This document shows positions 1 to 64,000 of a stretch of 64,000 bases of DNA, piece after piece (within the stretch, counting starts at the first letter, position 1; every line of letters starts with the position of its first letter). The notes under the pieces were generated by a model. The model did not search any database and was not told the DNA's origin. It saw nothing but the letters and a program-made list of their open reading frames with translations. Both the position numbers and the translations under genes were made by a program. The stretch comes from Candidatus Anstonellales archaeon (GTDB lineage Archaea > Micrarchaeota > Micrarchaeia > Anstonellales > CG1-02-47-40), in the NCBI GenBank assembly GCA_038869735.1, contig JAWCQO010000004.1, positions 20,803 through 84,802 of the forward strand, written 5' to 3'.

Positions 1-2420
1 ATTTTTTTGGTTTAGCACAAACAAAACTTGAAGCACCAACACTCCTTAGAGCTGAGCCTATCTCTGGAGGTATAAAACTTTCCTGGAATGCAGCACCGGC
101 TGTTCCCGACAAATACGTAATCTATAGAAGCACAACTCGTGGAGTTTTGGGCACCAGAATTGGAGAAGTTCCATCAAGACTTACTTCATATATAGACCTC
201 CAGGTTTCGCCCGGTAACACCTACTATTATGTAGTAAGATCCTCCCTTGCAAACGGAAAAGAAGATGAAAACCTAAATCAGGCTTTTGCAACTTATTCCG
301 GAACAGGTATGTTAGCAGCTCCTTCTTCACTTTCAATCTTAATAAATGGAGGAAAAACTCACACAAACTCATCTACTGTTATGCTATCCTTATCTGCTGT
401 AAATGCAGATAAGTGCAGGTTCAAAAATGAAAAATCTGATTGGTCCAGCTGGGAGCAATTTTCATCCACCAAGCAATGGACGCTCTCTCCAGGTGACGGA
501 GCAAAGCAGGTCTCTTTTCAGTGCATGAATCCCTTTGGTGCAGAATCCAAAGACGTTTCTGCATACATTACGCTTGATACAGTTCCTCCAGCAATCAAAA
601 TATACAAATCAGAAAAAATTCAACGAACAAGAAAATTCAACTTAACCTTTTCTGTTAAAGACGACACTTCTACGAATCTTGTGTGTAAGGGTTATATAAA
701 TGGCTGGGAAACCGACATAAGAACCAAGCCAGAAGCAAATAATACTGTTATTTTTACGGCCCTCACACCCAAAAATTTAGTCTATGTAAGGTGTTATGAT
801 GAAGCAGAAAATTCAGTAGAAAGCCCAATCTCCATATTTGAGGTTGATCCCTCCCTCTTACAGAATGGGACCAGAATAAAGATAAATGAGGACATGCCTC
901 AAACCAGAAGTATCGCAGTTGAGCTATCGTTATTCTCGCAGGATGCGTATGAGTGTAGACTGAAGAACTCAGGAGAAACTTTCATTGATTGGGAGCCATA
1001 CAAGACAAAAAGAAGCTGGACTCTAACATACGGAAATGGAATAAAGGTTGTTTATTACCAATGCAGAGATATTTTCGGTCAATTGGTTGGCGAAGCACAG
1101 GACGACATAATACTATTAAGATCAAATGATGGCCCACGCGGCGGGGGTAGTAGAAGTGAAGAAGGAGGAGAGGTAGGAGGTACAAGAAGCTCAGGTAATT
1201 ATACTATTACTATTCCCAATCCCTCTGACCGCCTTCTTTTATTCCTGATAAATAATGGGGCCATTTACACCAACTCCAAAGAGGTTATTTTGAATCTTTA
1301 TCCGAATCCAGTTAGGTATGCCTCTCTTCCACTTTACTGTAGATTCAAAAACAACCACACAAACTCAGAATTCTCCTCGTGGTTACCATATACTTCTTCA
1401 ATTAGATGGAATCTTGATTGGTCAGCCAACCGGAGCATTTTCCCCCAACAACCACTTAATAATTACACGGTCCTATACGAGTGCGTCTGGGAATCCAACA
1501 TAACTGAAAATGGCCAGGACTCAATAATCTATGACCCAAGCGTTCCACAACGACCTACTAATCTTTCGGCTACATCTCTTCCTGGAGGCGATATATACCT
1601 TTCATGGAGTGGTAGTATACCCTCTTATTCCTTAAGTGGCGAGACACCTTCACCAATCATAAAATACAACATTTACAGAAGAGAGTACTTCTCCTCTCGT
1701 CAGCCTTCTCCTCTCTTTAATCCCCCCATTTCAAATGCAATAACAAATATTGAGCAACTTATTAGAGGTTCAATTTTTGCTTTTGAAGAGAAAAAAACTG
1801 ACGAGTACTTACCTCTTGGATTATTTTTCAAGATTGGTGAATCAAGTTCATTAGATTGGCTAGATTCAACCAAGTCAATGCAAAACCCTCCACTCAACGG
1901 ACTTAAGTATGAGTATGTTGTAAAAGCAGAAAACCAAGCAGGAACCGAATCAGATGAAAGCAACATAGTAACTGCAATCTCAGATTCAACAGCACCAACC
2001 ATTACTGTTTATTCACCTCAAAATGGTTATATCTATCAACCAGAAAGAGAAAATATCGAGTTGCGTTTTAGAGCAACTGAGACGTCTTCACCACCAATAT
2101 CGTGTGCATACACTCTATTGTCTCCTCCAATAAGAACTAAACCACCATGGCCGATGCTGAAAACCTATTCGCTGCCTCCTCTTCAATCAGGTAATGAATA
2201 CCGCGAGTCTCTCAAAGAGAAATTGGAACTTCCTAAGCCCCTGAATTCTACTATTACATATTATCTCTCATTAGAATGCAAAGACAGCATAGGTAATAAA
2301 ATTAAAGAGGAGATAACTTTTCATGTGACTCCTTCAGACCGTACAAGAACCAAGGACTCAGGCAATTTCCCAACCACTGAAAAACTAACTGGACAAGAAC
2401 CTGAAAAGCTTGCTTCGTAG
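1..2420 (+). CDS. Secreted multi-domain surface protein, 5'-truncated
   Basis: The frame is open to the left edge, so the start lies upstream. The first residues (FFGLAQ) look like the end of a signal peptide. A fibronectin type III-like domain follows (LSWNAAP, then VIYRS, then YYYVVRS). Next come three related Ig-like repeats, each with CRFKN or CRLKN, then W..W, then a second Cys (FQCMNPFG, YQCRDIFG, YECVWES). A Gly/Arg/Ser-rich linker lies near 1130-1190. A second FnIII-like domain follows (IYLSWSG, KYNIYRR, YEYVVKA), and a final Cys-containing domain precedes the stop. No C-terminal membrane segment is seen, so the protein is probably secreted or held by partners. The paired cysteines suggest disulphide-stabilised domains. 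The role is unknown; adhesion or cell-surface display is an inference from the architecture. Confidence 0.75.
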   Translation, partial: FFGLAQTKLEAPTLLRAEPISGGIKLSWNAAPAVPDKYVIYRSTTRGVLGTRIGEVPSRLTSYIDLQVSPGNTYYYVVRSSLANGKEDENLNQAFATYSGTGMLAAPSSLSILINGGKTHTNSSTVMLSLSAVNADKCRFKNEKSDWSSWEQFSSTKQWTLSPGDGAKQVSFQCMNPFGAESKDVSAYITLDTVPPAIKIYKSEKIQRTRKFNLTFSVKDDTSTNLVCKGYINGWETDIRTKPEANNTVIFTALTPKNLVYVRCYDEAENSVESPISIFEVDPSLLQNGTRIKINEDMPQTRSIAVELSLFSQDAYECRLKNSGETFIDWEPYKTKRSWTLTYGNGIKVVYYQCRDIFGQLVGEAQDDIILLRSNDGPRGGGSRSEEGGEVGGTRSSGNYTITIPNPSDRLLLFLINNGAIYTNSKEVILNLYPNPVRYASLPLYCRFKNNHTNSEFSSWLPYTSSIRWNLDWSANRSIFPQQPLNNYTVLYECVWESNITENGQDSIIYDPSVPQRPTNLSATSLPGGDIYLSWSGSIPSYSLSGETPSPIIKYNIYRREYFSSRQPSPLFNPPISNAITNIEQLIRGSIFAFEEKKTDEYLPLGLFFKIGESSSLDWLDSTKSMQNPPLNGLKYEYVVKAENQAGTESDESNIVTAISDSTAPTITVYSPQNGYIYQPERENIELRFRATETSSPPISCAYTLLSPPIRTKPPWPMLKTYSLPPLQSGNEYRESLKEKLELPKPLNSTITYYLSLECKDSIGNKIKEEITFHVTPSDRTRTKDSGNFPTTEKLTGQEPEKLAS

Positions 2421-2621
2421 TTATGTTTTTGGAGCCTGTCCCTTCCTAACTTCCTAACATTTTTTGTTGTATGTGCCTGACGACTTGAGCGGCACAAGAA
2501 ATAATCTAAAGGTTACGGCGTATCTTTCCTGCATGGTAGTATGTTAATTTCAGGACTTTTGCTTATTTCCAAAAAACGGAAGAAGCATCAAAGAACAAAT
2601 CGAAACAAAGTTTACTTTGAG

Positions 2622-3374
2622 TTATTTCGAGGCAGCCATTTTCAGTTCATAAATTTTTTTTCTTATATCCCTACCAACCAGTAAGCCTGTCCCTACCAAA
2701 ATTGCGTCAGCACCTGCATCAATCAACCTTTTCACATCAGTTGGAGAGTTTATACCACTTTCAGAAACAACAATCCTATCTGATTTTGTTTTCTCAAGAA
2801 TCTTGATTGTTGTGTTGATATCTACTTCCATTGTAGCCAAATCTCTATTGTTTATTCCGATGATGTCTGCCTCTGTTTTTTTAGCTCTCTCAAACTCTTC
2901 TACATTGTGGACTTCCAATAAAACCTCTATTTTATCCTCGTGAGCATACGAAATGAATTCGTCTGCATCCAAGCGACACAAATCTAATAGTCTTTGAATC
3001 AAAAGGACACAGTCACCACTTCCAATCTGTCGCCTATCAATGACAAAATCTTTCATTAGAACGGGTACTGCCCATTTCTCCTGCAGCAATAATATGTCCC
3101 CTTCAAAAATTTTTGGCTCAGTTAAAATTGAAAGCGCGCAAGCACCACCTCTTACAAATTCTTGAGCGTATCTTTTCATCTCCTCTTTTTTTATCAATCT
3201 CCCTTGTGTTGGAGAAAATGGCTTTACCTCTGCAATAATCGGCACTACGCCCCTTTCTTTTTCTTCTTCTATTGATTCGACAAAAGATTTTCTTTTTTCT
3301 TCTCTTAGATGTACATAATACCCAGAATCAACACTCTCTTTTACTTTTGGAATAATCTCCTCCAAAAATCCCAT
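2622..3374 (-). CDS. trpC: Indole-3-glycerol phosphate synthase
   Basis: TIM-barrel enzyme converting CdRP to indole-3-glycerol phosphate in tryptophan synthesis. Visible family motifs are IIAEVKPFSPTQG (catalytic Lys and Pro-Ser turn), PVLMKDFVID (second Lys), EVLLEVHN (catalytic Glu), GINNRDL (Asn) and VVSESGI (Glu-Ser), with a C-terminal phosphate loop DAILVGTGLL. Length of about 250 residues is normal. I chose the ATG at 3374; an in-frame TTG seven codons upstream is less likely, because a TATA-like sequence near 3402-3412 sits about 33 bp from the ATG. No other trp gene lies within the window. Confidence 0.92.
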   Translation of the reverse strand: MGFLEEIIPKVKESVDSGYYVHLREEKRKSFVESIEEEKERGVVPIIAEVKPFSPTQGRLIKKEEMKRYAQEFVRGGACALSILTEPKIFEGDILLLQEKWAVPVLMKDFVIDRRQIGSGDCVLLIQRLLDLCRLDADEFISYAHEDKIEVLLEVHNVEEFERAKKTEADIIGINNRDLATMEVDINTTIKILEKTKSDRIVVSESGINSPTDVKRLIDAGADAILVGTGLLVGRDIRKKIYELKMAASK

Positions 3375-3442
3375 AACTAACTCTTTGTAAAGCAAGAGTA
3401 TAAAAATAAATTTCTCTTTTTTTGTTTTTCAAAGGCAACATT

Positions 3443-3460
3443 AAAGAAACATTTTTAAAT
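3443..3460 (+). promoter_or_regulatory. Archaeal BRE/TATA promoter of the ftsZ pair
   Basis: The purine-rich AAAGAAAC is followed directly by ATTTTTAAAT, a good BRE-TATA pair. The predicted transcription start is near 3482, just before the ATG at 3494. This supports the internal ATG rather than an upstream TTG as the ftsZ1 start. Confidence 0.6.
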
Positions 3461-3493
3461 CTTTTAGTAGCATATGATGTTGGCGATCCAGTT

Positions 3494-4558
3494 ATGGATA
3501 GTTTGATAAAATCGGTAATTGGTGAGCGAGAGCCCGCTCAAAACGAAGTATTCGGCTCTGACCAAATTAAAATTGTGACTGTAGGAGTTGGCGGTGCAGG
3601 AAATAACACGATAAACCGCCTTATACGTGCAGGCGTAAAAGGAACAGAACTCGTTGCTGTAAATACAGATCGACAGCACCTCAATCAAATACACGAAAAA
3701 GCACACAAAGTCCTTATTGGAAAAAGCATTACTAAGGGTTTGGGTGCAGGCGGATATCCAGAAACAGGTGCAAAAGCCGCAGAAGTTGATAGGGCACTTT
3801 TGGAGAAGGAACTTGAAGGTGCGCACTTAGTTTTCCTCTGCGCAGGAATGGGTGGCGGGACAGGAACAGGAGCAGCTCCGGTGATAGCTCAGATTGCAAA
3901 GGAACAGGGCGCAATCACCGTTGCAATGGTTACCTACCCATTTAACCTTGAAAGAGCACGAAAGCTTAAAGCTGACGAAGGAATTGCAAATCTAAGAAAA
4001 AACGTAGACTCTGTAATCATTCTTGACAATAATAGATTGGTAAAGCTAGTTCCCAATCTTCCAATGAACGAAGCTTTCTCAGTTGCAGATGAAATTCTTG
4101 CGAAAGCAATTGGAGGACTCGTATGGACAATTACGCAGCCTTCATTAATAAACATAGATTTTGCAGATGTGCGTGCAATTGTTCAGGGAGGAGGAGTTGG
4201 ATTTATTGCAGTTGGAGAAGGCAAAGGGACCGATAAGGTCAGAGGGGCTGCTGAGGGTGTGCTTCGCAATAAGCTGTTGGATGTAGATTACGAAGGCGCA
4301 AACGGAGCACTCATCCACATATCTGGAGGAGCAGACCTTACGCTTGGTGATGCGATAAAGGCAGGAGAGATAATAACAGAAAAGATGGACACGCAAGCCA
4401 ACATAAAATGGGGAGCACGTTTGATACCTGGCTATGACGGAAAGTTAGAAATAGTAGCTATAGTAACAGGAGTCAAGGGCGCCTCGGTGCTGGGCATGTC
4501 CTTTGAAGATGTCTCAGCAAAAAAGGTTACTTACGACGATATAGAAATAATCGGGTGA
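3494..4558 (+). CDS. ftsZ1: Cell division GTPase FtsZ (first of two)
   Basis: Tubulin-superfamily GTPase that forms the archaeal division ring. The N-terminus [11 protein letters not shown] resembles other archaeal FtsZ starts. The nucleotide-binding glycines (VGVGGAGNN), the tubulin signature GGGTGTG at about residues 120-126, and the T7 loop NIDFADV with its Asp residues are all present, so it should be able to hydrolyse GTP. It is 354 residues long and ends in [10 protein letters not shown], without a long variable tail. It is followed at 10 bp by a second ftsZ, an arrangement fitting the archaeal FtsZ1/FtsZ2 pair. Which paralogue is which cannot be settled without a tree; the symbol is given by position. 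Confidence 0.93.
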
Positions 4559-4568
4559 GGTGACTATA

Positions 4569-5630
4569 ATGCTTGAAGGATTTTTGCATTCTGCCCTTGA
4601 ACACAACAACCCTCCAAACGAAGATGCAGTAGGAGACAATGACATAAGGATAGCAGTTGTAGGAGTCGGTGGTGGCGGTTGCAATACCATTCATCGCCTT
4701 ATGCAATCAAACCTTAAAAGTGCAACCACAATTGCAGTTAACACAGATCATCTCCATCTACGAAGTATATCGGCTCACAAGAGAATCTTAATAGGCCAAT
4801 CGATAACAAAGGGTCTTGGTGCTGGGGGTTTTCCAGAGGTAGGACAAAAGTGTGCAGAGATATCAAAAGACAAGCTTTCTGAAGTGCTATCCGAAAATGA
4901 CCTTGTTTTCCTCTGCGCAGGAATGGGTGGCGGGACAGGAACAGGAGCAGCTCCTGTAGTAGCACAAGTTGCAAAGGAACAGGGCGCAATAGTAGTTGCT
5001 ATTGTTACATACCCCTTCAATCTGGAGCGTATAAGAATACAAAAAGCCCAATGGGGACTTTCCCATTTGACGAAGGTATGCGATACCGTTGTGGTAATTG
5101 ACAATAACCGGCTAGTCCAATATGCACCAAATATTCCGATAAATGATGCATTTAATTTAGCAGATAACATTACTGGAAGAGCAGTTAAGGGAATCTGTGA
5201 CACAATAATGTTTCCGTCTCTCATGAATATTGACTATGCAGACGTAAAATCAGTAATGGAGGAAGGCGGAGTTTCACTTATCTCTGTTGGCGAAGGAAAG
5301 GGACCGGATAGAGTTGAGAAAGTTGTAAAGAGTACTCTTGAACACCCTCTTCTTGATGTTGACTACGAAGGAGCAAGGGGAGCTCTTTTACATATCGGAG
5401 GCGGTTCCAGCCTAACACTCGGAGAAGCAATAGAGATTGGCGAAAAGCTAACTGAAGCATTTGACAAAAATGCAAATGTCAAAATGGGAGCAAGACTGAC
5501 TCCAGAATACGGGGAGGATGTTTCCGTGACGGCTATAGTCACAGGCCTAAAACAGACTCCTTCAATATTCAGTCAGCAAACAACAGACGCCGACGAGGTA
5601 AAGGGATTAGAAGAGCTATCTCTCCTATAG
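4569..5630 (+). CDS. ftsZ2: Cell division GTPase FtsZ (second of two)
   Basis: Second FtsZ paralogue, 353 residues. It has VGVGGGGCNT, GGGTGTG and the T7 loop NIDYADV, so the active-site elements are complete. The chosen ATG at 4569 has a Shine-Dalgarno GAGGTGA six bases upstream, overlapping the ftsZ1 stop region; the in-frame GTG at 4560 lies inside that ribosome site and is less likely. Co-transcription with ftsZ1 is expected from the spacing. A 50-nt segment around the signature motif is identical between the two genes (see findings). The C-terminus extends beyond the globular core (SIFSQQTTDADEV...), as expected for a tail that binds membrane-anchor partners such as SepF, although no sepF is present here. 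Confidence 0.93.
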   Translation: MLEGFLHSALEHNNPPNEDAVGDNDIRIAVVGVGGGGCNTIHRLMQSNLKSATTIAVNTDHLHLRSISAHKRILIGQSITKGLGAGGFPEVGQKCAEISKDKLSEVLSENDLVFLCAGMGGGTGTGAAPVVAQVAKEQGAIVVAIVTYPFNLERIRIQKAQWGLSHLTKVCDTVVVIDNNRLVQYAPNIPINDAFNLADNITGRAVKGICDTIMFPSLMNIDYADVKSVMEEGGVSLISVGEGKGPDRVEKVVKSTLEHPLLDVDYEGARGALLHIGGGSSLTLGEAIEIGEKLTEAFDKNANVKMGARLTPEYGEDVSVTAIVTGLKQTPSIFSQQTTDADEVKGLEELSLL

Positions 5631-5683
5631 GTTCTAGAATATGGTCCGTAACTGGATTCCATAACTGGATCGATCATCTGACT

Positions 5684-5724
5684 CCCCTTCCTTTTTCTTT
5701 TCCTTTTTTTGTTGGTTTTTATCT
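5684..5724 (+). terminator. T-rich terminator after ftsZ2
   Basis: Pyrimidine- and T-rich run (CTTTTTCTTTTCC, TTTTTTT, GGTTTTT) about 55-95 bp past the ftsZ2 stop. It resembles the oligo-T terminators used by archaeal RNA polymerase. No strong hairpin is visible. Confidence 0.45.
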
Positions 5725-5859
5725 TTAAACAGAACCTATCTCAAAAAGAAGAAAAGATTTTTCGACTTCATCAAGAAATTCACAGTACTTGAACTTAGAG
5801 TATAACGCACTTTACAGTTAATGCACTTTTTACCTTTATCCTTTGAAATATAATTAGTG

Positions 5860-5931
5860 TGGACGGAGAGGGATTTGAACCCTCGGCCTCTTCGTTGCGA
5901 ACGAAGCGATCTACCTCTGATCTACCCGCCC
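5860..5931 (-). tRNA. tRNA-Ala (anticodon CGC)
   Basis: Reads on the minus strand from GGGCGGG (5' acceptor) to TCCGTCC plus discriminator A. The D arm is GATC/GATC around AGAGGTA. The anticodon arm is CTTCG-TTCGCAA-CGAAG, giving anticodon CGC. The T arm is GAGGG-TTCAAAT-CCCTC. Acceptor pair 3:70 is G-U, the classic alanine identity element. CCA is not encoded. No intron. Confidence 0.95.
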
Positions 5932-5953
5932 ACCTGTCCCCACATGTCATTTC

Positions 5954-5963
5954 ATTTATATTT
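5954..5963. promoter_or_regulatory. TATA box between tRNA-Ala and the Dph6-like gene
   Basis: ATTTATATTT lies about 27 bp from the tRNA-Ala 5' end on one side and about 28 bp from the ATG at 5987 on the other, so it could serve both. A second TATA-like GTTTAAATAT near 5970-5979 is too close to the ATG for that gene but could serve the tRNA with a longer leader. Confidence 0.45.
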
Positions 5964-5986
5964 GATGGGGTTTAAATATTTCATTA

Positions 5987-6631
5987 ATGAAATCAGCAGT
6001 TCTTTTTTCTGGCGGTAAGGATTCAACTATGGCAGCTTTTTTCTCATTGTTTCAAGGATGGAATACAACTCTAATTTGCGTCCAATCAGAAGAGGATTCT
6101 TATATGTTTCATCATCCAAATACCGACTTTTGTAAATTACAAGCGCACTCAATGGGCTTGCCTATACACTATATACGAACAAACAAGGCGCGCGAGTTGG
6201 CTGACCTTAAAGCTCATCTTGAAAAGATCAAAACAGATTGCATAGTATCTGGAGCTGTGGCTTCAGAATATCAAAAACAACGCATAGACGTTATAGCTGA
6301 AGAACTAAACATCCCTTCTTTTTCTCCGTTATGGCACAAGGGAACCCAAATTCTGGAGGAAATTGCCCAATATCTTGAAATCTACATCGTTCACGTAGCT
6401 GCCGATGGTTTAGGAAGTGAGCTGCTTGGAAAAAGGCTGACCCTTACCGAAATATATAATCTTTCAAAACTAAACATCCATCCTTTTTTTGAAGGTGGAG
6501 AAGGAGAAACTTTTGTTTCAGATGCTCCGTTTTTTAGAGAACGATTGGAAGTACTAGCGTGGGATTACCTTTGTGGTTCAACTCATTTCACCGCTAAGAT
6601 ATCAAAGATACGTGTTCATAAAAAATTCTAA
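5987..6631 (+). CDS. Diphthine--ammonia ligase family protein (Dph6-like)
   Basis: PP-loop ATP pyrophosphatase family (MJ0570-related), 214 residues. The PP-loop LFSGGKDST is at the N-terminus, and the C-terminal signature is FEGGEGETFVSDAPFF, the form seen in Dph6. In archaea this family performs the last, ATP-dependent amidation of diphthine to diphthamide on elongation factor 2. The first ATG must be the start because the PP-loop begins at residue 7; the gene appears leaderless. It ends 3 bp into the convergent gene at 6628. Assignment to Dph6 rather than a sister PP-loop group rests on the GEGGE motif. Confidence 0.82.
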   Translation: MKSAVLFSGGKDSTMAAFFSLFQGWNTTLICVQSEEDSYMFHHPNTDFCKLQAHSMGLPIHYIRTNKARELADLKAHLEKIKTDCIVSGAVASEYQKQRIDVIAEELNIPSFSPLWHKGTQILEEIAQYLEIYIVHVAADGLGSELLGKRLTLTEIYNLSKLNIHPFFEGGEGETFVSDAPFFRERLEVLAWDYLCGSTHFTAKISKIRVHKKF

Positions 6632-7323
6632 CTCACCCTTTCCAATCGATCTATAATATCATCCAACTCGCTTCCATACATTTCCTTTATTTTGACAGTG
6701 GCTTGGACGTTAATGTTCACAGGTATCTCTTTTTTTATCTTTATCCCATATCTGCTTCCGTTTTGGGTGTCTACGAATATTTCCTGCCTAATTGGGAGAG
6801 TCTGTCCAAACTTAAACTCAGTAACCTGTCCTGTTGTGGAAATCGCAGTAACCTTCTCAGGCAGCTTCAGATTAAATAAAACAGGAATCCTAAAATTTGG
6901 GGGGAATACTTCATCCAATGGTATCTCTTCTTCGATTTGCACAGTCGTTCTAATGGGGGATGAAGATAAAATCACGTCCTTTGCCTGAAGCGCTTTTAAA
7001 TCAGCAATTATCGCAGGAAGCTCAGACCTAATTTTTCCACTTCCTCCAATATCAACGATGTTTAGTACAAGAGATATCAAGGCAAGTACAAAGGCTGCCC
7101 CAGCCAGGATTTCAGCTTTTTTCAAATTATCTTTGCTCTCTATTCTTTTTTCGCCATACTCCCTTTTGATAGGAGCAGAAAAATCGCTCTTACTGCCAGA
7201 TAATGATTGGGGGATTTTTGCTACTCCTAACTTTTTATCAGTTGAGCTGTCTTTTCTTTTAGATTGTCCATACAATATGCCGGCAGGTTGATCCGAATAT
7301 TCCTCCTCTGCCACAAACACCAC
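6628..7323 (-). CDS. Single-pass membrane protein ending the six-paralogue operon
   Basis: 231 residues, family not recognised. A charged, Ser/Lys-rich cytoplasmic N-terminus (about 70 residues) precedes one membrane helix (ILAGAAFVLALISLVLNIV). A short helical segment (ELPAIIADLKALQ) and an outward beta-rich domain follow (FRIPVLFNLKLPEKV, QEIFVDTQ). It starts with GTG preceded by GAGGTG and lies 13 bp after the sixth membrane paralogue, so it is probably the last gene of that operon. The single anchor and outward domain would suit an accessory or assembly subunit of whatever the paralogues build. That role is inferred from position only. Confidence 0.72.
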   Translation of the reverse strand: MVFVAEEEYSDQPAGILYGQSKRKDSSTDKKLGVAKIPQSLSGSKSDFSAPIKREYGEKRIESKDNLKKAEILAGAAFVLALISLVLNIVDIGGSGKIRSELPAIIADLKALQAKDVILSSSPIRTTVQIEEEIPLDEVFPPNFRIPVLFNLKLPEKVTAISTTGQVTEFKFGQTLPIRQEIFVDTQNGSRYGIKIKKEIPVNINVQATVKIKEMYGSELDDIIDRLERVS

Positions 7324-7336
7324 CTCAAAATCAAAA

Positions 7337-8335
7337 TCATATTAATTTTATAAGCCCTCTTCCAAGCTCAGCAAGATCTGCTGAAAATAAGGCAGACGTG
7401 CTTCTAATAAAGGTAAACGTAATTATCAATGCCACTACTGGAAAAAATGTTGATTGAAGATACAAAATAGAAACGTTTTCGCCTATATGAAAGATAAGAC
7501 TGGTCCAGCTTGGAAGATTCTGTCCAACGTCCCTTGCTATTAAATTGTAACCAGCGATATCATCGGGGCAAATTCTTCTATCATATATTTCAACGTTACC
7601 AATACTGGTACAGAACTCATCAGCGCTACCTTGAATCGCTACGAGAATAACATAAGACATAGGGAAAACAAAGAAGCACCCTATAGCGAGGGCAATAAGA
7701 AAACCTCCCAATCCACGCGAGATTGGAAAGACTCTAAGTATAAGGCCTGCTGGAAGAAACAAGTTTAGCATTGAGACCTCAAAGAATACAAGTAGATTGT
7801 ATATAATATATTGAAACATAATAATCCACAAAAGCTTCTTTGTAACGTAATCACCGAGGCTTACAACAGACGAAATGACTGTTGAGGATAGATTCCATCC
7901 TTCTGCTCCAGAAGAATCCACAGAAAATGTTTCAAATGGTTTCACAAACAACATTATAGAATAAATACTCGAATATGCTAAAGTTTCACATTCAATAACG
8001 TTTCTAATATATCCTTTTGCTAAATCAAATGGCCCAGTAACGGGTCCGGGATTAACGTTTCCTCCGGTTACAGAATAAATCACAATACCAGATATTTCGT
8101 ATGAAATATTCCACAAAAATGATATTACCCCTATTATGCAAAAAACAATAAGAAACCCTACCAATACCTGAGAATACTCACTCTTTGCCCATTTCTTAAC
8201 GTTTTGTAGGTTTAATCCTATTGAAATCATATAGATAACTGTAGTTATAAAAAATGTCACTAGCAAAGCAAGAATATTGATAACATACCAATCCTGGAAG
8301 AAAACCCGGTGAAATATCTCTATTGGATTTAGCAC
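7337..8335 (-). CDS. Polytopic membrane protein, paralogue 6 of a tandem array
   Basis: 332 residues with about six or seven membrane helices. It shares the array's signatures: an amphipathic segment after the first helix (VKKWAKSEYSQV), a central block LPAGLILRVFPISR then GGFLIALAIG and FFVFPMSYV, and a C-terminal helix ending GRGLIKLI. The start is a GTG directly abutting the stop of paralogue 5, so translation is probably coupled. The outward loop after the central block carries two Cys (EFCTSIG, RRICPDD). No enzyme motif is visible. Resemblance to VirB6/TrbL/CedA-type channel proteins is only in general layout. Confidence 0.75.
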   Translation of the reverse strand: MLNPIEIFHRVFFQDWYVINILALLVTFFITTVIYMISIGLNLQNVKKWAKSEYSQVLVGFLIVFCIIGVISFLWNISYEISGIVIYSVTGGNVNPGPVTGPFDLAKGYIRNVIECETLAYSSIYSIMLFVKPFETFSVDSSGAEGWNLSSTVISSVVSLGDYVTKKLLWIIMFQYIIYNLLVFFEVSMLNLFLPAGLILRVFPISRGLGGFLIALAIGCFFVFPMSYVILVAIQGSADEFCTSIGNVEIYDRRICPDDIAGYNLIARDVGQNLPSWTSLIFHIGENVSILYLQSTFFPVVALIITFTFIRSTSALFSADLAELGRGLIKLI

Positions 8336-9412
8336 TTATATCATCCTCAATATAGTTGATAAATCCATTTCCTCTCCAAGAAGCATCGTAAAGTCCCGGA
8401 TAAAAGGAATAAAAACAGCAAAATTTATTGCTGGAAGAAATACACTTGCAATAAATATATAAAAAGCAAGGGACACTATATAAAATAGCTTTATTGATAT
8501 ACTTCCGCTATAGCGGTTTATATTTATGCCTTGATAACCATCTCTACTCAAGTTTTCTGCTTCCCCATAATTCCCTTGCGCAATTCTCCCTCCCTCTACT
8601 TCTTCCCATATCCCCCTGTATTCCTGACTGGTTTGAGGCTCATCTAATCTTTCAAATATCCCTGTCTGACTTCCGCGGATTATAAAGTCATTTATCACCA
8701 ACATTGCAGGATAAATAAGAAAGACTCCAAATGAAAAAGCAATAAGTGAGCCCCCAAAAAGTCTAGTTGGCTCAAATGCGCGGAGCAAGACCCCGATTGG
8801 AAACAGATACGTAAGCGTAGCTATAGAGAGATACTCCAAAATCTTTATTTGCATAATGACAAATAATAGAGAGGTAGCTATTCCTTGAGCTACAATCGAG
8901 AATATTTGAATTAATATGTTTAGACCAGCCGCCGGTCTTAGAGAAAAGCCCATCCCCAAAGGGATGGCATTATGATGAACCCCCGCCATAGTTTGAAAAA
9001 CCCAATACACAGCACCAACATATACTAAGGCTTGCAGATTCTTTTTTCTTATGTATCCCAAGTAATCATATGTGAGGTCATAGAAATTCATATTTTGAAA
9101 TCGAGCGTCATTGTATCTTTCTCCAAAGATTAACCCCATCTTAGACGGCTTTAATTCGCACATCAGACCGACTGTTCCAACAGCAACAACAGCAATTGCA
9201 GCTGTCACTAAAAGTTGAACGAGCTCTGCCCTACTCCAAACCTCAAGTTGCTGATTTCTAAAGAATTTTGATGCCATAAATATTAGCGAGAGAATCCCGC
9301 TAGATATTAAGACTGCAAGTGCAACGTTGACTCTCCAATCCTGCCAGAAAAAAGAATAAGTTGAAGCTATCTGCCCGCCTGTCATGCATACATTAAATAC
9401 AAAATCCGCCAT
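8336..9412 (-). CDS. Polytopic membrane protein, paralogue 5 of a tandem array
   Basis: 358 residues, about seven membrane helices. Array signatures are LEVWSRAELVQL, FPIGVLLRAFEPTR, GGSLIAFSFG with LIYPAML, and the C-terminal EEMDLSTILRMI. Between the central block and the last helices there is an outward hydrophilic loop of about 60 residues (ERLDEPQTSQEYRG...), much longer than in paralogue 6. It abuts its neighbours by 0-3 bp. The function is unknown; membership of one complex with the other paralogues is inferred from co-directional, gapless packing. Confidence 0.75.
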   Translation of the reverse strand: MADFVFNVCMTGGQIASTYSFFWQDWRVNVALAVLISSGILSLIFMASKFFRNQQLEVWSRAELVQLLVTAAIAVVAVGTVGLMCELKPSKMGLIFGERYNDARFQNMNFYDLTYDYLGYIRKKNLQALVYVGAVYWVFQTMAGVHHNAIPLGMGFSLRPAAGLNILIQIFSIVAQGIATSLLFVIMQIKILEYLSIATLTYLFPIGVLLRAFEPTRLFGGSLIAFSFGVFLIYPAMLVINDFIIRGSQTGIFERLDEPQTSQEYRGIWEEVEGGRIAQGNYGEAENLSRDGYQGININRYSGSISIKLFYIVSLAFYIFIASVFLPAINFAVFIPFIRDFTMLLGEEMDLSTILRMI

Positions 9413-9415
9413 CGC

Positions 9416-10564
9416 TTATAACACCCTCAATATATCTCCTATATTAACGTCTGTTCCAAAGTGTCGCGCAAACTCCCTTATAGCAGTAAATGTTACGTAT
9501 ATAATCAGCACCGGAATCATAACTCCAACTATAAAAATAAAGTAGGCCGCATTCTTGATAATTTCAATCAAAGCATTTAGAAGAACAAAAAATATCCCCA
9601 CCCCTACAAATCCAACGTTCCCAAAAATAATGCTTCCAATCAAAGCTATAATAGCTCCAGAAGAAAGTGTTAAAATAAGACGTTCGAAAAAATCACCCCC
9701 TAAATGGGTTCTAAAATAACTTACTCTGCCATCAGGCGTATCTATACTGCTTCTTTCATAATACCTTTCAACTGCGCTTGCAGAGACGTTTATCATAGCT
9801 GGATAGACTACATAAAATCCCAGTGCGATAGCAATAAGAGCTCCACCCAATGCCCTTGTAAAAGAAAAAGTCCGAAAAAATATACCAATAGGAAGTAAAA
9901 ATGACATAAGATACTTCTTTGAAAAGCAAAGAACAAATAGATTCACAAACCATATCCCCCACGTCGTTGTCATCATTCCCACAACCATGTTGAGCATATC
10001 AACAATCGGTTTTAGAACATAAGACATACTAAATGAAAAGCCACCCAGCAATCCAATAGCGCTTCCAATTACTATTTGAGTACTAGATAACACTGTTACT
10101 AGAAAATTTACTATAGTGGCCACCATCAAATCAGCACTCAACGTTATCAAAATTGCATTTGACAACTCAAGTGCCCTATCAATGTTATTTGTCTCATCCC
10201 CGACTCCGAAGCTCTTAGTGAGTATATCTACCCCTACGTTTGTTATAATCAAAAAGACGATAATTACACCAGAAAAGATAATTTGTTCAAGAGTATTTTT
10301 TGCCCATAAAATACTGGTTTGGTTATCCAGAAGATGCCCCCCCATGTAAACAAGGGCGCAGATAGAGAGAGAAATAGCAAGGGAGATTAATGTGATGACA
10401 GGCCATTCAACATTCGTAAACGCAATACAACTTTCTCTGCTTATCCCTACTTCTCTCAAATACCGCCTTGTCTGGTTCATCTGGTCCTCCCAAATGCCGG
10501 TAGAAGATCCTAAGCCTATAAGATATATGAGAAATAAAACTGTGATAATAGCCCTTATCTTCAT
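9416..10564 (-). CDS. Polytopic membrane protein, paralogue 4 of a tandem array
   Basis: 382 residues. It opens with a signal-peptide-like helix (IITVLFLIYLIGLG) followed by a short outward stretch with one Cys (RESCIAF), then about seven further helices. Array signatures are ILWAKNTLEQI, LPIGIFFRTFSFTR, GGALIAIALG with VVYPAMINV, and the C-terminus GTDVNIGDILRVL. An extra hydrophobic pair (GAIIALIGSIIFGNVGF...) precedes the last helix, so the topology may differ from paralogues 2, 5 and 6. Confidence 0.75.
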   Translation of the reverse strand: MKIRAIITVLFLIYLIGLGSSTGIWEDQMNQTRRYLREVGISRESCIAFTNVEWPVITLISLAISLSICALVYMGGHLLDNQTSILWAKNTLEQIIFSGVIIVFLIITNVGVDILTKSFGVGDETNNIDRALELSNAILITLSADLMVATIVNFLVTVLSSTQIVIGSAIGLLGGFSFSMSYVLKPIVDMLNMVVGMMTTTWGIWFVNLFVLCFSKKYLMSFLLPIGIFFRTFSFTRALGGALIAIALGFYVVYPAMINVSASAVERYYERSSIDTPDGRVSYFRTHLGGDFFERLILTLSSGAIIALIGSIIFGNVGFVGVGIFFVLLNALIEIIKNAAYFIFIVGVMIPVLIIYVTFTAIREFARHFGTDVNIGDILRVL

Positions 10565-10565
10565 C

Positions 10566-11726
10566 TCATATCAACCTTGTAAGACCGGCAATCTCTACGT
10601 CTCCTCCAAGAAGAGGCGACAATATTTTTATACTGGCTATTGTAGACATAATTGCGACAAAAGGCATGAATAGGGAAAAAATCATCATCCTAGCTACTGA
10701 TTCAAAGACGCCCCCTTCACCAATTATCCATGCACTACCTCTATATGTCCTTAAAAAAGCGTGAGGGACGTCTACAAGAGACCTAAAAATTTCCAAAATG
10801 TGTTGAATCAATGACCTAAGAATTCGAAGATATCCTTCCATTGTTGGTTGAGACTGTTCTCCAACCAAATTTATTCGAGTAGGTTCTATCTCAAAAAGTG
10901 ATTCGGGAGTAGGCATACTTTCGCGCGTAATATTACCACCCCCTCCTATCTCAAAAGGATTGATTAATCCTAATCGGTCGATGTTTAAGGGATTAAGCGT
11001 TCTTCCACTATATCCAATGAGTATATATCCTGATAGCGCATACATAAATGGATAAACAAAATAAAAACCAACGGCAATAGCAATCATGAGCCCCCCAAGT
11101 CTTCTTGTTAGAAAAAAGTTACGAAGGAAAAATCCAAATATAAGAAAAATAGGGAAAATAGTCTGCCATATAATATCCAGTAAATACTCCTGAAATCGTA
11201 AAGCAATCATCATTTTATATAAAATATCTATTGCTATTAGAAGAGCATCCGAAACCATTGACAATGCGGCAAATGGCTTAATTGAGAGATCTGACATAGG
11301 TATAATTGTCAGCCTTAAACCTACTCCTATATCTGAGAGAAACATAAACGTTGAATTTATCCAAATAATCTGCCCTGCCATCTGCTTTGAGGAATTGAAA
11401 ATTATCCCCAAATAATTTTTAGCTAACGAGACTTGACACGGCTCGGTGTTCGTACAAACAACCGAAGATAAGGGATCAGCTGCCAATATAAGCCTGGCGT
11501 ATCTATCTGCTCCACTATTAAACGCTTCAGCTGCAAATGTAATTAGTATCAAAATTATGACCGATAAAAACATATGAGCTATTTCACTTCTCGCATAAGC
11601 TTCCAACGACTCAATAGAAAGCATTTTGCTTATCGCATAAGCAATAGCAACAAGTGATATGGTTGAGACAATCGCAATACCAAGCAAAAACCAATATCTT
11701 CCAATCAGAATTTCGGCAATGAGCAT
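10566..11726 (-). CDS. Polytopic membrane protein, paralogue 3 of a tandem array
   Basis: 386 residues, about seven membrane helices. Array signatures are LEAYARSEIAHMF, a hydrophobic core ending FGFFLRNFFLTRR, then GGLMIAIAVG with FVYPFMYAL, and the C-terminal GGDVEIAGLTRLI. Two Cys in the first outward loop (SSVVCTNTEPCQV) could form a disulphide. A long outward loop follows the central block (ILIGYSGRTLNPLN... about 100 residues). Spacing to paralogue 2 is 3 bp and to paralogue 4 is 1 bp. Confidence 0.75.
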   Translation of the reverse strand: MLIAEILIGRYWFLLGIAIVSTISLVAIAYAISKMLSIESLEAYARSEIAHMFLSVIILILITFAAEAFNSGADRYARLILAADPLSSVVCTNTEPCQVSLAKNYLGIIFNSSKQMAGQIIWINSTFMFLSDIGVGLRLTIIPMSDLSIKPFAALSMVSDALLIAIDILYKMMIALRFQEYLLDIIWQTIFPIFLIFGFFLRNFFLTRRLGGLMIAIAVGFYFVYPFMYALSGYILIGYSGRTLNPLNIDRLGLINPFEIGGGGNITRESMPTPESLFEIEPTRINLVGEQSQPTMEGYLRILRSLIQHILEIFRSLVDVPHAFLRTYRGSAWIIGEGGVFESVARMMIFSLFMPFVAIMSTIASIKILSPLLGGDVEIAGLTRLI

Positions 11727-11729
11727 TTA

Positions 11730-12689
11730 CTACCCCATTTTTTGGCTTAGAAATTTATTCATGCTCTTTATAAATGTCATCGTAATCAGCATTGATAGAC
11801 CGGGAAGAAATATCCCCTGCATCAATATTACTGATAACTTTACAAATAGTTTCATTACTAACTCATAATTCCATAAAACCCTCTCGGTTATTCTTTGATG
11901 GTATTCCCCGTCTTGGTTTTCTTGAATGCTTTGTCTATAATCACTAATCCAATCATACGGAGCAATTGTCTCTTGTCTGGGGTCTTGACCTGCTGGTGGA
12001 GGAAGAAAATCAATCACACCATCTCTTGCATCGATGTACCTCATTATGTTGTAATGCATGACATATGTAAGAGGAAATACGAAATAAAACCCAAAAGAAG
12101 CGGCAATGAGGAGTACCCCGGCATCCCTAGTGGGAGGGAAAATCCTAAGAATTATACCTGCAGGCAAGACCAAAGTTAGGGTCGTTGCCTTTATTAACTG
12201 GAGACCAATACTTTGTGCTACCAGTGAAGAAGCAAAGGGTGAGATGACGAACACAACCCATTCAAAGATAGATGCTAAAAGCGATAAAAAACTCAACGGT
12301 TGGAACCTTATGCTCCAGCCACCCCCAGCTCCAAAGTGGAGCGCTGCCCCACCCATCCATTCAAAAAGAATCACTAACCCCTCCATTTGAACAAGTGTCG
12401 GAATCGTAAGCTGAGAGATCATTATGTCAAGATATTTCAAGGCGATTTCAAAGTAATCCACCCCAAATATACTCATACTTACTCCGATTGCCATATTAGC
12501 AAGAAAATACGTCATAAGAAGCAAAACCACTGAAAAGAAAACCTGGTATGTCTCGAGAGTAGCAAAAGCTTCCAACTCAGATTTTCTAAATATCTGAGCT
12601 AACATATAAATAAGCGAAATCGAAGTGACCATAACTAATATACTTATTGCAATCATCTCAAACTGGCTTCCTCCAATCTCCAAAGCCAT
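11730..12689 (-). CDS. Polytopic membrane protein, paralogue 2 of a tandem array
   Basis: 319 residues, the shortest of the six. Signatures are LEAFATLETYQVFF, LPAGIILRIFPPTR and LLIAASFGFYFVFPLTYVM. Its C-terminus (MNKFLSQKMG) lacks the 'L.RLI' ending of the others. It starts at an ATG with a strong Shine-Dalgarno GGTGGTGA. The outward loop is Pro- and acid-rich (DFLPPPAGQDPRQE). Confidence 0.75.
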   Translation of the reverse strand: MALEIGGSQFEMIAISILVMVTSISLIYMLAQIFRKSELEAFATLETYQVFFSVVLLLMTYFLANMAIGVSMSIFGVDYFEIALKYLDIMISQLTIPTLVQMEGLVILFEWMGGAALHFGAGGGWSIRFQPLSFLSLLASIFEWVVFVISPFASSLVAQSIGLQLIKATTLTLVLPAGIILRIFPPTRDAGVLLIAASFGFYFVFPLTYVMHYNIMRYIDARDGVIDFLPPPAGQDPRQETIAPYDWISDYRQSIQENQDGEYHQRITERVLWNYELVMKLFVKLSVILMQGIFLPGLSMLITMTFIKSMNKFLSQKMG

Positions 12690-12703
12690 TAGTCAATCAC
12701 CAC

Positions 12704-13969
12704 CTATACTAGCTTTGAAAGCCCAAATATCTCAACTTCTCCCCCAATTGAAGCCGCAATACTTCTGTAAGCTGTTACAGTTAAAATTATCTCTATAACT
12801 ACCCCAACAAATACAAAAGATAGGCTCCACCCAATCTCATTCATCGTTTCTACCGTTGCATAGTAAAAAATAACAGAACTCCTCCACAGGGACGCAAGGG
12901 AAGAGACGTATCTTAAAGTAAATCTTATATAATTCATTGATATATCGATGAGCTGTTCTGTTACTTCAACAACCGCGCTTAACAGTCGCCAAGCTCCACA
13001 AATTATTCTCCTAAAAAATCCCCAATTTTGAGGCTGCCCACTGCACCATCCGCCACTTTCATTACTTCTCTCATCCTCGTGATTTTGATAAATGCGTCTG
13101 CTTGCTTCTCTCCCTTCCTCAACAACCGTATTCATAAAATTCCCTGCTTGCGGGTTTGGTTCAATGGTAAGGGGGAATTCGTACTCTCTTATCTGAGGCA
13201 TTTGGGTGTTAATATATAGTTCTTCGACTACTATCACGGAGAGTGGGAAAACAAAATAAGCTGTAAAGGCAAAAGCTATAATACTAGAACCTATCCTCCT
13301 TGTTATAAAAAAAGCTCTTAAAAAAAGCCCAAGGGGAAGGAAGACGCTTAACATACTATCCTTAAAAAACAATAATAGCACTTTTTGAAGAGAAATAAGA
13401 CCAATTGCACCTCCAACAAGGTCCGTGATCAAAATATTACCTTCTGCAACCGGTACGACTCCCACACCAGGTCCAAACGAAATAGAAAATCTCATTATCG
13501 AATGAGGAGGAAAAAAAAAGGTTGAGTGTAATGTGGATACCATGCCCAGCACTATCTCGTTTAAATTCAGTGATATGTACTTACTAACTAGCATCCAGAA
13601 CATAGAATCAAGAAAGATTGAAGGCCGCATATAAATGTCCGCGCTACCACCAATAATCTGGCTTATCATTGAGAATAGGCCCAGGGTAAAAAAAGTGATT
13701 ATTACTATAACTCCAGTTATAAAAACTTCATAAAGCTCCATCTTTGCCCATGACTTAATATTTGGAACTGCTAAAAATTCAGACAACATATATGCTATTG
13801 CAGTGGCGCCTACCCCAATTAAAAGTGCGGCACCAATCGGAGCAGCAAATCCTTGGAATCTCCCAATAAAATCTTCAACATTTTCGTCAACGGTTTGTTG
13901 CGCATCTACGCTTTGGATCAACAACAAAGAAAACACAAAAAATAAAGACGCTAAGCTTCTAATCCTCAT
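12704..13969 (-). CDS. Polytopic membrane protein with signal peptide, paralogue 1 of a tandem array
   Basis: 421 residues, first gene of the operon. A cleavable signal peptide is likely (LASLFFVFSLLLIQSVDAQQ). The array signatures follow: IKSWAKMELYEVF, LPLGLFLRAFFITR, SIIAFAFTAYFVFPL, and the C-terminus GGEVEIFGLSKLV. The outward loop is the longest of the set (about 130 residues) with two Cys (GGWCSGQPQ, RRIICGAW). The ATG has the upstream Shine-Dalgarno AAGGGG. The operon promoter is the shared TATA region near 14005-14016. Confidence 0.77.
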   Translation of the reverse strand: MRIRSLASLFFVFSLLLIQSVDAQQTVDENVEDFIGRFQGFAAPIGAALLIGVGATAIAYMLSEFLAVPNIKSWAKMELYEVFITGVIVIITFFTLGLFSMISQIIGGSADIYMRPSIFLDSMFWMLVSKYISLNLNEIVLGMVSTLHSTFFFPPHSIMRFSISFGPGVGVVPVAEGNILITDLVGGAIGLISLQKVLLLFFKDSMLSVFLPLGLFLRAFFITRRIGSSIIAFAFTAYFVFPLSVIVVEELYINTQMPQIREYEFPLTIEPNPQAGNFMNTVVEEGREASRRIYQNHEDERSNESGGWCSGQPQNWGFFRRIICGAWRLLSAVVEVTEQLIDISMNYIRFTLRYVSSLASLWRSSVIFYYATVETMNEIGWSLSFVFVGVVIEIILTVTAYRSIAASIGGEVEIFGLSKLV

Positions 13970-14004
13970 GTTTTTACCCCTTCTAGCTTAGTAACGAAGT
14001 TCTA

Positions 14005-14016
14005 TTATTTAAAAAC
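14005..14016. promoter_or_regulatory. Shared TATA box between the membrane array and leuS
   Basis: TTATTTAAAAAC contains the palindrome TTTAAA (14008-14013). Its centre is about 27 bp from the leuS ATG (leaderless or nearly so) and about 41 bp from the ATG of the first membrane paralogue (about 16-nt leader with Shine-Dalgarno AAGGGG). It can be read as a TATA box in both directions. Confidence 0.5.
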
Positions 14017-14037
14017 TAATGTCGCTACAATTTACTT

Positions 14038-16818
14038 ATGGATATTAATTATGCCCATTGGCAATCCATCTGGGAGAAAAAAGGAGTTTATCAACCAACG
14101 GCTTATGATGGAAAAAAATTTTTCCTTACTGCAGCTTTTCCCTATCCAAACTCTCCTCAACACATAGGACACGCAAGAACATACACCACAGCAGATATAT
14201 ATGCAAGATACATGCGAATGAAGGGAAAAAATGTTCTTTTTCCAATGGGCTTCCATGTGACTGGCACGCCAATAATTTCGATGGCTAGTCGATTAGCCGA
14301 AGGAGACCCCGAAATACTAAGTATTTTTGAAGAAGTTTATCACATACCAAAAGAAAAAGCACTCCTTCTCAATGACCCAAAAAAGTTAGTTATGTACTTC
14401 TCAAAGGAAATAGAAATTGGAATGAGAATGATGGGTTTTTCGATTGACTGGAGGCGGAAATTTTATACGGATGAGCCCCATTTTAACAGATTTATTCAAT
14501 GGCAGTTTCGCAAGTTAAGTGAATTAGGATACATAAAAAAAGGCATCCACCCTGTTCCATGGTGCCCAAAATGCGAAAATCCGCTTTCTGCTCATGATAC
14601 CCATGGGGACATTGACCCTCATCTAGAAGAAGTTCTTGTAATCAAGTTTAAAAGCTCAGAAGGTTATTTCCCCACTGCAACATATCGACCTGAAACAATT
14701 TATGGTGTTACGAATCTTTGGGTCAAGCCAACAGCCACTTATGTTTTGTGCAAGATGGGTGAAGAGCATCTTTTTCTATCAAAAAAAGCGTACGAGAGCC
14801 TTTCCAATCAGTTGGATATTGAAAAAAAAGAAGAGTTACCCGGTTCTAAACTAGTAGGTAAAAAATGTACAAATCCCCTAAATGGTAAAGACGTTGAGGT
14901 TCTACCTGCTGCTTTTGTAGATGAAGAAGTTGGCACGGGTCTTGTTATGAGTGTGCCAGCCCACGCTCCTTATGACTATGTTGCCTTACGCGACCTCAAC
15001 TCTAACCTAACCCCTATACCTGTCTTGGAAGTAGAAGGTTTTAGCTCCATACCTGCAAAAGATATAGTAGAAAAACTCAAAATAGAAAATCAGCTGAGCG
15101 CCCAGTTGAAAGAAGCAACTGACATACTATACAAGAAGGAGGCACATCTTGGAAAGATGATTATTGGTGATTATAATGGTATGAGGGCAATAGAGGCAAA
15201 AGAAAAAATCTCCCTTGTTTTGCTTTCAAAAGGAGCAGCTTTTTTGATACATGTGATTTCAAATTCCCCAATTTTTTGTAGATGTGGCACAAAATCAACA
15301 GTAAAAATAGTGAAAGACCAGTGGTTCATAGATTATGGAAATAAAGAATGGAAAGAAAGAACATTGAGACATCTAATGAAAATGAAAATAATCCCACAAA
15401 GCACAGTTCCTGATTATACGTATACTATAAACTGGCTAAAGGAAAAAGCCTGTACTAGATCACGAGGTCTTGGGACAAATTTTCCATTTGACGAATCTCA
15501 AATAATTGAAGCCTTATCTGATTCTACCATATACATGGCATTTTATACCATCTCACATCTCCTCCCCTCATACCCTCTTGACAAGATAAACGACTCCCTT
15601 TTTGATTATATTTTCCTTGGAAAAGTAACCGGCAATTTTAAGCCTGATTCGAAGGCAGAGGAAATGAGAAGAGAATTTCTTTATTGGTATCCACTTGATT
15701 CTCGCCACTCAGCCGTTGACCTAGTCCACAATCATCTTACATTTTTCATCTTTAATCACGTTGCTATTTTTGATGATGCACTTCTACCACAACAAATAGT
15801 TGCAAATGGTTTTGTAACAATGAATGGTAAAAAAATGAGCAAAAGCATGGGAAATATTCTCCCTCTTCAAGAGGCCATAAAGAAATGGGGCCCTGACGTA
15901 ATTCGCTTTTCAGTGATAGCTGGCGCAGACATCGCTTCGGATACTGACTTTTCTGACTCACTTGCAAATGGCGTTTCAAGCAGATTAAGATATGCAGTTG
16001 AACTTGCGGAAAAATACCTCTCAAAAAATAACCAAAATCTCCCTGATGAACAAACAGAGCACGACCTACCCCACAAGTGGCTTTTATCTCGCCTTCATAG
16101 AAGAATAAAAAAGGCGCCATATCTTTATGAGAATTTTGCCTTGCGAGAGCTTGCACATGAATTGCTCTACGATTCCCTCAACGATGTCACCTGGTACCTA
16201 AAAAGAACAAAAAAGCCATCTCTTAAAGAATTTTTTGAATACTGGACACTTTTGATCTCTCCAATAATGCCGCACATCGCAGAGGAACTATCCTTTCGTT
16301 TTCTTGGAAGGGAAAAAAGCGTAGTTACTATGCCATTTCCACATCCGGACGATTCAAAAATTAGTGATTCATTAGAGCTTGGAGAGGAGCTTCTAATAAA
16401 TCTCATCGCCGATATAAAACAAATTATCAAAATAATAGGAAGGGGGGAGACCGCCCCCCCTAAAAAAATCTTTGTCTATGTAGCATCTAATTGGAAAAGA
16501 AAACTTCAGAAAATAGCGTATACAAATAAGCGCTTAGACCTAACTATGCGCGAGGCAACAGAAATTGAGGAATTAAAAGGAAGGCTTCAGGACGTTTCTT
16601 ATCTTGCAAAAAAGTTTTGTTCAAATCTAAATTCTCTAACAGATAAAATGCTATCCGCAGAAGAGGAGCTTTCATATTTTAAATCATGTCTTGATTTTCT
16701 CTCAACTGAATTTTCGTGTACGATCGAAATCTTACTCGATAAAGATGCGCCTTCTAAACATCAACAAAAGGCCTCATCGGCACTTCCTAACAGACCATCA
16801 ATTTACATTGAATTGTAA
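14038..16818 (+). CDS. leuS: Leucyl-tRNA synthetase (archaeal type)
   Basis: Class I aminoacyl-tRNA synthetase that charges tRNA-Leu. At 926 residues it has the archaeal/eukaryotic length. The HIGH motif is PQHIGHAR near residue 40. The connective-peptide editing domain follows, with [10 protein letters not shown] and a later [16 protein letters not shown]. The KMSKS motif is [10 protein letters not shown] near residue 600, followed by the anticodon-binding helical domain ([12 protein letters not shown]). A CPKC motif occurs before the editing domain; only one CxxC is obvious there, and a second pair may be CRCG near residue 420. The C-terminal ~120 residues are charged and less conserved. 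The first ATG suits a leaderless transcript. Confidence 0.95.
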
Positions 16819-16877
16819 ATGCTCCTATAATTGGGCTTTATAATTGGACTTTGTCCATTTCCAGAAGCCTTTAACAA

Positions 16878-16890
16878 AACCTTTTAAACA
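16878..16890 (+). promoter_or_regulatory. Promoter of the 1412-residue protein gene
   Basis: AACCTTTTAAACA has a TTTTAAA TATA core about 30-35 bp before the ATG at 16919, so the predicted leader is under 10 nt. Confidence 0.5.
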
Positions 16891-16918
16891 AAGAAAAATA
16901 AAAAAATAATAGATAAAC

Positions 16919-19900
16919 ATGAGATACAGAAGTATACTCATTTCAACACTTACTCTATTACTTTTTTTATCTTCATTACCACTATCAGAAAAAAACATAA
17001 CAAGACTCCAGGTTTATGTTGATGGACTTACTGTTCATGCTCAACTTACGAAAGTGGATATGGGCTCATCATTTCGGGTTTATCCTGAAGAATTGGAGAG
17101 ACAGGTTAGGTCGTTTTTAAGTGAAAATAGACAAGAACAAAGACAGAACGAACAGATCCCGTTTTTAGTTCAACGCACAGAACCACTTGCTGGACAAAGT
17201 CTTGATTTCTTTCTATATAACCGAGAAACCAGTGAGTATCAACCAGTTTTCGGATGTAGCGGTCTTCTTACAGATGAGCGCGGAATAGCGAATTGCACTG
17301 TAAGCGAGATTTCCGGTTCAAAAACGTGTTCTGTTATAAACGTGTCTTATTCGGGAACAACAGCCTATGAGCCGTCTACTACTACTGGAATAGTTTGTGA
17401 TGAATCAAACAACGGCCTCTCTGCATTTGGTCTTGCTACTGAAAACTACCTTAGGAATAGGCAGACCTACATATGCCTACCCATCTTCCTAATTCTAGGG
17501 CTCCTCCTTGCTTCTCTCTACTATTCAGGAAAGAACCCCTTAAATATTTTTGATATAACCACTCCGCGGCTTCCAAGACCAAAAAAACACCGCATCACTC
17601 CAATCATTATCCGCTCACACCTAATTAGCAATATGTTGATGAATATGAGTCTCCTTCGCAGAGCTCAACTGGATATCATCAACGCAGCCGATGCGATTGT
17701 CCGGATTCTTCCTTCTGATAATACTCTTCATAGCGACCTTCTACAAGCTTATAGTGAAATACGATCTGCCAGACGTATCCCCCCCCATATTCGTTGTGCC
17801 GCCATCGCAGCGCTCTTTTCTTCTGGACCTCGAGCAGCAGAGACGATTCTAAGAAATGCATATCAAAGAGGTGCAGTTAGAAGCATACAATCTCTAAAAA
17901 AGAACGAAACAGATACATATCTTTCGAGTATACTCTCAAGATCCGGATTAGATAAGGAAACCCAACAAACATTAATGCGCTTTCACAAATTTATTCAAGA
18001 TCGTAGTAGTGCTGCGATAGTAACTTATGAGAAACACGAAAAGCTGAAAGAAACGTATGGATATAGCGGTTCCATCGCCAAGTTACTCCTATCCCTTTCT
18101 TATAATAGTTACCGGTTAGACCGCACCTTGCCTCGAACAGTAGATAAAACTGTTCTAGCCACCGTAGGAAGAGTTCCGATTGTTGGCCCTCCATTAGCAT
18201 CAGTTATTCGCAGCGCCGCTAAAGTTGCATTATTGCCTATAAGGACTCCCCTAAATTTTGCTATCCTTCCTCTTGAAGTTGTAGGACAGACTAAGATGGC
18301 TGTCAAATCAGCTAAAAGCATTCTAAACATTTTTTCAGGTTCTTTGGATAACAAACGAGTGGGTAATTTTCATGATGCGCTTTCTCAAATCAAAAACATT
18401 TGCAGACATATAACACCAGAGACAGTCAGAGAAGAGGTTATCTCCTACGCAATCAGAAAAATAAACGAAGCTTATTTTGGGAGTTCGATTGATGAAGAGA
18501 CTAGAAACCGCCTTCTAAATATAGTGGGTGCACGGTTAGCGAGTCCCCTACGAAATGGCGACTACGATGAAGCGTATAGGAGAGCATTATTAATTATGGC
18601 TAGATATAATCTAGTTGATCAGCAAACTATTGACTCAATCAAGGCTGTTGTACGCGATATAGATAGAAGGTATTATTCGTATATAGGAAATAGAGATAAT
18701 AGTCTAGATGCGGGCATACACTACTTGAGTGATGTGCATGCTCTTATACGTAAATTTCAAACTTCCCACCCACAAGAGCAAGTATTCTTCCTAACAACAA
18801 GATTTTATGACCCTCAAAATCCGACCACAGAACGAGCAACTGCTGCATTCCATTACTTCCTTAGTCTTCAGGCCATTCAACGTTTACGCTCTGGTATAGA
18901 CACTAGAACTACATTTGCAGACATCTACACTGAATTACATAGAAGAGAGAGTCAGGAACTTGAAAGAGAAGCTAACTCTGTTGCACAAATAGTCGCAATT
19001 CGGTACACTCTTTCTCCTAACGCTCCACAAAGACGACAAACTCGAAACCCACATGATGAATTCCTTCATTTTCTTTTAAACCGAATTGAAATAAAAATCA
19101 ACAGAATGCGTCCTGCAGAAGTTTATCGCGACTTTTCCCAAGTTCTCATGGAGAATGCTACAATTTTGAGGTTTTATCAAGACCACATTTTACCGTTACT
19201 AGCAAAGACTAGTTCCGGAGCAAACCTTTCAGAACAAGAGCTGTATCAAGAGTTGATGAAGCATGGGGTTGATTGGAGAACAGCTACAAGGCTTATTTAT
19301 ACTCCACCAAGCAACCTAACACAAAATAGCACGCCTGAGTCCGAAAGAATTGGGAGCGGAATTGTTCGAGGATGGATAGTAACTGGAGACGGCACCTTCA
19401 AACCACTTTTTATAGAGGGCATGTATCACACCTTTGTAACAACAATTTTTGGTTCGTCCTCTCCCCTATTGGATGAAGGCCTGACCAGGACAAACAGCCA
19501 AGGCCAACGTATATCTGTAATGGGAGCTTCAGATGCAGATAAAATAGTCTCCGTTTACAGCAGGGATAACAATGATTTGTTAGCAACACATGCTGGAGGA
19601 CCCATAAGAAGACTGTTCTATCAAATTCAGCAGCCGTTTCTAGCCGGTGCAAAAGTTATCTTCGCAGCAAAAGAAGAGTTTGAAACAGTCTTTGCTCTCC
19701 AAGCCCTCGAAAGGAAAGCGTATAAGGATATAGAGCGAAATTACAACCTCGGAACGTATTTTTCTCAAGTGCCAACGCTCCGGCAGATCGAAGAACAGAT
19801 AGCTAGCGAAAGTGACAAAACTATGCGCCGAAAGCTAGAAAGAAAACGTCAAGACATGATACTGGAAATCTTAAATAACCGAGATATTAGCAGGACATTT

Positions 19901-21157
19901 AAAGATGCCTATGAGGCCTCACTACTATACGACTTAGTATTTCTAAAAAACGAGGTAGCAAACTTTATGAGAGACCCGCGAGGAGGAAGTTCTTCCTATG
20001 GTATAAGACAAGCAATCCACACCGGATATCATACAGGTCAATCCTTTTTTGAACCTGCAAGTTATTTTCTAACACGCGGATACGTTATAGGTGAAGACTA
20101 CTTGCGTTCCCTCCTATGGTTGCCTGAAAGACTAGGCCGACTTATAACGTACTTCTCCCGAGCCCCAATGGCACTGCAATCCGGCTATCCTTCTGTTTAT
20201 GAAGGAACCCATGAACCTGTTCGCCCCATGCGAGGGCGGGCACTTATGGATTTTTTTTCACCTTGGAAAAATCTTGATCGTCTATCGAACATACGTCTCC
20301 CAGAAATACATCCGACAAGAGGCTTGACACCTGTCGGTTGGTCTTATTTCGACGAATACAAAAGAACTCAAGCTCTTCGTTGGCTTGTGCCCGGAAGAAC
20401 ACTCCAGCAACGTCTTAACATACATGAATCTTATTGGGATAACTTTCAAAACCTGTACGGTACTCAAGAGATGCATAACATCAACGAGATATTCAATAAT
20501 ATTGTTGGAGACACAACCATTGACTTATTTAGAAATGTACGTCAACAATCAAGGTGGTGGCATTGGTTCTTCCAAAGGGGGGAGAATGTCACCTTACAGC
20601 TCACCGGTTATCTGCTTGCCACCGGTCCTGAATCAGCCCTGAGGACACCCGAACTCTATATCAATATTTATACTACTAATATATACAAAGCTTACCCTGT
20701 CGGGATGATGTATGTAGATGACGACCCATCAAAATTTACGACACAGCATCATCTAAATGCGAGACTTGCAAATAGAATAATTCGTGATTATAATTACCTT
20801 GTAGACCTCTATCCAGATATCAAAGAAGATGCACTCAGAAACATATGGAGACGGGATAAAATGTCAGCTGAGGAACTTGAATCAACCCGCAAACACGAAT
20901 ACAGTAATTATGAGTTTAGGATATTTTCTCCGTTTTTCCTTGCAAAATGGCTTGCTCCAAAAACCTATAATCAAGCTCTCGATAGTGCGGTTCTGAGAAG
21001 TATTGATGCAAGAACAGCGTATTACGAAAATATTAATCTCTATACTTCACTATTATTCCCTCCCTTGCTCTTATCTATGGGAGCTGAAAACTTAGGATAT
21101 TGGATACGTAATGTAGCAAGAAGAATACGAGCAAGAAGAACACACGCAGGACCTTGA
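16919..21157 (+). CDS. Giant membrane-anchored protein of unknown function, 1412 residues
   Basis: No family recognised. The N-terminal hydrophobic signal (residues about 5-22) leads to an outward domain of about 160 residues with four Cys (C113, C126, C137, C160), resembling an Ig-like or transthyretin-like fold (QSLDFFLYNRETSEYQPV...). One membrane helix follows at about 183-202 (YICLPIFLILGLLLASLYY). A basic stretch (PRLPRPKKHR) then suggests that the next ~1150 residues face the cytoplasm. That region is mostly helical and rich in Arg, Gln and Tyr, with no Walker or protease motif that I can see. A last hydrophobic segment (LYTSLLFPPLLLSMG) and an Arg-rich tail (RRIRARRTHAGP) end the protein. 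It lies between leuS and a lipoprotein gene, and is probably part of a cell-envelope structure. Confidence 0.8.
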   Translation: MRYRSILISTLTLLLFLSSLPLSEKNITRLQVYVDGLTVHAQLTKVDMGSSFRVYPEELERQVRSFLSENRQEQRQNEQIPFLVQRTEPLAGQSLDFFLYNRETSEYQPVFGCSGLLTDERGIANCTVSEISGSKTCSVINVSYSGTTAYEPSTTTGIVCDESNNGLSAFGLATENYLRNRQTYICLPIFLILGLLLASLYYSGKNPLNIFDITTPRLPRPKKHRITPIIIRSHLISNMLMNMSLLRRAQLDIINAADAIVRILPSDNTLHSDLLQAYSEIRSARRIPPHIRCAAIAALFSSGPRAAETILRNAYQRGAVRSIQSLKKNETDTYLSSILSRSGLDKETQQTLMRFHKFIQDRSSAAIVTYEKHEKLKETYGYSGSIAKLLLSLSYNSYRLDRTLPRTVDKTVLATVGRVPIVGPPLASVIRSAAKVALLPIRTPLNFAILPLEVVGQTKMAVKSAKSILNIFSGSLDNKRVGNFHDALSQIKNICRHITPETVREEVISYAIRKINEAYFGSSIDEETRNRLLNIVGARLASPLRNGDYDEAYRRALLIMARYNLVDQQTIDSIKAVVRDIDRRYYSYIGNRDNSLDAGIHYLSDVHALIRKFQTSHPQEQVFFLTTRFYDPQNPTTERATAAFHYFLSLQAIQRLRSGIDTRTTFADIYTELHRRESQELEREANSVAQIVAIRYTLSPNAPQRRQTRNPHDEFLHFLLNRIEIKINRMRPAEVYRDFSQVLMENATILRFYQDHILPLLAKTSSGANLSEQELYQELMKHGVDWRTATRLIYTPPSNLTQNSTPESERIGSGIVRGWIVTGDGTFKPLFIEGMYHTFVTTIFGSSSPLLDEGLTRTNSQGQRISVMGASDADKIVSVYSRDNNDLLATHAGGPIRRLFYQIQQPFLAGAKVIFAAKEEFETVFALQALERKAYKDIERNYNLGTYFSQVPTLRQIEEQIASESDKTMRRKLERKRQDMILEILNNRDISRTFKDAYEASLLYDLVFLKNEVANFMRDPRGGSSSYGIRQAIHTGYHTGQSFFEPASYFLTRGYVIGEDYLRSLLWLPERLGRLITYFSRAPMALQSGYPSVYEGTHEPVRPMRGRALMDFFSPWKNLDRLSNIRLPEIHPTRGLTPVGWSYFDEYKRTQALRWLVPGRTLQQRLNIHESYWDNFQNLYGTQEMHNINEIFNNIVGDTTIDLFRNVRQQSRWWHWFFQRGENVTLQLTGYLLATGPESALRTPELYINIYTTNIYKAYPVGMMYVDDDPSKFTTQHHLNARLANRIIRDYNYLVDLYPDIKEDALRNIWRRDKMSAEELESTRKHEYSNYEFRIFSPFFLAKWLAPKTYNQALDSAVLRSIDARTAYYENINLYTSLLFPPLLLSMGAENLGYWIRNVARRIRARRTHAGP

Positions 21158-21288
21158 TAACCAAATTACATGACATGCATATATCTTAACTTTTCCACAG
21201 AATGGGGGTTGGGGGAGAAGGGAAATTACTAAAAAATAATAAAAATGCGTTTATGACTATTATCCTGCTATCAGAAATAATCGGTGAT

Positions 21289-22671
21289 GTGGTGCAATTT
21301 AGAAGGATTTTGTTTTTGTTTTTGTTTTTGTTTTTCAGTCTTATAGGATGCATCAGCCAGCAGAGTCAACCCCCGCCCGTTTTTAATCTAAATGAGATAC
21401 TACAGCCATCAGATCAACAAAGACTTTGTCAGGAGCCAAGCGACCCACAAAACCCTTGCAAATGCTACGTTTGTACGGTAAGTACTAATTCCAGCCCCAG
21501 CGCAATAACTGAAGCTTCTCTTGAAGGACAGCGGTGCTTATTTATTGGATGCAACGGAACACCGGAAAGCTACATCCGTCTATTAAATCCTCAACGCACA
21601 TCTAATCCTATTTACGTCATAAATTTCTTTGCATTTGGGGGAGGACCAGATTTTGAGTCTTTTTCTGTGGCAAACAGATATTGTAATAACATGATGAATT
21701 TGCCTGCTATGTGGATCAATCCTAACACAATTAACTTTAGAAGCAACGACGAAATTGGCTTCGAACAACACGAACAAGTAGGTACGATTGACTCAAGAGA
21801 TATCGAGGATTATGTAAAGTCATATCTACAAAACCATATAATCCCCATGTTCATCCTCTATAGCGATAACGGAACAATCAACGACGCCAAACTAGAGGAT
21901 TTTGCTTCCCTTCTTAATAGCACTGGCCCTGTCTACATTTCTACCCAACCTACTATTATGACGAGCACAACTCCTGCTTTGTCCATTCGACATGCCCGGA
22001 CTATAAAGAGATATTGCCAAAAATGCCTCGTAATACTTTCCTATTCCCCAGATAATATGAATTACCTTAACTACTCCATCACCCCATCTGATAACGTTGA
22101 TTTTCTTGGGATGGAAATAATAATAGACCCCAACGATATAGTTCCTCTTAACTGCAATCTGAACTCAAAACTTATTCAATACATGTGGGGAGTAAGAGAG
22201 AATTTAGCTCGCTATAGAAAGCCAACTTTTTGGAGCATTTTTGCAATAAAAGAAGGAATATCAGATGACCGTAGGTGTGAGATAAGTTCGCAACAAGTTG
22301 GAGAGGCATATGACTTAATTTTTCAATCAGCACAGTCTCTTGCTGCATATGGGCTTTCAGGAATTTCGCTTCTCTCCTTCTCTGACAGACTCCCGCCATA
22401 TCTCTCCGCCTATACTGGAGTAGGACTTTTTAGGTCTGATGGAAGTCAAAAGAATCCCCAACTAAACTTTTTCTTTGACTGGTGTAACTATTATTATACG
22501 AACAAACTTCCTGGGGGCTTTGAAAGTGAGGTTGACTATTCAAAAAACTTGATAAGTCTTGTTTATCAGCCTGAGCTAAGCATACCTCATTGTGCCTTTG
22601 CCATGCAAACGAATCTACAGCGTAGAATTTCCCACTCAACCGGCCCTTATACTCCACCCTCACTTAGATAA
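21289..22671 (+). CDS. Secreted lipoprotein, possible TIM-barrel hydrolase fold
   Basis: About 460 residues. I chose GTG at 21289 (or 21292) because it leaves a compact signal (FRRILFLFLFLF, then SLIGC), in which the lipobox Cys would be lipidated. In-frame starts at 21202 and 21253 would place a long extension before the signal. The mature protein has a Cys-rich N-terminal part (CQEPSDPQNPCKCYVC) and then segments reminiscent of a (beta/alpha)8 glycosidase-like barrel (IPMFILYSDNG, VDFLGMEII, PTFWSIFAI, LSGISLLSF, with a final TGVGLFRSDG). No catalytic pair can be named. A hexanucleotide repeat lies inside the signal-peptide coding sequence. Confidence 0.72.
   Translation: MVQFRRILFLFLFLFFSLIGCISQQSQPPPVFNLNEILQPSDQQRLCQEPSDPQNPCKCYVCTVSTNSSPSAITEASLEGQRCLFIGCNGTPESYIRLLNPQRTSNPIYVINFFAFGGGPDFESFSVANRYCNNMMNLPAMWINPNTINFRSNDEIGFEQHEQVGTIDSRDIEDYVKSYLQNHIIPMFILYSDNGTINDAKLEDFASLLNSTGPVYISTQPTIMTSTTPALSIRHARTIKRYCQKCLVILSYSPDNMNYLNYSITPSDNVDFLGMEIIIDPNDIVPLNCNLNSKLIQYMWGVRENLARYRKPTFWSIFAIKEGISDDRRCEISSQQVGEAYDLIFQSAQSLAAYGLSGISLLSFSDRLPPYLSAYTGVGLFRSDGSQKNPQLNFFFDWCNYYYTNKLPGGFESEVDYSKNLISLVYQPELSIPHCAFAMQTNLQRRISHSTGPYTPPSLR
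21312..21335 (+). repeat. (GTTTTT)4 hexanucleotide repeat in a signal peptide
   Basis: Four exact tandem copies of GTTTTT, encoding alternating Phe-Leu in the hydrophobic core of the lipoprotein signal peptide. A six-base unit would add or remove two residues without a frameshift. Confidence 0.85.
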
Positions 22672-22691
22672 CTCTCAGGTGCATTTAACGT

Positions 22692-23720
22692 ATGGCATAC
22701 TTTCTAAAAGTTCCCCGCTCAGAAGGAGAGAAAATGAGAATTTTTCTCTCATCCATATCTCTTCTTGATACCTCCACCGCCATAGAATCGAATTTAAACT
22801 ATGTATATCTGCCGCTTTTATCATCAAAAAAAAGAATACCTCTCCATTATCCTATTGTGAAATTTGCAGGCCGCAAAATCAACAAAAAGCCGCGAAATAT
22901 ATATGAAGCACTCAAAAATACTTTATCAAAGAAGGAACTATCTTCTCTTGTCAAATCGTTTGATATAATCGGAGATGTAGCAGTTCTTGAAATACCCGAT
23001 TCACTAAAAAAACATGAAAAAGCCATCTCAAAAGCTGTTATGGCTGTCCACCCGAATATTAAATGTGTCGTAAAGAAAATGAGCGGAATGGAAGGCGATT
23101 TTAGAGTACGAAAGATAAAAGTAATCGGCGGAAGAAGAAGGACGCAAACTTCATACAAAGAAAGCGGCGTAAGAATGTTTGTCGACATTTCAAAGATGTA
23201 TTTCTCCGTTCGACTTGCAACAGAAAGAAAAAGAATTGCATCCCTTGTAGGAGCCAATGAAAATATACTGGTCTTTTTTTCAGGATGTTGCCCATTCCCT
23301 CTTATAATCTCAAAATTTAATCCTACATGCAACATAGTAGCAATAGAACTTAATCAGGCTGCCCACAATTATGCCCTAAAAAACATTGCACTAAACAAAA
23401 TGCGGAACATAACTGCTATTCTGGGCGACGTTCGCGAAGTTGTTCCGAAAAACTACTCGAACTTTGCAGACAGAATCGTTATGCCCCTCCCAAAAGGCGG
23501 TGAAAATTTCTTGGATGTGGCCTTTTTAGGTGCAAGAAAAGGATGTGTTGTTCATTTTTATGCTTTCGGACCTAAAGAAAACCCCTACAAAAAAGCCCTC
23601 GAGGCCATAAATAAAACTGCTAAGATGTTAAACAAAACCATCCGTATTTTAAACAAAAAGGTGGTTAGACCCTATGCTCCCGGTATAGTCCAGGCAGTGA
23701 TAGACTTTAAGATTCTCTAA
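22692..23720 (+). CDS. tRNA (guanine-N1)-methyltransferase, Trm5 family
   Basis: Class I SAM-dependent methyltransferase of the Trm5/TYW2 family, which modifies G37 next to the anticodon. The N-terminal D1-like part is followed by FDIIGDVAVLEIP, SGVRMFVDISKMYFSVRLATER (family RNA-binding/SAM region), the SAM loop VFFSGCCPFPL and the acidic strand AIELNQAAHNY. The catalytic-loop region reads DRIVMPLPKGGENFLD; classical Trm5 has Asn-Leu-Pro where this protein has Pro-Leu-Pro. It is 342 residues, normal for archaeal Trm5. The likely reaction is m1G37 formation, though a wyosine-branch methyltransferase cannot be excluded. Confidence 0.82.
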   Translation: MAYFLKVPRSEGEKMRIFLSSISLLDTSTAIESNLNYVYLPLLSSKKRIPLHYPIVKFAGRKINKKPRNIYEALKNTLSKKELSSLVKSFDIIGDVAVLEIPDSLKKHEKAISKAVMAVHPNIKCVVKKMSGMEGDFRVRKIKVIGGRRRTQTSYKESGVRMFVDISKMYFSVRLATERKRIASLVGANENILVFFSGCCPFPLIISKFNPTCNIVAIELNQAAHNYALKNIALNKMRNITAILGDVREVVPKNYSNFADRIVMPLPKGGENFLDVAFLGARKGCVVHFYAFGPKENPYKKALEAINKTAKMLNKTIRILNKKVVRPYAPGIVQAVIDFKIL

Positions 23721-23753
23721 ACTTTTATAAAATTCCTTTGCACAAGCTAGTCT

Positions 23754-24392
23754 ATGCTTGTATTAGAGATTTCTTCATATCTGCGGCGTTTTGGGGCTGA
23801 CATCTTTTTGTCGTCCCTCCAATGTTTATCTTATGCTATCTTGATTTTTATCATCCTTTTTTCTCTTCTAGCGCCAGAACAACAACCAATATCTAGTTTT
23901 TTTTATCAACCCCTCTTTCTCATACCCTATCTCGATGTCTTTCTTGCTTTGCTTACTTTTCTTTCTATTGAGGTTGTTTTTTATAAAACTGAAAATCTGC
24001 CTACTGAATATCTGACACGAAAAGCTTTGGCCATTCTCGTTCTTTTTCTTGTGGGATTGGGGAGTATCGCCTTCTTATATTATATCAATGAACAGTTCCT
24101 TCTTTATTTTTTCTTATTATCAGTTATAAAAGACGCCCAAACAATAATTTTTAGGGAAGAAATAGCTGACGCGCACACACTATACAAAAAAAATTATACA
24201 GCTCTGATTATTTTTACTTCCTTTTCTCTTTTTGTTTATTTTCTAATCACAACCGCTGGAACGTATCTATTAGACATGACTTTAATTTCTGTATTTTTAA
24301 CTCACTTTACAAATCTTTGGACTCTTCTGTGGCTTTTCGTGGCAATATATATCCGTTTTCCTCTCAGGCTATCCCTTCCTCTGCACGGTTAG
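23754..24392 (+). CDS. Polytopic membrane protein, unknown
   Basis: 212 residues, family not recognised. About six hydrophobic segments are visible (ILIFIILFSLL, FLIPYLDVFLALLTFLS, ALAILVLFLVGLGSIAFLYYI, FLLYFFLLSVI, LIIFTSFSLFVYFLITT, LWTLLWLFVAIYI). Charged residues are few and sit in loops. It follows the Trm5-like gene by 33 bp on the same strand, and its 3' end overlaps the convergent small gene by 24 bp. The start ATG is the first in frame. Confidence 0.6.
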   Translation: MLVLEISSYLRRFGADIFLSSLQCLSYAILIFIILFSLLAPEQQPISSFFYQPLFLIPYLDVFLALLTFLSIEVVFYKTENLPTEYLTRKALAILVLFLVGLGSIAFLYYINEQFLLYFFLLSVIKDAQTIIFREEIADAHTLYKKNYTALIIFTSFSLFVYFLITTAGTYLLDMTLISVFLTHFTNLWTLLWLFVAIYIRFPLRLSLPLHG

Positions 24393-24824
24393 AGAAACCC
24401 TTTCAGTAGCCACCGTTAAGTTCTTGTCCATTACCTCCACAAAAATATCAAACTTTGATTCAGATGCCGGAGAGAAAGCTGTGACATTAATCTTTCTAAT
24501 TTGAACCTCACCCTTAAAATTCATTGGATAAAGCCACCATTCTTTTTCGGCTATGCGGATGTAGTTTTCATCTATACTTTCTTCAGTCCTTATCTTTACT
24601 AGAGGCTGGGAAATTTCGTCTTTTTGATTTTCTATTCTTATAAATAGGGTGGCGGTTTGATTATCTGTTATAACTGATGGCTCAAATTCAGCCTTTAAAA
24701 AGATGCCGCTTGCATTTCCTACATTAAAAACGTTACCTGCACTAAAAATTAACGCTATCACTGCTGCAAATAGTGATAAGACTATAACTGCTAGCAATAT
24801 TTTTTGATTCTCAACTTTTGCCAT
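24369..24824 (-). CDS. Small membrane-anchored surface protein
   Basis: 151 residues, unrecognised. An N-terminal membrane anchor (ILLAVIVLSLFAAVIALIFSAG) follows a short basic start (MAKVENQK). The rest is an outward beta-sandwich-like domain (FEPSVITDNQTATLFIRIENQ ... SKFDIFVEVMDKN), like the CARDB/Ig-type domains common in archaeal surface proteins. A TATA box lies 25-30 bp upstream, so the transcript is nearly leaderless. Confidence 0.7.
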   Translation of the reverse strand: MAKVENQKILLAVIVLSLFAAVIALIFSAGNVFNVGNASGIFLKAEFEPSVITDNQTATLFIRIENQKDEISQPLVKIRTEESIDENYIRIAEKEWWLYPMNFKGEVQIRKINVTAFSPASESKFDIFVEVMDKNLTVATERVSLTVQRKG

Positions 24825-24848
24825 AGCTACTTCCTCTACAAATAAGAT

Positions 24849-24858
24849 ATTTTTAAAT
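24849..24858 (-). promoter_or_regulatory. TATA box of the small surface protein gene
   Basis: ATTTAAAAAT on the minus strand, centred about 29 bp from the ATG at 24824. Confidence 0.5.
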
Positions 24859-24879
24859 CTAACAGTAGCGTATGTCTTA

Positions 24880-24890
24880 TTTTTTAAATT
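24880..24890 (+). promoter_or_regulatory. TATA box of tRNA-Leu
   Basis: TTTTTTAAATT, centred about 36 bp before the mature tRNA 5' end. This is a usual distance for archaeal tRNA promoters. Confidence 0.55.
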
Positions 24891-24921
24891 AAGTTTCCAT
24901 CTAATACTTGCAGCTTTTGAT

Positions 24922-25020
24922 GCAGGGGTAGCAAAGCCTGGTCAAATGCGCAGGACTCAGAAAGAATCTTGGGATATCCTGTCGGTTAGCCGTTCGAGAG
25001 TTCAAATCTCTCCCCCTGCA
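24922..25020 (+). tRNA. tRNA-Leu (anticodon CAG) with a 14-nt intron
   Basis: Class II tRNA. The acceptor is GCAGGGG/CCCCTGC with discriminator A and no encoded CCA. The D arm has AAGCCTGGTCAAA. The anticodon stem CAGGA/TCCTG brackets CTCAGA, then the intron, then A. A long variable arm follows, and the T arm is GAGAG-TTCAAAT-CTCTC. The anticodon CAG reads CUG leucine codons. The intron sits at the canonical 37/38 position. Confidence 0.95.
24962..24975 (+). other. Archaeal tRNA intron (bulge-helix-bulge)
   Basis: The 14-nt intron is AAGAATCTTGGGAT. CUCA (exon) pairs with UGGG (intron) to form the 4-bp central helix. Three-nt bulges GAA and AUA lie on either side, each cut after its second base, and the CAGGA/UCCUG anticodon stem forms the outer helix. 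This is a complete hBHBh' motif for the archaeal splicing endonuclease. Confidence 0.9.
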
Positions 25021-25022
25021 CT
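25010..25022 (+). repeat. Putative attL: 3' end of tRNA-Leu
   Basis: CTCCCCCTGCACT spans the tRNA-Leu 3' end plus two bases. It recurs exactly at 25653-25665. Confidence 0.6.
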
Positions 25023-25025
25023 TAA

Positions 25026-25187
25026 CCCTCGCCTAGTTCACTTTATCGCAGGGGAACGCGCAAATCCATACCTCAAGATGAACAGGACAAAATTGACTGC
25101 GCGCTCAAGCACTTCGCCGCGTTGGGCGACCTTGACTACCGCGTGGTTGATTCGTATGAAAACTTTAAGCAAACACTTCCGAGCTGA
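25026..25187 (+). pseudogene. Gene fragment inside the island
   Basis: A frame bounded by stops encodes an ordinary-looking protein end (QDEQDKIDCALKHF, then DYRVVDSYENF) but has no ATG, GTG or TTG at a sensible place. It looks like the 3' part of a gene cut off at the tRNA junction. The family is not recognised. Confidence 0.3.
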
Positions 25188-25205
25188 CTTAATGGTTGAT
25201 ATCTA

Positions 25206-25478
25206 ATGCAAAACGATTTATTCGGATATTGCAAAGAAATCTGTGCCTCCTTCTTGGTGCTAGTTTTTGTCCTTATCATCGCGTCCGCTTTGTTGAATGA
25301 AGCCAGCAAGCTAGCGCCAAATAACGCGGCAATTCAATCGTTGAAAGGAACTTACGAGTTTCTGGCGCGGCTGTTTATTGATTGGGGTTCTCCAGATCCA
25401 GCCCTTTGGATTGTCCGAATCCTTGTCGGAATCGTTGCGGCTTTCCGGATATACGCAAATTTTCAACGAAATAGCTGA
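25206..25478 (+). CDS. Small two-helix membrane protein in the island
   Basis: 90 residues, unrecognised. There are two hydrophobic segments (ASFLVLVFVLIIASALL and LWIVRILVGIVAAFRIY) separated by a polar loop. It starts at an ATG about 20 bp after the upstream fragment ends. GC-rich codons set it apart from its neighbours. Coding is plausible but unproven. Confidence 0.45.
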   Translation: MQNDLFGYCKEICASFLVLVFVLIIASALLNEASKLAPNNAAIQSLKGTYEFLARLFIDWGSPDPALWIVRILVGIVAAFRIYANFQRNS

Positions 25479-25652
25479 TAAGTTCCGCGGAAACGCCGTC
25501 TGTCCTTCGCTTTATAATCTCAGGCACTCAACGAGCTCGCCCTCGTCGCTACGCCGTTTTCGGAACAGAGTTTATTAATGCCAAATGCGACACGATAGTG
25601 CGTGAAAGGGCATTTACGAGAGAGTTCTGCTCAGAGATGTGGACTTGCCTTG

Positions 25653-25665
25653 CTCCCCCTGCACT
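25653..25665 (+). repeat. Putative attR: second copy of the tRNA-Leu 3' end
   Basis: Exact copy of CTCCCCCTGCACT at the far edge of the GC-rich island, followed by AACATCCTC (the tRNA copy is followed by TAACCCTC). Confidence 0.55.
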
Positions 25666-25777
25666 AACATCCTCTGCAAAACCTTCCCATCACTTTTAGG
25701 AAATTAAATAAGCTTTTAGAAAGCTAGATAAATGTCTCAGAACAATACTTTAGAAAAAACTTAAGAAACAAAGATGA

Positions 25778-25790
25778 CTTAAATATAAAG
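25778..25790 (+). promoter_or_regulatory. Promoter of secF-secD
   Basis: CTTAAATATAAAG, a strong TATA element about 50 bp before the ATG at 25835, predicts a start site near 25809. Confidence 0.5.
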
Positions 25791-25834
25791 ATATTCGTCT
25801 AACATATACTTAACAGCACAAATAAAACTATGCT

Positions 25835-27031
25835 ATGCGCAGGTACATGCTAATGATACCCAACATATACGAAGGTAACTATAAGCGACTTGTGATTTTC
25901 CCTCTGATTTTAATATTAACATCCATTTTTTTTATACCGCAAATAAAACAAGGTGTGGACTTTAAGGGCGGAGTCTTAATCACCCTCCATACTTCTGCTC
26001 CAGTAAATATAAGTATAGCTGAATCCACTCTCCAAAGCGAGCTTAAAACAGCGGTAAGCATCAAGCAGATAGAGACAGCTATAGGCAACTCGATTGAAAT
26101 AAGCTTCCCTCTTGATGAAAATATATCAAGAGCAGAAAAAATAAAGGAAGAATTCTTTTCACTTGTTGACGACGCTTCGCGGCTTGAAGCTGATGCATCT
26201 GTTCTAGAGTCAGACCCAAACTCAACATCTACCGGAATTTCGCCCGATGCAAAAGAAAAGTATACAGAAGCTCGCGAAAGACTTAACTTGTATGCAGATG
26301 AACTATTTCTGTTAGCAGGACTTAATAAACAAGCTGCCAAAGCCAATAGCACCAACGAGCTCCGCAGAATGGTTAGCGATGCGTATAACTCTATCAATAG
26401 TGATTATCAAACAAAAATAAGAAGCACAATAGAAAAACACATCCCTTACTCGTCAATATCCTTTGAGCTAGTCTCCTCAACGCTTTCAGAGAGATTCCTC
26501 TCCTCAGCATTATGGGTTATTCTGGTCTCATCGGCGCTTTCAATAGCAGTTGTTTTTTTTGTTTTTCGCACATTTATACCTAGTATTGCCGTACTGATTG
26601 GAGCGGCATCAGATATAATCATAGCATTGGGCGCAATGGGTCTTTTTGGAATACCACTTACTCTCGCTTCATTTGCAGCTCTACTTATGTTAATAGGTTT
26701 TTCCCTTGACACCGACATCCTTCTTACGATGCGCACCCTCAAGAGGTCGGAGGGAAGAGCCCGCGATAGAGCTTTTGAATCAATGAAAACGGGTTCAACT
26801 ATGAGTATGGCAGCAATTACTGCGTTTGCATCCCTTCTCATCCTCTCACTCGCAACAAACATATCTACATATTACGAAATATCCTCAGTTGCTCTTGCCG
26901 GTCTTTTTGGTGATTTGTTTGCTACATGGGGACTTAACGCCGTTATCATTCTTTGGTATGCGGAAAAGAAAGAAAAGGAAGCAGAGGCAATAAAAACCCA
27001 CTTCGCTTCTCTTTATGAAAGGAAGGAATAA
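25835..27031 (+). CDS. secF: Protein export membrane protein SecF
   Basis: RND-like partner of the Sec translocon that helps move proteins across the membrane. The first helix (LVIFPLILILTSIFFI) is followed by the SecF signature GVDFKGG. An outward loop of about 150 residues, helical and acidic, is longer than in most SecF proteins. Five more helices follow, with ASDIIIALGAMGLFGI, GFSLDTDILLTMR and the closing GLFGDLFATW. Internal ATGs at 25847 (preceded by AGGT) and 25853 could also serve as the start. The secF-secD order is the archaeal one. Confidence 0.92.
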   Translation: MRRYMLMIPNIYEGNYKRLVIFPLILILTSIFFIPQIKQGVDFKGGVLITLHTSAPVNISIAESTLQSELKTAVSIKQIETAIGNSIEISFPLDENISRAEKIKEEFFSLVDDASRLEADASVLESDPNSTSTGISPDAKEKYTEARERLNLYADELFLLAGLNKQAAKANSTNELRRMVSDAYNSINSDYQTKIRSTIEKHIPYSSISFELVSSTLSERFLSSALWVILVSSALSIAVVFFVFRTFIPSIAVLIGAASDIIIALGAMGLFGIPLTLASFAALLMLIGFSLDTDILLTMRTLKRSEGRARDRAFESMKTGSTMSMAAITAFASLLILSLATNISTYYEISSVALAGLFGDLFATWGLNAVIILWYAEKKEKEAEAIKTHFASLYERKE

Positions 27032-27034
27032 CTA

Positions 27035-28627
27035 ATGAAAAATACTACCTTTTCGATATTGTCTGACAGGCGCATTTTGTTATTGGTGTTTCTTACCTTA
27101 GCTGCTCTTCTTTATTCGTTACTGAACGGGATAAAATTTGGAATAGATTTTTCAGGAGGAACACGCATACCTGTTGTTCTTGAAACGGGCGTCGATTCAG
27201 CAACGATGCTAGAAATGGTCGAATCCATAAAAACAAGAACAGCAACGCTCGGGTTGACCGAGGTAAAGGTAAGGGGAGTTGGCAACTCCCAGATTTATGT
27301 AGAAGTTCCAAGTTCTGATCCTGCACTCGTTTCTCAGGTCCAACATATACTTTCTCAGCAGGGAGTTTACGAAGGAATAATCGACGGACGTGTAGCAATT
27401 AAGGGAGATGATATATTTGCCGGAACCATAGTGCAGGTGTCTCCGCAGTTTCTTCAAGGAGGAGCTGATTGGGGCGTCTCATTTACAATAACTCAAAAGG
27501 GCGCATTGCGCTTTGCCCAAGTGGCAAAGGGAAAAGCAAACTATCCCCTCTTTATGTTTCTAGATAGACCAAAAGATTCCATTATTATAATGAAAAAGAA
27601 GTCATTTTTAGAACCAAGCTATACCTTATTCGGGGCATCCATAGTCGAAGATGACCTAATAAAGGCAGCTGAGTTTGCCTTGAACTTATCTGAAGAAGAA
27701 GGCGGCTCGATCCAGCTTTATTTTGAAGAAGATTTCAACAGCTATAACCAGACTTTATTTCCAAAGACCAACAAGACACGTGCTATTATTGAATCTAGCG
27801 TATCCAATGAAATAAAAGCAACTCTAACATCAAGAGGATTCCAGTTGGTTGAAAAGACAAGTCAAGAGATCGTACCAGAATTTGTAGTGCCAAACCAACC
27901 GTTCTCAAACTTTCGAGCCGTTGTTTCAAAATGGTCAGCAGTAGGTCTTCTCTCAAGTCCCTATTTGGTACCTTCTGTCACAACCGGAGCGCCTAGCTAC
28001 TCCTATCAAATTACGGGACCTGGTGAAGGTACGGGTCAGCAGAGGGTTATTTCTGCAAGACAAAGGGCCAAAGAGATTGAATCAATATTGAAAGGAGGTG
28101 CATTTCCTGTTCAAATATCTCTTGGTTCCACCACTACGATACCTGCCCCTCTTGGAAGAGAGTTTCTTAAAATGAGCATAATCGGCGCTGCAATCGCGCT
28201 TGTGCTTATCTCATTACTCGTAGCATTAAGATATCGCAATCCCAGATTGGTCCTACCGGTTATCTTCATAAGCATTTCTGAAATGATAATTCTTGTCTCC
28301 TTTCTAGGAGCATTTTCAATAGACCTCGGTACAATGGCAGGTATAATCGCAGCAATTGGGGTTTCGGTTGATGCACAGGTTGTAGTTACCGACGAATTGC
28401 TAAAGCGTGGGTCTCAAACGACCCAAAAAAAACTCCAAAATGCATTTTCAATCATTTTGACAAATGCCACTGTGGCAGTTATCGCGATGGTTCCTCTTCT
28501 CTTTTCAGGAATGGTCGAGATAATCGGATTTGCTACAGCTCACGTTTCTGGATCCCTACTTGGTGTACTAATAAGCAGGCCGGCTTACAGCGCAATCGTT
28601 GAGAAGTTTATACATGTTGAAGAGTGA
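27035..28627 (+). CDS. secD: Protein export membrane protein SecD
   Basis: Partner of SecF, 530 residues. The N-terminal helix is followed by GIDFSGGTRI (the SecD D1 signature), a large outward P1-like region with repeated beta-alpha units, then LKMSIIGAAIALVLISLLV, ISEMIILVSFLGA, GIIAAIGVSVDAQVVVTDE and a final helix pair. It starts 3 bp after the secF stop with the Shine-Dalgarno-like GGAAGG, so the two are co-translated from one mRNA. Confidence 0.93.
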   Translation: MKNTTFSILSDRRILLLVFLTLAALLYSLLNGIKFGIDFSGGTRIPVVLETGVDSATMLEMVESIKTRTATLGLTEVKVRGVGNSQIYVEVPSSDPALVSQVQHILSQQGVYEGIIDGRVAIKGDDIFAGTIVQVSPQFLQGGADWGVSFTITQKGALRFAQVAKGKANYPLFMFLDRPKDSIIIMKKKSFLEPSYTLFGASIVEDDLIKAAEFALNLSEEEGGSIQLYFEEDFNSYNQTLFPKTNKTRAIIESSVSNEIKATLTSRGFQLVEKTSQEIVPEFVVPNQPFSNFRAVVSKWSAVGLLSSPYLVPSVTTGAPSYSYQITGPGEGTGQQRVISARQRAKEIESILKGGAFPVQISLGSTTTIPAPLGREFLKMSIIGAAIALVLISLLVALRYRNPRLVLPVIFISISEMIILVSFLGAFSIDLGTMAGIIAAIGVSVDAQVVVTDELLKRGSQTTQKKLQNAFSIILTNATVAVIAMVPLLFSGMVEIIGFATAHVSGSLLGVLISRPAYSAIVEKFIHVEE

Positions 28628-28663
28628 GGTTATCTAGCGGTTTTTCTTTCAAAAAGGTTCGGT

Positions 28664-29185
28664 TCATTCCAAAAAAGTAAAGACTTCGTCTAATACCTTT
28701 TTTGGCGGAACTTCCGGTTTTTCCGCAGGGTAGCCCACTGGCACAATAGTTATTGGACGAAGATGAGGAGGAATACTCAAAACCTCACGAACCTCTTCCT
28801 CATCAAATGCTCCAACCCAAACGGTCCCAAGACCAAGAGAGTAAGCTCTTATATGAAGATTCTCCACAGATGCTGCAACATCCATTATAGAATATAGTTC
28901 TACTCCTCTTTTTCCGTATTTTTTCTCTATCCGCCTGTCAGCGCATGCAACGACGATAAGAGGGGCAGATGATATAAACTCCTCCTGCATTTCCCCACAG
29001 CATAAAGCAATTTTTTTTCTTAGGGCTTCATTCGTGACAAAATAAAAATTCCGGCTTTCCAGATTACCGCTTGAAGGTGCAAATCTCATTGCATCTACAA
29101 GTTCATCTATTATCTTCCTATCTATTTTTTTATTCAAATATGCTCTTATGGACCGCCTTCCCAAAATTGCTTCTTTTACATCCAT
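28664..29185 (-). CDS. Nitroreductase family flavoprotein
   Basis: FMN-dependent NAD(P)H oxidoreductase fold, 173 residues from the ATG at 29185. The FMN-binding start is GRRSIRAY. MRFAPSSGNLE follows, then DVAASVENLHIRAYSLGLGTVWVGAF and the C-terminal VPVGYPAEKPEVPPKK. The substrate cannot be told. The upstream in-frame starts at 29227 and 29257 are rejected because a TATA box (CTTTAAATATG on the minus strand, 29228-29238) lies there and a purine-rich Shine-Dalgarno (GAGAGGGAAAGGG) precedes 29185. Confidence 0.88.
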   Translation of the reverse strand: MDVKEAILGRRSIRAYLNKKIDRKIIDELVDAMRFAPSSGNLESRNFYFVTNEALRKKIALCCGEMQEEFISSAPLIVVACADRRIEKKYGKRGVELYSIMDVAASVENLHIRAYSLGLGTVWVGAFDEEEVREVLSIPPHLRPITIVPVGYPAEKPEVPPKKVLDEVFTFLE

Positions 29186-29282
29186 ATCCCTTTCCCTCTC
29201 GGAGTCATCTCTGTTTAAGATTAGCATATTTAAAGCTAAGTAAAAATAAAAAATCATAACAGAAAAAAGAACTTTTCATAAC

Positions 29283-29294
29283 GCTTTAAAATAA
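29283..29294 (+). promoter_or_regulatory. TATA box of tRNA-Asn
   Basis: GCTTTAAAATAA, centred about 34 bp before the tRNA 5' end. Confidence 0.5.
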
Positions 29295-29322
29295 ATTCTC
29301 AACATAATCCACCCTATAGCTT

Positions 29323-29394
29323 GCCCCGGTAGCTCAGTGGTAGAGCGGCTGGCTGTTAACCAGTAGGCCGCAAGTTCGAGTCTTGCCCGGGGCG
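29323..29394 (+). tRNA. tRNA-Asn (anticodon GTT)
   Basis: The acceptor is GCCCCGG/CCGGGGC with discriminator G. The D arm is GCTC...GAGC, the anticodon loop CTGTTAA gives GTT, and the T arm is GCAAG-TTCGAGT-CTTGC. No intron and no encoded CCA. Confidence 0.95.
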
Positions 29395-29534
29395 CTTGCA
29401 ATCTGAAATTTTATCATCATCAGCAGCTTCTGGTAGCTGGCTTGTAACATCCTATAATCAGGCATTCAAAATGAATATCAAATAACAATCAAGATACAGA
29501 TAGATAGTTAAATCATTACTGAAAGTTTCCTACA

Positions 29535-29649
29535 AAAAGAGCGGTTAGGTTGAAAGCAAATCGCAAAAGGTGATTACAACCCTATGATGAGAGTCCCATG
29601 AGAATCGAATATAATCTATTCATTTTTTTAGATTCAAAAGAGGCCCAAC
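29535..29649 (-). ncRNA. Candidate structured small RNA
   Basis: A TATA-like CTATATAAG (29669-29677, minus strand) predicts a start at about 29649. From there GTTGGG can pair with CCTAAC (29549-29544), including a G-U that works only on this strand. Inside are GAATC/GATTC enclosing GAATA/TATTC, and GGT/ACC. CGCTCTTTTTG follows the closing strand as a T-run terminator. There is no coding frame longer than about 13 codons. The identity is unknown: it lacks RNase P and SRP RNA hallmarks. The evidence is structural only. Confidence 0.35.
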
Positions 29650-29691
29650 GCTCGCTCTTCTTAAGCTCCTTATATAGGCCGTATACACCAT

Positions 29692-30348
29692 TCATTTCTT
29701 ACCTATAACATTTCCACCAACTTTGTTGTTTTTTTTCTTGTCTAGAGAAGGAGGCTTTCCTTTTGAAGCTAATCTGATGGAAATGGCCAATCCAAGCGAC
29801 AATACGGCTATGAATAACAACGCCAAGCTCAATACAATCAAAAATAAAAGAACCTCATAAAGAAAACCAAACGATTCTATCTCATTCAAAACAACCAATA
29901 TAAGATCAGATAATAAACCAAAATGATTTGCTTGTTCACCTTTATTTTCGCATTCTGGTTGATAGTACAGTCCAATTCCGATTATAATAATTGTTGATGT
30001 AGCAATACTTGTTGTTATCCCTAAAATTATATAATATCGCAGAGTCTCAAGATAATGATATTCCTCCTCACCTAATGGTTCGCTTTCGGTATCGAGTATC
30101 TTCAGGCTTGCCTCCACAAGCAGACAGGAGACGAGTATTACCAAACCTGTGCATATAATTAGAATAGAAAAAAAGATATACCGATTATACTGATCTGTAC
30201 CAAATACACCAAACATGTTAGTATATAAGAATAACTCTAATATTACAACAATCAATAGTGTAAGATATATTAGTTTATCTCTTTTTTTTATGTTTCCTAT
30301 AAAAGAATCAAAGCATTTAAAAATTGAATTTAATCTCTGAGATTCCAT
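29692..30348 (-). CDS. Polytopic membrane protein, unknown
   Basis: About 218 residues from the ATG at 30348 (a GTG at 30384 is possible). Four hydrophobic helices are visible (KLIYLTLLIVVILELFL, YIFFSILIICTGLVILVSCLL, YYIILGITTSIATSTIIIIGIG, LLFLIVLSLALLFIAVLSLG). An acidic loop (DTESEPLGEEEYHYLE) separates the pairs, and the basic tail is KGKPPSLDKKKNNK. A TATA-like ATATTTAAAAGG on the minus strand (30402-30413) lies upstream. The gene stands alone, and no family is recognised. Confidence 0.6.
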   Translation of the reverse strand: MESQRLNSIFKCFDSFIGNIKKRDKLIYLTLLIVVILELFLYTNMFGVFGTDQYNRYIFFSILIICTGLVILVSCLLVEASLKILDTESEPLGEEEYHYLETLRYYIILGITTSIATSTIIIIGIGLYYQPECENKGEQANHFGLLSDLILVVLNEIESFGFLYEVLLFLIVLSLALLFIAVLSLGLAISIRLASKGKPPSLDKKKNNKVGGNVIGKK

Positions 30349-30384
30349 AGTTATTCTCTTTATACCGCATATATCTAAAATCAC

Positions 30385-30906
30385 TTTGGGGATATAGTAC
30401 CTTTTAAATATTACCTCTAATCGAACTTTAAGTAAACATTTGAAATTTTGAACAGAACATCAACTCTTTTTAACCATCGGTTTGTCACCATTTAACAATT
30501 ATAACTTCGTTTGTGCACAGCTTTAAAAATCATAAGAATTATTTTTTCTGTGTCGCTAATTTTCCAGCCAACTTCTAATCTTTCTAGTCTATGGTGCTTT
30601 TTCTCAATAACCTTAATTTATTTCCTAATAGCGCTTCTAATAGGATCTCTAACAGAGGGACTTCAAACAGAGAATATTATGCTTCGCTGTGAGTTTCATC
30701 TCTAATGTATATGAATCAAAAACGCTTGCATAGAAGCTGACTCTACCAAACTAAGAAAGCCCCACCCAAAAAGTCAAATTGCCGCTTCTCTAGGATATCG
30801 ACAATATTCACTTTAACTATATTACTTCACAACTAACTAAAGAAAACGAAATTTCAGTGCCAAAACCCTTTCAGCCAGCCTTCCGTCCATCCTTATCATT
30901 TAGAAC
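30385..30906. other. Gene-free stretch
   Basis: AT-rich, about 520 bp. It holds the likely promoter of the gene at 30348 and a short TTG-initiated frame (30511-30705) with a hydrophobic stretch that I do not accept as a gene. No tRNA, repeat or clear terminator is seen. Confidence 0.5.
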
Positions 30907-31890
30907 TTATTTCCGCTTAAGCTCTTCCTTGACGGTTCTGACGATGTTTTCAAAGCAGAGTCCAAAGTGTTTTAACAGCTCCAGTCCTCTTCCTGTCTCT
31001 CCAAATTCCATCCTCATCCCTATTCTTTTAACTCTTACAGGCTGAATTTCAGAGGCCACTTCGCATATGGCGCTTCCAAGTCCTCCCTTTATTTGGTGTT
31101 CTTCAACAGTAACAAATAGAGAACATTTTTTTGCATATTTTTCTATGCAGCTTTGGTCGATTTCAACCAAATCATATACATTGAGAACAGCTGCGCTTAT
31201 ACCTTCTCTCTCAAGAATATCTGCGGCTAGTAGACTTTCATGTACCATTGAACCGCACGCAAAAATAGTAACATCATCCCCATCCTTGTAAACCGAAATC
31301 TTTCCAGGTTCAAATGGGGTTTTTTCTGTTGTAAAAACAGGCATTTTCTCCCGCCCGCATCTTATATATACAGGACCTTCAATTTTTGCGGCTTCAAAGA
31401 CAGCTTTTTTAGTTTGCTCGTAATCACAAGGGACAAATATCCTCATTTTTGGCAGGCTCCGCATAATGGCAATGTCCTCTAGCGCTTGGTGAGTCGCACC
31501 ATCCTCCCCAACCGTTACTCCCGTATGTGATGAGACTATTTTTACGTTTGCCTCACCATAACAGATAGCAGTTCTAATCTGCTCCCAATTTCTTCCAGGG
31601 GAGAATATGCCAAAAGAAGTCATAAACGGTATTTTTCCCTCATATGCAAGTCCGCTAGAGACACATGCCATATTTTGTTCCGCAACTCCACACTGAAAAA
31701 ATCTTTCAGGATACTTTTTTGCAAAATAGTGGGCCCTCACAGATTCTGCCAAATCAGCAGTAAGCACAACAACATTCTTATTTATATTACCAAGTTCAAG
31801 GAGAGCCTTCCCAAAACCCTCACGTGTTGATTCGTGGATTAAGTCGGGTGAAAGCGGATCGAGGAGGTGCATTCCTTGGTTTAACTCCAT
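30907..31890 (-). CDS. Transketolase, C-terminal (pyrimidine-binding) subunit
   Basis: Second half of the split archaeal transketolase, 327 residues. VVVLTADLAESV and the TPP pyrimidine-site motif FFQCGVAEQNM (with its Glu) are present, followed by TSFGIFSPGRNWEQIR, SHTGVTVGEDGATHQALEDIA and the C-terminal transketolase domain (VTVEEHQIKGGLGSAI). I start it at the ATG at 31890, eight bases past the stop of the N-terminal subunit; a longer frame upstream overlaps that gene and is not used. The enzyme moves two-carbon ketol units between sugar phosphates. Confidence 0.92.
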   Translation of the reverse strand: MELNQGMHLLDPLSPDLIHESTREGFGKALLELGNINKNVVVLTADLAESVRAHYFAKKYPERFFQCGVAEQNMACVSSGLAYEGKIPFMTSFGIFSPGRNWEQIRTAICYGEANVKIVSSHTGVTVGEDGATHQALEDIAIMRSLPKMRIFVPCDYEQTKKAVFEAAKIEGPVYIRCGREKMPVFTTEKTPFEPGKISVYKDGDDVTIFACGSMVHESLLAADILEREGISAAVLNVYDLVEIDQSCIEKYAKKCSLFVTVEEHQIKGGLGSAICEVASEIQPVRVKRIGMRMEFGETGRGLELLKHFGLCFENIVRTVKEELKRK

Positions 31891-31897
31891 CTCTAAT

Positions 31898-32755
31898 CTA
31901 CTCCATCTCAATTCTTCTTCTTTCCGCTTCCAGTTCTGCGATGGCTCTTTTTGTCTCGTCCTCCTTTGGCGGAGTGCCGTGCCATCTATGATTTCTCTCC
32001 ATAAAGGATACCCCCTTTCCTGGAACCGTTCTTGCAATTATCATCGTGGGTTTTCCTCCCGTCTTTTTTGCGTTGGCAAGAGCATCCTTTATCTCTACAA
32101 TGTTGTTCCCATCAATCGAAATTACGTTCCAATTGAATGCTCTATACTTCTCTTCAATTGGCTCAAGAGGCATTATCTCTTCAGTGTTGCCATCTATTTG
32201 TATGTAGTTTCTATCCATTATAACCGTTAGGTTATCTAGTCCATATTTTGCTGCAAACAGCACAGCCTCCCATGTGCTTCCTTCCTGATGTTCACCATCA
32301 GATGTTATGCAATAAACTCTCGCATTCCTCCCATCCAGCCTCATCGCAAGTGCAATTCCACATGAGACCCCAAGTCCCTCTCCCAAAGGGCCTGAGGAGT
32401 TCTCTATGAATGCAAGATACTTTCTTGAAGGGTGGCCTTGTAGTGGCGAGCCAAGTTGCCTAAACCTATCAAGTTCATTTATAGGAAAATATCCTGCATG
32501 TGCCATTGCAGAATAGTAAGCCGCGCAGACATGACCATTCGACAATACAAATCTATCCCTCTCCTCCCACCGAGGGTTTTTGACGTCGAAATTCATTTCT
32601 GAAAAGAATAGGACAGAAAATATTTCTGCAAGCCCCAACGCTCCAGCTACATGTCCAGATTTAGCCATCCCTACCATCTTGACTACATCTTGTCTTATTG
32701 TATTGGCAATCAGTTTAAGCTCTTTGTCAGAATCAACCCGTTGCCTCCTAACCAT
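31898..32755 (-). CDS. Transketolase, N-terminal (TPP diphosphate-binding) subunit
   Basis: First half of the split transketolase, 285 residues. GHVAGALGLAEIFSVLFF, DRFVLSNGHV, SGPLGEGLGVSCGIALAMR and the metal/TPP motif SDGEHQEGSTWEA with IMDRNYIQIDG are all present. The residue before DG is Ser, where many family members have Gly. The C-terminal HRWHGTPP is typical. The start has the Shine-Dalgarno GAGAGGGG. It lies 28 bp after rpe and directly before the second subunit, so the three genes form a pentose phosphate operon. Confidence 0.93.
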   Translation of the reverse strand: MVRRQRVDSDKELKLIANTIRQDVVKMVGMAKSGHVAGALGLAEIFSVLFFSEMNFDVKNPRWEERDRFVLSNGHVCAAYYSAMAHAGYFPINELDRFRQLGSPLQGHPSRKYLAFIENSSGPLGEGLGVSCGIALAMRLDGRNARVYCITSDGEHQEGSTWEAVLFAAKYGLDNLTVIMDRNYIQIDGNTEEIMPLEPIEEKYRAFNWNVISIDGNNIVEIKDALANAKKTGGKPTMIIARTVPGKGVSFMERNHRWHGTPPKEDETKRAIAELEAERRRIEME

Positions 32756-32783
32756 GCCCCTCTCCTCGTCTCGTTATAGATTC

Positions 32784-33416
32784 TTATAAATGGCTTAAAC
32801 TTTCAATTGCCTTTCTAATATTTTGACTTTCAAAGATTGCACTTGCAACGGCAAGTGCATTTGCACCTGCTCTTATTGCGCCCGGAGCAGTCTTTTCATT
32901 TACACCGCCATCCACTTCAATTCTTATACCTGGATTCCACCATCTTATTTTTCTGATTTTGGCTTCGACTGCCTTTATGTATTTTTGCCCCGAAAAGCCT
33001 GGGTAAACTGTCATCACAAGGACAGTATCAATTACGCTGTAGTCTACCAAATCCTTGATTCTCTCTGCTGGAGTATCTGGGGAGATGGCAATCCCAACCC
33101 CCGAGCCCATTGCTCTTATTTTATGTGCCAACTTGCCTGACTGTTCTCCGCAGGATTCGTAATGAAATATGTAAGTTGCGTGCTTTTTTCCTATTCTTTT
33201 TATGTAACCCTCAGGATCCTTTACCATCAAGTGGTATTCTACCTCGGAGCCGGGAGGTGTTGGAGGCAATTCTTCCGGCTGAAGTGTTTTATTTGGCACG
33301 AATTCTCCGTCCATCAAATCAACTTGAACACGATTTACAAGCCCAGCAACTTCTCTTGCCTTTCTTTCGAAATCTTCTTGTGTTTTGGAAAGAATAGCAG
33401 GAACTATTTCAACCAT
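32784..33416 (-). CDS. rpe: Ribulose-phosphate 3-epimerase, divergent
   Basis: TIM-barrel epimerase interconverting ribulose 5-phosphate and xylulose 5-phosphate, 210 residues. Motifs are VPAILS, VDLMDGEFVPN, EYHLMVKDPE, VLVMTVYPGFSGQKY and EVDGGV. In classical enzymes four metal ligands are His, Asp, His, Asp. Here the first His (as in HLDVMDG) is Gln (VQVDLMDG), while the other three are kept. The start ATG follows the strong Shine-Dalgarno AGGGGAGGG. It is first in the operon with the two transketolase subunits, which supports the assignment. Confidence 0.87.
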   Translation of the reverse strand: MVEIVPAILSKTQEDFERKAREVAGLVNRVQVDLMDGEFVPNKTLQPEELPPTPPGSEVEYHLMVKDPEGYIKRIGKKHATYIFHYESCGEQSGKLAHKIRAMGSGVGIAISPDTPAERIKDLVDYSVIDTVLVMTVYPGFSGQKYIKAVEAKIRKIRWWNPGIRIEVDGGVNEKTAPGAIRAGANALAVASAIFESQNIRKAIESLSHL

Positions 33417-33445
33417 AATCCCTCCCCTAATTCTTGATACATTTA

Positions 33446-33458
33446 ATATTTAAAACAT
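33446..33458 (-). promoter_or_regulatory. Promoter of the rpe-transketolase operon
   Basis: GTTTTAAATATTA on the minus strand, about 36 bp before the rpe ATG, predicts a short leader carrying the Shine-Dalgarno. Confidence 0.5.
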
Positions 33459-33542
33459 CCGCATTCGACTTAAAAATCTACTCGTTATTGCGACAGAGAG
33501 AAGCATCAAAACAATTATAAAGAAAACTAACAAAATTCATAT

Positions 33543-34094
33543 GTGCCCATTTATACTAAGGGAGGCGATGGGGGTAAAACGCGCCTATTATCCGGCGAGC
33601 TAGTTCAAAAGTTTAACCCCAGAATAGAAGCCTATGGCTCTGTAGATGAGCTAAGCTCATTCATAGGTGTTGCAAGAAGCATAAATAAGGATAAGTACCT
33701 TGACGCTCTTCTCAAAAGGATTCAATCAGACCTCTTTATTGTTTGTTCAGAGCTTGCAAGTACAAAGGAGATTTTAAGTAAAGAGCCAAACAAACGTATT
33801 AAAATCGAGGCTTCTCACATACACGAAATTGAGAAGGAAATAGATAAATTAGAAGCAGAGCTTCCGCGGATTTCAAGTTTTTTGTATCCCAGCGGAACAA
33901 CTTTGGCAGCCATTTTTCACGTTTCTAGATCGGTTTGCCGAAGGTCAGAAAGAAGTGTTTGTAATCTAATGGAAAAGGAACCTCTAAACATGAACGTCCA
34001 AATATACTTAAACCGCTTATCCGACCTTCTTTTCTTGCTTGCAAGAAAATCAAACAAAGATAGAGGAGAAGATGAGGAACTATGGAAGATATAG
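33543..34094 (+). CDS. Cob(I)alamin adenosyltransferase, PduO type
   Basis: 183 residues. It transfers the adenosyl group of ATP to cobalamin to make adenosylcobalamin. The N-terminus is PIYTKGGDGGKTRLLSGE (ATP site), followed by RIEAYGSVDELSSFIG and the C-terminal FLYPSGTTLAAIFHVSRS and VCRRSERSV, the family's cobalamin/ATP signature. The start is GTG; the ATG two bases earlier is out of frame. A TATA box near 33511-33521 makes the transcript leaderless. The gene implies a B12-dependent enzyme elsewhere in the genome, perhaps class II ribonucleotide reductase. Confidence 0.9.
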   Translation: MPIYTKGGDGGKTRLLSGELVQKFNPRIEAYGSVDELSSFIGVARSINKDKYLDALLKRIQSDLFIVCSELASTKEILSKEPNKRIKIEASHIHEIEKEIDKLEAELPRISSFLYPSGTTLAAIFHVSRSVCRRSERSVCNLMEKEPLNMNVQIYLNRLSDLLFLLARKSNKDRGEDEELWKI

Positions 34095-34141
34095 GTTCCA
34101 ATAATATAAGTTTCAATAAGCCGTTAAACGGTTAACTGCTG

Positions 34142-34510
34142 TTGGTGTTGTTCGTGATTATAAAAAGTCAACTAAAAGAAAACGTTCAAAACTCTTATGA
34201 CCTTGACCCCCGCGCCTCGCAAGAAGCTCTCCAGTCGCTGTATAGGTGTTATCCCAATTTAAATCGCATCTTTATCCGTTCAGTCTTTCATAAACATCTG
34301 CTTAATCTTGATAAGAGCTCGCGGATAAAGAAGTACCTTCATATTTTTGCAAAAAAATTAGCTGACGAGGAGATCAAAGTCAAATCTGAAAATGAAAAAA
34401 ATGATTATGGTAATTCAACAAATGATAACTCAGCAAATGAGGATAAAAAGGAGGAGGTATCCAAAATTAATCCAGCTTATACTGCCTCATCAAAACTCCT
34501 GCCTGTTTGA
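34142..34510 (+). CDS. Small hypothetical protein
   Basis: Up to 122 residues, unrecognised. A helical, basic first part (ASQEALQSLYRCYPNLNR, KYLHIFAKKLA) is followed by a low-complexity Asn/Lys/Glu tail. No ATG is near; TTG 34142, GTG 34145 or GTG 34154 are possible starts. The last 44 bp overlap the convergent deaminase gene. Confidence 0.45.
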   Translation: MVLFVIIKSQLKENVQNSYDLDPRASQEALQSLYRCYPNLNRIFIRSVFHKHLLNLDKSSRIKKYLHIFAKKLADEEIKVKSENEKNDYGNSTNDNSANEDKKEEVSKINPAYTASSKLLPV

Positions 34511-35480
34511 ATAACTCGGAGGTTTCATTTGTCATTGGGTAATCTGCATTATAAACTACCTCTCTAATCCCAGAGTTTATAATCATTCTTGCACACATGA
34601 GACATGGAGAGTAAGTTACGTAGATGGTTGAGCGAGCAACAGAAATTCCGTGATATGCTGCCTGAGAAATCGCGTTTTCTTCTGCATGGGCGCAAACACA
34701 TTCTGAGAGATTCTTACCGCTCTCTTCAAAAGAGTTGCACCTCTTGCATCCGCCCTCGTTACAGTTTATACATCCGCGCGGCGTCCCATTATACCCGGTA
34801 GAAATAATGCGTTTGTCCTTTACTATAACTGCTGCAACTTTTCGCTTTATACAATTACTTCGAGAAGCGACTATTTTTGCTATGCTCATAAAATATTCGT
34901 CCCAGGAAGGTCTGTCAGGAACAAAATCCTTTGAAAGAGTTGCTAAGAGTCCATCTATCAACATATAAAGATTTTTAAAATCAAGTTCGTTTTCGATCTT
35001 TTTGTCAGCCATCTGATAGGTAGCATGGGTATTCTGTTTTGTTTTTTCTTCATTCTTTGCTTCTTCTTCCTCGATTTTCAAAAAAGCGTCAAAGGTATTT
35101 GGATCACCCTCCCTACCCCTTTTTCTCATCCTTTCAAACCTAACACGTTGACTTGCAGTAACATATACTAATACAAAATCCTTTCTTTTTCTAAAAACCT
35201 CCACTTCTGCCGGATTTCTAAACGAATCTACCACAAAGTTTTTGTCAGGGTTGAGTTCTATTTTTTGCATAATCCTCTCTGCAAGTATCCCCGGACCATA
35301 CTTATCTCGCAATTCATTTCCGCGTTTAATCAAGTTTTCTCTCGTAATACTCATTCCGTTTTTTGCTAAATCCTCCCGAATGGCGTCTGACAAAGAGTAA
35401 TAATAAAAGCTCCTTTTCGTGAGATATTCTGCAACAGTTCCTTTTCCTGCACAATTTTCTCCTGTTAATCCTATAATCAT
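34467..35480 (-). CDS. P-loop kinase-like domain fused to dCMP deaminase
   Basis: 337 residues in two domains. Residues 1-180 resemble a nucleotide or dephospho-CoA kinase (GLTGENCAGKGT Walker A, DSFRNPAEVEVF, and a lid-like Arg-rich segment RMRKRGREGD). From about 190, a zinc cytidine deaminase-like domain of the dCMP type follows: Cys-rich insert (GCINCNEGGCKRC), CAHAEENAI (zinc His and catalytic Glu) and SPCLMCARMI (zinc Cys pair). The deaminase would convert dCMP to dUMP for dTMP synthesis. A similar two-domain order is known in yeast DCD1. The start has the Shine-Dalgarno GGAGGCGG. Confidence 0.88.
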   Translation of the reverse strand: MIIGLTGENCAGKGTVAEYLTKRSFYYYSLSDAIREDLAKNGMSITRENLIKRGNELRDKYGPGILAERIMQKIELNPDKNFVVDSFRNPAEVEVFRKRKDFVLVYVTASQRVRFERMRKRGREGDPNTFDAFLKIEEEEAKNEEKTKQNTHATYQMADKKIENELDFKNLYMLIDGLLATLSKDFVPDRPSWDEYFMSIAKIVASRSNCIKRKVAAVIVKDKRIISTGYNGTPRGCINCNEGGCKRCNSFEESGKNLSECVCAHAEENAISQAAYHGISVARSTIYVTYSPCLMCARMIINSGIREVVYNADYPMTNETSELFKQAGVLMRQYKLD

Positions 35481-35612
35481 AAAGCCGCCTCCATTCGCCT
35501 CCCAAACACAATCTTTACATGCAATTCATTAAAAAGCTTCTTAGCCCACTTCCCTTTTCCCCATTTACCCACCAAAAATCATTTAAACTTAGTTCGTTTA
35601 AATATAACAATA

Positions 35613-36542
35613 ATGATTACCACCAACGATGAAGTGACCGTGCAACAATTCAAAGACAAAGTAGCTAACCTAATTTTTTCTGGAAAGAACATTGATTTAG
35701 ATGCTTTATCCATATCCAACATCCAAAGATATTTAAGAAAAACAACCACCAGATTTCGAATTGTTAGTGCACACCTCAGACGACTTGAGGGTAGACATAC
35801 CCCCTATGGTAGAAGAAAGAGGTCAGAACTTGCTTTAGAGTTAAAAGCCTTAGATGAGTTGCGCTCTCTTTTTGTTTCAAAACTACAATTAAAGAGAGAG
35901 CTATCAAAAAAACCACCTCTTTTGGATGAAACGCCAGAGCAACAAGTACATGCAAAAAAACCGAAAACCAAACCCAAATTATCAGCCAACTTTAAAAACG
36001 GAGAAAGCGTGAGCTTTGCTTCTAGTCAACGCAACGAAAGTACAGGCGGCAATAAAACACAGAGTATCGCAAGTAAAGATAAAGAAAATACAGCTCTTTC
36101 GCCCATCGTAAAAAAAAATCGATTAAACGCCTACAAAAAGATTAAACGCCTACAAAAAGAGCTTTTTGAAGTACGGAGAGCAATATCCTCATTGGGAGAA
36201 TCTAATTCTAACCAAAATTCACCTATTCTTCACGATCTGTTAGCAAGAGAAAAAATATTGGAAATCCTAATAACTGAGATAATATTCAATTCTCAATTGA
36301 AAGGGGGAACTATAAACTCAACATTAACTATTGAAGATAAAAGAAGACGAATTATTCAACTTGAAACGAATTTGAATATCGCAAAAAAGAGGATAGCGGA
36401 GCTAACAGATAAAGATAATCTTAACCCCGATGATCAGTATCTGTTATCATTCTTCAAACGTGAGGTCCAAAGAATAGAAAAATTACTATCATATACCTGG
36501 TCATTAAAACCTGTTGATAATCAATATCTAAAACAATATTAG
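35613..36542 (+). CDS. Basic coiled-coil protein, unknown
   Basis: 309 residues, unrecognised. Two helical, Lys/Arg/Glu-rich regions flank a Ser/Asn/Lys linker (about residues 110-170). The C-terminal half has heptad-like stretches (LQKELFEVRRAISSL, IIQLETNLNIAKKRIAELTD). No membrane segment. A 19-nt tandem duplication falls inside (36121-36158). The TATA-like CATTTAAACTT near 35581 gives a leaderless start. It lies 25 bp before the next hypothetical gene, so they may be co-transcribed. Confidence 0.6.
   Translation: MITTNDEVTVQQFKDKVANLIFSGKNIDLDALSISNIQRYLRKTTTRFRIVSAHLRRLEGRHTPYGRRKRSELALELKALDELRSLFVSKLQLKRELSKKPPLLDETPEQQVHAKKPKTKPKLSANFKNGESVSFASSQRNESTGGNKTQSIASKDKENTALSPIVKKNRLNAYKKIKRLQKELFEVRRAISSLGESNSNQNSPILHDLLAREKILEILITEIIFNSQLKGGTINSTLTIEDKRRRIIQLETNLNIAKKRIAELTDKDNLNPDDQYLLSFFKREVQRIEKLLSYTWSLKPVDNQYLKQY
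36121..36158 (+). repeat. 19-nt exact tandem duplication inside a gene
   Basis: GATTAAACGCCTACAAAAA occurs twice head to tail. As 19 is not a multiple of three, the two copies are read in different frames (LNAYKKI, then KRLQKE). A run of A residues lies just upstream at about 36110-36118. Confidence 0.9.
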
Positions 36543-36567
36543 AATTTTTAAAAAGTTTGTGGAAAAT

Positions 36568-37167
36568 ATGAGAAACTTGCTAATTCCAAAAAATAGAGAG
36601 AAATTACACATCCTAGTGCGAGAAATAGAAAGCGAAAGGAACATGACACGACTAGCTAGATTACTCTCAAAAGAAGAAATTCCAATTTTAGGTGTCCACA
36701 TCCTCTATCCTGAAACTAATCCTCAGAGTTTCATTGCATCTTTTTCCCGCTATCTTGAATATAAAGAAAGGCTGATTTCCTTTGTATCCGCTCTTCCAAC
36801 AGAAGTTTGGAAAAGGACAATTCTCTTTGTGGAGTCTGAAAGCGGGGCAAAGGTCACTTCAAACTTTTTTTTCTCGATTCAGGCGCATTCTTATAGTCAT
36901 AGTACTTATTTTATGTCAACAATAGGTGAGATAGAATCTCCATATGATGATGAAAAAGCATGGCGCAATCCACAAAAAACACAATTTAATATTATGTATG
37001 GAGGATATGACCGCATTCGCAAAGCCCTGAATGATTCTATTATCTTTGTTTTTGGATGTTACAAAGAGTCCTGCATCAGACGCGTAACAGCCGAGTTAAG
37101 AGCAATTGCTATGGAAAAAGGGAGGTATAACCTAAAAATCCCAATAAACTCAGATTTAATCTTGTAA
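36568..37167 (+). CDS. Hypothetical soluble protein
   Basis: About 199 residues, unrecognised. Mixed alpha/beta composition with no signal peptide or membrane segment. Notable stretches are IPILGVHILYPETNPQSF, KRTILFVESESGAKV and DSIIFVFGCYKESCIRRV. The start is probably the ATG at 36568; a GTG three codons upstream is possible. TTTTTAAAAAG near 36545 is TATA-like but also T-rich enough to be a terminator of the previous gene. Confidence 0.55.
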   Translation: MRNLLIPKNREKLHILVREIESERNMTRLARLLSKEEIPILGVHILYPETNPQSFIASFSRYLEYKERLISFVSALPTEVWKRTILFVESESGAKVTSNFFFSIQAHSYSHSTYFMSTIGEIESPYDDEKAWRNPQKTQFNIMYGGYDRIRKALNDSIIFVFGCYKESCIRRVTAELRAIAMEKGRYNLKIPINSDLIL

Positions 37168-37985
37168 GGTTTTTGTTCCTTTTGGGCTCATCTAAGGGGC
37201 AAAATAATACAACTTTTCAAACTTCACGAGAGAAAAATTTGCGAGTACTTATATTTTTTTAATCTAATTACAACTTTCCTGTTTCACTCCAATCAATTTT
37301 ATATCTTTATAAAGTAAACCTAATAAATAAATAATTTATTATAAAAGTAAACCAAAACTTTTCGTAGCACTGCCTCTCTTCATTTTTGGTTTACTGTTAA
37401 AGTGTTGAGTGGTTATCTGTGATGGCAGAAGCGGGCTTCCAATTAAAAGATAGCTCAAAAAATGAAAAAATGCATCAAACTAACCAGTTTTGGTTTACTT
37501 ATAAAATAAAAAAAGATTTAGGTTTATCTAAATAGTAAAATTTTTTATGCTATACGAGTCATAGAACGCAGTTTATAGAGCCATATTATGGAGCATTTTA
37601 ATTTCTGTTGCTTTATCCGATTTTCTTTTAGTTTTTCTAATATTTTTTTAGTTTTATATGCAAATACAGAGATTCTACGACTACACTTATAGACTAATGT
37701 CGAGTTGAAAGTTTACAAATCTCTATCAATTATCTACTTCGAATGGAAGACTCAAGAATAGATTCTGAAAAACAGCTCCCAGAAAATTGACTTGGAAGCC
37801 CTTTTCTCTTTCGAAACAATGATGTTTGATTCTCTATTTGCTGACTTTTCGCCAAAGCTGGGATTGGAGAACGGGCGTTAACCCACTAGATTAATCTACA
37901 TTTCTCAAAGACAACCATCCTGTGGATATTAATACACTACCTAGGTGTCTTTAGCATCTTATTGGTAACTACGTTAAAACCACTT
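37168..37985. other. Long AT-rich gene-free region with repeats
   Basis: About 820 bp with no credible gene on either strand. It contains several GTAAACC/GGTTTAC motifs between 37308 and 37500, a 15-nt inverted repeat pair, a 6-bp palindromic hairpin ATTTAG/CTAAAT (37515-37532) and very AT-rich runs (37320-37345, 37500-37520). It may be a regulatory region, an origin-like region or the trace of a lost element. It is too short and disordered for CRISPR. Confidence 0.6.
37345..37500. repeat. Inverted repeat pair AAGTAAACCAAAACT
   Basis: AAGTAAACCAAAACT at 37345-37359 is the exact reverse complement of AGTTTTGGTTTACTT at 37486-37500. A further direct partial copy (AAAGTAAACC, 37311-37320) and an inverted one (TTTTGGTTTACT, 37384-37395) lie outside and inside. 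Confidence 0.8.
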
Positions 37986-38294
37986 TTATGAGCCAACTAC
38001 TTCAGAAGCTTTAGTTGTACATTTTAGTTGGTTTATATCATAATATTGAAACTCGCATTTGCATGTTGGCGTTCCTACGTCGCTTACTGTATCATTTAAG
38101 AGCATTGCATAAAGTAAGTCCAAATTACAAACATAAGCTACTGTCTCACACATTTCTGCGCAATAAATAAGCGGGTCTGTAGCGTTCTTGCAATTTGAAC
38201 ATAGAAACCCTATTTCTTTGTATGGTTTGGAGCTTGTGCTAATACAGCCACCAATAAAAAAAAGAAAAACGAATGCGAAAATAATCTTTTTCAT
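37986..38294 (-). CDS. Cysteine-rich small lipoprotein
   Basis: 102 residues. The signal peptide KKIIFAFVFLFFIGGC ends in a lipobox, so Cys 17 is probably lipidated. The mature part has many Cys (FLCSNCKN, IYCAEMCETVAYVC, TCKCEFQ, KCTTK), suggesting several disulphides or metal binding. It sits 32 bp downstream of the DsbD-like thiol transporter on the same strand, and may be its redox client or partner. Confidence 0.68.
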   Translation of the reverse strand: MKKIIFAFVFLFFIGGCISTSSKPYKEIGFLCSNCKNATDPLIYCAEMCETVAYVCNLDLLYAMLLNDTVSDVGTPTCKCEFQYYDINQLKCTTKASEVVGS

Positions 38295-38325
38295 AACAAA
38301 TAGATGAAAGGTTAAATAAAAAAGC

Positions 38326-39549
38326 CTATCTCAGAAGCTGAGGAGCAAAGAGGAGGACAAGTCCGAGAATAAGCAACAATAAGCCGCCGATTATCTTACA
38401 ATAGCCTGCATACTTTTCACCGATATAAATCTTTGAGATTGCAAAAGTAGCTAAAGAGAAGATAATTAGATCATCCAACATATAGAAAATGTCATAGAGG
38501 AGAATGTATCCGTAGTATTCTAAAAATGACAAGTTAGAAAGAGCGAGTATCTGGGTAAAAACAGCAGGAATTGCAGATGAGCAGATAAATTCAATTGAAT
38601 TTACCGTAAAGGCTAAACCAACTATTGCAATAATTGTAGCGGTACTAAGCGGAGATGACGCTATAGTCTCGATGATGCCAGCTTTTTCTTTTTTTTCAGA
38701 GGGGTCATCTACTTTGCAAGTAACTCGCCCCCCAACCTCAACATACTCCTTAATACTTAATATCCCCCCGCCTACTGCAACTACTCCAACAATTACAGTA
38801 ATTAACCGTACATAACCTAAAATAAGAAAGAAGTTAAGCCAAGCGGTCATAAAAAGAAAATAGAGTACTCCAGATGCAAGTAAAAAAGTCCCCACTATAA
38901 GCCAACTTTTTTTTGGTTCGTTTAATGTTGCAACGACTCCAATTAAATACACTAAAACCCACATTGCACAAGGATTAAAACCATCTATTAATCCAAGGAT
39001 TACTGCAAGCATGGGAAGCGAATAGCGCTTTAAATCTATTTTTCCAATGAGAGGAGCTTCTATTTCATAGGACCTTTCAGCCGCAGCCCCTCTTTCATAT
39101 ACCTCCTCAAATCTGGTAGAACTCCTATTTTCAAGTTTTTGCTTTATGCACTGTTCAATATACGCCCCAGTCGTTTCTCTGGACTCCCATCCAACAGAAT
39201 AGCAGTCTCCTATTACTGTTGTTGGAGTGCCAATTCGGGGAATCTTTAATCTCTCAACCGTTTCGAGATAAATGGTTGCTTCTCTTTCAATTTCAACGTC
39301 GTGGTATACCCACTGGACTTGTGGATATCTCTTCATAAGCTCCTCGTTGAATGGTTTTTGAGCAGAACAATGCGGACAGGTTGGAGAATAGAAAAAGTGA
39401 ACTTCAAACAATGGCTTTTCTACTTTTACTGTCTCGTACTGGCTGGTAAAATACACCAGCGAACCTAATGCAATCAGAAAAACAACCAGAAATCTGTTAA
39501 AATCATCCGATAGAAAACTTTTAATGCTAAAAAATATACTACCTATCAT
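38326..39549 (-). CDS. Thioredoxin-like domain fused to a CcdA/DsbD-like membrane protein
   Basis: About 407 residues. The order is an N-terminal membrane helix (FLVVFLIALGSLVYFTS), a thioredoxin-fold domain with the active site SPTCPHC and cis-Pro region GTPTTVIGD, then about six membrane helices. The helices carry the conserved Cys sites GFNPCAMWVL and NSIEFICSSAIPAVF, characteristic of the CcdA/DsbD/ScsB transmembrane electron carriers. The likely role is to move reducing or oxidising equivalents across the membrane to extracellular protein thiols. M2 (39549) and M1 (39552) are equivalent starts. It is followed by a Cys-rich lipoprotein gene. Confidence 0.85.
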   Translation of the reverse strand: MIGSIFFSIKSFLSDDFNRFLVVFLIALGSLVYFTSQYETVKVEKPLFEVHFFYSPTCPHCSAQKPFNEELMKRYPQVQWVYHDVEIEREATIYLETVERLKIPRIGTPTTVIGDCYSVGWESRETTGAYIEQCIKQKLENRSSTRFEEVYERGAAAERSYEIEAPLIGKIDLKRYSLPMLAVILGLIDGFNPCAMWVLVYLIGVVATLNEPKKSWLIVGTFLLASGVLYFLFMTAWLNFFLILGYVRLITVIVGVVAVGGGILSIKEYVEVGGRVTCKVDDPSEKKEKAGIIETIASSPLSTATIIAIVGLAFTVNSIEFICSSAIPAVFTQILALSNLSFLEYYGYILLYDIFYMLDDLIIFSLATFAISKIYIGEKYAGYCKIIGGLLLLILGLVLLFAPQLLR

Positions 39550-39579
39550 CAACTTACCTTCAAAATGGAAGGTTGTTAT

Positions 39580-40380
39580 TTACGTCTTTTTATTTATAAA
39601 GTTTGTTTCTTCTTTTTTGAGTAAAAATTTTCTAATTTTGTCATGAAGCTTCCTGTTGCTTGCAAGAATTGTTGTTTTTTTATTCATACCAATCTCTTCA
39701 CGCCTAACCTCTTCTACTAATCCTCCAGCCTCTTTCACAAGCAATTTTCCTGCAGCAAAGTCTCCGGGTTTTAAGTTTTGATGAAAGCATGCATCTATAG
39801 CTCCCTTGGCTAAAAGCGCATACGTATAACAGGCAGCTCCAAATATTCGAAGTTGAAAAAAGTTTTTTGAAAACGAAGAAAGGCTTTCATTAGAGCTTTT
39901 AACGGCGTCTAGGTGTGAAATGTCATCAAGAACAAAAACTGCATCTTTTAGCGTTCTTATTTTCGAAACATGCAATTTTTTACCATTGAGATATGCTCCC
40001 TTGTTCGCTTCTGCATAATAAAGTTCATTTTCCAGAGGAAAAAGCATTCCTCCTGCAACAGGTACGGCCCCTTTATATAACGCGAGTGAAATACCCCAAA
40101 TTGGTATGCTTCTAAAATAATTGTTAGTACCGTCAATTGGGTCTATATACCAGCAGTATTCTGACTTTCTCTTTATTCTAATTTTTTCCTCGCTCCAAAT
40201 CGAGTGAGTAGGAAAGCTCTTTTTTATCATCCCGGCAATTATTCTTTCTGACTCATAATCAGCCCGCGTTACGACTTCCTGGACACTCTTATAAGAAACC
40301 GACAACTTCTTTCTACAATATCTGTTTGCTATTACACCTGCTCTTTTTAGAGTATCAGTTATAAATTGTTCAAATCTCAT
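39580..40380 (-). CDS. Inositol monophosphatase family phosphatase
   Basis: 266 residues. Mg-dependent, Li-sensitive-type phosphatase of the IMPase/FBPase superfamily. Metal motifs are IWSEE, WYIDPIDGTNNY and the C-terminal KPGDFAAGKLLVKEAGG. In archaea these often act on inositol phosphate, fructose 1,6-bisphosphate or both. Which substrate applies here cannot be told. The 3' end is Lys-rich (KKEETNFINKKT). It diverges from the regulator at 40442. Confidence 0.9.
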   Translation of the reverse strand: MRFEQFITDTLKRAGVIANRYCRKKLSVSYKSVQEVVTRADYESERIIAGMIKKSFPTHSIWSEEKIRIKRKSEYCWYIDPIDGTNNYFRSIPIWGISLALYKGAVPVAGGMLFPLENELYYAEANKGAYLNGKKLHVSKIRTLKDAVFVLDDISHLDAVKSSNESLSSFSKNFFQLRIFGAACYTYALLAKGAIDACFHQNLKPGDFAAGKLLVKEAGGLVEEVRREEIGMNKKTTILASNRKLHDKIRKFLLKKEETNFINKKT

Positions 40381-40408
40381 TTCTATCTTCCTGTCAATAT
40401 GGTATTAA

Positions 40409-40418
40409 CATTTAAATA
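40409..40418. promoter_or_regulatory. Shared TATA box, phosphatase and regulator genes
   Basis: CATTTAAATA contains TTTAAA (40411-40416), centred about 28 bp from the regulator ATG and 33 bp from the phosphatase ATG. It is usable in both directions and would give nearly leaderless mRNAs. Confidence 0.5.
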
Positions 40419-40441
40419 TTCTCTTGTGCATATAACTAATC

Positions 40442-40918
40442 ATGGAAAATAAAATAAGGATTGATGTAGGAAAAAAGCGTTTCTACATAGATAATGTTCT
40501 ATCTATAAATAGCGAGCTAGTAACTTTATGTAGAGGTATAAGACTGCTTTCAGAGAGAGATACGGGAGCTACTGCTGCCAAACTTATGCGTTATATAATG
40601 GAAATAGGCCCAAGTAAGGAAATCGGTTGTTCTGAGCTTTCAAGAATCTCAGGACTTAATCGTATTACATGTATACACCATATGAAAAGATTAGAAAGCG
40701 CCGGCATAGTCAAAAAAAAGGATTCAAAATATCGCCTTCTATTCAATAGCTACGAGGAAATTGTAGAACAACTGAGAGAAAAAATGCTTGATGAAATGGA
40801 AGAATTTCTAAAAATTGCTCGTGAGCTTGACTTTCACATTAAATCAAAGAGAAAGGAGAATTTTCGGACTTCATCATCAAGAAGCTCAGAGAAATGGGTT
40901 AAAATTGAGGTCCAATAA
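40442..40918 (+). CDS. Winged-helix transcription regulator upstream of grpE-dnaK-dnaJ
   Basis: 158 residues. The central helix-turn-helix (CSELSRISGLNRITCIHHMKRLESAGIV) has the ArsR/MarR-like winged-helix pattern, followed by the wing DSKYRLLF. A C-terminal helix (LREKMLDEMEEFLKIAREL) could dimerise. No Cys metal site is obvious beyond single cysteines. It is 39 bp before grpE and may be the first gene of the chaperone operon; control of that operon is an inference from position. Confidence 0.75.
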   Translation: MENKIRIDVGKKRFYIDNVLSINSELVTLCRGIRLLSERDTGATAAKLMRYIMEIGPSKEIGCSELSRISGLNRITCIHHMKRLESAGIVKKKDSKYRLLFNSYEEIVEQLREKMLDEMEEFLKIARELDFHIKSKRKENFRTSSSRSSEKWVKIEVQ

Positions 40919-40957
40919 ACCTTCATTTCACCGAACGTTAATATCTGGGTTGGGATA

Positions 40958-41464
40958 ATGGTATCAGAAACCGAGATAAACCAAGTCCCTGAAAAAAAGG
41001 GAGAACAGAAATCCGAAGAAGAAAGCGGAAGAGATGAACCAGCTTTAGAGAAACCAAGTCCCATTGATGAATTAAAAGATAAATATTTGCGACTAGCAGC
41101 TGAGTTTGACAACTATAAAAAAAGGATGGAAAAGGAAAAGACGGAGCTTTTGCGTAGAGGTGAAGAAAAGATGATTCTGTCCCTCTTACCGGTGTTAGAC
41201 GATTTAGAGGCCGCTGTAGACTCTGTCGAGGACGAACAAGCAAAGAAGGGTATACTCCTAATAAAAGAGAAAATCTTTTCTTTGATGGAACGAGAAGGAC
41301 TAGAGAAGATCAACACTGATGGAACTTTTGATGAATCAATCCACGAAGCAGTACTTTTGGAAAAAGGCAATGAAGATGGAAGAATAATTCGTGTTATCTC
41401 TCCTGGTTACAAGTTCAAAGGTAAGGTAATCAGATATGCGAAGGTTGTAGTCAGCAAAAAGTAA
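40958..41464 (+). CDS. grpE: Nucleotide exchange factor GrpE
   Basis: 168 residues. The acidic N-terminus leads to a long coiled coil (LKDKYLRLAAEFDNYKKR) and the C-terminal beta domain (DESIHEAVLLEKGN, RVISPGYKFKGKVIRYAKV). It releases ADP from DnaK. It lies 16 bp before dnaK. Confidence 0.94.
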   Translation: MVSETEINQVPEKKGEQKSEEESGRDEPALEKPSPIDELKDKYLRLAAEFDNYKKRMEKEKTELLRRGEEKMILSLLPVLDDLEAAVDSVEDEQAKKGILLIKEKIFSLMEREGLEKINTDGTFDESIHEAVLLEKGNEDGRIIRVISPGYKFKGKVIRYAKVVVSKK

Positions 41465-41480
41465 TAGAGAGGTGAATTAA

Positions 41481-43358
41481 ATGGTAAGTGAAAAAATTAT
41501 CGGTATAGATTTAGGAACTTCAAATTCAGCTGCTGCTGTCCTTGAAGGAGGGAAACCTACAATTATTCCTTCTGCTGAAGGAACAACTCAATATGGAAAA
41601 TCTTTTCCTTCCTATGTTGCATTTACAAAGGATGGAAAAAGGCTTGTAGGAGAACCGGCAAGAAGACAGGCAGTTACCAATCCTGAGGGCACTATTTATG
41701 CTGCAAAACGAAAGATGGGAACAGACTACAAATACAAAATATTCGGTAAAGAGTACACGCCGCAAGAAATATCGGCGTTCATCTTGCAAAAGATAAAACA
41801 AGATGCCGAGTCTTTTCTTGGAACGAAAGTAGAAAAGGCAGTAATTACAGTTCCAGCGTACTTTGACGACAATCAAAGGCAAGCCACAAAAGATGCGGGA
41901 CGAATTGCTGGTTTGGACGTCGTCAGAATAATAAATGAACCTACTGCAGCTTCTTTGGCTTATGGATTAGACAAGGGTGATAGAGAAGAAAAAATCCTAG
42001 TTTTCGACTTGGGTGGGGGAACACTAGATGTCACTATAATGGAATTTGGAAACAAAGTTTTTGAAGTGAAAGCAACCTCAGGAGATACCCAACTTGGTGG
42101 AACAGATATGGACAATGCAATCGTAGATTATCTTGTTTCGGAATTTCGCAGGCAGACAGGAGTTGACTTAGCTTCCGATAAACAGGCGCTAGCTCGACTT
42201 CGCGAGGCAGCAGAAAAAGCAAAGATAGAGTTATCTTCTGTATACGAATCTACAATCAATCTACCATTCTTGAGTGCAAACGCTTCAGGCCCTCTACACT
42301 TTACATATACCTTAACACGAGCAAAACTAGAGGAACTTGTTTACCCAATAATAGAAAGATGCAGAAAACCCGTTGAACGTGCTTTAGCTGATGCAAAAAT
42401 GAATAGTAGCGACATAACCAAAGTAATTTTGGTTGGTGGACCTACCAGAATGCCAATCGTCCAGGAATTTGTCAAAAAGGTTGTTGGTAGAATGCCCGAG
42501 CGAGGGGTCGATCCTATGGAGTGCGTTGCAATTGGAGCAGCAATCCAGGGCGGAGTTTTGGCAGGAGAAGTAAAAGACTTACTTTTGCTTGACGTTACTC
42601 CACTCTCACTCGGAATAGAGACTTTGGGAGGCGTGTTTACGAAACTTATTGAGCGAAATACCACTATTCCTACCAGAAAATCACAAATTTTTACAACTGC
42701 AGCAGATAATCAGACATCAGTGGAAATCCACGTTCTGCAAGGCGAGAGAGCAATGGCTAAGGATAATATTGAGCTTGGAAGATTCTCTCTCATTGGGATA
42801 CCTCCCGCGCCGCGTGGCGTTCCACAAATTGAGGTTACCTTCGATATTGATGTAAACGGTATATTGCATGTAAGTGCAAAAGATTTGGGAACAGGAAAAG
42901 AACAAAAGATCCAGATTACAGCGCCGCATAAAATGAGTGAAGAAGAAATCAAGAAAAAAATGGAGGAAGCAGAAAAATATGCTGATGTAGACAAAAGATT
43001 AAAAGAGGAAGCAGAATTGAAGAATGACGCAGAAGCTCTTCTTTACACAGCAGAAAAGACAATATCTGAATTTAAGGACAAAATAAAACCGGAAGAAGGA
43101 AAGAAGATCAGTGAAGCTATTGAGGACTTAAAAGACGCCTTAAAGTCAAATAACGTTGAAAGGATAAAAGAAAAAAGAGAGAATCTTTCAAGGGAACTTA
43201 ATAAAATAGGGACAAAAATATATCAAGAAGCATCAGCACACCGGGCGGAATCTGAAAAAAGTGAAGACAGAACAGAAAATGAGAGAAAAAGCAAAAAAGA
43301 AGATGAAAGGGTTGTTGATGCGGATTACGAAAAAGTTGATGATAAAAAAAGTGGTTGA
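41481..43358 (+). CDS. dnaK: Molecular chaperone DnaK (Hsp70)
   Basis: 625 residues. The actin-like ATPase domain has [10 protein letters not shown], the phosphate-2 motif [11 protein letters not shown] and the adenosine motif [11 protein letters not shown]. The substrate-binding domain follows ([17 protein letters not shown]) with a helical lid. The tail is charged ([12 protein letters not shown]), close to the bacterial form. The start has the Shine-Dalgarno AGAGGTGA. Hsp70 is patchy in archaea and thought to have been gained from bacteria; the complete KJE set here fits transfer as a unit. Confidence 0.96.
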
Positions 43359-43376
43359 GCAGGACGGCCTGAGTGA

Positions 43377-44495
43377 ATGTCATCTGTCAAGCGCGACTAT
43401 TACGAGGTTTTGGGTATTCCCAAAAATGCCTCAAAAGAGGATATAAAAAAAGCCTACAGGAAACTTGCACTTGAATATCATCCAGATAGGAATAAGTCGC
43501 CTGATGCTGAAGAAAAGTTTAAGGAGATATCGGAAGCATATGCCGTATTATCTGATGACCACAAGAGAGCGGTATACGACCAGTATGGCCATGCTGGCTT
43601 TGACCAGCGTTTCTCACAGGAGGACATATTTAGAGGAGTTGATTTTGAGGAGATATTTAGAGAGTTTGGATTTGGGAGAGGGTTTGACGACATTTTCTCC
43701 TCCTTTTTTGGAAGTCAAGGGAGAAAAAGAAGAGCGGATATCGGCGCTGATTTACAATACGACCTAGAAATAACGCTGGAGGAAGCAGCACAGGGTGTTA
43801 AGAAAAAGATATCATTTTCCAGGTCAACCCTCTGTTCTTACTGTGAGGGCAGCGGTGCGAGAACAAAAAGGGATATTCTAGATTGCAGCTCCTGTGGTGG
43901 GAAGGGCTATGTACAAAGCTTTAGGCAGATTGGTCCTTTTGGAAATATTGTAACCACAACAACTTGTCAAAGATGCAGAGGTGAAGGAAGGGAAGTAACC
44001 TTTCCGTGCCAAAAATGCAACGGGAGAGGTACTCTGAAAAAAGATGAAGATCTGGAAGTATCAATTCCTAAGGGAATCGAAAGTGGGACACACCTTCGGC
44101 TGAGTAGGTTAGGCGAATTTGGAAAGGATGGGTATGGTGATCTCTACATTACGGTCTATATAAAAGAGCATCCACTATTTAAGCGAGAAGGGAAGGACCT
44201 ATATATGGATATACCAATCTCTTTCGCTCAGGCAGGACTGGGTGATATTATCCAAGTCCCGACGATCGGAGGCGGGAAGATGAAACTAAAAATCCCTCCG
44301 GGGACTCAGACCCATACTTTCTTTAGAATTAAAGGTGAAGGCATGCCTGAGTTAAAAGGAAACAGAAGAGGGGACTTATACGTAAGAGTTGTAGTCCAAA
44401 CACCAACAAATCTAACTTCTGAAGAAAAGGAAGCTTTAAGAAAACTTGGAAGAGTGGAACCAAAGAAGAATTTCTTTGAAGCCATTTTTGGTTGA
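43377..44495 (+). CDS. dnaJ: Co-chaperone DnaJ (Hsp40)
   Basis: 372 residues, full-length type I DnaJ. The J domain has the HPD triad at about residues 35-37. A Gly/Phe-rich segment follows ([15 protein letters not shown]), then four zinc repeats ([32 protein letters not shown]) and the C-terminal substrate domains. It stimulates DnaK ATP hydrolysis and delivers clients. Confidence 0.96.
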
Positions 44496-44503
44496 TGATT
44501 TAA

Positions 44504-45379
44504 TTGATAAATAAAAACAGAGAGTATTATTCAAAAAAAGGGAAGAAGATTTATGCGGATTTCCTAACCTTTGCGAGTTCCGATACGGCTATTGCAAAAT
44601 GCACTGCAAAACATTTTTTGCAGAGTTTCAAAGCAAAGACAAAAAAATATTCAATAGCAGAATTTGGTGTTGGGAATGGAAATTTTGCATATCAGTTTTT
44701 GGATTATATTACCAAAAAGAGAGCAGACCTTGACATTTCATATTCCCTTTTTGACTTTTCTAAACAAATGTTAAAAGATGCACAAAAAAGGCTCCTTAGA
44801 TTTAAAAAATTGTGTAATCTCATAGTTTTTGATGCCGAAAGGGATAAGCTAGAAAATTTCAAATTTGATTTTGTTGTAATGAACGAACTAATTTCCGATT
44901 TAAAAGTAGAGCTTCATTCCAAAAATTGTTTACCTCGAGATAGAAAAAAAAGAGAGATAGTCCTGAAGTTTCTTGATCGACTAGAAGATAACCGTAAAAT
45001 ACCATTTAATTTTAAAGCCTGTAATTTTTTGACCAATATTTTTGCAAATTTAAATTCAAATGGGTTCATCCACGTATTTGATTATGGCTTTTATCATCGC
45101 TCCGATATCTTAGATTGCGATATCGATATATGGAATTCATTTATTTGTAGGGAATACGGCCAGCAGATAACATGCGATGTCAATTTTCCTCTTCTGACTG
45201 CAATAATGAAGGCCCAGGGGGGGATATGTAAAATAGAGAAGCAACGCAGATTTATAGAAAGATTTATAGGTCATAACGTTAGAGTAAAAGAAAAAAAGGA
45301 TGGGCTTTATTATATAAAATCTTATGACAATATTATTGAGGATGACGACTTTTATCATCTCCAAATAAAAAAACCATAG
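44504..45379 (+). CDS. MidA-like SAM-dependent methyltransferase
   Basis: 291 residues. SAM motif I is IAEFGVGNGNFAYQFL. The acidic strand is YSLFDFSKQM, then FVVMNELISDLKVE and GFIHVFDYGFYH; the 'DYG' after a beta strand is typical of the MidA/NDUFAF7 group of protein arginine methyltransferases. The start is a TTG at 44504, eight bases after dnaJ, because the next in-frame ATG comes after the SAM motif. The target is unknown. Confidence 0.68.
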   Translation: MINKNREYYSKKGKKIYADFLTFASSDTAIAKCTAKHFLQSFKAKTKKYSIAEFGVGNGNFAYQFLDYITKKRADLDISYSLFDFSKQMLKDAQKRLLRFKKLCNLIVFDAERDKLENFKFDFVVMNELISDLKVELHSKNCLPRDRKKREIVLKFLDRLEDNRKIPFNFKACNFLTNIFANLNSNGFIHVFDYGFYHRSDILDCDIDIWNSFICREYGQQITCDVNFPLLTAIMKAQGGICKIEKQRRFIERFIGHNVRVKEKKDGLYYIKSYDNIIEDDDFYHLQIKKP

Positions 45380-45409
45380 ATGCGTTGATGTCTTGATTGG
45401 TGTTACAAA

Positions 45410-46540
45410 ATGATCTCAAACTTTAGGATTCTTAAATTTCATACCTTCAATGTTATAGACTCTTTCTTAGTAGCAGCCTTTACTGTACTGGTGCCGCTTT
45501 CACTTAACGCAAGAAACATAGATCTCGTTTCGATAGGCTGGATAGTTGCATTATTGCCTCTTATTTTTACAGTATCAAGAGTCATCTTTGCTTCAATTGC
45601 AGATGGAATCGGTACTAAACCATTTTTTATTTTCAATGCTGCAGCAGGCACGGTAGCCTCATTCTTGTATATGAATGCTACAAACATCGTATCTTATAGT
45701 GCAGGTCGAATTTTGGAAGGTCTCAGAGGAGGCGCCATTTGGGCAGTAAACCGACTCGAAGCGATGAAGCTTACCCAAGAGAAAAGGGTAGAAGATGAGT
45801 TTGCAAGACTCGCATCCACAAGGCTTTTTGCTTTTGGTGCAGGAACAATAATATCTGGATTCGTTGTTTTCTATATAGGTTTTGAGCTTACATTTATGTT
45901 TCTTGGTATCCTCTCGTTTATACTCTTTTTGTTAAGTTTTTCTCTAGGTACTAGCAGACTTTTCAGGGAAGATGTAAATAAAATTGTTGAAAGACTTGAC
46001 TTGCGAAAAAAAAGTGCTAGACTATGGAAGATGGCTATCTATATGCTCCCGGCAATGCCCGCAACCTCACTTCCTTTAGGCTTTCTGCTACCACTTTACT
46101 TAAATAAAATGAACTTTAATTATAGCCAAATCGGAGTTTTGATTGGAGCTTACTATTTAATTTCTTCTTTTGCTTTTCCTATTACAAAGAAAGCAGGATT
46201 ACCCATAAAGCGATTAGCACTCTTATGCTTTGCTTTCTTTTCAGTTGGAGTACTCTTACTTTCTTTTAAAAAAAGTATATGGCTTGGGGTCGGAATGATG
46301 GCTTTTGGTGATGGTCTAGGCTCCATTTTGTGGGAAAGATTTATAGTTAAAGGAACTTACCGATCAAAAACTGCTGCAACCGATGTTGGTCTTTTACATG
46401 TGCCTGCCCATCTTGCTACAACCTTTTTCCTTGCCGTTTCAGGTTATTTAGTCGAATCACTCGGTTTTATAAACAGTTTTTATATTTGTGCTCTACTTAT
46501 GGGCATATACTGTTTTTTTGCTGCTAAAGAATTATACTAG
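45410..46540 (+). CDS. Major facilitator superfamily transporter
   Basis: 376 residues, about 11-12 membrane helices in two halves joined by a charged loop (REDVNKIVERLDLRKKSARL). Between helices 2 and 3 is IFASIADGIGTKPFF, the MFS loop motif. GRILEGLRGGAIWAVNRLEAM is typical of helix 4. The substrate cannot be told. It lies 30 bp after the methyltransferase, probably in the same transcript. Confidence 0.82.
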   Translation: MISNFRILKFHTFNVIDSFLVAAFTVLVPLSLNARNIDLVSIGWIVALLPLIFTVSRVIFASIADGIGTKPFFIFNAAAGTVASFLYMNATNIVSYSAGRILEGLRGGAIWAVNRLEAMKLTQEKRVEDEFARLASTRLFAFGAGTIISGFVVFYIGFELTFMFLGILSFILFLLSFSLGTSRLFREDVNKIVERLDLRKKSARLWKMAIYMLPAMPATSLPLGFLLPLYLNKMNFNYSQIGVLIGAYYLISSFAFPITKKAGLPIKRLALLCFAFFSVGVLLLSFKKSIWLGVGMMAFGDGLGSILWERFIVKGTYRSKTAATDVGLLHVPAHLATTFFLAVSGYLVESLGFINSFYICALLMGIYCFFAAKELY

Positions 46541-46552
46541 AAGGTATTCAGT

Positions 46553-46834
46553 ATGAGAGAACTTAGAAAGCTTACACGGTTTGAAAGGACGGTGTTGTTA
46601 GAATGCTTGAAGATACCGAAAGGTGAGGTTAGAACCTACATGGACATAGCCAAAAGTATCGGAAGAAATAAAGCATGCCGCGCTGTCGGAAATGCCTTAT
46701 CTAAAAATCCCTTTCCCCTACTTATCCCCTGTCACCGCGTAATTAAATCTAATGGCAAAGTTGGAGGGTACTTAGGAAAGAGTGATGAGACTCAAAAAAA
46801 GAGATTACTGAAAAAAGAGGGCTGGAGAGGATAA
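46553..46834 (+). CDS. Methylated-DNA--cysteine methyltransferase, short form
   Basis: 93 residues, only the catalytic C-terminal domain of the Ogt/AGT family. The helix-turn-helix region reads YMDIAKSIGRNKACRAVGNAL, and the active-site motif LIPCHRVI has the acceptor Cys, so it should repair O6-alkylguanine rather than being a Cys-less alkyltransferase-like protein. KVGGYLGK follows as expected. The N-terminal ribonuclease-like domain of longer homologues is absent. Last gene of the run starting at 40442. Confidence 0.9.
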   Translation: MRELRKLTRFERTVLLECLKIPKGEVRTYMDIAKSIGRNKACRAVGNALSKNPFPLLIPCHRVIKSNGKVGGYLGKSDETQKKRLLKKEGWRG

Positions 46835-46847
46835 ATAATTTTAATTA

Positions 46848-49300
46848 TCAAAGCGTCTGATTCTGAAAAGAGTTATTTTTGCTGATTTCTGCTACTCCAA
46901 CTACCTTTTCTCCTTCTTCCAAACGCATAATTCTTACACCTGCAGTATTTCTTCCAATTATTGGGATGTTAGAAACAGGAACTCGAATAACCTTCCCCCT
47001 TGAAGAGACAAGAATAATCTCATCTTCATCTGAAACTGTTCTTATATCTATGACGTATCCGTTTCGTCCAGCTGTTTTGATATTAAATACCCCATAACCT
47101 CCTCGTTTTTGTAATCTATATTCTGAAACAAGTGTCCTTTTTCCATAACCATTTTCTGTTACAGATAGGAGTGTTGGCTTGTCGTTTAATGCCATGCCGA
47201 TTACTGCGTCATCTTTTTCAAGGCGTATTCCAATTACTCCCTGTCCTGTTCGCCCTATCTCCCTTATCTCATCTTCTACAAATCTTATTGCATAGCCCTT
47301 TTTTGTTCCAAGTATTATCTCAGCTTTTCCGTAAGTCTTTTTTGCTGATATTAGCTTATCCCCCTCTTTAAGGTTGATTGCTATTATCCCCCCTTTCCTT
47401 GGTTTGGAATAGTCCATTATATCGCTTCTTTTAACTATTCCTCTCTCTGTTACCATAATAATATACTCGCCTTCCTTAAATTCTCGGACAGGCATACATG
47501 CAGTTGTTCTGTCATCCTCTATTTGAAGGAGGTTTACTATAGCACGCCCCAAAGAGTAACGGTTGCCTGAGGGTATTTTGTAAACCTTCAACCAGTGCAC
47601 CATACCCTTTTTCGTAAAAAACAAAAGGTTGTCATGTGTTGATGCAATTATGATATCCTTTACTATATCCTCCTCCTTCACTTCCACTCCAATTATCCCT
47701 TTCCCTCCCCGTTTCTGGAGTTTATACTCGGAGAGCGAAATTCGTTTGATGTAGTTCGAATTAGTTATTATTATTGCAACTTGTTCATCTGGAACAAGGT
47801 CTTCAATATCCAAATCGCCCTCAAACTCAACTATCTTAGTTCTTCGTACATCGCCATACTTTTTCTTCATATCTATTGATTCTTCTTTGACTATTTGTAA
47901 AATCTTTTTTTCATCTTCCAAAATTGAAGTCAACCAAGCTATGTTTTTCTGAAGTTCTAGATGCTCTTCAATAATTTTCTCATGTTCAAGTGAAGTGAGA
48001 CGCGAAAGCTTCATTTCTAGTATTGCTTGAGCTTGTTTGTCGGAGAGATGAAATTCTTTTTCAAGCAATTCCTTTGCTGATGTGGGGCTAGTTGATGACT
48101 TTATAATTTTGACAACTGAGTCTATATTCTCAATTGCCACTTTTAGTCCTTCCAATATATGTGTTCTTTCCTGAGCAGCTTTTAATTCAAAAGTAGACCT
48201 TTTTCTGATTACTTCTACACGATGAAGAATAAAACATTTGAGCATTTGCGGAACTGAAAGCACTTCTGGTTTTCCATTTACCAAAGCAAGATTAATTGCT
48301 CCAAAAGTAGTTTCAAGAGAACTGTGAGCATAAAGATAGTTTAATACTATGCGAGGGTCAGCACTACGCTTTAACTCTATCTCGATACAAAGACCTTCTT
48401 TATCTGACCTGTCATATATACCTCCAATCCCCTCTATTTTCTTTTCGTTTACTAGATTAGCTATCTCTTCTATAAGCTGAGCCTTTTGAATTTGATAAGG
48501 AATTTGAGTAATCTTGATTACACGCCTTCCATTTTTATCATCTTCAACTATGTCCGCCACTGCTCGTAATCGTATTAAACCTCTCCCAGTGGCAAATGAA
48601 GCTGCACAGCCGCCTCTTCCCAAAATTATTCCGCCTGTTGGAAAATCAGGTCCAGGTATAATCTGGATTAGTTCTTCGTTGGGTATATTAGGGTTGTCTA
48701 TCAGTGCGCAGATTGCGTCTACAACCTCACACAGATTATATGGGGGAATGTTGGTAGCCATGCCGACAGCTATGCCCGAAGAACCGTTAATAAGAAGGTT
48801 AGGTATCTTTGCTGGAAGTACGGTTGGTTCTTTTAAGGTTGCATCAAAATTTGGCTGAAATAAGACTGTGTCTTTTTCTATGTCAGAAAGCATCTCCTCA
48901 GCTATTTTTGCCATTCTTGCTTCTGTATACCTCATTGCAGCCGCGTTATCGCCATCAATGCTTCCAAAGTTTCCTTGACCATCAATAAGTGGATATCTAA
49001 GATTGAAGTCTTGTGCCATACGAACTAAGGTTTCATATATCGCCACATCTCCATGTGGATGGTATTTACCAAGAACTTCTCCTACAACGCGCGCTGATTT
49101 TTTATAGGGCTTATCATGAGTCATCCCGAGTTCATACATAGCATACAATATGCGCCTATGAACGGGTTTTAACCCATCTCTAATGTCAGGAAGAGCTCTA
49201 CCCACGATTACGCTCATGGCATAATCCATATAAGACTCTTCCATTTCTTTTTCGATTGGGCGAACGCTAATTACATCTCCACTCATACCAATCCGACTCA

Positions 49301-49301
<1 letters not shown>
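46848..49301 (-). CDS. gyrA: DNA gyrase subunit A
   Basis: 817 residues. The catalytic Tyr is in AAMRYTEAR (about Y125). The N-terminal [16 protein letters not shown] and [11 protein letters not shown] are standard, and the C-terminal beta-pinwheel contains the GyrA box QKRGGKG, which marks gyrase rather than topoisomerase IV. The site of E. coli Ser83 is Val and Asp87 is Glu. The GTG start overlaps the gyrB stop by one base (TAGTG); an ATG five codons later (49286) is an alternative. Negative supercoiling by gyrase in archaea reflects gene transfer from bacteria. Confidence 0.96.
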
Positions 49302-51232
<1,931 letters not shown>

Positions 51233-51553
51233 CTAATAATAGCTGTATGATTTTCAGATATATCATATCCCGTTTTTTTCTCCTGGTCGTTTTATCTCGT
51301 AAATCACTCAAAAATATTTCAAAGTTATAGTATATAAACTTACCTTTTTTCTTCAGTAATTTTAATGACCGCATCCCCCTAATGATGTTGTCTGAAAAGT
51401 TATAAAAACAGGTTATCCGGCCTTAAGCAAATATAACAGTGTACCGCCCGAAAAACAACAGAGGAGATGTTGGCGCCTGCCTTTTTCTTCTCCGTATCAT
51501 TTATCTAAAAAGAGACTTAAGTATTTAAACAACAAATTAAACCAATCTAACGC
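51233..51553. other. Divergent intergenic region between gyrB and the gene at 51554
   Basis: About 320 bp. It contains the gyrB promoter and, at 51522-51530, TATTTAAAC as the TATA box of the gene at 51554 (about 28 bp from its ATG, leaderless). The middle (51360-51480) is more GC-rich and holds no frame, tRNA or convincing repeat. Confidence 0.5.
51257..51269 (-). promoter_or_regulatory. Promoter of gyrB-gyrA
   Basis: GATATGATATATC on the minus strand, about 42 bp before the gyrB ATG, leaves a leader of about 17 nt with AGGTG as ribosome site. Confidence 0.45.
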
Positions 51554-52411
51554 ATGCTTCAAAACCAATTTAGTCTAAGGGACCCACAACCGAAATATGA
51601 AAAGATTAAAGAATATATCCTACGAGGTAGCTACAAAAAACCCAAAGCCGTTTTTCTTTTGACTCCTCATGCAAATGAGCAGAAAGCAGTTTTTCCTTTC
51701 AGAGACGCTTTGGCAACAGAATTAAGAAAAAGGGGCATCGTTGTAAAAAAGTTTTATAGCCTTGATACGATAACAAACCCCTGGAAAATAAGAAAAAGAA
51801 TCGGAATGGCTACGGGCGACTCTATTTCCTATTGCAATTATATCCTTACTCTTCAAGATTATTATTCTCGCATTAAATTCTCGTATACGCTTCTTTACCG
51901 CACTCCCAAAAAATCAGCAATAGCGCTTGAACTTCATGCATATGACATAAAAAAAGCTGGCGAGATCTCTGGGGAGTTAGAGTGGGTAAGGCGTTTAAGA
52001 GACACACATGTATTTGCAATAAAAGATGCTTACCTTTTTCTGAAAGAACAGACCAGAAAAGTAATTGACCTTATTGAGCAGAATATAAAAGAAGTAAGAA
52101 GAATAGCCTCGCTAGTGCCGATTAATGTTGACTCAATCATTCATTATCTTGAGAGGATCTTCCCACAACTCAAAAAATTTAATAGACATTTTTTGATCGT
52201 TGAAATACCAGCCACGACTGTTTTTTTGCTGAACAAAAATTCACCTTATCATTCTTTTTTTATTGATGGTCATCGCTTAACTGACGTGTTAACTGAGTTT
52301 GAAAATAATTATTGCGTTTTTGATAGGCGAAGTATGGGTTTTACGGCCAAAGAAATAAAAGCTGTTGCTGATATACTTCTTCTTCCTGCACTAAGAATTA
52401 AAAGAGACTAA
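51554..52411 (+). CDS. Hypothetical protein, possibly a zinc hydrolase
   Basis: 285 residues, family not certain. An early strand-loop FLLTPHANEQKAVFPF and a later AIALELHAYD resemble the His-x-x-Glu and His metal sites of N-formylglutamate amidohydrolase or succinylglutamate desuccinylase-like enzymes. This resemblance is weak. No signal peptide. It precedes pdxS by 21 bp on the same strand, so the two may share a transcript. Confidence 0.55.
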   Translation: MLQNQFSLRDPQPKYEKIKEYILRGSYKKPKAVFLLTPHANEQKAVFPFRDALATELRKRGIVVKKFYSLDTITNPWKIRKRIGMATGDSISYCNYILTLQDYYSRIKFSYTLLYRTPKKSAIALELHAYDIKKAGEISGELEWVRRLRDTHVFAIKDAYLFLKEQTRKVIDLIEQNIKEVRRIASLVPINVDSIIHYLERIFPQLKKFNRHFLIVEIPATTVFLLNKNSPYHSFFIDGHRLTDVLTEFENNYCVFDRRSMGFTAKEIKAVADILLLPALRIKRD

Positions 52412-52432
52412 GTGAAGTAAATTGGGGGGAAC

Positions 52433-53314
52433 ATGATAAAAGGTTCAAGTCTCTTAAAGAGAGGTCTCGCTCAAATGCTAAAAGGCGGGGTAATAATGGA
52501 TGTAGTCAGCGCAGAACAAGCAAAGATTGCTGAGAGTGCTGGCGCAGTCTCAGTTATGGCACTGGAACGTGTACCGGCCGATATAAGAGCTGAGGGCGGC
52601 GTTGCAAGGATGGCTGATCCCTTGAAAATCAAAGAGATTAAAAGCGCCGTTACCATCCCTGTGATGGCAAAGGTGAGGATCGGGCATTTCGTTGAGGCAC
52701 AAATCCTTGAAGCATTAGGAGTAGATTTTATAGATGAAAGTGAAGTTTTGACACCTGCGGATAATGAAAATCACATAGACAAGAAAAACTTTAGTGTTCC
52801 ATTTGTATGCGGTGCAAGAAATTTAGGAGAAGCTCTTAGGCGCATTGAAGAGGGAGCGGCAATGATAAGAACAAAAGGCGAAGCTGGGACGGGCAATATC
52901 GTTGAAGCGGTTAAACATATTTTGACTATAAAAAAGGAAATATCACTGTTAAAAAATATGGATAAAGGTGAATTGGCAAAATACTCAAAAGAGGAGAATG
53001 TGAGTCTGGAATTAATTATGGAGACACGAGACTTAGGACGACTACCTGTAGTTAATTTTGCTGCAGGAGGAATCGCAACGCCGGCAGATGCAGCATTATG
53101 TATGCAATTAGGCTGTGATGGCGTATTTGTTGGAAGCGGAATCTTCAAATCTTCAGAACCAAAGAGGATGGCGGATGCAATTGTTGAGGCCGTTGCACAT
53201 TTTGAAGATAAAGAATTACTTGCAAGAGTTTCTGAAGGGTTAGGAACACCAATGAAGGGAATTGATATTGAAGAATTAGAGGGACATCAAAGAATGGCAA
53301 CAAGAGGAATCTGA
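52433..53314 (+). CDS. pdxS: Pyridoxal 5'-phosphate synthase, PdxS lyase subunit
   Basis: 293 residues. DXP-independent vitamin B6 synthesis: PLP is built from ribose 5-phosphate, glyceraldehyde 3-phosphate and ammonia. Motifs are [29 protein letters not shown], catalytic-Lys [35 protein letters not shown] and [13 protein letters not shown] with [12 protein letters not shown]. Near-full identity with the family pattern. Its glutaminase partner is at 58959. Confidence 0.97.
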
Positions 53315-53367
53315 ACCGAAACTTGTTTTTGCGGCTATAAGAAAAGGAAGAACTATTTATCCTTTCA

Positions 53368-54420
53368 TCAGAACAGCGATATAATCAAATCAATCAGGTC
53401 AGATATCAAGGGAATGCGGAAATCTCTACTTTCAACATCGGCGGGCATAATTTTTTCTGAACCCTGTTCTCTTTCGGAGTTATTTTGATTGTTGCTCATC
53501 ATAGTTCGGTTAGTCTCTTGAGCTGGAAGTGAGACTTGCTCCATTTTTTCATTTGTTTCTTTGTAAGACTTGGATAGATTAAAGGTTCTACTTCTTCTTT
53601 TTGCTTCTTCTGCAATTTTCTCAACATGCTCATCGACTTCTATAATAGGCAAGCTCTCTATCTCGAATTTCTCAATAAGTCGCTTTGCTTTTATTAAAGA
53701 AACGATGTCATAATTCACAGGATGGCATATTTGATATACACTAAAAATGCCGTTTGTTGTTATGTTTGTTGCAACTCTATTTATCTCTAAAAGAATTGAT
53801 TTAACAGCTAAGAAATTTTCTTTTGATTGGTTTTCTGAAAATCTTTCAATAATCATCTCAGCATCTCGGGTTAGATATTCGAGGTTTTTAGTTCTATTTT
53901 CAAAATAAACAATAAGGTCTATAAATTCCCAGCCGACACCTTGAGCAAGTGGACTACAAATCGGAGTAAAGCATGACTTAAAGCACGATTCCCGATCCGA
54001 ACAGGGATAGAGATCAGTTCCAAGATATTTTTTGCATCTGGATTCGCCAGGCTCGCGGCTTTTTGAAAACGAGATGATGAACTCTTTAAGCTTTTGAGTT
54101 TCATTTGGTGGGATTTTTTTAAACCCTTTCAAAATATAATATTCAAATAAAACATCCCTTATTTCGGATTCATTTTGTACAATTACGAAACTTGAAGGAG
54201 AATCTATTATCTTTTTGACAATCAAATTTTGTGTACCATTAATAACTACAAAATAATAAACCGAATAATTCCTTGTTAATTTAAAATCCTCGATGCTGAA
54301 GAGCTCATTATCAGTGAGGTAACTAGCGATAAAAAGGTCTAGATATTCATCACCTTTTGAAAACGCTAAAGCTGATGGTAATGATGCAGTAAGAAGTAAA
54401 ATAAACATCAGATTAATCAT
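53368..54420 (-). CDS. Secreted protein coupled to the subtilase gene
   Basis: 350 residues, unrecognised. The signal peptide (LMFILLLTASLPSALAF) leads to a PepSY-like or cystatin-like region (YYFVVINGTQNLIVKKI), then a Cys-rich segment with six Cys (SRCKKYLGTDLYPCSDRESC, FKSCFTPIC), then a helical region. An Asn/Glu-rich linker is followed by a hydrophobic C-terminal end (PLISDLIDLIISLF) that could be a weak membrane anchor. It overlaps the subtilase stop by 4 bp, so translation is coupled; it may be an inhibitor, chaperone or partner of the protease. Confidence 0.68.
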   Translation of the reverse strand: MINLMFILLLTASLPSALAFSKGDEYLDLFIASYLTDNELFSIEDFKLTRNYSVYYFVVINGTQNLIVKKIIDSPSSFVIVQNESEIRDVLFEYYILKGFKKIPPNETQKLKEFIISFSKSREPGESRCKKYLGTDLYPCSDRESCFKSCFTPICSPLAQGVGWEFIDLIVYFENRTKNLEYLTRDAEMIIERFSENQSKENFLAVKSILLEINRVATNITTNGIFSVYQICHPVNYDIVSLIKAKRLIEKFEIESLPIIEVDEHVEKIAEEAKRRSRTFNLSKSYKETNEKMEQVSLPAQETNRTMMSNNQNNSEREQGSEKIMPADVESRDFRIPLISDLIDLIISLF

Positions 54421-57400
54421 TTTGACCGCCGCCTTATCTTTCTTATTATAATGACGTAGAGAATATAAGAAGTCCCTATAATTATTAATGCTCCACCTGC
54501 CAAATAATAAAGTAGTTCTAAATGAGATGAGAAGATAGATGGCTTATTAGTTTCTTTTATTTCCACAGTCCTAGCTTTATCACGGCTCTTATTGAGAGAC
54601 TGCGTTTGTAGACGTGACATCTCGGGTTCTGGTACTTTAAATACCGTAACATTGACCGGTTTGGCATTTTTCACACCCGGTGAATAAAATGTGTAGACCC
54701 CTGGATAAGTAGGCATATATTGTACCATGCCACTATTATCAGTCGTTAGATACTCTGCTCTTCTAAGAGGAGAAACAACTACTATCGTTGCATCTGGTGC
54801 AGGACTACCATTACTCTTACTAACAAAAAGAGTTATCTTTTCGTTTAGAGCTGCAAGAGCCGGTGCATGTAAAAGTAACGTCTCGTTAATGGTCTTATTT
54901 TGGTCGTTGCTCAAAAGAATTATTTTAGAGGCAAAATCTCTTGTTTTATATACTTTACCCAAAATGCTGTACTTTATTTCTATTGATTCTTGTGGAGAGA
55001 GAGTGAGAAACTTCCACTTTGCTATTATACTGCCATTCTCTATCACATCCGGCAATATGTCAAAATACACTTTTTCTTTGCTGTCGGCTGCTAGGGACGG
55101 TATAACCTCAACCACCTCAAAATTTTCAATCGGCTCTGTATCGTTGTTTTGGATAAACAAAGAAAAATGTGTAATATTATTAAATGCGTCTACACTAGTC
55201 GAGCGCCTAAAATAATAGGTCTTTAACCCGCTGCTTATATTTTGAGATATAAACGAAGCTCCGCTGCCACCGCTGGCCGAAGGACTACCTGCAGATGAAC
55301 CTCCTATGCTACTGCCTCCCCCACCTCCACCACTACCGCTGCTTGATGACGAACTTGGGGCATTCTCACACAAGTAAGTGTTTTGGCTACAAAAACCACT
55401 TACGCACGTCTGATTATAAAGACAGGAATAACCGTTCTGGACCTTTCCACCTATTGTCCATTCTGAATATGAAGTTGTATTTATCCAGACATAATTATTA
55501 TTAACGTCAACGCCAGCTACGGGTTCTTCGTATTTTATCCATGATGAGTTAATGGTATTATATTTAAATGGTCTTAAAGTCGCCTCAGAGATTCCAAGAC
55601 TATCCACTTCGGTCTGATTATATGATATCCGCAACTGAGAATCCAAAAGTGAATTGATAACATTATCGCTTGTCGTGATGAACACAAAAATATCTAATCC
55701 TTTTTCATAAATATTACTCGTATTCAGATTATTAGCTGATAAGCTACTAAAGGATATATTTATTTCCCCCTCCACAATGGTGGCATTTGTCACTAATATT
55801 ATGCTTAAGTTTGTCTCTGTTGAATTTAATTGATAGGAAGAATTCTCAGTTATATTAAGGCGGTTGATTTTAGTTGTAACAAAACGATATATTGAACTTA
55901 AAAGATGATTACTTGCTAAATCAGAGATTTTTACCTGTACATAATACATCGAGGATGGGACAAGTGAAGATAGTGTGATGTTCTTTGTTGTCGTTTGCGC
56001 CGTATCGTTACTTGTATTTAAAAGAGCATTTTGTGAAAAACCATATAATACGGTCGCATTAACAGGTTCGGATGAGACTAATGCAATAGTTGTGCTTTCG
56101 TTGGTTATGTTCCAGATATATAGGAGACGGATATTGGGCGGTAGAGTGTCAACATGTACTGAATTAGTAGCTGTTTTATTTGTGTTGTCTGCATAGTCCG
56201 TCATATAAGCAGAATAAGAATACTCCCCATCTATTAGGTTAGTTAAATTGATGTACCAAAGAGTACCAACTCCATTCATAGTATAATTTGTCCCATTCCA
56301 CTCCAAAGTCGCATTTTTGATTGGTTCATTAACTGAAAGATTGATAAAAACATAAGTTAGATTCTGGTAATGACCATCGGACGGCGTAGGAGAGACAAAT
56401 AATCCTCTAGGTTTAGTGAGATCTATGTGAACTTTGCGCTCTTCTGATGAGACCCATTGATTGCGGGCAGAGTGATTGGCTAAGACTCTGTATGAATATT
56501 CTCCCTCTCCCAAATCAGATTTGTTAATCCAATAATATCCGTTATTGGAGTTTACAGTTTCATTTATGCTATAATTCCATTCAAGTAAAATTTTATCAGA
56601 GAAACCTGAGATAGTAAAGTTAATTACTACTGAATTAGCTGAAACGTTCGACGCATTTTGGGGAGTGGGTGCCAAAAAGGTAATGTTCATATCGCTCATC
56701 TGCACATATAGTATATTTGTGCCGGTAGTATTTGAATTTCCCCCAAAATCGTGTCCTACAACATAATATGTATAGTTTCCATCAAAAAGAACAGTGATAT
56801 TATAGTACCATCCAGTGCCCGTATTATTCGTCATGTTATATTCTGTTCCATTAAAGTAAAGACTTACGCGCTCTAAAGTTTCGGAGGAAGTTATGTTTAT
56901 AATAAAGGAAGAATTTTGAGAGTATGAATTGTTAAGCGGAGTCCTATCTACAAATGATATCACTGGCGCTATTGTATCTATCCTCAATCTTCTTGTTTCG
57001 GATACGTTCCACAAACCCGTACCCGAGGAGTTAGCATAAACTCTGTAGGTGTAGTTTTCATCTGACAAGGAGGATATAGTGGTTCCAAAAGTTGGAAAGG
57101 TTCCATTCATTGTTAAATTTGAAGAAAGGTTCCATTCAAGTAAGACTACCGAAGCTGAGGGTGAAGAAAAAGTAACATTTATTTCAACCCAGGTCTTATT
57201 TATGACTGAATTGTCATCTGGTGTTGGAGAAGAAAAATCAAAAATTGGATAGTTATCAACGATAATATTCCGTGTTTCGCTAGAGTTGATGTTTCCGTTT
57301 AAATCGATTACATAAATTTTATAGGGATACGTTCCACTCGATAGATTAGTTTTATTTATATACGCATAAAATGACTTTGTATTTGTTGAGTTAATAAGAG

Positions 57401-58910
57401 ACTCATTTGAACCGGCCCATTCTATAATAGCGGAGGAATAGTTCTCATTAATGCTTATGTTGATGAATACATTTGAGCCATTTATAGTAACATTGTTGGC
57501 AGGTGTTGGCTCAACAAAAAAAATGGTTGGCTTAATAGAATCAGCACGAATCAAAGCTTCAAAGACGCTTATCCTCGGGTAAACTGTCCCATTCCAAGGG
57601 TCCGTTACGTTTTTTCCGCTTGCTTTTAGAGTATTTTTTATTTCAATTGGTGTTGCGTTTCCACGTTGTAACGAGATGAACTGTTTTATAAGAGCTGCGG
57701 CTCCTGCAGCCATTGGAGCTGCCATCGATGTTCCGCCCATTGTAACCGTTGTTCCATCATAATCTACAGACGTTATAAGTGCACCTGCTGCAAGTAAGTC
57801 AAGATTTGGCCCCCTGTTGGTAAAGCATGTTAATCTGTCCGGTGATGTTGTAGCATCTACACAGTTGCTCCAGGCAACACCTCCAACGTCGGCATCGTAA
57901 ACCGCCCCAACGGAGATAACGGATGGATCACAAGCAGGATGAGAAATGCCTGTCGAATGGTTTTCGTTTCCACTTGCTGCAAAGATAGCAATTCCTGCAT
58001 TCGTGGCAGAAGAAAACAGAGAAGTATTGAAAGTAGGACAGGTATCTTCGGTATATCTACCACCATCCCCCAAACTCATAGATATGACTGAAATGTTATA
58101 GATAGACTTGTTTGAAATGCACCATTCAACAGCCAATGCTACATCAGAAAAATAACCTTGTCCGTTTCTGTTAAGAACTTTTAATGCAACTATTTCAGCT
58201 TCTGGTGCAACACCTCGAACCGACCCATTTGCCGCAATAATGCCTGCAACATGGGAACCATGCCCATTATCATCCGTTGGGTCGTTGGTCCTATTCACAA
58301 AATTCCAGCCACCCCTAACCTTACTGCAATTTCCACTAAAAAACTCACCAGAAGTGCAATTTCCAAAGCTTTCGTGATTATAGGCTATTCCTGTATCAAT
58401 TACACATACCGCCTGTCCTTTTCCTGTTATATTTTGCCCACCCACATAAAGATTATAGGCAGGAGTAACGTTTTGAAGTGGGAGAGCCTCTTGTAGGCTG
58501 ATATATACCGGCCTATCATAAATAATCCGTTTTACTAAGGGGTTTCTTTCGAGCTCCAATAATTGCTGGCGCGTGACTTCTCCGGCAAATGCATTGAAAT
58601 ATTTATATCTTGCCTTAAGGGGAAATGAACGAAGTGAAGATATCACTTTTTCTTGTGCAAGCGAGTATTCTCTTTGTTTTTGTACAACGTTGGGCGAATA
58701 GAGTCCATATTGGCCTATAATCTCAGAAACCGGCTCTGAATCATTTAATAGTACAATTACTCTTATGCTCCCCTCCCCATTCAGTTTTTCTAGAACAGTT
58801 GCGTCGATTTTTTCCTCTCTTAGATTCTCATTTAATAATAAAGGCCCTGCAAGAAGTATCTGAAGAAGAAAGAAGATGAAATAGAGGAATGCTAACCCCT
58901 TAAATGACAT
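54417..58910 (-). CDS. Large membrane-anchored subtilisin-like protease with Ig-like repeats
   Basis: 1497 residues from the ATG at 58910; an upstream in-frame start at 58970 would precede the signal peptide (GLAFLYFIFFLLQILLAG) and overlap pdxT. An I9-type propeptide follows (SIRVIVLLNDSEPVSEII ... FNAFAGEVTRQQL). The S8 catalytic triad is Asp in VCVIDTGIAY, His in NGHGSHVAG and Ser in GGTSMAAPMAAG, with the oxyanion Asn in AASGNEN. Six or more Ig-like repeats follow (each with N-S/G-Y...LxWN..N), then a PGF-pre-PGF-like domain, a Ser/Gly linker and a C-terminal helix (YLAGGALIIIGTSYILYVIII) with a basic stop. Cell-surface protease; substrate unknown. Confidence 0.92.
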   Translation of the reverse strand: MSFKGLAFLYFIFFLLQILLAGPLLLNENLREEKIDATVLEKLNGEGSIRVIVLLNDSEPVSEIIGQYGLYSPNVVQKQREYSLAQEKVISSLRSFPLKARYKYFNAFAGEVTRQQLLELERNPLVKRIIYDRPVYISLQEALPLQNVTPAYNLYVGGQNITGKGQAVCVIDTGIAYNHESFGNCTSGEFFSGNCSKVRGGWNFVNRTNDPTDDNGHGSHVAGIIAANGSVRGVAPEAEIVALKVLNRNGQGYFSDVALAVEWCISNKSIYNISVISMSLGDGGRYTEDTCPTFNTSLFSSATNAGIAIFAASGNENHSTGISHPACDPSVISVGAVYDADVGGVAWSNCVDATTSPDRLTCFTNRGPNLDLLAAGALITSVDYDGTTVTMGGTSMAAPMAAGAAALIKQFISLQRGNATPIEIKNTLKASGKNVTDPWNGTVYPRISVFEALIRADSIKPTIFFVEPTPANNVTINGSNVFINISINENYSSAIIEWAGSNESLINSTNTKSFYAYINKTNLSSGTYPYKIYVIDLNGNINSSETRNIIVDNYPIFDFSSPTPDDNSVINKTWVEINVTFSSPSASVVLLEWNLSSNLTMNGTFPTFGTTISSLSDENYTYRVYANSSGTGLWNVSETRRLRIDTIAPVISFVDRTPLNNSYSQNSSFIINITSSETLERVSLYFNGTEYNMTNNTGTGWYYNITVLFDGNYTYYVVGHDFGGNSNTTGTNILYVQMSDMNITFLAPTPQNASNVSANSVVINFTISGFSDKILLEWNYSINETVNSNNGYYWINKSDLGEGEYSYRVLANHSARNQWVSSEERKVHIDLTKPRGLFVSPTPSDGHYQNLTYVFINLSVNEPIKNATLEWNGTNYTMNGVGTLWYINLTNLIDGEYSYSAYMTDYADNTNKTATNSVHVDTLPPNIRLLYIWNITNESTTIALVSSEPVNATVLYGFSQNALLNTSNDTAQTTTKNITLSSLVPSSMYYVQVKISDLASNHLLSSIYRFVTTKINRLNITENSSYQLNSTETNLSIILVTNATIVEGEINISFSSLSANNLNTSNIYEKGLDIFVFITTSDNVINSLLDSQLRISYNQTEVDSLGISEATLRPFKYNTINSSWIKYEEPVAGVDVNNNYVWINTTSYSEWTIGGKVQNGYSCLYNQTCVSGFCSQNTYLCENAPSSSSSSGSGGGGGGSSIGGSSAGSPSASGGSGASFISQNISSGLKTYYFRRSTSVDAFNNITHFSLFIQNNDTEPIENFEVVEVIPSLAADSKEKVYFDILPDVIENGSIIAKWKFLTLSPQESIEIKYSILGKVYKTRDFASKIILLSNDQNKTINETLLLHAPALAALNEKITLFVSKSNGSPAPDATIVVVSPLRRAEYLTTDNSGMVQYMPTYPGVYTFYSPGVKNAKPVNVTVFKVPEPEMSRLQTQSLNKSRDKARTVEIKETNKPSIFSSHLELLYYLAGGALIIIGTSYILYVIIIRKIRRRSK

Positions 58911-58932
58911 AATCAAGTCTATACAAAAGCTC

Positions 58933-58938
58933 TTTAAA
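58933..58938. promoter_or_regulatory. Shared palindromic TATA box, subtilase and pdxT
   Basis: TTTAAA within CTCTTTAAATCAC is centred 23-24 bp from the pdxT ATG and 25-26 bp from the subtilase ATG. Only 48 bp separate the two start codons, so both mRNAs would begin at or next to their ATG. Confidence 0.6.
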
Positions 58939-58958
58939 TCACTTTCTCTGAATATACT

Positions 58959-59543
58959 ATGATGAGACAAAGGATAGGGGTGCTTTCATTTCATGGCGAC
59001 GTAGCAGAGCATAAAGTTTCGCTACTTGAAGCTGGAAAAAAGGAAAAAATTGACCTTCATATAGTAGATGTTAGAAATAGAGAAGACCTAATTGATTTAG
59101 ACGGCTTAATAATTCCAGGCGGAGAGAGCACGACCATAAGTAAACTTATCTCTTCTCAAGATATGTGGGAAGATATAAAAAAGATAAGAAAAATATTTGG
59201 AACATGCGCAGGGGCTATCTTACTTGCAAAGAAAGTAAATGGAGCTACAAGCGAGCAGAGATTTTTGGAACTTATGGACATAGAGGTCTCAAGAAACGCT
59301 TATGGTCCACAAATAGAATCTTTTGAGGATGAAATAGAAACAACCATAGGAAAAGTCAGAGCCGTTTTTATTCGAGCTCCTTTATTTGAAAGGTGGTGGG
59401 GAAACTGCGAAGTTTTGGGGTTTTTTGACAATCGTCCTGTAGCAATAAAAGAAAGATGCAAAAATCAAGTATTTCTTGCTTTGGCTTTTCATCCTGAACT
59501 TAGCGGCGAAACAATATTTCATCAATATTTCTTACGACTCTAA
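58959..59543 (+). CDS. pdxT: Pyridoxal 5'-phosphate synthase, PdxT glutaminase subunit
   Basis: 194 residues. Class I glutamine amidotransferase that feeds ammonia to PdxS. Motifs are GVLSFHGDVAEH, LIIPGGESTTISKL, the nucleophile FGTCAGAILLAKK, the family signature around SRNAYGPQIESFE, and the His-Glu of ALAFHPELSG. In most organisms pdxS and pdxT are adjacent; here they are 5.6 kb apart with the subtilase unit between. Start at 58959 or the next codon (both ATG). Confidence 0.95.
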   Translation: MMRQRIGVLSFHGDVAEHKVSLLEAGKKEKIDLHIVDVRNREDLIDLDGLIIPGGESTTISKLISSQDMWEDIKKIRKIFGTCAGAILLAKKVNGATSEQRFLELMDIEVSRNAYGPQIESFEDEIETTIGKVRAVFIRAPLFERWWGNCEVLGFFDNRPVAIKERCKNQVFLALAFHPELSGETIFHQYFLRL

Positions 59544-59559
59544 AAATCCAAAAACCATA

Positions 59560-59694
59560 TTATAACTTTTTACCTGAAAAACAACTTTTGCATATGTCGG
59601 TTCGCATACATAAATCACAAGCAGGTGATAGACACCACCTGCAAGTTTTAGTTGCAACGTTCCCACAAATTGAGCATATACCAGGACGAATCAT
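59560..59694 (-). CDS. 44-residue zinc-finger protein after aIF2gamma
   Basis: A short gene whose ATG overlaps the aIF2gamma stop (ATGA), so it is translationally coupled. The product begins MIRPGICSICGNVATKTC and ends CKSCFSGKKL. It has eight Cys in four CxxC pairs (residues 7/10, 18/21, 26/29, 35/38), enough for two zinc sites, as in B-box or HIT-type fingers. Almost nothing else is in the protein. It is convergent with pdxT, 16 bp away. The partner is unknown; its position suggests a link to translation initiation or ribosome assembly. Confidence 0.75.
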   Translation of the reverse strand: MIRPGICSICGNVATKTCRWCLSPACDLCMRTDICKSCFSGKKL

Positions 59695-60878
59695 AGAAGC
59701 ATTCCCCATCCAGCAAGACGCCACCTTTGGTTTATTCTTCTACAAACTGCAAGTTTTACATCTTTATCAACACATATACCTCTCTTTAGTTTTAGCTCAA
59801 TATTTTTGCCCTTTTGCTTTGTGATAACGCCAATTGTTGTTGCGGTTCCTGCACAGATTACAAGCGGTTCTTGGGGCTTTAATGGCTGTGATTGTATGTC
59901 TGATCTGTTTAAAACGTTAAATTCCATAGTAAGCTCATCTAAAACGGGCGGCAGTTCACCTGGTCTTCCAACCACATTACCAACAAGCCCATCTCCCTTA
60001 GTTAGAGAGGGATCAATCAGCGTCTCGAAAGCCACAAGTCCTCCTGGATATGCTTTTTCAACTCTTTCATTACCTACGTTTATGCCCACAATCTTAAGTA
60101 TAATTGGAACCGTGATCTCTTTATCCTTTGTTTTCTTTGTGATTCCAGGCCTAAGCTCAATTTCGTCGCCAACCTCAAACTTTCCCTGTAAAATAGAGCC
60201 ACCAATTACTCCACCCCTTAGCTCTGTTATTGGTGTTCCCGGCCTATTAACATCAAATGAACGAGTTATGTACATTCTGGGCGAGAGTTCCTGATTCCTT
60301 GTTGGGGTAGGAATAGTCTTCTCAATAGCCTCAACAAGAGCATCTATATTCATTTCATAATTTGCAGAAGTCGGGATAATGGGGGCGTTTTCCGCTATCG
60401 TGCCTTTTAGAAACTCTCGTATCTCTTTATAGTTTGCTAAAGCCTGTTCCCGGCTTACCAAGTCAATCTTATTTTGGACAACGACTATATTCTTTATTCC
60501 AAGGATATTTAGGACAAGAAGATGTTCGTATGTTTGGGGTTGAGGACACTTTTCGTTAGCAGCTATTACTAAAATTGCCCCGTCAATTATACTTGAAGCT
60601 GCAATAGCAGTTGTCATCAAAGTCTCATGTCCGGGTGCATCAAGAAATGAAACGACGCGTGAAATTTCTGCTCCTTTGGTCTTCTTAAGAGAGTAAGTCG
60701 TTTTTTTTCTTGTAACTGTTTTGTAAAACGTTGCATCTGCATACCCTATTCTTATGCTGATACCTCTTTTGAGTTCTTCTGAGTGTTCCGAGGTCCACTT
60801 TCCAGTAAGTGCGCGAGTAAGGGATGTTTTTCCATGGTCTACATGACCAACAAGACCTATATTAACTTCTGCTTGCAT
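59691..60878 (-). CDS. Translation initiation factor 2 subunit gamma
   Basis: aIF2gamma, 395 residues, the GTPase core of the factor that brings initiator tRNA-Met to the ribosome. G1 is GLVGHVDHGKTSL, the switch is RGISIRIGYADA, G3 is DAPGHE, G4 is NKID and G5 is TSANYEMN. The C-terminal beta barrels are complete (RWRLAGWGMLL). The zinc-knuckle cysteines usually found between the switch region and DAPGHE are absent here (the segment reads TRKKTTYSLKKTKGAE). The start has the Shine-Dalgarno GTGGAGAG. It follows eS6, a known archaeal pairing. Confidence 0.95.
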   Translation of the reverse strand: MQAEVNIGLVGHVDHGKTSLTRALTGKWTSEHSEELKRGISIRIGYADATFYKTVTRKKTTYSLKKTKGAEISRVVSFLDAPGHETLMTTAIAASSIIDGAILVIAANEKCPQPQTYEHLLVLNILGIKNIVVVQNKIDLVSREQALANYKEIREFLKGTIAENAPIIPTSANYEMNIDALVEAIEKTIPTPTRNQELSPRMYITRSFDVNRPGTPITELRGGVIGGSILQGKFEVGDEIELRPGITKKTKDKEITVPIILKIVGINVGNERVEKAYPGGLVAFETLIDPSLTKGDGLVGNVVGRPGELPPVLDELTMEFNVLNRSDIQSQPLKPQEPLVICAGTATTIGVITKQKGKNIELKLKRGICVDKDVKLAVCRRINQRWRLAGWGMLL

Positions 60879-60890
60879 CTCTCCACGTCC

Positions 60891-61328
60891 TCATTTCTTC
60901 TTTTTTGTTCCCGTGTTCTTTTCTTTTGTCTTCGATTTCTTTTCACTTACATTATCCTCGCTTTTTTTGAAAATCTCGCTGAGTGGTTGTGGGCCTTCTT
61001 CAACAACTACAGTGTTAAGCTGTGCTATTTCAGCATCAACTTGGTTTCCATGGACTCTTTTTCTTTTTCTCTCACCCTTCTTAGTTGGACGAAAGCCCGG
61101 TCTATTTGAGATTAAAACTGCTGTTCTTCTTGAGCCGGAAACATCCCTTCTCATCGGAAAGCCTGAAGTATCGGAACCACCTGTTATCTTAAGTTTGTAT
61201 CCGGATGCGCCGGCTATGCCACCGTCAAACTCATCTCCTATCTTCAACCCATAGAGAGCTGCTGCTTTTGCAGCATGCACCTCAACTTGATAAGATTGTC
61301 CACTTTTATGAGATATTACTATTTTCAT
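60891..61328 (-). CDS. rps6e: Ribosomal protein eS6
   Basis: 145 residues from the ATG at 61328, which has the Shine-Dalgarno GGAGG ten bases upstream. The longer upstream frame is rejected. Small-subunit protein eS6: KIVISHKSGQSYQVEV, the GSDTSGFPMRRDVSGSRR core and RPTKKGERKRKRVHGN are diagnostic. The C-terminal Lys-rich tail (KKSKTKEKNTGTKKKK) is longer than in many archaea. First gene of an operon with aIF2gamma and the zinc protein. Confidence 0.95.
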   Translation of the reverse strand: MKIVISHKSGQSYQVEVHAAKAAALYGLKIGDEFDGGIAGASGYKLKITGGSDTSGFPMRRDVSGSRRTAVLISNRPGFRPTKKGERKRKRVHGNQVDAEIAQLNTVVVEEGPQPLSEIFKKSEDNVSEKKSKTKEKNTGTKKKK

Positions 61329-61384
61329 AGTATCAATTCCTCCGTCTCCATGATCAATAAGAAAGTAGGTAAATTTAGATGGGC

Positions 61385-61397
61385 AAATTTTAAAAAT
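61385..61397 (-). promoter_or_regulatory. Promoter of the eS6-aIF2gamma operon
   Basis: ATTTTTAAAATTT, about 63 bp before the eS6 ATG, predicts a leader of about 38 nt carrying GGAGG. Confidence 0.45.
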
Positions 61398-61488
61398 GAA
61401 AGAGTAAAGTTGGTTCATCACAGAGCGGACTTTTGGTCTCTCTCCCCTTCTTTTAAATGATTATTCTTGTTACTCTTTTGGTGGTAAG

Positions 61489-61677
61489 ATGAAAATAAAT
61501 TTAGAAGGAGTAAGATTAGCTGAAATTGAAAAGATAGTCAGTCTCCTTAACGACAGGGGGTTTGAGCATCATCTGATTTTTGTAAAGTCAAAGGCTTATT
61601 TAGAAATAGCTCCCACGCGAGTGTTATCTAGTAGCAATAATACGCCATTGGATATATGTAATATAGAGTATATCTAA
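61489..61677 (+). CDS. Small hypothetical protein, 62 residues
   Basis: MKINLEGVRLAEIEKIVSLL, then FEHHLIFVKSKAYLEIAPTR. Its alpha/beta pattern resembles a small folded domain. The ATG has GGTGG four bases upstream and the TATA-like CTTTTAAATG (61450-61459) at the right distance. It is not recognised. It diverges from eS6. Confidence 0.5.
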   Translation: MKINLEGVRLAEIEKIVSLLNDRGFEHHLIFVKSKAYLEIAPTRVLSSSNNTPLDICNIEYI

Positions 61678-61921
61678 ACGATACAATGTGGAAAAAACCA
61701 ATTGAAATAGCTTTTCTTACTAGAGATTTTTGAAAATAAAAGGTTGCTGTTAATAAAACATTGGAGGGTTTTCTATCTCTTCCCAGATTGATTAAACTGT
61801 TATTACTCAAAATTTTTGCCAGCACGCCCGATAGCTGACGAAGAAGAAAAGCAAACGCCAAAACTCCAAAGATTGTGAGTTGTGTTCTGCAAAGGGAATA
61901 AAGAAGAGTATTAACTTCAGT

Positions 61922-62233
61922 TTAGCCAAAAAGGGCTGCAAGTCCCTCTGCAGTTGCTTCCTCTTTTTTACCTTCTTCTGCAACTTCCTTCTTTTTTTCT
62001 TCTTTTTCTCCTCCCTCCTTACTCCCAGAAGGGGAAGAAACCACAGGTACAGCTGCAGATTTTAGGAGTTCATCAAAGTTTAATCCAGCAACGGCTTCTG
62101 AGAGTACTTTTGCACGCGCCTCATCTACCTGAACACCTGCGGATGAAAGAACGGATATTATATTCTCTTTTGTGATTTCTTTGCCGGCACCGTGAAGTAC
62201 CAGTACCGCATGAAGATATGGGTCTACTTTCAT
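61922..62233 (-). CDS. rpl12: Ribosomal stalk protein P1 (archaeal L12)
   Basis: 103 residues from the ATG at 62233. The upstream ATG at 62248 is rejected because its codons form the Shine-Dalgarno GGAGG six bases before 62233. The N-terminal dimerisation domain is YLHAVLVLHGAGKEITKENI. An Ala/Lys/Glu-rich hinge follows, and the C-terminal factor-binding tail is TAEGLAALFG. It recruits GTPase factors to the ribosome. Confidence 0.93.
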   Translation of the reverse strand: MKVDPYLHAVLVLHGAGKEITKENIISVLSSAGVQVDEARAKVLSEAVAGLNFDELLKSAAVPVVSSPSGSKEGGEKEEKKKEVAEEGKKEEATAEGLAALFG

Positions 62234-62269
62234 TTTAACAACCTCCAACCATATTTTTATTAGGCGTTT

Positions 62270-63139
62270 TTATTTTACTTGCGCTTGTTCAAAAACATTT
62301 GCTTCTCTAAATGCCTTTTGAAGCAGAAGTTGAATTGTAGCAGTTGAATAAACACCGCAGTTTAGCGAAAGATTTCTTGCTTGAAGTATGGTGTTTATCA
62401 ATAAAATGTTTATATTATTATGTGTCGGATATCCGATATTTATAGAAAAGTTTGATGATTCAACAAAGGCACGTATGGTGTCCGACTGGAGAGTTGATGA
62501 ATCAACATCTAACGTGTTATAGTCAAAGAGCACTCCTTCCTCATCAACTGCTGCTTCTATTCTTATTGCGGCTTCAAAAGGAAGAATGCCTAGCTTTTGG
62601 AGTGCCTTGGATACGGTGGGTGATATCTTCTCTCCTTTTTTAACCACTATCGATTCTTTTGCTATAACTATTTTACCCCCACGTATTTGGGCATTTATGT
62701 TCGCGCTTTTTAGTTCAGAGAGTGCTGGACCTGGAGGTAGATTTGTCTCACCCTCTAAAACCTTTATATCCTCTACTGCAATTTGGCCCGGTTTTGCAGC
62801 GATTTTTTCCTTATTATTCCTGAAATATTGAGCGATAGCGTATGGCGAAAGCGACGAAGAGAGAAAAAGGAGGGAAGGATTTTTCAAGAAGGGGATTAAC
62901 TTCTCTCCATTTTTTGAGGTCTCCAATGCCCTTTTAATTACACTGTTTTTAGCCGCTATAAATTCTACCTTTCCTCTGAGCGCTTTTCTTGCTTTTTGGA
63001 GCAGTCGATCTGGGACGTTGTTTAGATTAACCAAACCAATTACCTTGGACGATTTTATCTTGGATGAAAGATCAGCAACCTTTTTTTTCTTTTTTATAAT
63101 CGCCTGCCGCTCATTTTTGTTTTCCATCTCTTTTTTCAT
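62270..63139 (-). CDS. rpl10: Ribosomal protein uL10 (P0), short C-terminus
   Basis: 289 residues from the ATG at 63139, two bases after the uL1 stop. The rRNA-binding domain is clear (KVIGLVNLNNVPDRLLQKARK, KVEFIAAKNSVIKRAL), followed by FLSSSLSPYAIAQYF, the insertion domain (PPGPALSELKSANI) and helical stalk-binding segments. It ends EANVFEQAQVK, without the charged tail and GxxALFG-type end common in archaeal P0. The P1 protein encoded next keeps that tail. Confidence 0.93.
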   Translation of the reverse strand: MKKEMENKNERQAIIKKKKKVADLSSKIKSSKVIGLVNLNNVPDRLLQKARKALRGKVEFIAAKNSVIKRALETSKNGEKLIPFLKNPSLLFLSSSLSPYAIAQYFRNNKEKIAAKPGQIAVEDIKVLEGETNLPPGPALSELKSANINAQIRGGKIVIAKESIVVKKGEKISPTVSKALQKLGILPFEAAIRIEAAVDEEGVLFDYNTLDVDSSTLQSDTIRAFVESSNFSINIGYPTHNNINILLINTILQARNLSLNCGVYSTATIQLLLQKAFREANVFEQAQVK

Positions 63140-63141
63140 AT

Positions 63142-63777
63142 TTACACCAGCGCACACTTGCCCATCGTGAGTTTCACGTATATCCGTTTTATGTTTTCGG
63201 AACCGACTTTTTCCGCAACTCGGCTATATACTGCTTCAGCATTTTCAACTAAATCATCGACGCTCATCTTTTCTGTTCCAATTGCACACTGAGCTACAGG
63301 CAGGTTTTTTCCTTTGCTTGCAATCTTTACGGTTCGCTTAGCAAGCTCAATCATTTCTGAAACCGATGCACCAATTATAGGTTTTGGAAGCTTTCCACGA
63401 GAGGCTAAGACCTGACCTAACGTCTTTCCGATTGTGACCATAAATGAAGGCTGTGCAAAGAAGACATATTCTCGTGCGAGCTTTTTAAGAGCTTTTTTGT
63501 TCTGCGCCATCTTAGTTATTTCAGAAGAACCCACAACCGTATCTGCTCCAGCGTTCTTTGCTTCTAGGGCCATTTGTTGCTCTGCAAAAACCCAGACTTT
63601 AGGCGTTTTGCCTCTGCCCTTTGGTAGTGCAACTTCAACATTTAGCCTATTATCCGGCTTGGAGAAATCAACATTTTTAAATGAGAAGATAATCTCAACT
63701 GATTGGGTAAAATTTCTTTTTCCTTTATCCAATAGAGCTTTTTCTATGGCTGCCTTAAATCTGTCTCTTTCTATCAT
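63142..63777 (-). CDS. rpl1: Ribosomal protein uL1
   Basis: 211 residues. Large-subunit L1-stalk protein: NFTQSVEIIFSFKNVDFSK, LPKGRGKTPKVWVFA, FFAQPSFMVTIGKTLGQVL, ASRGKLPKPI and the C-terminal IKRIYVKLTMG are diagnostic. The start has the Shine-Dalgarno GGAGGG. First gene of the uL1-uL10-P1 operon. In methanogens L1 represses its own mRNA; whether that applies here cannot be read from the sequence. Confidence 0.95.
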   Translation of the reverse strand: MIERDRFKAAIEKALLDKGKRNFTQSVEIIFSFKNVDFSKPDNRLNVEVALPKGRGKTPKVWVFAEQQMALEAKNAGADTVVGSSEITKMAQNKKALKKLAREYVFFAQPSFMVTIGKTLGQVLASRGKLPKPIIGASVSEMIELAKRTVKIASKGKNLPVAQCAIGTEKMSVDDLVENAEAVYSRVAEKVGSENIKRIYVKLTMGKCALV

Positions 63778-63858
63778 GGTTTGTTTCCCTCCTGCTTAAA
63801 GCAGTTCGACGGGAAAAAAGCTATTTTGCAAAAGTAGCAATACATTGACAAATTGAAC

Positions 63859-63867
63859 TATATAAGC
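63859..63867 (-). promoter_or_regulatory. Promoter of the uL1-uL10-P1 operon
   Basis: CTTATATAG on the minus strand, about 86 bp before the uL1 ATG, predicts a leader of about 60 nt, longer than for most genes in this window. Confidence 0.5.
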
Positions 63868-64000
63868 ATTTCGGAAACAGATTGGTAACTTATTGCTGGG
63901 CGTATTGAGTATCTGTTTTGGAAAAACGTTCTTTTTACTGATGACCTGTAAATGAAGAGAGTCTATGCTGATGCTTAAAATCTATAAGACCATAAGACTT

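Follow-up and report, generated by a model that had tools for sequence, protein, structure and literature searches.

The six-gene array and its neighbours

The window analysed here, the whole stretch of 64,000 nucleotides, comes from an organism of the Micrarchaeota (DPANN), and carries on its minus strand six consecutive open reading frames for VirB6-like polytopic proteins, p1 to p6. The gene for p1 (421 aa, 12704..13969) is recognised by the family profile, encodes an N-terminal signal-like segment and falls in a position clade with SH-aLRT support of 95. It is followed by p2 (319 aa, 11730..12689; clade support 99), p3 (386 aa, 10566..11726; clade support 95), which has a position-specific SPLLGGDVEIAGLTRLI tail and a conserved outer cysteine pair (C91, C97), p4 (382 aa, 9416..10564; clade support 100), again with an N-terminal signal-like segment, p5 (358 aa, 8336..9412; clade support 83-87) and p6 (332 aa, 7337..8335; clade support 99), with a GADLAEIGRGLIKLI-type tail. 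A preliminary description of the locus had read these genes as tightly packed tandem paralogs, 0-14 bp apart, and this is borne out: the gaps from p1 to p6 are 14, 3, 1, 3 and 0 bp, an alignment of all six places the proteins at 21-27% identity to p6, and a profile-profile comparison of two array positions gives a probability of 100 (E 3e-39). The shared sequence features that it had listed are also present in the alignment, namely the W/A-K/R-x-E segment after helix 1, a central signature in which L, G, R, F, R, G, I, A and P are invariant in all six, and a C-terminal D/E..L.R(L/I) tail in five of the six, p2 being the one without it. The loops that carry conserved motifs are positively charged and the outer loops acidic. 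The conserved motifs, with the basic loops, are predicted to face the cytoplasm and the variable loops to lie outside. These outer loops vary greatly, and those of second arrays (see below) carry CARDB adhesion repeats.

None of the six array proteins matched a Pfam or NCBIfam family, and the same databases returned only scattered single matches for 35 p6 and 34 p3 orthologues. An ordinary transporter was rejected on these grounds, as no such family matches either the six proteins or the orthologues.

Thirteen bp past p6, in the same direction as the array, lies an open reading frame for a single-pass protein of 231 aa (6628..7323, minus strand), which the preliminary description had counted as a subunit of the system. 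That assignment does not hold, since its sole relative, 44% identical, occurs in only one other genome, of the same family. It is probably an accessory, lineage-restricted protein, and we have dropped the idea that it is a VirB8-like core subunit because it is not conserved. On the other side of the array, beyond LeuRS, is a gene on the plus strand for a giant protein of 1412 aa (16919..21157), diverged homologues of which adjoin most arrays of the order; it is possibly an accessory of the array, with a role that is unknown.

Number and order of genes across Micrarchaeota

A profile built from the six proteins detects the array family in 259 of 295 sampled Micrarchaeota genomes, which puts the relationship well beyond chance; these often contain two arrays and one single copy. 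A separate search of contigs used p3 orthologues as the query. All 24 complete arrays outside the training genomes consist of exactly six genes, and 21 of the 24 follow the exact order p1-p2-p3-p4-p5-p6 when assigned by position profiles (training genomes again excluded). Three arrays (L152, L155 and L157) are too diverged for full ordering in this way, and in the arrays of families f12 and f13 all six genes are there with only p3 assigned consistently. In the tree the family resolves into six position clades and a seventh for the single copy. The window's own genome also has a second six-gene array and one single copy, and p1, p3 and p6 of that second array fall in the matching position clades. 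The six genes are ancient paralogs whose number and order are fixed. The preliminary description had named two outcomes that would refute it, a match to an ordinary transporter family or relatives with variable copy number and no conserved order, and neither was encountered.

Pilins, 2-TM proteins and ATPase

In Micrarchaeota families other than that of the window, a single operon holds the array together with genes for VirB2-like pilins, for a VirB4/HerA-type ATPase and for two 2-TM proteins that occupy the VirB3 position. Operons of six VirB6-like genes, two 2-TM genes and the ATPase gene were found in Fermentimicrarchaeum (L151/L047/L082) and in L139 and L140, with gaps of 0-10 bp across the last genes; array and ATPase also share an operon in families f12 and f13, and in family f17 a single ATPase gene follows all six array genes. 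Single-copy homologues sit in complete operons of the VirB2-VirB6-VirB3-VirB4 type. Array family and ATPase go strictly together: of 96 good genomes, 89 have both and the other 7 have neither. The co-occurrence with a VirB4-like ATPase or pilins, proposed as a check in the preliminary description, is found in operon structure and, for the ATPase, also in this genome count. The absence of such an ATPase, also noted there, is correct for the window but not for the genome, in which VirB4/HerA-class ATPases are encoded on other contigs (two ATPases, together with two of the 2-TM proteins and seven pilin matches). Within the order to which the window belongs, array and ATPase operon are not neighbours, and this counts against the interpretation given below.

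The ATPase exceeds the Pfam cut-offs for DUF87/HerA, AAA_10 and TraG P-loop, and its PDB matches are HerA and the VirB4-like 4ag5/4ag6. No relatives were found when viral contigs were searched with the ATPase profile, and the only plasmid matches were distant ones, to Bacillota-type DUF87/VirB4-like proteins with a few others besides, at 23-29% identity. Twelve of 14 pilins match T4SS_pilin PF18895 (best E 1.5e-7) and six of 14 match TrbC/VirB2 PF04956 (best E 3.2e-7), individual pilins often being below the curated Pfam cut-off. The pilin profile also resembles the N-terminal part of p3 (probability 89), a resemblance of the kind reported for CedA1 and CedA in the Ced system. In nearly all the operons observed, the gene immediately upstream of that for the ATPase encodes a 2-TM protein; by sequence this protein gave only chance coiled-coil matches in the PDB and no match to VirB3. 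Of the components expected in a T4SS, a VirB4-class ATPase encoded with the channel genes and a VirB2/TrbC-type 2-TM pilin are therefore both present.

Resemblance to VirB6

The likeness to TrbL/VirB6 suggested in the preliminary description is not supported by a profile match: Pfam TrbL PF04610 finds nothing in the window's own genome at E up to 10, so we do not file the family under PF04610, and a profile of p6 matched no chain among PDB sequences. 'VirB6-like' refers here only to fold and gene context, not to membership of PF04610. AlphaFold models were obtained for p2 (pLDDT 85.5) and p6 (pLDDT 81.8). For the p2 model the top VIA match is R388 VirB6 (7o3v_F, Z 7.5, 222 residues aligned), and three R388 VirB6 entries rank 1, 3 and 4 (Z 7.5-6.6, 221-227 residues); VirB6 is not among the best 50 Foldseek matches listed for this model and appears on VIA re-alignment. 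For the p6 model, R388 VirB6 is the Foldseek match of highest probability (8rtd_L, 0.69) and the longest alignment among the 50 VIA matches listed (7o3v_G). It is important to bear in mind that helical bundles can reach fold Z values of 7.2-7.5 by chance, and that the Foldseek E-values for the fold matches exceed 0.1. Judged from predicted models, then, R388 VirB6 appears to be the closest in fold, among full-length matches, to both of the paralogs that were modelled independently, at modest Z.

A proposed pore of six different parts

We consider it probable, in the absence of structure, interaction or expression data, that the products of the six genes are VirB6-like channel subunits, each specialised for its position, in a T4SS-like machine encoded on the chromosome of Micrarchaeota. 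Together with the pilus and motor genes, the six-gene set suggests a DNA- or protein-transfer apparatus with a central pore of six different parts. By inference, each gene would account for one fixed place in a hetero-oligomeric pore, probably of six subunits, that sits on the ATPase; the cytoplasmic motifs would contact the 2-TM protein and ATPase, the diverged outer loops may contact the pilus or a partner cell, and the machine would assemble a VirB2-type pilus and move DNA or protein between the micrarchaeon and a host or sister cell, with substrate and direction undetermined. It is tempting to go further, if only tentatively, and to picture an obligate hetero-hexamer, whose six dedicated subunits are encoded in order and match a hexameric VirB4-class ATPase while their outer domains evolve position by position, as the cell-cell transfer device of Micrarchaeota. 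Six different subunits would break the symmetry of VirB6, which in bacteria is a homo-pentamer (PMC9259494). Our literature search found no description of this six-gene system.

What such a machine would transfer can be read in two ways, and we would commit ourselves to neither. It may serve Ced/Ted-like DNA exchange or import between micrarchaeal cells rather than host interaction: the ATPase family is of the HerA/VirB4 class, the same three parts occur in Ced/Ted as CedA/TedA, CedA1/TedC and CedB/TedB (PMC9905601), and carriers include lineages argued to be free-living (PMC8561730). However, neither a fixed six-fold diversification of subunits nor adhesion-type outer domains such as those of the second arrays are known from Ced/Ted, and nothing here identifies DNA as the substrate. 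Equally, this may be a host-interaction channel for secretion or uptake in an episymbiont. Saccharibacteria need their T4SS for epibiotic growth, and it has neither coupling protein nor relaxase (PMC10633639), nanotubes in a Micrarchaeota-host co-culture contact a 21-nm barrel that sits in the micrarchaeal envelope (PMC11329633), and the host-dependent Rickettsiales have a parallel VirB6 expansion with large extensions (PMC2653234). Yet the nanotube of that co-culture was interpreted as arising from the host, some carriers may be free-living (PMC8561730), and no effector is known.

The six proteins might instead share no common ring. They could form several pores, each a homo-oligomer, or be variants kept in reserve for different partners, pili or growth conditions, in the manner of antigenic or host-range variants. 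The single-copy homologues in complete operons imply that one VirB6-like protein can suffice, and the variability of the outer loops, with their CARDB repeats in second arrays, is in keeping with such variants. We nevertheless regard this as unlikely, as variants would be gained and lost while number and order are fixed across the phylum, every position has its own clade and tail motif, and the f17 operon provides only one ATPase gene for all six. That the family has no relation to VirB6, and is a transporter or envelope complex not yet recognised which merely shares an operon with a HerA-like ATPase, is left open by the missing sequence match to VirB6/TrbL and the modest fold scores but seems very improbable, given that single-copy and six-copy operons alike bring together pilin, 2-TM protein, VirB6-like protein and ATPase, that R388 VirB6 leads the full-length fold matches of both models, and that the pilin profile resembles the N-terminal part of p3 as reported for CedA1/CedA.

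How DPANN archaea exchange material with their hosts or with each other is an open question, for which the six-gene set, read as a position-specialised pore, is a concrete and nearly phylum-wide candidate. Micrarchaeota are tiny, mostly host-dependent archaea in which cryo-tomography already shows intercellular tubes without identified components, and both subunit stoichiometry and the role of each array position become testable.

Comparison with known systems

The Ced (Sulfolobales) and Ted (Thermoproteales) DNA import systems are likewise archaeal and chromosomal, and combine a VirB6-like polytopic protein, a VirB2-like 2-TM pilin and a VirB4/HerA-class ATPase (PMC9905601, PMC11868833). Micrarchaeota carry an equivalent of the CedA-CedA1-CedB set by gene type, not by sequence comparison with CedA. 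Ced/Ted has one CedA, joined in Saccharolobus by a paralogue, CedE, both being required for DNA import (PMC11868833), whereas Micrarchaeota have six position-fixed paralogs, often with a second array and a single copy besides, and 2-TM proteins encoded where VirB3 would be. The giant SPEARE-type proteins of nanohaloarchaea, with a VirB4/TraG-like ATPase, are also from DPANN; a link to T4SS has been proposed for them, and their extracellular regions are giant and adhesive (PMC10266531), but there the ATPase is fused to the giant adhesin and no VirB6-like array has been reported.

In bacteria, the T4SS of Saccharibacteria (Patescibacteria), ultra-small episymbionts, is essential for growth on the host, has T4SS-type pilins as in Micrarchaeota and no recognised relaxase (PMC10633639, PMC12102498), and differs in its single VirB6-type genes of bacterial MPF-FATA type. 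VirB6/TrwI of the R388 conjugative T4SS, the best full-length fold match for the p2 and p6 models, is a homo-pentamer of one gene product (PMC9259494). The rvh T4SS of Rickettsiales offers a parallel in gene arrangement: Rickettsia, which is host-dependent, has five strongly diverged, arrayed VirB6 genes (rvhB6a-e) whose flanking regions are large and variable (PMC2653234). These five match PF04610/COG3704 and belong to a bacterial diderm with VirB8-B10, in contrast to six genes without a PF04610 match in an archaeal monoderm, and the two expansions are most likely convergent. The Micrarchaeota array would be a natural case of a symmetric secretion pore seemingly split into six fixed positions, in parallel to the five VirB6 genes of Rickettsia.

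Six paralogous genes in a fixed order

The six tandem membrane protein genes of the array (p1 to p6, minus strand, 7337-13969) were recovered by ORF calling and aligned with one another, and the coordinates, intergenic gaps and shared signatures reported in the preliminary description were all borne out. A simple hydropathy count predicts 5-8 helices per protein, and comparison of p1-p6 with Pfam and NCBIfam models returned zero matches. The orthologue alignments of p6 and p2 match each other over 288 columns in profile-profile comparison (probability 100, E 3e-39), and on the strength of this sequence similarity the six genes are true paralogues. A single-pass ORF of 231 aa (6628-7323, minus strand) starts 13 bp downstream of the array.

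In a tree of 77 family members the clades match gene position (SH-aLRT 95, 99, 95, 100, 83-87 and 99 for p1 through p6), and single copies, lone members found outside six-gene arrays, form a seventh clade (SH-aLRT 98). The profiles, one for each position, were trained on nine arrays, namely that of the window and those of eight fetched loci, together with the partial loci L041/L042, and were then tested on 51 independently fetched loci. All 24 complete arrays outside the training genomes have six members, and 21 of them were assigned the exact order p1 to p6, expected once in 720 per locus if order were random; the remaining three arrays are diverged, and their score margins are weak. Conservation of the six-gene order in relatives, which the preliminary description had left to be checked, thus holds. 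Partial arrays at contig ends are also consistent with this order. The more distant families f12 and f13 likewise have six genes per array, with p3 third in every one and the other position assignments weak. Position-specific tails occur in p3 (SPLLGGDVEIAGLTRLI) and p6 (GADLAEIGRGLIKLI).

Distribution and neighbouring genes

A profile of the six detects the family in 259 of the 295 phylum genomes sampled and in 89 of the 96 good ones; member counts per genome are lower bounds, as six candidates per genome were scored. A scan of named genomes gave relatives almost exclusively from Candidatus Micrarchaeota, the complete genome of Ca. Fermentimicrarchaeum limneticum among them; the window is placed in this phylum on that basis. 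That scan used one p3 peptide pattern and would miss arrays that lack it, so it does not establish that the family is absent outside Micrarchaeota. Most genomes sampled are metagenome assemblies, and the relatives are not statistically independent.

The window's own genome (884 kb, 96.9% complete) holds 13 family members: the window array, a single copy on contig 2, and a second six-gene array (L038; contig 5, 28526-38700). The proteins of this second array (346-834 aa) have enlarged outer regions, and a gene for a Cys-rich secreted protein of 1431 aa comes after it. Some of its six members group with p1, p3 and p6; the rest are long-branched and of unsure placement.

In the window, LeuRS (14038-16818) lies between the array and a giant protein of 1412 aa (16919-21157) without a Pfam match, diverged homologues of which are found beside most of the order's arrays, LeuRS often lying between. 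Elsewhere are two tandem FtsZ genes (378 and 356 aa, 3422-5630), both matching tubulin/FtsZ and FtsZ_C; a SecF/SecD-type protein export pair (25835-28627); adjacent DNA gyrase subunits A and B (46848-51232), a bacterial-type topoisomerase here found in an archaeon; and a 1517-aa subtilase with bacterial Ig-like repeats (54417-58970), likely a cell-surface protease.

Association with pilins and a VirB4/HerA-type ATPase

In several genomes the operon of the single copy runs pilin, VirB6-like gene, a two-helix (2-TM) membrane protein in the VirB3 position, and ATPase (L073, L077; partly L075, L076). In families f12, f13 and f17, two members of the same 2-TM protein family and then the ATPase come directly after the array; in L139, L140 and L151 the genes from the end of the array to the ATPase are separated by only 0-10 bp. 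In f17 the array is also preceded by one to three small pilins. The ATPase scores above the Pfam cut-offs for HerA/DUF87, AAA_10 and TraG P-loop, and in profile comparison it matches both HerA and VirB4-like structures. The pilins match T4SS_pilin and TrbC/VirB2, and weakly the R388 pilin TrwL in the PDB (E 0.047).

The preliminary description, which noted no such ATPase in the window, had left a link to VirB6/TrbL and CedA as hypothesis. Across the phylum the array family and the ATPase co-occur, the same seven of 96 good genomes (G036, G058, G061, G068, G069, G076, G156) lacking both. Pilins are likewise found, before the array in f17 and as seven matches in the window's own genome. In the order to which the window belongs, the array lies apart from the ATPase module. 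That module (L102; contig 1, about 127-133 kb) comprises a 2-TM protein, the ATPase, a small Zn-type 2-TM protein, a soluble protein of ~200-250 aa and a 2-TM protein of ~850 aa, and stays together across the phylum; nine further genomes supply parallel loci. The window's genome encodes two ATPases, and a 2-TM protein gene lies immediately upstream of each. On contigs 2, 5 and 11 there are at least five more pilin-like genes, some at contig ends, which suggests that the assembly broke at a repeated pilin cluster.

Predicted fold and proposed mechanism

No sequence-level match of the family to VirB6 was found, and we use 'VirB6-like' for fold and gene context only. Orthologue alignments yielded good AlphaFold models for p6 (pLDDT 81.8, pTM 0.76) and p2 (pLDDT 85.5, pTM 0.76). 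Among solved structures, the highest-probability Foldseek match to p6 was R388 VirB6 (8rtd_L, 0.69); two other VirB6 entries ranked within the top 13, and E-values were 0.4-0.9. VIA-align placed R388 VirB6 (7o3v_G) over 221 of 261 residues (Z 7.2), the longest of 50 alignments but ranked 50th. For p2, R388 VirB6 entries took VIA-align ranks 1, 3 and 4 (Z 7.5, 6.7 and 6.6; 221-227 residues) and were absent from the first 50 Foldseek matches. Because Z values of this size are common for helical bundles, as the tool itself warns, the modelled fold match counts as support but falls short of proof.

The WAK.E and P.G..LR.F..TR motifs lie in short loops that contain K/R residues, whereas the long loops, which are variable, are acidic; the positive-inside rule predicts that the conserved motifs face the cytoplasm, where the 2-TM protein and ATPase would bind. 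VirB4-class ATPases are hexameric in known T4SSs. We infer one pore per machine, in which six different subunits would occupy fixed positions on a VirB4-class ATPase, and which may assemble a VirB2-type pilus or conduit; whether its substrate is DNA or protein, and the direction of transport, are not shown. In a relative (G113), p4 and p5 of the array equivalent to L038 (L099) have enlarged outer parts with CARDB adhesion repeats (E 2.5e-32 and 5.4e-41), which suggests contact with another cell.

Comparison with known systems

Cryo-tomography of a Micrarchaeota-host pair revealed nanotubes and a 21-nm barrel of unknown composition (PMC11329633); since the authors of that study read the tube as host-derived, any link to the array is speculation. 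In Patescibacteria a T4SS is essential, epibiotic growth depending on it (PMC10633639), and in nanohaloarchaea VirB4-like ATPase domains within giant proteins have been linked to T4SS (PMC10266531). The profile of the pilins is similar to the N-terminal part of p3 over 32 columns (probability 89), echoing the reported resemblance of CedA1 and CedA in the Ced system (PMC9905601), and DNA import in Saccharolobus requires both CedA and its paralogue CedE (PMC11868833). Arrayed, diverged VirB6 genes, five in number, are known from Rickettsia (PMC2653234). R388 VirB6 is a homo-pentamer (PMC9259494), whereas the pore inferred for Micrarchaeota would be built of six different subunits.
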